Made by a program: the position numbers and the translations under genes. Of a stretch of DNA of 22,626 nt, positions 1 through 22,626 are shown piece by piece. Where the stretch lies: IMG/VR virus record IMGVR_UViG_3300035703_000425, positions 1-22,626 of that record. One strand, written 5' to 3'. The stretch's first letter is position 1, and each line of letters opens with the position of its first letter. The notes below the pieces were generated by a model. The model did no database searches and was not told the DNA's origin. It saw only the letters and a list, made by a program, of their open reading frames with translations. The DNA comes from a virus.

Positions 1-1156
1 CATATTCTAATTCAGAATGTAAAATCATTGGAACCTGATCGCTGTAGTTTAGTTCTACAAGCACATAGGCTTCATTGTATTCTTTTGCAATTTTATGTAT
101 TACGTTTGGATATAATAAAACACTTATATCGTTATTTCTGTATTTTGCTACTAATTTGTATGGCGCTCCAGTTATATCTATCACGGTAAAAGCTGAGTAA
201 TCCTGCCCAACTCCCTCAGCAGTATCAGCTACTAAAACATAGGTATGTTTAGGCTCAGGTTTCTCATATACATCCAAACCATCTTTGGAAAGGATAGGAT
301 TGTTAAAGGACATTTGAGCAATCGTATCAGCACTAATTAGGGTTAAACTAGAGCCAAGGAAGTTACAAAGAACCTCTTGGTTAAACTTAACCTCACCGAG
401 AGTTGCTTTCTGCTCAGCTGCCCATTTCTCATCACGACCAGGTATTTTCCAATACGGAATGAATAGAGTTACAAATCCGTTTCGCCCTCTCTCAGCATCA
501 TTCCAAAACTTCCAAAAATGATTGTAGCCATAGGGAGTGCTACTTAAAAGAATCTTTGTTGTTTGACCAGCAGAAATCGTAGGATAAACCGATGTAAAAA
601 ACTCTTCAGCTACTGTGTTTGGGATAATGGCTGCTTCGTCAACATACAGTAAGTTTACGGATTTACCACGAATACCAGAACGACCAGTTGCAGCTGTAAA
701 TACTTTTGATCCGTTTTCTAATTCAATGTCACCTTTGTTCCAAGTTAGAACACCTTGCTGCATCCAATCAGGTAATCCCTCATACATTATCTGATAACGA
801 TCAAGAACTTCTCGAGCAGCATCCTTTTTGTTGGCAAGAATGGCTACGTTTTTATTTGGTTGAAATAGAGTATACCAAAGAATGTAGGCTGCAGAAGTAG
901 TAGTTTTGCCTTGCTGCCGACCCTCCATAAGAATAACTCTGCGATTCTCATGTATAACTTTAAGTTTTTCTTTTTGACAGTCGTATAATTTAAATAGCTG
1001 AAGACCGTGATCAAGAGTTACAATATAGCAATAGTTTTCTACGAAATAAATGGGGTCGGTAGAACATTTGACGTATTCTTGAATTTGCTCTGGTGTAAAC
1101 TGTACATTGACACCAGCTGCCTTTAGATTCGCATTTGAATTATATACTTGTGCCAT
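1..1156 (-). CDS. 17: Large terminase subunit (gp17-like), C-terminus beyond window
   Basis: This is the ATPase-nuclease motor that cuts concatemeric phage DNA and pumps it into the prohead through the portal. The frame is open for 385 codons from an ATG at 1156 and runs off the left edge, so the C-terminal part is missing. The ATPase half shows an adenine-binding-like stretch near residues 53-61 (QLFKLYDCQ), a Walker A at 79-86 (GRQQGKTT), a Walker B at 168-176 (NLLYVDEAA) and a coupling motif SST at 205-207. The nuclease half begins with VADTAEG around 309-315, whose Asp fits the first metal-binding acid of the RNase H-like fold, and VELN at 366-369 fits the second. The third acidic residue should lie outside the window. 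The N-terminal part before Walker A is shorter than in T4 gp17. A GAGGTG ribosome site sits just upstream, and gp15 ends 13 bases before the start. Confidence 0.95.
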   Translation of the reverse strand, partial: MAQVYNSNANLKAAGVNVQFTPEQIQEYVKCSTDPIYFVENYCYIVTLDHGLQLFKLYDCQKEKLKVIHENRRVILMEGRQQGKTTTSAAYILWYTLFQPNKNVAILANKKDAAREVLDRYQIMYEGLPDWMQQGVLTWNKGDIELENGSKVFTAATGRSGIRGKSVNLLYVDEAAIIPNTVAEEFFTSVYPTISAGQTTKILLSSTPYGYNHFWKFWNDAERGRNGFVTLFIPYWKIPGRDEKWAAEQKATLGEVKFNQEVLCNFLGSSLTLISADTIAQMSFNNPILSKDGLDVYEKPEPKHTYVLVADTAEGVGQDYSAFTVIDITGAPYKLVAKYRNNDISVLLYPNVIHKIAKEYNEAYVLVELNYSDQVPMILHSELEY

Positions 1157-1169
1157 AGCACCTCATTAA

Positions 1170-1919
1170 TTAGAGATCGTCGGTCCAGCTCTCATTTGTT
1201 ATCGTTACAGTTCCTGGGTCACCTTCTGCGGTATAAATTCTTGTCGCCTTTTGGAATTCTGGATCTTCACCGACGTTAGCAAATACAGTATCAATAACTC
1301 CAGTATTGGAGAGACCACCATATAAATTTAATTTTAATGTAAAATTGAGAGTATGGGTTACGAACCTACGAGTTTGAAAGTCGCCTTCGTAGTCATCCTG
1401 CACTGCCACGCTATTTAAAATTACAGGAACATCCTGCACTATGTTCATAGCTGGAACAGAATTAATCATTAGCGTATAATCTGGTGTAAAGGTTGGAAGA
1501 ATTTGCTCGATAATTTGCAAACCATCTTCCTGAGTTTTTGTTAAAACATAAAGAGCAATGTCAATGTTATAAGGGACTGGTGTGAACAAACTTTTCATAG
1601 TATCTTGGCTCGCATCAATGCAACGAACTTTATTCATTCTATTTGCTTTGCGCGCAGCATCATAATTATATCCAGTAATCTCGAAGGACAATCTTGGTAA
1701 TGTGGTATAAGTATTATTCTGTAAGTTTGGATCTGAATCTATTCTAACTATCCACTTTTCTTTTGGTGCATATGCTAGTGGAACTTGTAAACGCTGTATC
1801 GTTTGTCCACTTACAGAATCATCTTTTTTTCTATCGATGTAAATGTTACTAAAAAGACTACCGAAAGCAACGATAGTGCTTCTAATAATTCCGTGATAAA
1901 ATACTTTTCCGTCTAACAT
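1170..1919 (-). CDS. 15: Tail sheath stabiliser / tail terminator (gp15-like)
   Basis: The 249-residue product resembles T4 gp15 (272 aa as I recall), which forms a hexameric ring on top of the finished tail and docks it to the neck. Recognisable blocks are LFSNIYIDRK (22-31), VPLAYAPKEKW (46-56), LPRLSFEITGYNYDAARKAN (74-93) and an IIEQILPTFTPDY stretch (136-148), in the order and spacing expected for the family. The C-terminal 50 residues are less conserved. The start codon shares one base with the stop of the upstream 221-aa gene (TAATG), which suggests translational coupling. Its position directly after the neck genes and directly before gp17 matches T4 late gene order, except that no small terminase gene lies between. 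Confidence 0.92.
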   Translation of the reverse strand: MLDGKVFYHGIIRSTIVAFGSLFSNIYIDRKKDDSVSGQTIQRLQVPLAYAPKEKWIVRIDSDPNLQNNTYTTLPRLSFEITGYNYDAARKANRMNKVRCIDASQDTMKSLFTPVPYNIDIALYVLTKTQEDGLQIIEQILPTFTPDYTLMINSVPAMNIVQDVPVILNSVAVQDDYEGDFQTRRFVTHTLNFTLKLNLYGGLSNTGVIDTVFANVGEDPEFQKATRIYTAEGDPGTVTITNESWTDDL

Positions 1920-2584
1920 TACTTGAGTTCTTCAATAACGCAGTAAGCATCGCCTGCTGTTCCGACCGCTGGCATATTTCTTGCTATTACTGTTACTCTG
2001 TAAATTTTATGGAAACTAGCATCAGCGAGAACAAAGGTTAAAGTGTCGCCAACCGTAGCCAAATTTTGCACTAATTGATAGTTTGTATTATTCGCATTAA
2101 CAACTGCAGCGCCAGATAAAACATTTCCTGGATTTGGAGAAACTCTATATACACTGATCGATACATTATTAGATGGATTGCTATAATTATACTGTACATC
2201 TAATGTGCTGTTGTTATCTACAATCTTTATAGTAAGATTATCTCTAGTGGCATTTTGTTGTCCGACAACTATCGTAGCAGAACCACCATGTGTATTAGTA
2301 TCAGTTTCTGGAATAGTTGGTTTATTTGTTAGGTCATTATAAGAACCAGAAAACAGTGTTGGCTTATTTGTTAGATCTGCGTAAGAACCACTAAATGGAA
2401 CTGCCCATGACAGAATAGCTCCGTCTGTGGTTAGGTATCTTGCATTATTTCCAGTCTGCGAAGGAATTAAACCAGCATTGTATATCTCGGTAAAGTTCGC
2501 ATTTGTTTTAGTAAATGCAGTGCGGAGCGGATCACCTGTTCCGTCATTTGCTGCAGTTCCAATGTTAATAGTTTGTTTAGCCAT
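1919..2584 (-). CDS. Fibre-like virion protein inserted between gp14 and gp15
   Basis: The 221-residue product opens with a motif seen at the N-terminus of many phage virion and fibre proteins (INIGTAANDGTGDPLRTAF, about 6-24), probably a trimerisation or attachment segment. Two direct repeats of the fibre-shaft motif SYxDLTNKP follow at about residues 67-75 and 81-89. The rest, from about 97 on, is a beta-rich domain rich in Asn, Thr and Val, with no enzymatic motif. It starts one base after the gp14 stop and overlaps the gp15 start by one base, so it is embedded in the neck-gene operon. A collar, whisker or neck-associated fibre is a reasonable guess from position. The exact role is unknown, and a short side tail fibre is the main alternative. 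Confidence 0.75.
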   Translation of the reverse strand: MAKQTINIGTAANDGTGDPLRTAFTKTNANFTEIYNAGLIPSQTGNNARYLTTDGAILSWAVPFSGSYADLTNKPTLFSGSYNDLTNKPTIPETDTNTHGGSATIVVGQQNATRDNLTIKIVDNNSTLDVQYNYSNPSNNVSISVYRVSPNPGNVLSGAAVVNANNTNYQLVQNLATVGDTLTFVLADASFHKIYRVTVIARNMPAVGTAGDAYCVIEELK

Positions 2585-2585
2585 T

Positions 2586-3317
2586 TTAGTTTGTATCCGT
2601 AGTTACTTGATCTTCGTCAGCAGTAGTTCTGGTTGAATCTGCTCTGCCAAAATTATATGATGTTATAACTTCACCAAATGGGTTATCTGCGTTAAACAGA
2701 ACATCAACTGCCTCGCGCTTAAATTGATTGTTGTCACCAAAAGAATCAGAAGTTTCAACTTCTACATTCTTGGTAACATCAAATGTCTTAAGTTCTTCAA
2801 ATACATCAACCTCAGGTATATTTGTATCTAGTCTTTCAGAAGCATACTGGAAGAGTTCGACTTGAAGTTTGTAAACATATAATCTACCAAGTTGATAGAA
2901 TGGATCCTGATGTGTTACAAACTTAATCTCAAACAAACCTTTGGTCAATGGGAAGTAGAGAAGATCTCCCTCGCATGGGCGATTGGGGAGAATCGTAGTT
3001 CCATGGACTCCAATTAACTGATCCCAGCGTTTTCTTGCAACAGTAAGAGTTGCAGATTGCTCTAGCATTAATCCAAACTTCTGTATAAATGCACCTTGTC
3101 CCGCGAAGGAGTCAATATTATCAAAGTACATTTCAATTGGATAGCTGTTTTGAAATCTACTTAAACGATCTTCGCCAAGAATTTCATCTTTTGCTACCAA
3201 TTGCCTAGGAATGTAAAATAAATCCTTACCATAAATCTTCAAAGATTCAATGATGAGATCTTCAACAAGATTCTGCTCAGAAGTTGTTCCCTGAGTGAAG
3301 TAAGAATTTGTTGGCAT
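2586..3317 (-). CDS. 14: Neck protein (gp14-like)
   Basis: The 243-residue product matches T4 gp14 (about 256 aa), a neck component that with gp13 closes the filled head and forms the docking site for the tail. Blocks in family order are DLFYIPRQLVAKDEILGED (32-50), an FAGQGAFIQKFGLML segment (71-85), EGDLLYFPLTKGLFEIKFV (116-134) and DPFYQLGRLYVYKLQVELF (138-156). The C-terminal third is acidic and polar. The start at 3317 is supported by an AGGA ribosome site that lies inside the last codons of gp13 (Leu-Gly-stop). The gap to gp13 is two bases, so the two neck proteins are translated in step. Confidence 0.93.
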   Translation of the reverse strand: MPTNSYFTQGTTSEQNLVEDLIIESLKIYGKDLFYIPRQLVAKDEILGEDRLSRFQNSYPIEMYFDNIDSFAGQGAFIQKFGLMLEQSATLTVARKRWDQLIGVHGTTILPNRPCEGDLLYFPLTKGLFEIKFVTHQDPFYQLGRLYVYKLQVELFQYASERLDTNIPEVDVFEELKTFDVTKNVEVETSDSFGDNNQFKREAVDVLFNADNPFGEVITSYNFGRADSTRTTADEDQVTTDTN

Positions 3318-3319
3318 AA

Positions 3320-4285
3320 TTATCCTAAGAAGAACTCAAGTGGAGCAGACTTGGTCATTAACTCATCTTCAAGTTCTTTAATTTCTGTAGTTGCTTCGTC
3401 GTATAATTTATCACCATCAAGTGTTACGCCACCTGGTAATTGAATGCCTGAAAACTTTTTAAGATTTGTTCCCCACTGCTTTTTAAACTTTGCAGTTACG
3501 TAATGTTTGAGCCAGAGTTCATCCCATACTTTGGAATACTCTGCTGGGTCTAGTGCACGATAGCACTCAACAACAATAAAGTCGCCAAGCGCAACATCAG
3601 ACTCCCAGTTAACATCTAAGAATAATTTGTTCTGACGACGATTAAATCTAAATTGTGGGTGACCATTTAACTCTAAGTCTAGCAGAGCCAAATGCGACAT
3701 AACTGTTTTGTAGTAAATGATCGATGTGGATGTCAGATCGTAAAGATCGTTCAAACGCAACTGATATTGCAGATCAAATAGATTTTTTGAAGACGATGCT
3801 TGGCTGAATGGAAGAATACGAACCACGCCATAAACTGCATCTGGAATATCAATGTATCTTTTATCGTATGCGCCCAGTGTAACTGCTGGTGTTCCAAGAG
3901 TTGCAGTTACGTTACTGTTTGCACCACGAATTGTTTCGCCGACAGCGAATGTTCCAGTTACGTTTTTAACCAGAAGTGTGTTGCCAGAAGAAGTGCGGCT
4001 AGTTTCTTTTACACAAGTAGCAGTAGCACCAGAAGTTAATCCTGTTACTATTTCAGGAACTGCAAAATTCTGTGCGTTGTTTGTTGTAAGTTTAAGTTCA
4101 GAAGCACTAATCAAATGCTTCATGTAAACTTTCTCAATACCATCTGGATGATACAGTCTCCAATACTCTAAAGATTCGTCAATACGATCTTCTAACTGAG
4201 TATCATCTACGTTAATCTCAAGAACAGGTTTACCTAGTTCTCTGAGACAGTACTGTTTTAGTTGTTCTCTTGTTGTTACTGGCAT
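3320..4285 (-). CDS. 13: Neck protein (gp13-like) with an internal beta-rich insertion
   Basis: The 321-residue product resembles T4 gp13 (309 aa), the head-completion protein that works with gp14. The N-terminal helix-rich block (residues 1-60, with LKQYCLRELGKP and DRIDESLEYW) and the C-terminal block (about 190-321, with LALLDLELNGHPQFRFN, RALDPAEYSKVWDELWLKHY and FKKQWGTNLKKF) look like the conserved core. Residues about 77-138 differ in character: they are Thr/Gly/Val-rich with TSGATAT, then NVTGTF and GETIRG, a composition typical of small beta modules in phage decoration and fibre proteins. I read this as an insertion. An AAAGGA ribosome site and an AATAAATA late-promoter box precede the gene, so it probably heads a transcript through gp14, the 221-aa gene, gp15 and gp17. 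Confidence 0.92.
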   Translation of the reverse strand: MPVTTREQLKQYCLRELGKPVLEINVDDTQLEDRIDESLEYWRLYHPDGIEKVYMKHLISASELKLTTNNAQNFAVPEIVTGLTSGATATCVKETSRTSSGNTLLVKNVTGTFAVGETIRGANSNVTATLGTPAVTLGAYDKRYIDIPDAVYGVVRILPFSQASSSKNLFDLQYQLRLNDLYDLTSTSIIYYKTVMSHLALLDLELNGHPQFRFNRRQNKLFLDVNWESDVALGDFIVVECYRALDPAEYSKVWDELWLKHYVTAKFKKQWGTNLKKFSGIQLPGGVTLDGDKLYDEATTEIKELEDELMTKSAPLEFFLG

Positions 4286-4304
4286 GGAATGAATCCTTTT
4301 TCTT

Positions 4305-4312
4305 TATTTATT
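4305..4312 (-). promoter_or_regulatory. Late-promoter-like box upstream of gp13
   Basis: On the minus strand the 85-base gap between the 230-aa gene and gp13 contains AATAAATA, close to the T4 late consensus TATAAATA. With T4 geometry, transcription would start about six bases downstream near 4299, giving a roughly 14-base leader that still contains the AAAGGA ribosome site of gp13. This is the largest intergenic gap in the window, which strengthens the call. No other convincing element or hairpin terminator was seen in the gap. Confidence 0.65.
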
Positions 4313-4370
4313 CTGCTATTATTTTAGGATATTTTTCTGTAGCCTATTCGCGTTTGACATCTATATTCCT

Positions 4371-5063
4371 TTAGAAGAACCAAACCTGCTTCTTAGTTAC
4401 AGGCACTCCATTATAATCATACAACTGACTTCCTGGACCAGTTACAAATGACGTATTTGGATACTGTGAAAATCCGTTTGTTATATTTAATATATTATTT
4501 TCTGACTGAATCAACAACTCGCCTCTAACTTGAGCCTGGAAATACAATAATGTTGCATTTACGTCATTAAGCCAAGTAGCATTGATGTAGTTATTATCTA
4601 CATCTACATAAATTATATCTCTATTCTCATTGTATATTATTTCTGGAGACACTACCTGATAGTCTAATCCATCAAACCCCAGTTCTTCACCTATCATCAT
4701 ATATGTATCTGTTCGTTTTCTGGGTATATCTTGTACTAAGTCTATAAAAAGGAAACCAGAAACTGTTGCACTATTTGGTTCATAGTTTAAGGAATCACTC
4801 AACTCATACGTATTAAGATCTGCAGTTATCATTAGATCAGTATAGTAATTATAATAAATGTCTGGCGAATATACACTTATAGAAAGTAGACCCATATCTG
4901 GAGTAGTGACAGCATTTGCAAAATTAAAATCTAGTTCGTCTTCAATTGTATTGTCTCGTCCAAAAATAAAAACATCACCATGGAAAACATCCATGTTATC
5001 GTCCATAGTGAGGCTGCCCTCACTAATTTCAAAATTTAGGTCTACTGAATAAGGATAGTACAT
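4371..5063 (-). CDS. Unknown protein, probable virion component, aromatic C-terminus
   Basis: I do not recognise this 230-residue protein. It is acidic and rich in Asp, Asn, Tyr and Ile, has no signal peptide or membrane segment, and shows no catalytic motif. The composition suggests a beta-rich structural protein. It ends in KKQVWFF, an exposed aromatic tail that could serve as a contact or assembly point. The start lies two bases after the stop of the 735-aa adhesin-like gene, so it is probably co-translated with it and may be a partner protein. The equivalent position in the neighbouring cassette is held by the 208-aa gene at 8257-8883, which does not look similar in sequence but also ends in an aromatic stretch (AFWS). 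Confidence 0.7.
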   Translation of the reverse strand: MYYPYSVDLNFEISEGSLTMDDNMDVFHGDVFIFGRDNTIEDELDFNFANAVTTPDMGLLSISVYSPDIYYNYYTDLMITADLNTYELSDSLNYEPNSATVSGFLFIDLVQDIPRKRTDTYMMIGEELGFDGLDYQVVSPEIIYNENRDIIYVDVDNNYINATWLNDVNATLLYFQAQVRGELLIQSENNILNITNGFSQYPNTSFVTGPGSQLYDYNGVPVTKKQVWFF

Positions 5064-5064
5064 T

Positions 5065-7272
5065 TTATGAACTAATTACAGAACCTATAATTTTGCCACC
5101 ATTAGCACCTACTACTCTAATTGCAACGCTAGTATCCGCGCTGGCTGAAGTGGTAATAGTTTTAGAAACTGTTCCATCAGAAAATTGAAGTCCTGGCAAC
5201 CCTGTAGTGCTAATAATGCTTAATGCTACACTCTTTGCTACTCTATTTCCAAGATAATCATACACATTAACATTAATTGTGGAGTTAATTGTAGTTCCTT
5301 GGTAAGTAAACGAAGTTGCTCCAGGTGTAGTAATACTTACTGTTTGCGCTACATCTGCTGTAATAACATCGATATAATTACCAAAACAATCATTAGTTAC
5401 TGCAACATCAGTATCAAATACCTGAGTACACCATCTACCATCTTTATCTTTAAATAGACGGGCAGCATTGTAAGACATTAACGAACGTAACTGATATAAT
5501 CCACTAGTTTCATTTAATGAGAAGATAGCATCAAAGTTTGTAGAAGAGCCGACATATAACTGTCTCCAGTTTGTATCCATTGGGCAGAAATATCTTGGAG
5601 TCCATGTTGCAGTTTCAAATTTACCCAAGTATGTAGCAGTTGAAGTTCCATCATTCAATGTCCAGCTATAAACAACAAACATAGAACCAGCTCCACCCTG
5701 CGAAGAAAATCCATTCGCAGCAGTAATATATCCACCAGCATTAGTATTGTAAATACCTAGATGCAGACGCTTGACGCTATTGCTATCGATACTATACCAT
5801 ATACGGTTTGCAGTAGATCTTCTGTGATTTGAATTGTTAAATGTTGAGTTTGCAGTAGCATTATGACCCATAGCAGCATAAAACTCTTGGGCTTGTTGCG
5901 TGGTCATTGTATTTGTATACAAAGTTTGCGTATCTACTTGAGTAGATAAATTAATATTAGTTCTGTAAATATTAATGCCTTGTGCTGCTGCGTCTGCGCC
6001 AGTAAATGACATCATATAATAACGATAGTTAGATTCATCATCTAAATCTGGCTGCGAAGGAACTACAATACCACTTACACCTTTTTTATAATTTTCTAAT
6101 ACAGTTGTAGTTGAAGTGCCAAAATTAACGACTTTAAGTGATAATCGATCTACGTTATCTACGCTGGTATCAACACCTTGAATTCCACCATTGCCTGAAT
6201 TGTGATGCAAATAATAAAGATGATTAGCTGTTCGTTTAATAAAAATACGAACGCCATAATCAAATGTTCCTACATTGTGAGCGTGACTAGGATATCCACC
6301 ATGAATAAATTCTGTTCTATTATTGTTGTTGCTAATTGGACTTCCTATTGTAACTGCAAATTTAGTATTTACACCACTCCCATATATTTCGCTGTCTAGT
6401 CGTTGAACTGTAGTATTTTCTACTGTTCCATGTCTTAGTGCGTTTTGAAATCCTACTTGGGTCGATGCAGCAAAATTTGCAGTGTTAGTAGCAGGATATG
6501 CATATCCAGAGGTGGTGCCAGCGGTAAAATTATTAGTAACTGAATACGTATAAGTAGAACTTAAAGTATTTCCATAAAGAGCCTCATTATATGAATTAGT
6601 ATAAATGGCAGAAGTTGAGTTATTATTAGCTGTTGCATATCCACCAACCCTCATCAGAGTTTTAGGATAAAAATATGTATATGTTCCAGATGGGGATTCT
6701 ACAGGAATGAATTGATTCCACGCAGATTCAGAAGATAATATAGGTTTAACAGTTCCACCACTAATTGTTGTTGTAGTCAGAGAAACTGATGAATCTCCGC
6801 CAGAAACACCACCTGTTGTTGCCTCTCCAGTTGTTGAATTTACAACCGATACGTTACTTGGAACAACACACAGATTCTTAAAGAACCAATTACCATATGA
6901 ATTTTTTTGGGTACCATAAGAATAGAATGTATTTAAATTATACTCTGCAGACCATCTACTACCTAACAAATCATAGTTGTTTCCAACATGAGAAGGTTCA
7001 AAAATTTGTTGTGCAGCAATAATTCCAATATATTTGGATCCTAGCGGTACAACACTATTATCTTGACTGCTACCAGCAGTTATATTTAATGCAGATGAAG
7101 CAGCGACAGTGTCATAAACAGGATTCATTGAAATAGCATTAGGTACTGCATTTCCTGTCGTCGCGTCAAATCTCTGACCATTAAACACAAAGTTTGTTCC
7201 TTTGTATCCATAGTAAATAATCTGATCTTTTGTTAGAAGATTACCTAGTTTTCTGTTGTAAAATTTTGCCAT
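5065..7272 (-). CDS. Large adhesin-like virion protein with Ig-like C-terminal domain (cassette copy B)
   Basis: The 735-residue product is rich in Asn, Ser, Thr and aromatic residues and looks like an extracellular virion protein. The N-terminus (KFYNRKLGNLL) may be an attachment segment. The centre contains many short beta-type segments with Trp/Tyr, compatible with a beta-propeller or beta-solenoid, but I cannot assign a family. Residues about 641-735 form an Ig-like domain of the bacterial type (FTYQG, then VNVYDYLGNRVAKS, then TTSASADTSVAI). Several blocks match the 571-aa protein at 8883-10598: FYAAMGHN versus FYASMGYD, the TPRYF and MPRNF region, and the Ig domain. The two are therefore paralogues. 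A ribosome site AGGA precedes the start. Receptor or surface-glycan binding is inference. Confidence 0.8.
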   Translation of the reverse strand: MAKFYNRKLGNLLTKDQIIYYGYKGTNFVFNGQRFDATTGNAVPNAISMNPVYDTVAASSALNITAGSSQDNSVVPLGSKYIGIIAAQQIFEPSHVGNNYDLLGSRWSAEYNLNTFYSYGTQKNSYGNWFFKNLCVVPSNVSVVNSTTGEATTGGVSGGDSSVSLTTTTISGGTVKPILSSESAWNQFIPVESPSGTYTYFYPKTLMRVGGYATANNNSTSAIYTNSYNEALYGNTLSSTYTYSVTNNFTAGTTSGYAYPATNTANFAASTQVGFQNALRHGTVENTTVQRLDSEIYGSGVNTKFAVTIGSPISNNNNRTEFIHGGYPSHAHNVGTFDYGVRIFIKRTANHLYYLHHNSGNGGIQGVDTSVDNVDRLSLKVVNFGTSTTTVLENYKKGVSGIVVPSQPDLDDESNYRYYMMSFTGADAAAQGINIYRTNINLSTQVDTQTLYTNTMTTQQAQEFYAAMGHNATANSTFNNSNHRRSTANRIWYSIDSNSVKRLHLGIYNTNAGGYITAANGFSSQGGAGSMFVVYSWTLNDGTSTATYLGKFETATWTPRYFCPMDTNWRQLYVGSSTNFDAIFSLNETSGLYQLRSLMSYNAARLFKDKDGRWCTQVFDTDVAVTNDCFGNYIDVITADVAQTVSITTPGATSFTYQGTTINSTINVNVYDYLGNRVAKSVALSIISTTGLPGLQFSDGTVSKTITTSASADTSVAIRVVGANGGKIIGSVISS

Positions 7273-7276
7273 TTTA

Positions 7277-7513
7277 TTATTCCTGTGGAGTTATGTCTTC
7301 TGCTGGGACATCAACTATTTGATCTTCGTCAACTGGTTGATTATTTTCTGGTAAAAATTGTGGGTATGCGCTACCTAACCATTGCAATGCTTCTTGCTCA
7401 TTAGCCCATTCTGCTTTGCTATTAAATGGATTAAATGGTTGATGTAAAACAACAGAATTAGTTTCTGAATCAACCACTTGAATTATTTTATTCTGGAATG
7501 TAAACTGATACAT
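7277..7513 (-). CDS. Small HQPF/WANE-motif protein (cassette copy B)
   Basis: This 78-residue protein carries HQPFNPF at 24-30 and EWANEQEALQW at 35-45, followed by an acidic Gln/Asp/Glu-rich tail. The 63-aa protein at 10600-10791 has the same pair of motifs at the same spacing (HQPFKP, then AWANEAEALAWW), and both sit directly upstream of a large adhesin-like gene. I do not know a characterised function. A dedicated folding or assembly helper for the following adhesin is a plausible inference from size, acidity and gene order. A small virion protein is the alternative. The gene has a clear GGAG ribosome site, lies 11 bases after the preceding gene and 4 bases before the next one. Confidence 0.75.
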   Translation of the reverse strand: MYQFTFQNKIIQVVDSETNSVVLHQPFNPFNSKAEWANEQEALQWLGSAYPQFLPENNQPVDEDQIVDVPAEDITPQE

Positions 7514-7524
7514 TTTATTCTCCG

Positions 7525-8241
7525 TTACGTTGCTGTATATAAAAATGATACATAAAGATCTTGTGCTCCAATACCATCGTTTAACACGTCTACAGTTATA
7601 TAATCATTAGCGCCTACGCTTATGTCTGTATTATTTTCTACAGGAATTGTGTTTCCAATAGTTAGTTGGTATTGTGATACGCCATTTTTTGACACAGCAA
7701 CAATAACTGATGTTTGACCAGCAGTCAATAATCTTGCTATGCACTTATCAATTGTAATGTTTTGAACAGGATACCAGCGTGTTGAAGAATTGGTAGAAAC
7801 TGTTCCCTGTAAATAACTTGTAGCTACTCTTTGTCCACCCCCTCCAGTGCTTTGTGCAGCTATAGTTATAGTATCATTAGCTGCATCAGTAGTAATTGTA
7901 ACATTCGAACCAGCCACCAAAGTTAACGTATCGCTAGTGTTATCAGCGATTACACTAGACTGTCCAGATACTGCAATACTACTAAATGTATTTGCTGTTG
8001 CATTACCAGAAATAGTAATTGTATCAGTAGTAGAATTGGTAGTTAGAGTTATCCCAGTTCCAGCCACCAAAGTTAACGTATCATTTGTACCGTCAGCAAC
8101 TACATTAGATTGTCCGTCTATTGTTATAGTAGAAAAAGAATTGCCTCCTGCACCTAAAACAGTAATTCCAGAAAGTTCTGTATTGGCAGTATCGTAAGTT
8201 ATATCTCTGGCGAATTTTGCTAGTTCTTTTGCGTTTGACAT
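7525..8241 (-). CDS. Fibre protein with two internal repeats and RWYP-type C-terminal domain (cassette copy B)
   Basis: The 238-residue product has a short N-terminal region (NAKELAKFARDI), then two roughly 50-residue tandem repeats (about 36-85 and 86-134), each with FS.I...GQS.V.AD, DTLTLVAG and DTITI blocks. A glycine run (about 133-136) leads into a C-terminal domain at about 141-238. This domain has RWYP (155-158), NITIDKCIAR, a VAVSKNG stretch and ANDYITVDV, a beta-sandwich-like tip found at the ends of many phage fibres. The same domain ends the 229-aa protein at 10803-11492. The repeats suggest a shaft with a binding or trimerising tip. An AAGGA ribosome site precedes the start. Confidence 0.8.
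   Translation of the reverse strand: MSNAKELAKFARDITYDTANTELSGITVLGAGGNSFSTITIDGQSNVVADGTNDTLTLVAGTGITLTTNSTTDTITISGNATANTFSSIAVSGQSSVIADNTSDTLTLVAGSNVTITTDAANDTITIAAQSTGGGGQRVATSYLQGTVSTNSSTRWYPVQNITIDKCIARLLTAGQTSVIVAVSKNGVSQYQLTIGNTIPVENNTDISVGANDYITVDVLNDGIGAQDLYVSFLYTAT
7910..8082 (-). repeat. Pair of 23-bp exact direct repeats 150 bp apart
   Basis: Bases 7910-7932 and 8060-8082 are identical over 23 positions. They encode the TLTLVAG part of the two tandem protein repeats in the 238-aa fibre gene. The flanking sequence is diverged, so the repeat may be kept by protein constraint or by recent unequal recombination. Confidence 0.85.
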
Positions 8242-8256
8242 TCTATTCCTTGATCT

Positions 8257-8883
8257 TTAACTCCAGAATGCGGTAACACCAGTTCCACCACCACCGCCTC
8301 CTCCACCGCCACCACCACCGCCTCCACCACCAGTACCACCTGTGAGTGCACTGTCAGTTAATTTATTAACTTCTACGACTGTAGTGGAGAGTATTCGTGG
8401 AATAATGAATGTTTGATTCCTACTAACTGCAACAGGTATAACTACAGGTGATACAGACTCTAATGCAACTACTTTAAATACAGTCGTAGTAAATTTGGTT
8501 CGTAGAAGATTATTTTGTAAACCGTATGTTATTCCACCTTCATAAACTGGAACTAGTGTTCTATATACAGTTGTCACTGAGTTATTAGTTTCTACTTGCG
8601 CAACAGTAGTATTTTCTACATTATATACAGCTCTAGTTCCTGTTAAATTATCATTAGTATTTACTAAAGTTTCCTCTAACAAAAAATTAGAAAAATTAGA
8701 ACCTGGTGGTGTTCCGTTATTAACTTGAACTACTGATAATACACTGTCCTGTATTGGCGACGCATTTGCAAACCGACCAGAATTATATAATTTTAATGGT
8801 GGTTTGATGTCAACAGTTGAAGCAGTTTTTACCTCAACTGTTGCCGTTGTAGGTCTTGCAAATAAAGAACTTTCTAATGCCAT
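8257..8883 (-). CDS. Unknown virion-type protein ending in a 16-glycine run
   Basis: I do not recognise this 208-residue protein. It begins MALESSLFARP, followed by about 170 residues rich in Val, Thr and Asn that look beta-forming. After residue about 178 comes a linker containing sixteen consecutive glycines, then TGVTAFWS at the C-terminus. A flexible or polyglycine-II arm bearing a short aromatic tip is a reasonable reading. The start codon shares one base with the stop of the 571-aa gene (TAATG), so the two are coupled. Unlike the large glycine-rich proteins further upstream in the transcript, glycine is confined to the end here. It takes the same position in its cassette as the 230-aa gene does in the other. 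Confidence 0.75.
   Translation of the reverse strand: MALESSLFARPTTATVEVKTASTVDIKPPLKLYNSGRFANASPIQDSVLSVVQVNNGTPPGSNFSNFLLEETLVNTNDNLTGTRAVYNVENTTVAQVETNNSVTTVYRTLVPVYEGGITYGLQNNLLRTKFTTTVFKVVALESVSPVVIPVAVSRNQTFIIPRILSTTVVEVNKLTDSALTGGTGGGGGGGGGGGGGGGGTGVTAFWS
8284..8331 (-). repeat. GGN triplet tract encoding sixteen glycines
   Basis: Sixteen uninterrupted glycine codons (GGT, GGA and GGC only, no GGG) form a near-perfect triplet repeat of the type prone to in-frame slippage. It would read as CCN repeats on the plus strand. Confidence 0.9.
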
Positions 8884-10598
8884 TAGAAGTTTACACTTGC
8901 TACAATATTGTTAACACCGCCACCGCTAATAGTTAAGTTTACTGTAGTGTCAGCGCTTGCGCTAGTACTAACTGTAAGATTTTTACTACTATTTGATGTA
9001 AATAACATACTGCTACCATCAATCGTCAAATTAATGCTTGCTACCACTCGCGCACCAGTGCTGTCATATGCATTTACGGCAGCAGTCGTAGCAATATTTG
9101 AACCAGTATACGTGTAGTTAGCAGCAGCCATTACAACTGTTACTGTTATTGGAGTGCTGGGAGTTATAGCGTGTATTGTTGCAAATCCTTTTTCTCTACT
9201 AGTTCCCCACAATCTATTTGTTGAATCTAATCCCAATTGACGGAACTCAGCTGCATAAGATCCTGTTTGCTCCCATCCAGTTGAAGGATTAAATGAGTAG
9301 AATCTGGTAGCGCCTGCAATAGGAACAACTACATGAGTTCCTTCAGAATTAATTGCCATAAAGTTTCTTGGCATCGCATTAACACCAGGGAATGTAACTT
9401 TACTGTGATATGTCAAAACATCATCACCAGTACCTGAACCAATTGTAAATGTGAGCATTGATCGTTTCTTATCAGTACTCCATCTAGAAGCAGAAGAACC
9501 AAAAGTAGAAGCCATATCGCATATCCAAAAAGTTATATAATTTACACCACCAGTTGTAAATTGATATCCTTTTGAAAAATAACTATTATTGCTAGAAGCA
9601 GCAGCACCTTCCAATGAGTATCTTTCTGCATAAGTAGCGTATGTGTCAGTGCCAGGATATGTCATTGTACAGTTTGTAGCTGTTACGGTTCCAGCGGCAG
9701 CATCAAATACATATCTAATTGGAGCAAAAACTCCACTAGCATCCCAATGAGTACCATAAAACACACGGCGATCTGCAGTAGCTCTACGAATATTACTTGG
9801 AAGACCTCTTCGATAGTTTTCGTTTAAACTGCGATAACTATTTGTAATAACTTGCGTTCCAGTTGTAGAAGTTGGATTATATTTGTAAACCTGATAATAA
9901 TTATAAAGATTGGTTCCTGTACCAACCCAAACATAATATGGCCAACCAGCATTGTCTACACCCAAAAAGAAGTTTTCATATCCAGCTGTATTTGATATCC
10001 AACTATTATATCCAGTTAATCCTGTTTCATATGATGTCCAAGCTGAAATTCTGTTATTATTAGCATTACTTCTAACAATACCCCACATTCTATTATTAGT
10101 TACATCTTCATAGAACATATGAGAAGGATGATAACTCCAGTTACTCCAATAAAATGCTTGATCAGTTTCTGCATTTGCTCCAGTTATATAATGTAAGTTA
10201 TAACCATTATCACCTGCATTAACACCACCATCACCATAAGCAGCTATGTAAATATGCCTTCCGTTAACTGTTCTCCATGTTCTTTTCGCTGGATAATTAG
10301 TTAAATCTAAACTATTATGATAGGTGTCATATCCCATAGAAGCATAAAATTGACTATCTGCATTAGACCAACATTGAATAGTGCTTTTTGATAAAGTTAA
10401 AACTGCCCAGTCATTTTGAGTACTTGTTCCTGTATATGCATCATTATAAGTCCAATGCCAACCAACCATCCACGCAGGTGCTAATGTTGTTTTATCATAG
10501 GCTTGTGTATTAATAAAAATTCTGTTTTTGTTTGGATTTGCATCTTCAACAACAGTTAGGTATGTATTAGCGATTCTATTTACGGCGATTTCAGGCAT
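8883..10598 (-). CDS. Large adhesin-like virion protein with Ig-like C-terminal domain (cassette copy A)
   Basis: The 571-residue product is Trp/Tyr/Asn-rich with many short beta segments (for example HIYIAAYGDGG, MFYEDVTNNRMWGIV and GVDNAGWPYYVWVG) spaced in a way that recalls beta-propeller blades. A C-terminal Ig-like domain occupies about residues 484-571 (YTYTGSNIAT, then VNAYDSTGARVVAS, then STSASADTTVNL). These features and the FYASMGYD block match the 735-aa protein, so this is a paralogue that is shorter in its N-terminal half. The opening PEIAVNRIANTYLTVVED may be the attachment segment. A strong GGAGG ribosome site precedes the start. Binding to a host surface ligand is inferred from composition and from the fibre-gene setting. 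Confidence 0.8.
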   Translation of the reverse strand: MPEIAVNRIANTYLTVVEDANPNKNRIFINTQAYDKTTLAPAWMVGWHWTYNDAYTGTSTQNDWAVLTLSKSTIQCWSNADSQFYASMGYDTYHNSLDLTNYPAKRTWRTVNGRHIYIAAYGDGGVNAGDNGYNLHYITGANAETDQAFYWSNWSYHPSHMFYEDVTNNRMWGIVRSNANNNRISAWTSYETGLTGYNSWISNTAGYENFFLGVDNAGWPYYVWVGTGTNLYNYYQVYKYNPTSTTGTQVITNSYRSLNENYRRGLPSNIRRATADRRVFYGTHWDASGVFAPIRYVFDAAAGTVTATNCTMTYPGTDTYATYAERYSLEGAAASSNNSYFSKGYQFTTGGVNYITFWICDMASTFGSSASRWSTDKKRSMLTFTIGSGTGDDVLTYHSKVTFPGVNAMPRNFMAINSEGTHVVVPIAGATRFYSFNPSTGWEQTGSYAAEFRQLGLDSTNRLWGTSREKGFATIHAITPSTPITVTVVMAAANYTYTGSNIATTAAVNAYDSTGARVVASINLTIDGSSMLFTSNSSKNLTVSTSASADTTVNLTISGGGVNNIVASVNF

Positions 10599-10599
10599 T

Positions 10600-10791
10600 T
10601 TATTCTCCCTCCACAGGAGTGGTTTCTACTGGTTTATTTTCTTCCCACCAAGCAAGTGCTTCCGCTTCATTCGCCCATGCTTCTTGAGTTCCGTCGTTTG
10701 TAGGTTTAAATGGTTGATGTATAAAATGTCTATCACCCAGATAAACATCTAAAACACCATCACTAAAAACTACCTCATATTCTTCGTTCAT
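10600..10791 (-). CDS. Small HQPF/WANE-motif protein (cassette copy A)
   Basis: This 63-residue protein has IHQPFKP at 24-30 and AWANEAEALAWW at 38-49, followed by an acidic tail ending in EGE. It is the counterpart of the 78-aa protein at 7277-7513 in motif, size and place: 11 bases after an RWYP-type fibre gene, and here one base before its adhesin-like gene. An AAAGGA ribosome site supports the ATG at 10791. No characterised function is known to me. An assembly helper for the downstream adhesin is one inference; a minor virion protein is another. Confidence 0.75.
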   Translation of the reverse strand: MNEEYEVVFSDGVLDVYLGDRHFIHQPFKPTNDGTQEAWANEAEALAWWEENKPVETTPVEGE

Positions 10792-10802
10792 TTGAATTTC
10801 CT

Positions 10803-11492
10803 TTATGCTCTTGTATAATTTAGGGTTACTGTTAAATCAGATCCTGCAACGCTGCTACCTATTTGAGTAACCCCTATAGTTACATAATAACTGTAGTTTA
10901 CACCGATAGATGTGCTAACTAAAAGAGAAGCGTAAGTGCTATCATCAATCGTAACTGATTGAACAGCACTTCCATTGACTTTGATTGCTACAACTATTGC
11001 AGAACCTATTGGCGCAGTTGTAACTCTGGCAACTACTGATTTAATATTTACGTTTGTTCCTGGATACCATCTAACTCCAGCATCGCCAACAGTTAGCGTC
11101 CCTGTCTGAGTATATTGTTTTTCAAAAGTTAGTTGGTCATTGATCCAGTTTCCTGCATCATATTTTAGTATTTGACCAGAAGCTGGAGATGTAATTACAA
11201 CGTCGCCAATATTGTCTATATTGCTAACTGTTGTGGAATCTGTTCCATTAACCCAGTTAGTTCCGTTGTATTTTAATACCTGACCATTTGCGGGGGAAGT
11301 GAGGACAACATTTCCAATATCATCAATGCTGGCTATGCTGGTGTTGGTTATTTGACTACCATCGCCAACGATTGTTGTCGCATTGATTGTTGTTGCATTG
11401 ATTGTGGCTCCTGTGATAGTTCCACCAATCGTTGCATCTTGTCCGACTATAAGACCTCGCTTGACGCGAAAGTCTTTTTCTGTTGTTGCCAT
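10803..11492 (-). CDS. Fibre protein with IGNV/KYNG repeats and RWYP-type C-terminal domain (cassette copy A)
   Basis: The 229-residue product begins with KDFRVKRGLIVGQDATIGG (6-24), an N-terminal motif that I associate with fibre proteins of marine T4-like phages. A Thr/Ile-rich stretch (TINATTINATTI) suggests a triple beta-helix shaft. Two direct repeats follow at about 56-83 and 92-119, each reading ID.IG.VV.TSPA.GQ.LKY...NW. The C-terminal domain at about 130-229 carries RWYP (141-144), NVNIKSVVAR, a VAIKVNG stretch and SDLTVTLNYT, and is homologous to the end of the 238-aa protein. It heads cassette copy A. Confidence 0.82.
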   Translation of the reverse strand: MATTEKDFRVKRGLIVGQDATIGGTITGATINATTINATTIVGDGSQITNTSIASIDDIGNVVLTSPANGQVLKYNGTNWVNGTDSTTVSNIDNIGDVVITSPASGQILKYDAGNWINDQLTFEKQYTQTGTLTVGDAGVRWYPGTNVNIKSVVARVTTAPIGSAIVVAIKVNGSAVQSVTIDDSTYASLLVSTSIGVNYSYYVTIGVTQIGSSVAGSDLTVTLNYTRA

Positions 11493-11524
11493 CTGCTTCC
11501 CTATCCACAGATATTAATTGAATA

Positions 11525-11905
11525 CTACTGAGGTTCTACTTGATCCCAAGAAGTTGTTGATTCATTCCAAGTATATCTTTCACCATCGTTTGGATATGGA
11601 GTTGGTGCTTCCCACAAGCAGGATGTTTCATTCAGAACCCAAGACTCAAATGGCTTTGGTGGAATAAATGCATCTCTTTGTGCATCGTAAGTGTAACCAA
11701 TTCCTGCATAGTTTTTACGCAGTGCCTTAGTCTGATCTTCGGATGGATCATTAGAGTTTGCCTGATAATGAACACCACCACGAGTGTTGTAAGAAGTTTG
11801 TATCCACTCTCCTGGGGAAGTGTCTACGAATGTTTCAAAGAATTCTGGTTCTGCCACAATGACTTGTGTAACAGTACCACTAACTACTTTCGCAAAATGT
11901 GCCAT
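11525..11905 (-). CDS. Small conserved marine-phage protein, probable virion component
   Basis: The 126-residue product contains MAHFAKV at the start, WIQTSYNTRGGVHYQ (34-48), NYAGIGYTYDAQRDAFIPPK (65-84), a SWVLNE segment near 88-93 and a Trp-rich C-terminus (YTWNESTTSWDQV). From memory, near-identical blocks occur in hypothetical proteins of many marine cyanophages and SAR11 phages, often near fibre genes. No biochemical function is known to me. It has its own AGGAG ribosome site and a late-promoter-like box immediately upstream, so it may start a transcript that continues into the duplicated cassettes. It shows no similarity to the HQPF/WANE proteins beyond being Trp-rich. Confidence 0.8.
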   Translation of the reverse strand: MAHFAKVVSGTVTQVIVAEPEFFETFVDTSPGEWIQTSYNTRGGVHYQANSNDPSEDQTKALRKNYAGIGYTYDAQRDAFIPPKPFESWVLNETSCLWEAPTPYPNDGERYTWNESTTSWDQVEPQ

Positions 11906-11927
11906 TGTTGATTTCTCCTAAAAGAAT

Positions 11928-11935
11928 TATTTATT
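11928..11935 (-). promoter_or_regulatory. Late-promoter-like box before the 126-aa gene
   Basis: The minus strand reads AATAAATA here, close to the T4 late consensus. The predicted start near 11922 leaves about 17 bases of leader with the AGGAG ribosome site. The box overlaps the TAA stop of the upstream glycine-rich gene (stop at 11934-11936). Confidence 0.55.
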
Positions 11936-12911
11936 ACGCTGTAAATGTTCCTGATGATGTAAATGTGTGGTAAGTGTACCCGTCAGATGATGTAACAGTT
12001 CCACCTGCACCTCTTTGAATTCCCTGATAACGAATAATAATTATACCAGATCCACCAGTTCCACCCTGAGAAGATGGGTCAGAACTTCCTTGCCCAGATC
12101 CACCGCCTCCGCCTCCAGTATTTGCAGTTCCATTACTTGCAATAGAACCTCCAGCTGTAGAACCTTTTCCATTTCCACCTCCACCAGCTCCACCAGTTCC
12201 AAAAGCTGCGGTTGGATTTGATCCGCCACCACCACCACCTGCATATGTAACTCCATTCAACCACTGATAGCCTGCTCCACCATTACCTGGAGAACCTGAG
12301 GTAGCATTGGCACCTACTGCGCTAGCTCCACCACCTCCACCAGAGTTATATGATGGATTTCCTATAGAGCTTCCACCAGCAAATCCTTGTCCTGTTGTGC
12401 CTGCTGCACCAGAACTGTTTGAATCTCCTGTTCCTCCTCCACCACCAGAACCACCAGAAAGTGCAACGTGTTGATATCCACCACCACGCCCACCACCTAT
12501 AGCAGTTAAAGTAAATCCAGTACTATTTGAACCACTAGCGCCAGTAGTAGTAACTGTTCCACTAGCTGTAGTTCTCCATCCAACACCACCAGCGCCAATA
12601 ACTAAACTAAAAGAATCAACAGTCGAGGAAACTGTTCTGGTTCCATATAAGAGTCCACCAGCTCCTCCTCCACCACCTGTCCAGCTTCCGCCACCACCTC
12701 CACCAGCAACAATTAAATAGTCAATTGAATATGTTTGTGATGCTAATGTTGTCCATCCTGTTCCGATATATACTTCTAAAGCATTGTTAGTTGTGTTCCA
12801 AATAATTGTTCCGTTTGTTGGACTCGCTGGACGCGATGCAACAATATTAATTAACCCCTGCGAAGAGGGTAATTGAGTAATTCCGTTTGTTCCGTCTATA
12901 GTTACTGGCAT
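11934..12911 (-). CDS. Glycine-rich tail-fibre/adhesin protein
   Basis: The 325-residue product starts with PVTIDGTNGITQLP, a marine-phage fibre-type N-terminus. A linker module follows (ASRPASPTNGTIIWNTTNNA at 25-44, continuing LEVYIGTGW) that recurs in neighbouring genes. A glycine-rich domain begins with IDYLIVAGGGGGG (about 63-75) and ends with GSGIIIIRY (about 288-296). Its many GGGGG blocks separated by 10-20 residues are the pattern that can form packed polyglycine-II helices, as in the adhesin tips of some T4-like enterophages. The last 22 residues (GTVTSSDGYTYHTFTSSGTF plus two) are a shared closing module. Receptor binding is inferred. No clear ribosome site is visible; the upstream gene ends one base before the start, so coupling is likely. 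Confidence 0.85.
   Translation of the reverse strand: MPVTIDGTNGITQLPSSQGLINIVASRPASPTNGTIIWNTTNNALEVYIGTGWTTLASQTYSIDYLIVAGGGGGGSWTGGGGGAGGLLYGTRTVSSTVDSFSLVIGAGGVGWRTTASGTVTTTGASGSNSTGFTLTAIGGGRGGGYQHVALSGGSGGGGGTGDSNSSGAAGTTGQGFAGGSSIGNPSYNSGGGGGASAVGANATSGSPGNGGAGYQWLNGVTYAGGGGGGSNPTAAFGTGGAGGGGNGKGSTAGGSIASNGTANTGGGGGGSGQGSSDPSSQGGTGGSGIIIIRYQGIQRGAGGTVTSSDGYTYHTFTSSGTFTA
12796..12824 (-). repeat. 29-bp exact repeat shared with 14881-14909
   Basis: Twenty-nine bases are identical to 14881-14909. They encode part of the SPTNGTIIWNT linker module in the 325-aa gene. Such a patch lies at the junction between anchor and glycine-rich domain and could act as a homologous recombination point between fibre genes. 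Confidence 0.9.
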
Positions 12912-12912
12912 T

Positions 12913-14013
12913 TTAATTTATTAAGTATCTTAGTATTACTATTCCTGAGCCACCAGCGCCACTCGTTGACTGGTAACTTGCATTTGTTTCTCCAGATCCA
13001 CCACCTCCACCACCAGTGTTTGCTCCAGCATTACCACCTTTACCGTTGGTGCTACTTGTGTTGCCATTTAGACCTGGATTTCTACCTTGAGTATTTCCTA
13101 ATCCTGGTCCAACATATCCTGATGCTGCACCACCAGCACCACCTCCTCCACCTGCTCCTCCATTACCACCACCTGTAGCGCCAGTCCAACCAGAACCACC
13201 ACCACCGCCAGCATAATAGAAATTGTTACCGTCTATGTTTGATTGTATTCCTGCACCGCCAGCTGCTCCTGTAGATGTTCCATTTGCCCCTACTGCTGCT
13301 GCACCACCACCTCCTCCAGCGAATACATTCGTTGCTGTTCCACCAGCAAAACCTTGTCCTGTTGTTCCAGCACCTCCTGCACCAGATCCATATCCGCCAC
13401 CGCCACCTGAACCACCAGAATTTCCTGCTCCTTGCCCTTCTCCACCACCTGCTCCACCACCAATTGCAGTTAATCCAAAAACAGTTGTGTTTGATCCGTT
13501 GTTCCCTCTACCAGTTCCCTCTGTTCCTGTAGTTGAAGCGCCACCTGCACCAATAACTACTGCATATTCATTTACGGATGGAGTGAATGTTCCAGTTAAA
13601 ACTCCACCCCCACCACCTCCACCTGCAATATCATCGCCACCAGATCCACCACCTGCGACGATTAAGTATTCGACAGAAGTATTACCTCCAACAGGAATGC
13701 CTGTTACAGAAAATGTTCCTGATGCTAAAAATGTATGAATTCTATAGTTACCAGATGTTGTTATTGTTCCACCTGTTGCTTGAATGCCAGTTAAACTTTG
13801 AATAGTTATCCAGTTATTACTATAATACATTTCCAATACATTTAATGTAGTATTGACACCAAATGTTCCATCACTTGGAGTTGCTGGTCTGTTTGCAGTC
13901 GTCCACGAAGGCATAACAACACCATTTGGTGCAACGATTTGAAACTTACCAGATGTGTCTGCCTCGACACTAAATCCAGTTTGAACTGTTGTTCCTGTTG
14001 TTATCGTGGTCAT
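12913..14013 (-). CDS. Glycine-rich tail-fibre/adhesin protein with closing module placed first
   Basis: The 366-residue product has an N-terminal region unlike its neighbours (TTITTGTTVQTGFSVEADTS), then the linker module (TANRPATPSDGTFGVNTTLN, about 39-58). At about 80-104 comes the TGGTITTSGNYRIHTFLASG block with TF, the module that closes most other genes in the array; here it stands before the glycine-rich domain. That domain starts at SVEYLIVAGGG (about 113) and runs to GSGIVILRYLIN at the very end, so nothing follows it. The start overlaps the stop of the upstream gene by four bases (ATGA). A probable adhesin; ligand unknown. Confidence 0.85.
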   Translation of the reverse strand: MTTITTGTTVQTGFSVEADTSGKFQIVAPNGVVMPSWTTANRPATPSDGTFGVNTTLNVLEMYYSNNWITIQSLTGIQATGGTITTSGNYRIHTFLASGTFSVTGIPVGGNTSVEYLIVAGGGSGGDDIAGGGGGGGVLTGTFTPSVNEYAVVIGAGGASTTGTEGTGRGNNGSNTTVFGLTAIGGGAGGGEGQGAGNSGGSGGGGGYGSGAGGAGTTGQGFAGGTATNVFAGGGGGAAAVGANGTSTGAAGGAGIQSNIDGNNFYYAGGGGGSGWTGATGGGNGGAGGGGGAGGAASGYVGPGLGNTQGRNPGLNGNTSSTNGKGGNAGANTGGGGGGSGETNASYQSTSGAGGSGIVILRYLIN

Positions 14014-15056
14014 GATGTGAATGTTCCAGATGATGTGAATGTGTGGTAAGTATATCCACCTACAGATGTTACTGTGCCACCTGTACCTTTTTGTGATCCA
14101 GTATAACGGATTACTACAGTACCTGAGCCTCCATTTCCACCACTACCTTCAAATGCTCCAGTATTTGTATATCCACCTCCACCACCTCCACCACCAGTGT
14201 TGGAAGTTCCATTAGTTGCATTTCCGCCAGTTCCCCCAGCACCGCCACCACCAGTACCACCCGCTGCACCTGTTCCACCACTAGGGTTACGAGCACCACC
14301 ACCTCCACCACCAGCATAATAATTACCAACACCAGCTGGCCATTGGTAACCTGCTCCACCTGCACCTGGCGATCCACTAGAGGCATTGGCGCCTACACCT
14401 CCTGCACCACCTCCACCTGCACCAGAATTGTTGTTACTTCCAGATGTTCCTCCTGCAAAATTTCCTGCTCCTGCAGCAAGACCTGTGCCGCCGCCACCAG
14501 CCTGTCCACCGCCATGACCACCGCCACCACCCGAAGCGTTTGCATTATAACCACCGCCAGCGCCACCGCCATTTGCAGTTACGGTAAATGTTAATGGTAT
14601 TACTATTGAAGATGCGGTACCAGAAACACCTGCAGGATAACTTCCATTTTGTCCATCATAAGCTCCATTACCACCAGCACCAACTGTTATGGTAAATGCT
14701 GTATTTGCTGCAACTGAAGTTCTTGTTCCTGTTTTAACCTCTCCTCCACCACCACCGCCACCGATAGTTTCGCCACCACCGCCACCACCACCAACTAAAA
14801 AATATTCAATATCATAAATTTGTGATGCTAATGTTATCCAAGATAAACCTGTCCAAACTTCCAGTACATTACTAGTAGTATTCCAAATAATTGTTCCGTT
14901 TGTTGGACTACCTGGTCTAGATGCAACTGATGGTATACCAAGAGATAAATCTCCGCTAGTAGCAGGCAGTGTAATTACAGTGTTTCCTGCAACAGCAGGT
15001 GCTTGTAAAGTTATGGTACCAGATGTCGAACCAGCGAGGACAACTTTACCGCTCAT
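14010..15056 (-). CDS. Glycine-rich tail-fibre/adhesin protein
   Basis: I place the start at the ATG at 15056, giving 348 residues. It overlaps the TGA of the 81-aa gene as ATGA, and the protein then opens with SGKVVLAGSTSGTITLQAPA, a fibre N-terminus that is common in phages. A second ATG at 15068 would add four residues and lies inside the upstream gene. Residues about 44-77 hold the linker module (ASRPGSPTNGTIIWNTTSN, then LEVWTGLSW). The glycine-rich domain begins IEYFLVGGGGGGG and ends near GSGTVVIRY. The last residues are the closing module GTVTSVGGYTYHTFTSSGTF. One linker patch is identical in DNA to the 325-aa gene over 29 bases. A probable receptor-binding tip. Confidence 0.85.
   Translation of the reverse strand: MSGKVVLAGSTSGTITLQAPAVAGNTVITLPATSGDLSLGIPSVASRPGSPTNGTIIWNTTSNVLEVWTGLSWITLASQIYDIEYFLVGGGGGGGETIGGGGGGGEVKTGTRTSVAANTAFTITVGAGGNGAYDGQNGSYPAGVSGTASSIVIPLTFTVTANGGGAGGGYNANASGGGGGHGGGQAGGGGTGLAAGAGNFAGGTSGSNNNSGAGGGGAGGVGANASSGSPGAGGAGYQWPAGVGNYYAGGGGGGARNPSGGTGAAGGTGGGGAGGTGGNATNGTSNTGGGGGGGGYTNTGAFEGSGGNGGSGTVVIRYTGSQKGTGGTVTSVGGYTYHTFTSSGTFTS
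14881..14909 (-). repeat. 29-bp exact repeat shared with 12796-12824
   Basis: This is the second copy of the identical patch, in the linker module of the 348-aa glycine-rich gene. The copies are 2085 bp apart in direct orientation. Confidence 0.9.
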
Positions 15057-15298
15057 AGAACAACCCATCTACTTGTTGCTGGAATAGTGACAGTTACACC
15101 AGCAGCAACAGTTATTGGACCAGTAGAAGTTAATCCTTGATTTTCTTCTATGGTTACGTTTGAAGATATTGTTTTATTGTTTTTTAGTATGACACTACTT
15201 GTATCGGCATAACTACCACCTCCACCTGCCTCTTGTGTAAGAGTTCCAGTAGTGGTAGTGTTTTTTGCTAGTTTGCTAAGGTTACGTGTTCTGCTCAT
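15053..15298 (-). CDS. Small fibre-like protein
   Basis: The 81-residue product starts SRTRNLSKLAKNTTTTGTL, has a short GGGGSYADTS linker, then KNNKTISSNVTIEENQGLTS, GPITVAAGVTVTIP and ends SRWVVL. The C-terminal half resembles a beta-rich module that I associate with the C-terminal ends of longer marine-phage fibre proteins, so this may be a stand-alone or split piece of a fibre. The stop overlaps the start of the 348-aa glycine-rich gene (ATGA), so the two products are probably made in step and may work together as base and tip. An AATAAATA box lies immediately upstream. Confidence 0.75.
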   Translation of the reverse strand: MSRTRNLSKLAKNTTTTGTLTQEAGGGGSYADTSSVILKNNKTISSNVTIEENQGLTSTGPITVAAGVTVTIPATSRWVVL

Positions 15299-15303
15299 AG
15301 TTA

Positions 15304-15311
15304 TATTTATT
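15304..15311 (-). promoter_or_regulatory. Late-promoter-like box overlapping a stop codon
   Basis: The minus strand reads AATAAATA and includes the TAA stop of the 362-aa gene. With T4 late-promoter spacing, transcription would start at or next to the ATG of the 81-aa gene at 15298, which would leave no leader. It may therefore be weak, or serve later genes. Confidence 0.4.
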
Positions 15312-16395
15312 GGGTTGTAAATGTCCCTGCTGACGTGAAGGTATGGTAAGTATATCCACCTGACGAAGTTACTGTTCCACCTGCTGCTCTTTGACTACCA
15401 AGATAACGAATAATTAAAACACCTTGTGTTCCTGCTCCCCCGACACCACCAGCATTGCCATAAGATCCTCGCAGTGCATTTGAATTATCTGCTGCCAAGT
15501 TTCCAACTGCAGCTGTTAAAACTCCTGAAATAACCGAAGTGTGTAAATATCCTGAGCCACCACCTCCACCTGCCATAGTATTAGCTTCTGAATAGCCACC
15601 ACCGCCACCACCAAAATAACCGCCACCACCTCCACCACCGTATGCGTAAGAGGCAGCATTACCACCTTGTAATGCGCTACCTGCAGATCCACCACCTAAA
15701 CCACCAGCTCCTCCAGCAGATTGTGTCCCACCTCCACCACCATATAATGGTTTATTATCATATGGAGAGTATCCTATTTCTCCATTTGCACCACCGCCAC
15801 CACCACCAGCATTTCCTGTTCCTGCTCTTGATGCTCCGCCACCACCACCACCACCAGCTATAATTCTTGCAGTTGCCTGCGAAATTGTTGTACCTAAAAA
15901 TATTCCAGTATAACCACCACCTCCGCCACCGTATCTATTATCAGTGGTGCTTGGCATCGTACCACCACCCCCAAGAGCACCAGTATTTGAATTGACAAGA
16001 CCACCACCGCCAATAACTACTGAGTAGATTATTCCTGATGTAGCTCCTATACTTCCTGTTGCTGCTCCACCAGCACCACCTGGAGCACCGTATGTCCATC
16101 CACCAGCAGTTCCACCAGCACCTCCACCGCCCCATGCAAATACTTCAAATTCAAAAGGTCCCATAGCAAGAGTTACCCAGTTCAATCCAACCCATACCTC
16201 TAAAGTATTTAGAGTTGTATTCCAGATAGTAGTTCCTGCAGTAGGATTTGCTGGTCTATTCGCTACTGATTCAATACCACCACCAAGTTCAACTGTTGAA
16301 CTTATTTTAGATTGTGTTATTGCATTATTAGCAATACTATTCTCTGTCACTGCATTATTGGCAATAACATTAGATGTAATTTTAGTGAGTGCCAT
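15307..16395 (-). CDS. Glycine-rich tail-fibre/adhesin protein (MALT-type anchor)
   Basis: The 362-residue product starts with ALTKITSNVIANNAVTENSI, an anchor shared with the next two genes of the array (each begins MALT and reaches VELGG). The linker module follows (VANRPANPTAGTTIWNTTLN, about 44-63, then LEVWVGLNW). The glycine-rich domain starts FEFEVFAWGGGGAGG (about 81-95) and contains long GGGGGG blocks, including GGGGGGGYFGGGGGG. It ends near GVLIIRYLGSQRAAG, and the closing module GGYTYHTFTSAGTFTTQ is C-terminal. The shared anchor suggests that all MALT proteins attach to the same virion partner while their tips differ. The upstream gene stops two bases before the ATG. Confidence 0.85.
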   Translation of the reverse strand: MALTKITSNVIANNAVTENSIANNAITQSKISSTVELGGGIESVANRPANPTAGTTIWNTTLNTLEVWVGLNWVTLAMGPFEFEVFAWGGGGAGGTAGGWTYGAPGGAGGAATGSIGATSGIIYSVVIGGGGLVNSNTGALGGGGTMPSTTDNRYGGGGGGYTGIFLGTTISQATARIIAGGGGGGGASRAGTGNAGGGGGGANGEIGYSPYDNKPLYGGGGGTQSAGGAGGLGGGSAGSALQGGNAASYAYGGGGGGGYFGGGGGGYSEANTMAGGGGGSGYLHTSVISGVLTAAVGNLAADNSNALRGSYGNAGGVGGAGTQGVLIIRYLGSQRAAGGTVTSSGGYTYHTFTSAGTFTTQ

Positions 16396-16402
16396 ATTTA
16401 TC
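16395..16402 (-). promoter_or_regulatory. Weak late-promoter-like box at the 362-aa gene start
   Basis: The minus strand reads GATAAATA, and its last A is the first base of the ATG. It also contains the TAA stop of the 1051-aa gene. A promoter here could not produce an intact transcript of the adjacent gene, so the match may be chance. Confidence 0.2.
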
Positions 16403-19400
16403 TCAGTTTATGGGCAGAAGTTGGTGGTGTGAAGTTTGCAGTATATCTAGCATAACCATTAGTTATGCGCAAATCATCGATATAACCATTAAACGCGAAA
16501 CTTGAAAGATCAACCCAGATACCTATTGAAAGTATATCATTTGATGGTGTTGTGCTGTTTGCAGCAGACGCTTTAGAAGTCCCATTTACAAATAATCTTA
16601 AAGTGCCAGATGCTCTAGTGATAGCAACATGAACCCATTGGTTTAATGGAAAATTATCTGGATCTGATATAACAGCAGTTCCACCAATATTCCAAGTTAA
16701 TTTTGCTGCATCTGGATATGTAATTAATCCTCCGCCACTATTTGAAGCAAATAAAGTTTGACTTCCACTAGTTAATTTATAAACCCATGCTTCTATCGTA
16801 TAATCACGACTACCATAATTAAAAGGATAAAATGATTTTATAGCAACATAATCTCCAGTCCCATCAAATACCATAGACGATCCACCGAACTTGCTCTGAG
16901 CAGTAGAAATTTTAGCGTCGCCTACAGTTTCTAAAATAGTTTTAGATGTTGCATCAAAAATACCAGCATTTGTAAAATTACAGAGTAATGAAGTATTGGT
17001 TACTGCTGTTACTGGAGATGTTGGGGGTGTAAATGCAGAAGTATATAAGGCAGTTCCTTTGATTAAACGAAAATTTGAAATATATCCGTTAAAAGTATTT
17101 GCGCCAGAACCATCAGCTCCAATGGATAATACCACAGCATTATTTGTTGAAGCCGCAGATGTAGTTGTAATAGAAGTTACTACAGCGCCATCAGCAAAAG
17201 TTTTAAGTGCAGTTCCTGATCTAGTTACAGCAAGATGATACCATCTCCCAGTTTTAGGAGCTGCTATTACTGTGGCGGCAGAAGCGAGATTCCAGTTACT
17301 ACCATCAGTTGAGCCGTAAAATCTAAGTTCGCTCCCAATGATTGACATCATATATGAACCATAATTAGCATTAGCCCAACCTTTATCAAAAATACATCCT
17401 GATGCAACGCTATTAAAATAAACCCAGCATTCAATAGTGAAATCTGTCAAGCTGTCAAAGGCAGCATTATCTGGTACAGTTAAATAATCTCCAGTGCCGT
17501 CAAAATATGCAGAACCTCCATGGGTTGCTGCGTCATATGCAATATTCGGTGCAAATGGAGAAAAATTAAATATTTTAACATCGTTAGCTACTGTTAATGC
17601 AAAATTATTTGTAGAGTTATCAATAAATCTATTAGACTGGCAAGTTAACAGAGAAGTATTAGTAATAGCAGTTAATGCAGATGTTGGTGGTGTAAAGGCA
17701 GAAGTATAAACTAAAGATCTTGTAACTCTAAAGTTAGAAATATATCCGCTAAATGCACCGTCTCCAGTAGAATTAATTCCACCAATATCAAAGTTTGAAC
17801 CTGCAGCATATCCTGAAGTATATGTTCCAGTTCCACTAACTGTGCCATTAATATAAACAGTAATATTACCTGATGAAAATGTTACTGCAAAATGTTGCCA
17901 TTGATTTGCTATCGGTGTAAAAACTGCACCTGTTCCTTCGCTTCCAGCTTTTGCTATTTTGTTTGCTGGATAGTTTCTAATAATAGAACCTTCATTCGGA
18001 CCACCATCAAATAATCCGATTACGCTACTGGTCGCGGGATACATCCAACACTCAATAGTGACATCTCCGCTAGCTGTTAATACGCCAGATCCAGATTTTC
18101 TTAAATAATCTCCACTACCATCAAAGTAATTACTCCAACCTGCTGGACTAAATGGCGAAAATGATCCTTGCGTGGAGTTACCAACTCTAGTTATTGTGAA
18201 GTTGTTTGATGACGAATCTAAAAATACATTATTATTTTTATTGTTTGTTCCATTTGCAGATAATAATAAAGAATTAAATCTAAAGTAAGCATCAGCAAGA
18301 GATATCGTAATGTTAAATGTCCTTGGACTATCTTGGTTCTCAGTATCAGTAGCAATAACTGTAAATGAATAGACAGTTTCTTCGGTGAGACCAGTTACAG
18401 TGCCAGATAATAAACCACCTGATGACAATGTTAATCCAGTTGGTAATGTACTACCAGATTGCAAAGCAAACGTAGATGCTCCTGTAGCACTTAACTGTAT
18501 TGATATGGCAGTATCAGCTGCGCCATCTAATGCAGAACCAGTTACCCATGATGGTGTAGCAGAGAATGTAACTCCGTTGACACGAATACCAACTCCACCA
18601 TCTGGATTTACAAGATAAACAATATAAGTTCCAGCGGCAGTGGCAGGAACTTGAGCACGAACAACAGTAGAACTTACAAATGTAGTTGATGTTGCAGGAA
18701 TATTGTTTATCAATACCTGACAACCAGTGAGAAATCCAGAACCTGTTAGTTTAATATAACCGCCAGCAATATCTACAGCAGTATCATCAAGAACTGTACC
18801 ACCACTATCTGTAACTTGTATATTCGATATCTTTATTCCTAGACCAGTTAAATCTGGTTTATCAGTTAAATCATTATAACTTGTTGTTAAAAATGCAGAA
18901 CCTTTTGCTGTGGTTACTTCGATAACTGCTCCGTTTCCTGGAGCTTCTGAGAAAGTTAATGCTGCGCCAGAAACAGAGTAAGTATTTCTAATTTGGTTTA
19001 CACCATCAATTACTACAGTAGTTTGATTTTCATTTGACGGTGTAACTGATAGTGTATAAACTGTTTGTGTTCCATTACCTGTAAATATATCTGAAACAAA
19101 TGAAACAACTCCTGGTGCTAATGTCCAGGAGATAATAACAACCTCATCGTTTAAATCTGCGCCAGAGCCAAGTGTTACTGTTGTTGCATTTGTAGCAGTA
19201 AAGTCTGCTGGTAGCAATTTAATACCATTGACATAAACATCAACATATCCAACAGAGTAACCTGCTGATGTTGTAAATACTGTCTGTGATGCAGTTGCTG
19301 TAAACACATCAACTACACGAGAGCCAATTCCTTGTTGATCTAATTGAGTAACAACCCATCCAGCATTATAGTATACGCTTAGTTTGCCAGTGGTGGTATT

Positions 19401-19553
19401 ATACCACAGATCACCAGTAGATGGAGTTGGAGAAGTTGGAGCAGTTGCGGACGTAGTAACTGCGGCACCACCAAGTTCTACGTTAGGATCTATCTTGTTT
19501 TGCGTGACTGCACTGTTTGCAATCAGATCTGTTTTAATTTGTGTTAGTGCCAT
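16398..19553 (-). CDS. Large modular tail fibre with IPT/TIG, putative-Ig and three LamG-like domains
   Basis: The 1051-residue product is the largest in the window. In order it shows a MALT anchor (1-28, ending in VELGG), a linker module (about 37-69), two related beta modules (about 80-143 and 154-218, each with VFTATASQT or IFTGNGTQT followed by VDG or VNG), and a fibre-shaft motif SYNDLTDKP (225-233). An IPT/TIG domain follows at about 243-335 and a putative-Ig (He_PIG-like) domain at about 337-418. Three LamG/concanavalin-A-like domains lie at about 474-622, 681-845 and 892-1046, each with FDG(S/T)GDYL or FDGTGDYV, then (T/D)(I)E(C/A)W(M/V)Y, and ending FTPPTS. LamG domains usually bind glycans. 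It lacks the glycine-rich domain found in its neighbours. No strong ribosome site was seen. Confidence 0.88.
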   Translation of the reverse strand: MALTQIKTDLIANSAVTQNKIDPNVELGGAAVTTSATAPTSPTPSTGDLWYNTTTGKLSVYYNAGWVVTQLDQQGIGSRVVDVFTATASQTVFTTSAGYSVGYVDVYVNGIKLLPADFTATNATTVTLGSGADLNDEVVIISWTLAPGVVSFVSDIFTGNGTQTVYTLSVTPSNENQTTVVIDGVNQIRNTYSVSGAALTFSEAPGNGAVIEVTTAKGSAFLTTSYNDLTDKPDLTGLGIKISNIQVTDSGGTVLDDTAVDIAGGYIKLTGSGFLTGCQVLINNIPATSTTFVSSTVVRAQVPATAAGTYIVYLVNPDGGVGIRVNGVTFSATPSWVTGSALDGAADTAISIQLSATGASTFALQSGSTLPTGLTLSSGGLLSGTVTGLTEETVYSFTVIATDTENQDSPRTFNITISLADAYFRFNSLLLSANGTNNKNNNVFLDSSSNNFTITRVGNSTQGSFSPFSPAGWSNYFDGSGDYLRKSGSGVLTASGDVTIECWMYPATSSVIGLFDGGPNEGSIIRNYPANKIAKAGSEGTGAVFTPIANQWQHFAVTFSSGNITVYINGTVSGTGTYTSGYAAGSNFDIGGINSTGDGAFSGYISNFRVTRSLVYTSAFTPPTSALTAITNTSLLTCQSNRFIDNSTNNFALTVANDVKIFNFSPFAPNIAYDAATHGGSAYFDGTGDYLTVPDNAAFDSLTDFTIECWVYFNSVASGCIFDKGWANANYGSYMMSIIGSELRFYGSTDGSNWNLASAATVIAAPKTGRWYHLAVTRSGTALKTFADGAVVTSITTTSAASTNNAVVLSIGADGSGANTFNGYISNFRLIKGTALYTSAFTPPTSPVTAVTNTSLLCNFTNAGIFDATSKTILETVGDAKISTAQSKFGGSSMVFDGTGDYVAIKSFYPFNYGSRDYTIEAWVYKLTSGSQTLFASNSGGGLITYPDAAKLTWNIGGTAVISDPDNFPLNQWVHVAITRASGTLRLFVNGTSKASAANSTTPSNDILSIGIWVDLSSFAFNGYIDDLRITNGYARYTANFTPPTSAHKLR
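18300..18827 (-). repeat. IPT plus putative-Ig coding block, paralogous to 20349-20882
   Basis: This block and the one at 20349-20882 encode proteins matching at roughly four fifths of positions by eye, including GGTV.DDTAVDIAGGYIK, TTFVSSTVVRAQ and LQSGSTLP. The sequences on both sides differ, so it is a shared module within two otherwise different genes. Confidence 0.85.
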
Positions 19554-19559
19554 TTTAGT

Positions 19560-21239
19560 TTAGAATGTTAATGTTCCAGAAGCAGTAAATTTGTAAACTC
19601 TATAACCGCCAGAAACAGTTACTGTTGGCGATCCAGTTGTTGATGAAGCAGCAAAGTATGTAGAAGGATAACGAATAATTACTATACCAGATCCACCATT
19701 ACCTGAAATAATTCCACTGGCTCCACCTCCGCCACCTCCAGTATTAACAGTTCCTGCAGTTCCACTATTACCTGCAGCACCTCCACCTAATCCACCTGCA
19801 CCAGATGTGCTTCTACCGCCTCCACCACCTCCACCAGCATAATAAGTTGATGTTCCAGATATATCGTATTGTAATCCAACTCCTCCTGGACATGTTGAGC
19901 CTGCTCCTCCACCACCTGCTGCACCAGCTCCTCCACCGCCACCACCAGAATATGATGGATCTCCATTACCTGCACCACCAGGATTACCTTGCCCAGCTAC
20001 GAACCCTGTAGTTCCTGCATATGTTCCTCCGCCAGAACCTCCACTCAAACTTACATTTTGTGTGTTGCCGCCTCTACCACCACCGAATGAAGTTATTGTT
20101 GTTCCAGCACTAGAAGATATTACGGAATTTCCTCCATTTGTTGCAGTACCATCAATAGCAGCACCACCACTACCTCCACTACCAACAGTTATTGTATAAG
20201 TAGTTCCAGAAGCAGCAGCTAAAGTTGTTCCGTATAAAAGACCGCCTGCTCCTCCTCCTCCACCACCACCGCTACCAGAATTTGTAGAACCTCCACCACC
20301 GCCACCTGCAACAACCAGATAATCAACAGTAGATGGGAATGTTATAATATTGACTGTAAGGTTAAATGTTCTACTTGATTCTTGATTTTGTGCATCGGTA
20401 GCAATAATAGTGAATGAATATACAGTTTCCTGAGTTATTCCAGTTACAGTACCAGATAGTAAACCACCAGATGTTAAAGTTAAGCCAGCGGGTAATGTAC
20501 TACCTGATTGCAATGTATAAGTTGTAGCATCAGTTGCGTTTAGCTGAACAGATATTGCTTGATCTACAACTCCGCTTAACGTTGAGCCAGTTACCCAAGT
20601 TGGTGATGCAGAAAATGTTACACCATTTATTTTAATGGCGACTCCACCATCTGGATTAACAACATAAACAAAGTATGTTCCAGCAGCAGTAGCTGGTAAT
20701 TGTGCTCGCACAACAGTTGAACTAACAAATGTAGTTGATGTTGCTGCTACATTATTAACGATAACTTGACATCCAGTAACAAAACCAGTGCCTGTAATTT
20801 TAATGTATCCACCAGCAATATCTACTGCCGTGTCATCGATAACTGTTCCACCAGAATTGGTAACTTCAACAGTAGTAATCTTTGGACCACTGCCACCACC
20901 TCCACCGCCAGAACCAGCAAATGATATAATTTCAAAGTTATAGTTATTTGGTATAGCTGAGGAGAATGTCACTACGTTACCAGAAACAGAATAAGAATTT
21001 TTAAGCTGAACAACACCTTCTATAATAACAATCGTTTTATCTTCATCTGTTGGCGTTTCGGTTATTGTATATTGAGTAGTAGTTCCATTACCAGTAAATT
21101 TATCTACAATTACATCTAATCCACCACCCAGTTCAACCGATGAATCTATTTTAGTTTGCGTAACTGCACTGTTTGCTATTTTATCAGCTGTAATTGAGCT
21201 GTCTGCAATAAGATCAGTTTCTATTCTTGTAAGTGCCAT
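19560..21239 (-). CDS. Modular tail fibre with IPT/TIG, putative-Ig and glycine-rich tip
   Basis: The 559-residue product has a MALT anchor (1-40, with repeated (A/S)(V/I)T.(K/T)KI segments and VELGG), one beta module (about 44-108, with KFTGNGTTTQYTI and VIIEGVVQ), a GSGGGGGGSG linker, an IPT/TIG domain (about 120-210) and a putative-Ig domain (about 212-297). The glycine-rich domain follows, from VDYLVVAGGGGGG (about 305) to GSGIVIIRYP (about 525), and a closing module SGGYRVYKFTASGTLTF ends the protein. Its core is paralogous to that of the 1051-aa gene, but the tip is glycine-rich instead of LamG. This is direct evidence of tip swapping on a common stalk. The upstream gene ends eight bases before the start; no strong ribosome site is visible. 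Confidence 0.87.
   Translation of the reverse strand: MALTRIETDLIADSSITADKIANSAVTQTKIDSSVELGGGLDVIVDKFTGNGTTTQYTITETPTDEDKTIVIIEGVVQLKNSYSVSGNVVTFSSAIPNNYNFEIISFAGSGGGGGGSGPKITTVEVTNSGGTVIDDTAVDIAGGYIKITGTGFVTGCQVIVNNVAATSTTFVSSTVVRAQLPATAAGTYFVYVVNPDGGVAIKINGVTFSASPTWVTGSTLSGVVDQAISVQLNATDATTYTLQSGSTLPAGLTLTSGGLLSGTVTGITQETVYSFTIIATDAQNQESSRTFNLTVNIITFPSTVDYLVVAGGGGGGSTNSGSGGGGGGGAGGLLYGTTLAAASGTTYTITVGSGGSGGAAIDGTATNGGNSVISSSAGTTITSFGGGRGGNTQNVSLSGGSGGGTYAGTTGFVAGQGNPGGAGNGDPSYSGGGGGGAGAAGGGGAGSTCPGGVGLQYDISGTSTYYAGGGGGGGRSTSGAGGLGGGAAGNSGTAGTVNTGGGGGGASGIISGNGGSGIVIIRYPSTYFAASSTTGSPTVTVSGGYRVYKFTASGTLTF
20349..20882 (-). repeat. IPT plus putative-Ig coding block, paralogous to 18300-18827
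   Basis: This is the second copy of the module described at 18300-18827. At the DNA level short identical runs of about 20 bases occur, for example in the part encoding TNVVDVA-like and VRAQ segments, but there is no long exact identity, so the duplication is not very recent. Confidence 0.85.
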
Positions 21240-21244
21240 TTAAT

Positions 21245-21252
21245 TATTTATC
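21245..21252 (-). promoter_or_regulatory. Late-promoter-like box before the 559-aa fibre gene
   Basis: The minus strand reads GATAAATA. It contains the TAA stop of the upstream gene, and T4 geometry would place the transcription start at or beside the ATG at 21239. Function is uncertain for the same reason as at 15304. Confidence 0.35.
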
Positions 21253-22626
21253 CAGTAAATACGCCAGATGTTGTAAAGGTATGATATGTATATCCATCAG
21301 CAGAAGTTATTGTACCGCCAGAGCCACGTTGTGGACCAGCGTATCTTATGATAAAGATACCAGAGTTTCCTGGTTGTGATCCACCATGCCCACCACCCCC
21401 AGTATTAGCTCCATGAGATGTTCCACCAAGAGCGCTACTGTTTCCACCTTTACAGTAAATTGCATTATTCAACCATGTTATTCCTGGTCCTCCTGTCCAA
21501 AGAGCAGCTCCTCTACCACCAGCTCCTCCTCCACCACCAGTTAATGCTAATGTGTCACCTTGACCGCGACCAGCATTTCCTTGTCCATATCCAGTAGTAG
21601 AAACTTGTGTTGATGCGCCACCAAATTGATTATCAGCCCAGAATTCTTGATATCCAGCTGCGCCACCACCAGAACCACCTGGAGAACCGTCGCTGAGAGA
21701 GTTAAAATTAACAACATTACCGCCTGCTCCACCAGCAATAGCTGTAATCGTATAATTACTATGAACTAAAGTAGAATTAGTATCTGCTGCACCAACAGTT
21801 ACTGTATATGTTTCTCCAGGTAGAACATTAAATTGATTTCCAGTCGTATAGACTAATCCTCCAGCACCACCGCCACCACCTGGTTGGTTTCCAGAACTAA
21901 CCCCTCCAGTTCCTCCACCAGCAGCTAAAAGTATATCTGCATCATATCCATATTTTTGTTTGATAATAAGAATACCTGATCCACCACCTCCTGTTGATGC
22001 ATAGGAACCACCCCCACCACCAGTTCCTGCTATTCCTGGCTGTCCTGTTTTTCCGCCACCACCAACACCCCCTAATTGCTGAGAACCATCTCCAAATGGT
22101 TCTCCTCCTCCACCACCGCCACCGTAGTATCCTCTGGTTCCTGTTGTAGTATTACTAGAATTAGTTCCTCTAATTGTAAAATTAGAAAACAGTCTACCAG
22201 CACCACCAGGAGAAGCATAGTTACCGCTAGCTGCTGCTCCTGCTCCTCCAGCGCCACCACCAGCACCTCCTGCAGTGCTACCTCCAGAATATGGAGCACC
22301 ACCAGCATTACCAAATCCACCAGTTGCACTTCCTGGCTGTAAAGCTCCGCCAGAAGAACCACCGCCTGATCCGCCTGCGCCCCCATTAGAGCCACCATAT
22401 GCTCCAGCGCCCCCACCGTATCCTATCCAATCAACAGGTAATGCATTTTTTCTTATAGAAGTATTACTACCAGCAAAACCACCTCCATAAGTGGCAGTTG
22501 ATGCTGCTCCTCCTGCTCCAACTGTTATTCCAGTTATTGGATTACCACCAATATAAGAAACTGCAGCAGCACCTGTTCCAGCACCACCAGTAAATGTAAT
22601 AGTTGGAGCAGAAGTATAACCGTTGC
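21248..22626 (-). CDS. Glycine-rich adhesin with two tandem glycine-rich domains, N-terminus beyond window
   Basis: The frame is open across the entire interval with no stop and runs off the right edge, so at least 458 residues are visible and the start is missing. The visible part begins NGYTSAPTITFTGGAGTGAA, a beta-type motif, followed by a first glycine-rich domain that ends in GGGGSGILIIK. A second one begins at once (QKYGYDADILLAAGGGTGG), runs through long GGGGG blocks and ends GIFIIRYAGPQRGSGG. The closing module SADGYTYHTFTTSGVFTG is C-terminal. Two complete glycine-rich domains in tandem set it apart from its neighbours, which have one. A TTG at 21472 is not a credible start, because coding sequence of the same character continues upstream. 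Confidence 0.85.
   Translation of the reverse strand, partial: NGYTSAPTITFTGGAGTGAAAVSYIGGNPITGITVGAGGAASTATYGGGFAGSNTSIRKNALPVDWIGYGGGAGAYGGSNGGAGGSGGGSSGGALQPGSATGGFGNAGGAPYSGGSTAGGAGGGAGGAGAAASGNYASPGGAGRLFSNFTIRGTNSSNTTTGTRGYYGGGGGGGEPFGDGSQQLGGVGGGGKTGQPGIAGTGGGGGSYASTGGGGSGILIIKQKYGYDADILLAAGGGTGGVSSGNQPGGGGGAGGLVYTTGNQFNVLPGETYTVTVGAADTNSTLVHSNYTITAIAGGAGGNVVNFNSLSDGSPGGSGGGAAGYQEFWADNQFGGASTQVSTTGYGQGNAGRGQGDTLALTGGGGGAGGRGAALWTGGPGITWLNNAIYCKGGNSSALGGTSHGANTGGGGHGGSQPGNSGIFIIRYAGPQRGSGGTITSADGYTYHTFTTSGVFTG

Follow-up and report, generated by a model that had tools for sequence, protein, structure and literature searches.

Small genes that follow a distal fibre gene are familiar from T4 (gp37-gp38), lambda, and Mu, in which the product of the small assembly gene is needed for, or sits on, the fibre tip, and Mu and P1 each carry two alternative fibre sets. 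The Alteromonas phages A5, V22, and P24 have common host-recognition modules composed of a tail fibre and a DUF4376 chaperone; the partner is 176–239 aa long and carries DUF4376 in A5 and V22 (PMC10579305). Beta-propeller receptor-binding proteins include the RBP of S. aureus phage phi11, PRD1 P2, and phiKZ gp131C (PMC4901313), and domain mosaicism of receptor-binding proteins has also been described (PMC10684548).

The locus described here lies in a genome fragment of 22,626 nt, referred to as the window (IMG/VR record IMGVR_UViG_3300035703_000425). We think it rather probable that the locus contains a three-gene host-recognition cassette in two divergent copies, and that this cassette is passed as a unit between T4-like aquatic phages. 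What we observe directly is the gene order, the homologies, the recurrence in other contigs, the breakpoints, and a deletion scar. Cassette A (11492–8257) and cassette B (8241–4371) are both encoded on the minus strand with their gene types in matching order, and the coordinates and order given for the two blocks in the initial annotation agree with the ORFs:

10803–11492, minus strand: A1, 229-aa short fibre with an anchor, a repeat shaft, and an RWYP-type C-terminal head (ORF)
10600–10791, minus strand: A2, 63-aa small acidic protein, pI 4.1, HQPF...WANE (ORF, family alignment)
8883–10598, minus strand: A3, 571-aa adhesin with a predicted beta-propeller body and a C-terminal Ig-like domain (ORF)
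8257–8883, minus strand: A4, 208-aa fourth-slot protein with a poly-Gly tail ending TAFWS (ORF overlapping the A3 stop)
7525–8241, minus strand: B1, 238-aa short fibre with an anchor, two shaft repeats of ~44 aa, and an RWYP head (ORF)
7277–7513, minus strand: B2, 78-aa small acidic protein, pI 4.05, HQPF...WANE (ORF)
5065–7272, minus strand: B3, 735-aa adhesin with a C-terminal Ig-like domain
4371–5063, minus strand: B4, 230-aa fourth-slot protein of cassette B
3320–4285, minus strand: gp13-like neck protein in the conserved flanking region (PHROG matches)

The gp13-like gene is followed by gp14, a fibre gene, gp15, and terL in that order, such that T4-like neck genes adjoin the fibre genes (matches to PHROG 211, 460/679, and 227 and to terminase families). 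Many of the fibre genes of the window are related to one another.

As in the A5, V22, and P24 modules, a fibre gene is followed by a small partner gene, the combination is exchanged between otherwise dissimilar phages (PMC10579305), and the partner is associated with a conserved C-terminal region of the fibre. The adjacency is likewise kept in distinct phages, here in six cassettes on five contigs, all uncultured: the window (A and B), L003, G001, G002, and G003, the last with a cassette truncated at the contig end. The order is always head-bearing fibre, small acidic protein, adhesin, and every small protein called with confidence (HMM E<1e-10) has a head-domain fibre gene on one side and an adhesin on the other. 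In the window, L003, and G002, the genes gp13-gp14-gp15-terL are found downstream of the trio; in G002, gp13-gp14-gp15 come immediately after the cassette. This recurrence of three families in matching order in four further contigs bears out the earlier proposal of a fibre-helper-adhesin unit, and these new relatives show that the trio is real; the recurrence also makes it very improbable that independent fibre genes merely lined up twice by chance, even in a locus full of paralogous fibre genes and with a head domain that also occurs alone. The initial annotation had included a fourth gene and expected the gene types to travel together; only the first three recur in order, and the head domain is found without partners in an Alteromonas podophage, whereas the confidently called small proteins all lie within the trio. 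The equal 11-base gap between genes 1 and 2 of the two blocks does not characterise the unit: L003 also has 11 bases there, but G001 has 0, G002 has 21, and G003 has 14. Queries with A2, A3 and its C-terminus, B2, B3, and both the small protein and the adhesin of G001 returned no credible relatives from a cultured-phage collection, and neither viral-contig scans with A3, A4, and a three-sequence small-protein alignment nor searches of bacterial genomes with the A-type adhesin returned matches. Most loci retrieved with a first HQPF pattern were chance matches.

The similarity of A1 and B1 is confined to the C-terminal ~100 residues (BLAST E 5e-8; z=12 vs 300 shuffles), and homologues of the A1 head are found in B1, L003, G001, G002, G003, and Alteromonas phage R22Y. 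The heads of B1 and the L003 fibre share 93% identity. The anchors of A1 (N-terminal motif MATxxKDFRVKxGL) and B1 (MSNAKELAKFARDITY) are unrelated (z 0.5); the anchor and shaft of A1 match tail fibres in PHROG. The small proteins A2 and B2 are similar over most of their length (42% identity, E 4e-9, z=13 vs shuffles), and B2 is 72% identical to its L003 homologue. Members of this family have a core of ~45 aa and an acidic, weakly conserved C-terminal tail of highly variable length, with a pI of 4.05–4.35 in all four proteins checked. Unlike the partners in A5, V22, and P24, they are only 57–81 aa long, acidic, and without a DUF4376 or Tfa match, given that A2, B2, and the L003 and G001 small proteins have no Pfam matches; PHROG matches are weak and to families of unknown function only, and no recognisable chaperone homologue was found. 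The arrangement of a distal fibre gene and then a small gene resembles T4 gp37-gp38 and the lambda and Mu pairs, although no sequence family is held in common. We posit that the small protein probably assists assembly of the fibre-adhesin pair, as either a chaperone or an adaptor. In 6/6 cassettes its gene is placed exactly between those of the fibre and the adhesin, as would suit a structural adaptor that remains part of the virion, positioned between the fibre head and the adhesin; we hold this narrower reading, which dispenses with a chaperone role, to be a serious minority possibility, as the variable, acidic, and poorly conserved tail would suit a transient helper too.

Homology of the adhesins A3 and B3 is limited to a C-terminal Ig-like stretch (37% identity over 99 aa, E 3e-10). 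With the last ~100 residues removed the pair scores at shuffle level (z=1.1), an HMM of four A-type adhesins does not match the pre-Ig part of B3, and the FYA(A/S)MG motif is absent from the closest relatives of A3, so the block of that name that had been read as common to both adhesins is not upheld. A short SNxRR motif may be the sole trace of shared origin in the adhesin bodies (hhalign E 0.054). Full-length homologues of the A-type adhesin occur in G001 (49% identity to A3) and G002 (39–40%, two adjacent copies that are 46% identical to each other), and of the B-type in L003. The identity of B3 to its L003 counterpart is 28–74% at residues 51–350 and 76–100% elsewhere; this concentration of the fastest divergence, next to a nearly invariant C-terminal part, is what one would expect if a surface-binding region were carried on a fixed mount.

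The AF2 model of A3 is of low confidence (mean pLDDT 44.6), and the recognised matches among the 50 Foldseek rows listed for this weak model are nearly all propeller-containing; the top VIA Z is 14.7. Viral matches of the model include two adhesin-like proteins of one Ralstonia phage, RP12. We are cautious about this uncertain fold, but the model supports A3 as probably a beta-propeller adhesin. A probable propeller domain would be shared with phi11 RBP, PRD1 P2, and phiKZ gp131C, to which no sequence similarity was found; a phmmer search of the PDB gave no A3 match and hence no sequence homology to a solved propeller adhesin. In contrast to phi11 RBP, a single polypeptide with stem and tower, the fibre and the putative propeller are here separate genes and the adhesin has an Ig-like end; the separate large adhesin gene, and the stacking of two cassettes per genome, also set this locus apart from A5, V22, and P24. 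The propeller matches of the model include sialidases and GH43 enzymes, and phage endosialidases are propellers (PMC4901313), from which one might read A3-type adhesins as surface-glycan-degrading enzymes and the cassette as a depolymerase unit. We consider this quite unlikely, as A3 matches no enzyme family by sequence in Pfam, PHROG, or the PDB and non-enzymatic propellers score equally or higher, which leaves the propeller match without discriminating power for an enzyme. The B3 model is too poor to be usable (pLDDT 27), and a weak phmmer match of B3 in the PDB, to T-cell receptor chains only, was dismissed as chance, reflecting composition or Ig noise.

The fourth genes were suspected from the start to be unrelated, and A4 and B4 indeed score below the best shuffle (z=2.6). 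B4 is 91% identical in L003, where it also lies beside cassette B, and the C-terminus of A4 is marginally similar (z 4.5) to a fourth-slot protein of G002 ending TAYWS. With occupants of 208, 230, 488, and more than 2,880 aa, the slot is variable, and the cassette has no constant fourth gene.

The initial annotation explained the two blocks as a unit that was duplicated and then diverged. Paired homology holds for the A1/B1 heads, for A2/B2, and for the C-terminal ~100 residues of A3/B3, though not for the FYA(A/S)MG block, and a local tandem duplication, in which a second copy of the block arose in this lineage and one of the two then diverged fast while A changed more slowly, would account for adjacent blocks with a common order and strand and three paralogous pairs; the adjacent adhesin copies of G002 are a precedent. 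In trees of these short domains, AU tests do not reject an A+B clade (p 0.10–0.18) for the head, the small protein, and the adhesin C-terminus, so that an old duplication is compatible with them. However, the only DNA-level similarity between the blocks is a 22-nt match over the HQPF codons, so the blocks did not arise by a recent duplication, and the anchors are unrelated. A2 is 68% identical to its G001 homologue and 42% to B2, the A1 head is 42% identical to that of G001 and 32% to that of B1, A3 aligns in full with G001 and G002 while its pre-Ig part is unlike B3, and sister phage L003 has only B, with the N-terminus of A1. A local duplication thus appears unlikely. Given that A is closer to the cassettes of other phages than to B, we favor the reading that A and B are old divergent alleles stacked in one operon, although the trees do not formally reject duplication.

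We hypothesize that gene 1 encodes a short trimeric fibre whose exchangeable N-terminal anchor would bind the baseplate or another fibre and whose shaft would end in a small beta-rich RWYP head. The gene 3 product would be a large adhesin, built at least in A-type cassettes from a beta-propeller with an Ig-like domain behind it. This adhesin would probably bind the cell surface, and its conserved C-terminal domain would probably seat it on the fibre head, with the tiny acidic gene 2 product probably serving the pair as chaperone or adaptor. Recombination in the anchor or shaft of gene 1 would add, remove, or exchange whole cassettes while a compatible anchor is kept; the window phage would in this way have two adhesin specificities per operon and L003 one. 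That both cassettes are used, as two host-recognition devices, is a reasonable inference, and related phages with one or a shuffled cassette suggest that host recognition is probably changed or widened by swapping and stacking. More tentatively, and somewhat short of an even chance, this may be an undescribed modular receptor-recognition platform of T4-like phages, consisting of a universal short-fibre head, a family of ~60–80-aa acidic assembly proteins, and plug-in beta-propeller/Ig adhesins, in which stacking and dropping of cassettes by anchor recombination would let one virion present several independent receptor specificities. The host range of dominant aquatic T4-like phages is rarely readable from the genome, since the fibre loci of these phages consist of unnamed genes in long rows. 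Here the exchange points are mapped for a three-gene unit that can be recognised from a WxxExEALxW motif following an RWYP-type head, which offers a handle for finding adhesins, comparing them between close phages, and testing which adhesin sets the host, and the small acidic proteins add a new, compact family of candidate fibre assembly proteins.

The exchange points follow from comparison with L003, whose flanking head and terminase genes are 89% identical to those of the window (flanking proteins, window vs L004: 88–98% aa identity):

11411–11492, minus strand: A1 anchor-coding segment, common to the single RWYP fibre gene of L003 (blastn)
8144–8251, minus strand: B1 anchor-coding segment plus ribosome-binding region, homologous to where the 915-aa fibre gene of L003 begins (blastn)
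7845–11411, minus strand: segment absent from L003 (blastn breakpoints, window vs L004)
4319–4360, minus strand: deletion scar, a fibre-gene remnant (sequence comparison, translation, blastn break)

L003 carries cassette B only, and its single RWYP gene consists of the A1 N-terminus (74% aa identity; window 11411–12060 matches L004 957–303 at 81% in blastn) joined to the B1 head, which indicates that cassettes swap at the anchor/head junction. The B1 N-terminus begins another L003 fibre gene (915 aa; 88% identical, with window 8144–8251 matching L004 4613–4505 at 91.7% in blastn). The window-only segment of ~3.57 kb comprises the A1 shaft and head, A2, A3, A4, and the B1 anchor and shaft, and both of its borders fall inside fibre genes. 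As in receptor-binding-protein mosaicism (PMC10684548), the anchor and head of gene 1 recombine independently; unlike it, two to three additional whole genes located behind the head move in the exchange. Also unlike Mu and P1, the two cassettes point the same way within a single operon, and no long inverted repeats flank them. Inversion switching of the Mu/P1 type was rejected: the inverted repeats are only 20–22 nt (80–82%) and lie inside a cassette, the cassettes are on the same strand, and no invertase is encoded among the major ORFs of the window, itself only part of the genome. Behind B4, where the blastn alignment breaks (4347/4312), the scar consists of a 13-codon remnant, MSNANRLQKNILK*, of the 915-aa fibre gene that is intact at this position in L003.

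The window is a complete IMG/VR virus record of 22,626 bases. Its left end is a T4-like block comprising terL, a gp15-like tail sheath stabilizer, a short fiber, and gp14-like and gp13-like neck proteins; the best cultured match of the gp14-like protein is found in Methylophilales phage Melnitz (48.5% over 195 aa). All genes beyond 4.37 kb, as far as the right end, are tail-fiber-like and lie on the minus strand. The gene positions bear out the proposal of the initial annotation that two consecutive blocks, which lie in the gp13-adjoining part of this fiber locus, have an identical order of gene types:

11492-8257, minus strand: cassette A, encoding a short fiber (A1), a small acidic protein (A2), an adhesin (A3), and a fourth-slot protein (A4)
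8241-4371, minus strand: cassette B, encoding B1, B2, B3, and B4, of the same gene types

The first and second genes of the two cassettes are indeed paralogous, sharing a C-terminal RWYP-type head domain (shuffle test z=12) and an HQPF...W(A)NE core (z=13), respectively. Paralogy of the adhesins holds for their C-terminal Ig-like stretch and not for the remainder: the shuffle score of the whole proteins (z=8) comes entirely from the C-terminal ~100 residues, without which it falls to z=1.1, and the A3 body has no similarity to B3, profiles included. The FYA(A/S)MG block previously read as shared has chance-level similarity and is not kept in the nearest relatives of A3, and the equal 11-base gap between genes 1 and 2 is not general across cassettes. 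A4 and B4, which had looked unrelated, show no relationship when compared. At the DNA level, there is no similarity between the two blocks except for 22 nt across the HQPF codons.

Searches with B3 and B4 reached a sister-phage contig (loci L003 and L004) that carries cassette B only. Locus L030 in a 70.9-kb contig, G001, was reached with a degenerate DNA pattern for HQPF...WA, and a second pattern, WxxExEALxW, combined with HMM filters for the small protein and the head, brought up G002 (91.6 kb) and G003 (24.5 kb). The order head fiber, small protein, adhesin is found in L003, G001, G002, and G003, the last contig stopping just within the adhesin gene. Behind the G002 cassette come gp13, gp14, gp15, and terL, an arrangement also present in the window. 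G003 has in common with the window a LamG/IPT fiber and a Gly-rich fiber, after which comes a PHROG-7759-type protein. In G002, one head and one small protein precede two adjacent full-length A3-type adhesin genes (L089 7028-11293; 754 and 653 aa, 46% identical); here the adhesin alone has undergone a genuine tandem duplication. A siphophage-like contig, G004, encodes a propeller-like protein of 279 aa and, behind it, a 100-aa protein weakly matching the HQPF/WANE family (QPHAP...WATEAEALDW; L091 163-1314); we left it out of the count of cassettes given this weak match and the absence of the head domain.

The head, the small protein, and the adhesin are the members of the unit. The fourth slot is occupied as follows:

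Cassette A: 208-aa protein
Cassette B and L003: 230-aa protein, 91% identical between the two
G001: fiber of >2,880 aa
G002: 488-aa protein

A4 and the G002 protein each terminate in a Gly-rich stretch and TA(F/Y)WS, and their C-terminal parts align (z=4.5), so the slot may possibly be loosely associated with A-type cassettes. The same head domain ends a 676-aa fiber of Alteromonas phage R22Y that has other genes behind it, so the cassette makes use of a general head.

Cassette A resembles those of other phages more closely than it resembles cassette B. For A2, identity is 68% with the small protein of G001 and 42% with B2; for the A1 head, it is 42% with the G001 head and 32% with that of B1. 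A3 has full-length homologs in G001 (49%) and in both G002 copies (39-40%). Based on these sequence comparisons, the split between A-type and B-type cassettes probably predates the divergence of these phages; we grade it as probable because AU tests on these very short domains do not formally reject an A+B clade (p 0.10, 0.13, and 0.18). Of the earlier proposal that a tandem unit was duplicated and then diverged, the unit itself is real and more general than foreseen, but the arrangement appears older and more mosaic, and is probably not a simple tandem duplication.

Between terL and the start of gp13, the window and L004 are 89% identical, and most of cassette B aligns at 75-86%. The window has ~3.57 kb in addition, between ~7845 and ~11411, and each border of this segment falls inside gene 1 of a cassette: the single RWYP gene of L003 consists of the A1 anchor and the B1 head, joined at a Gly-rich linker. 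The anchor MSNAKELAKFARDITY, which precedes the B1 shaft in the window, begins in L003 a 915-aa Gly-rich fiber behind B4 (88% over 33 aa). This fiber is missing from the window, where its start codon and first codons survive as a 13-codon scar in the gap between B4 and gp13. The simplest history would begin with an ancestor carrying cassette A, cassette B, and the 915-aa fiber, from which L003 would have lost cassette A through recombination between two fiber genes and the window phage would have lost the last fiber. The two genomes fit equally well with the window lineage having gained cassette A.

Gene 1 matches PHROG tail-fiber and baseplate-wedge/fiber-connector families, and its anchor and shaft identify it as a predicted short fiber. 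The AlphaFold model of A3 (two sequences) is poor overall (pLDDT 44.6), with a better part at residues ~210-450 that shows recurring short strands. With this weak model, almost every recognized match in the Foldseek PDB list is a protein containing a propeller, and Z scores from VIA-align reach 14.7 over ~280 residues; the best BFVD matches come from an uncultured phage (one protein) and from Ralstonia jumbo phage RP12 (two proteins). We posit that the A-type adhesins, and these specifically, are likely propellers, a fold known in the phage receptor-binding proteins of phi11, PRD1 (P2), and phiKZ (gp131C) (PMC4901313). B3 differs most from its L003 relative at residues 51-350 (window 6223-7122; 28-74% identity vs 76-100% elsewhere), while identity at residues 1-50 and 551-735 is 94-100%; this pattern fits, without proving, a variable binding part held on a conserved mount. 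The pI of the small proteins checked is 4.05-4.35, and they match no known family; their position and size suggest a chaperone or adaptor.

We found no description of the unit in the open-access papers searched. The closest systems described are two: fiber-plus-chaperone modules that dissimilar Alteromonas phages have in common (PMC10579305), and the mosaicism seen generally in receptor-binding proteins (PMC10684548). The unit here, by comparison, has a different partner family and a separate adhesin of predicted propeller type, and it is stacked twice.

Further features of the window lie outside the cassettes:

1919-2584: 221-aa fiber between the gp14-like and gp15-like genes, whose N-terminus is of the T4 gp9/10 type (Pfam PF07880, E 2e-6)
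11525-11905, minus strand: 126-aa PHROG 7759 protein, directly after the Gly-rich fiber gene 11934-12911
11934-22626, minus strand: array of Gly-rich and LamG fiber genes with DNA-level paralogy among them and a common C-terminal YTYHTFTSSGTFT motif

The array is apparently actively expanding. A PHROG-7759 protein also directly follows a Gly-rich fiber in Roseobacter phages CRP-143 and CRP-207, HTVC025P, Bellamy, a Manatee Spring podophage, and G003; Melnitz has this pair twice, and in L003 the protein is placed after a Gly-rich frame. The two genes form a second recurring fiber-plus-partner pair. The whole window has no copy of the T4 late-promoter core TATAAATA (2.5 expected), and ATAAATA stands immediately upstream of gp13 in the window and L003 alike.
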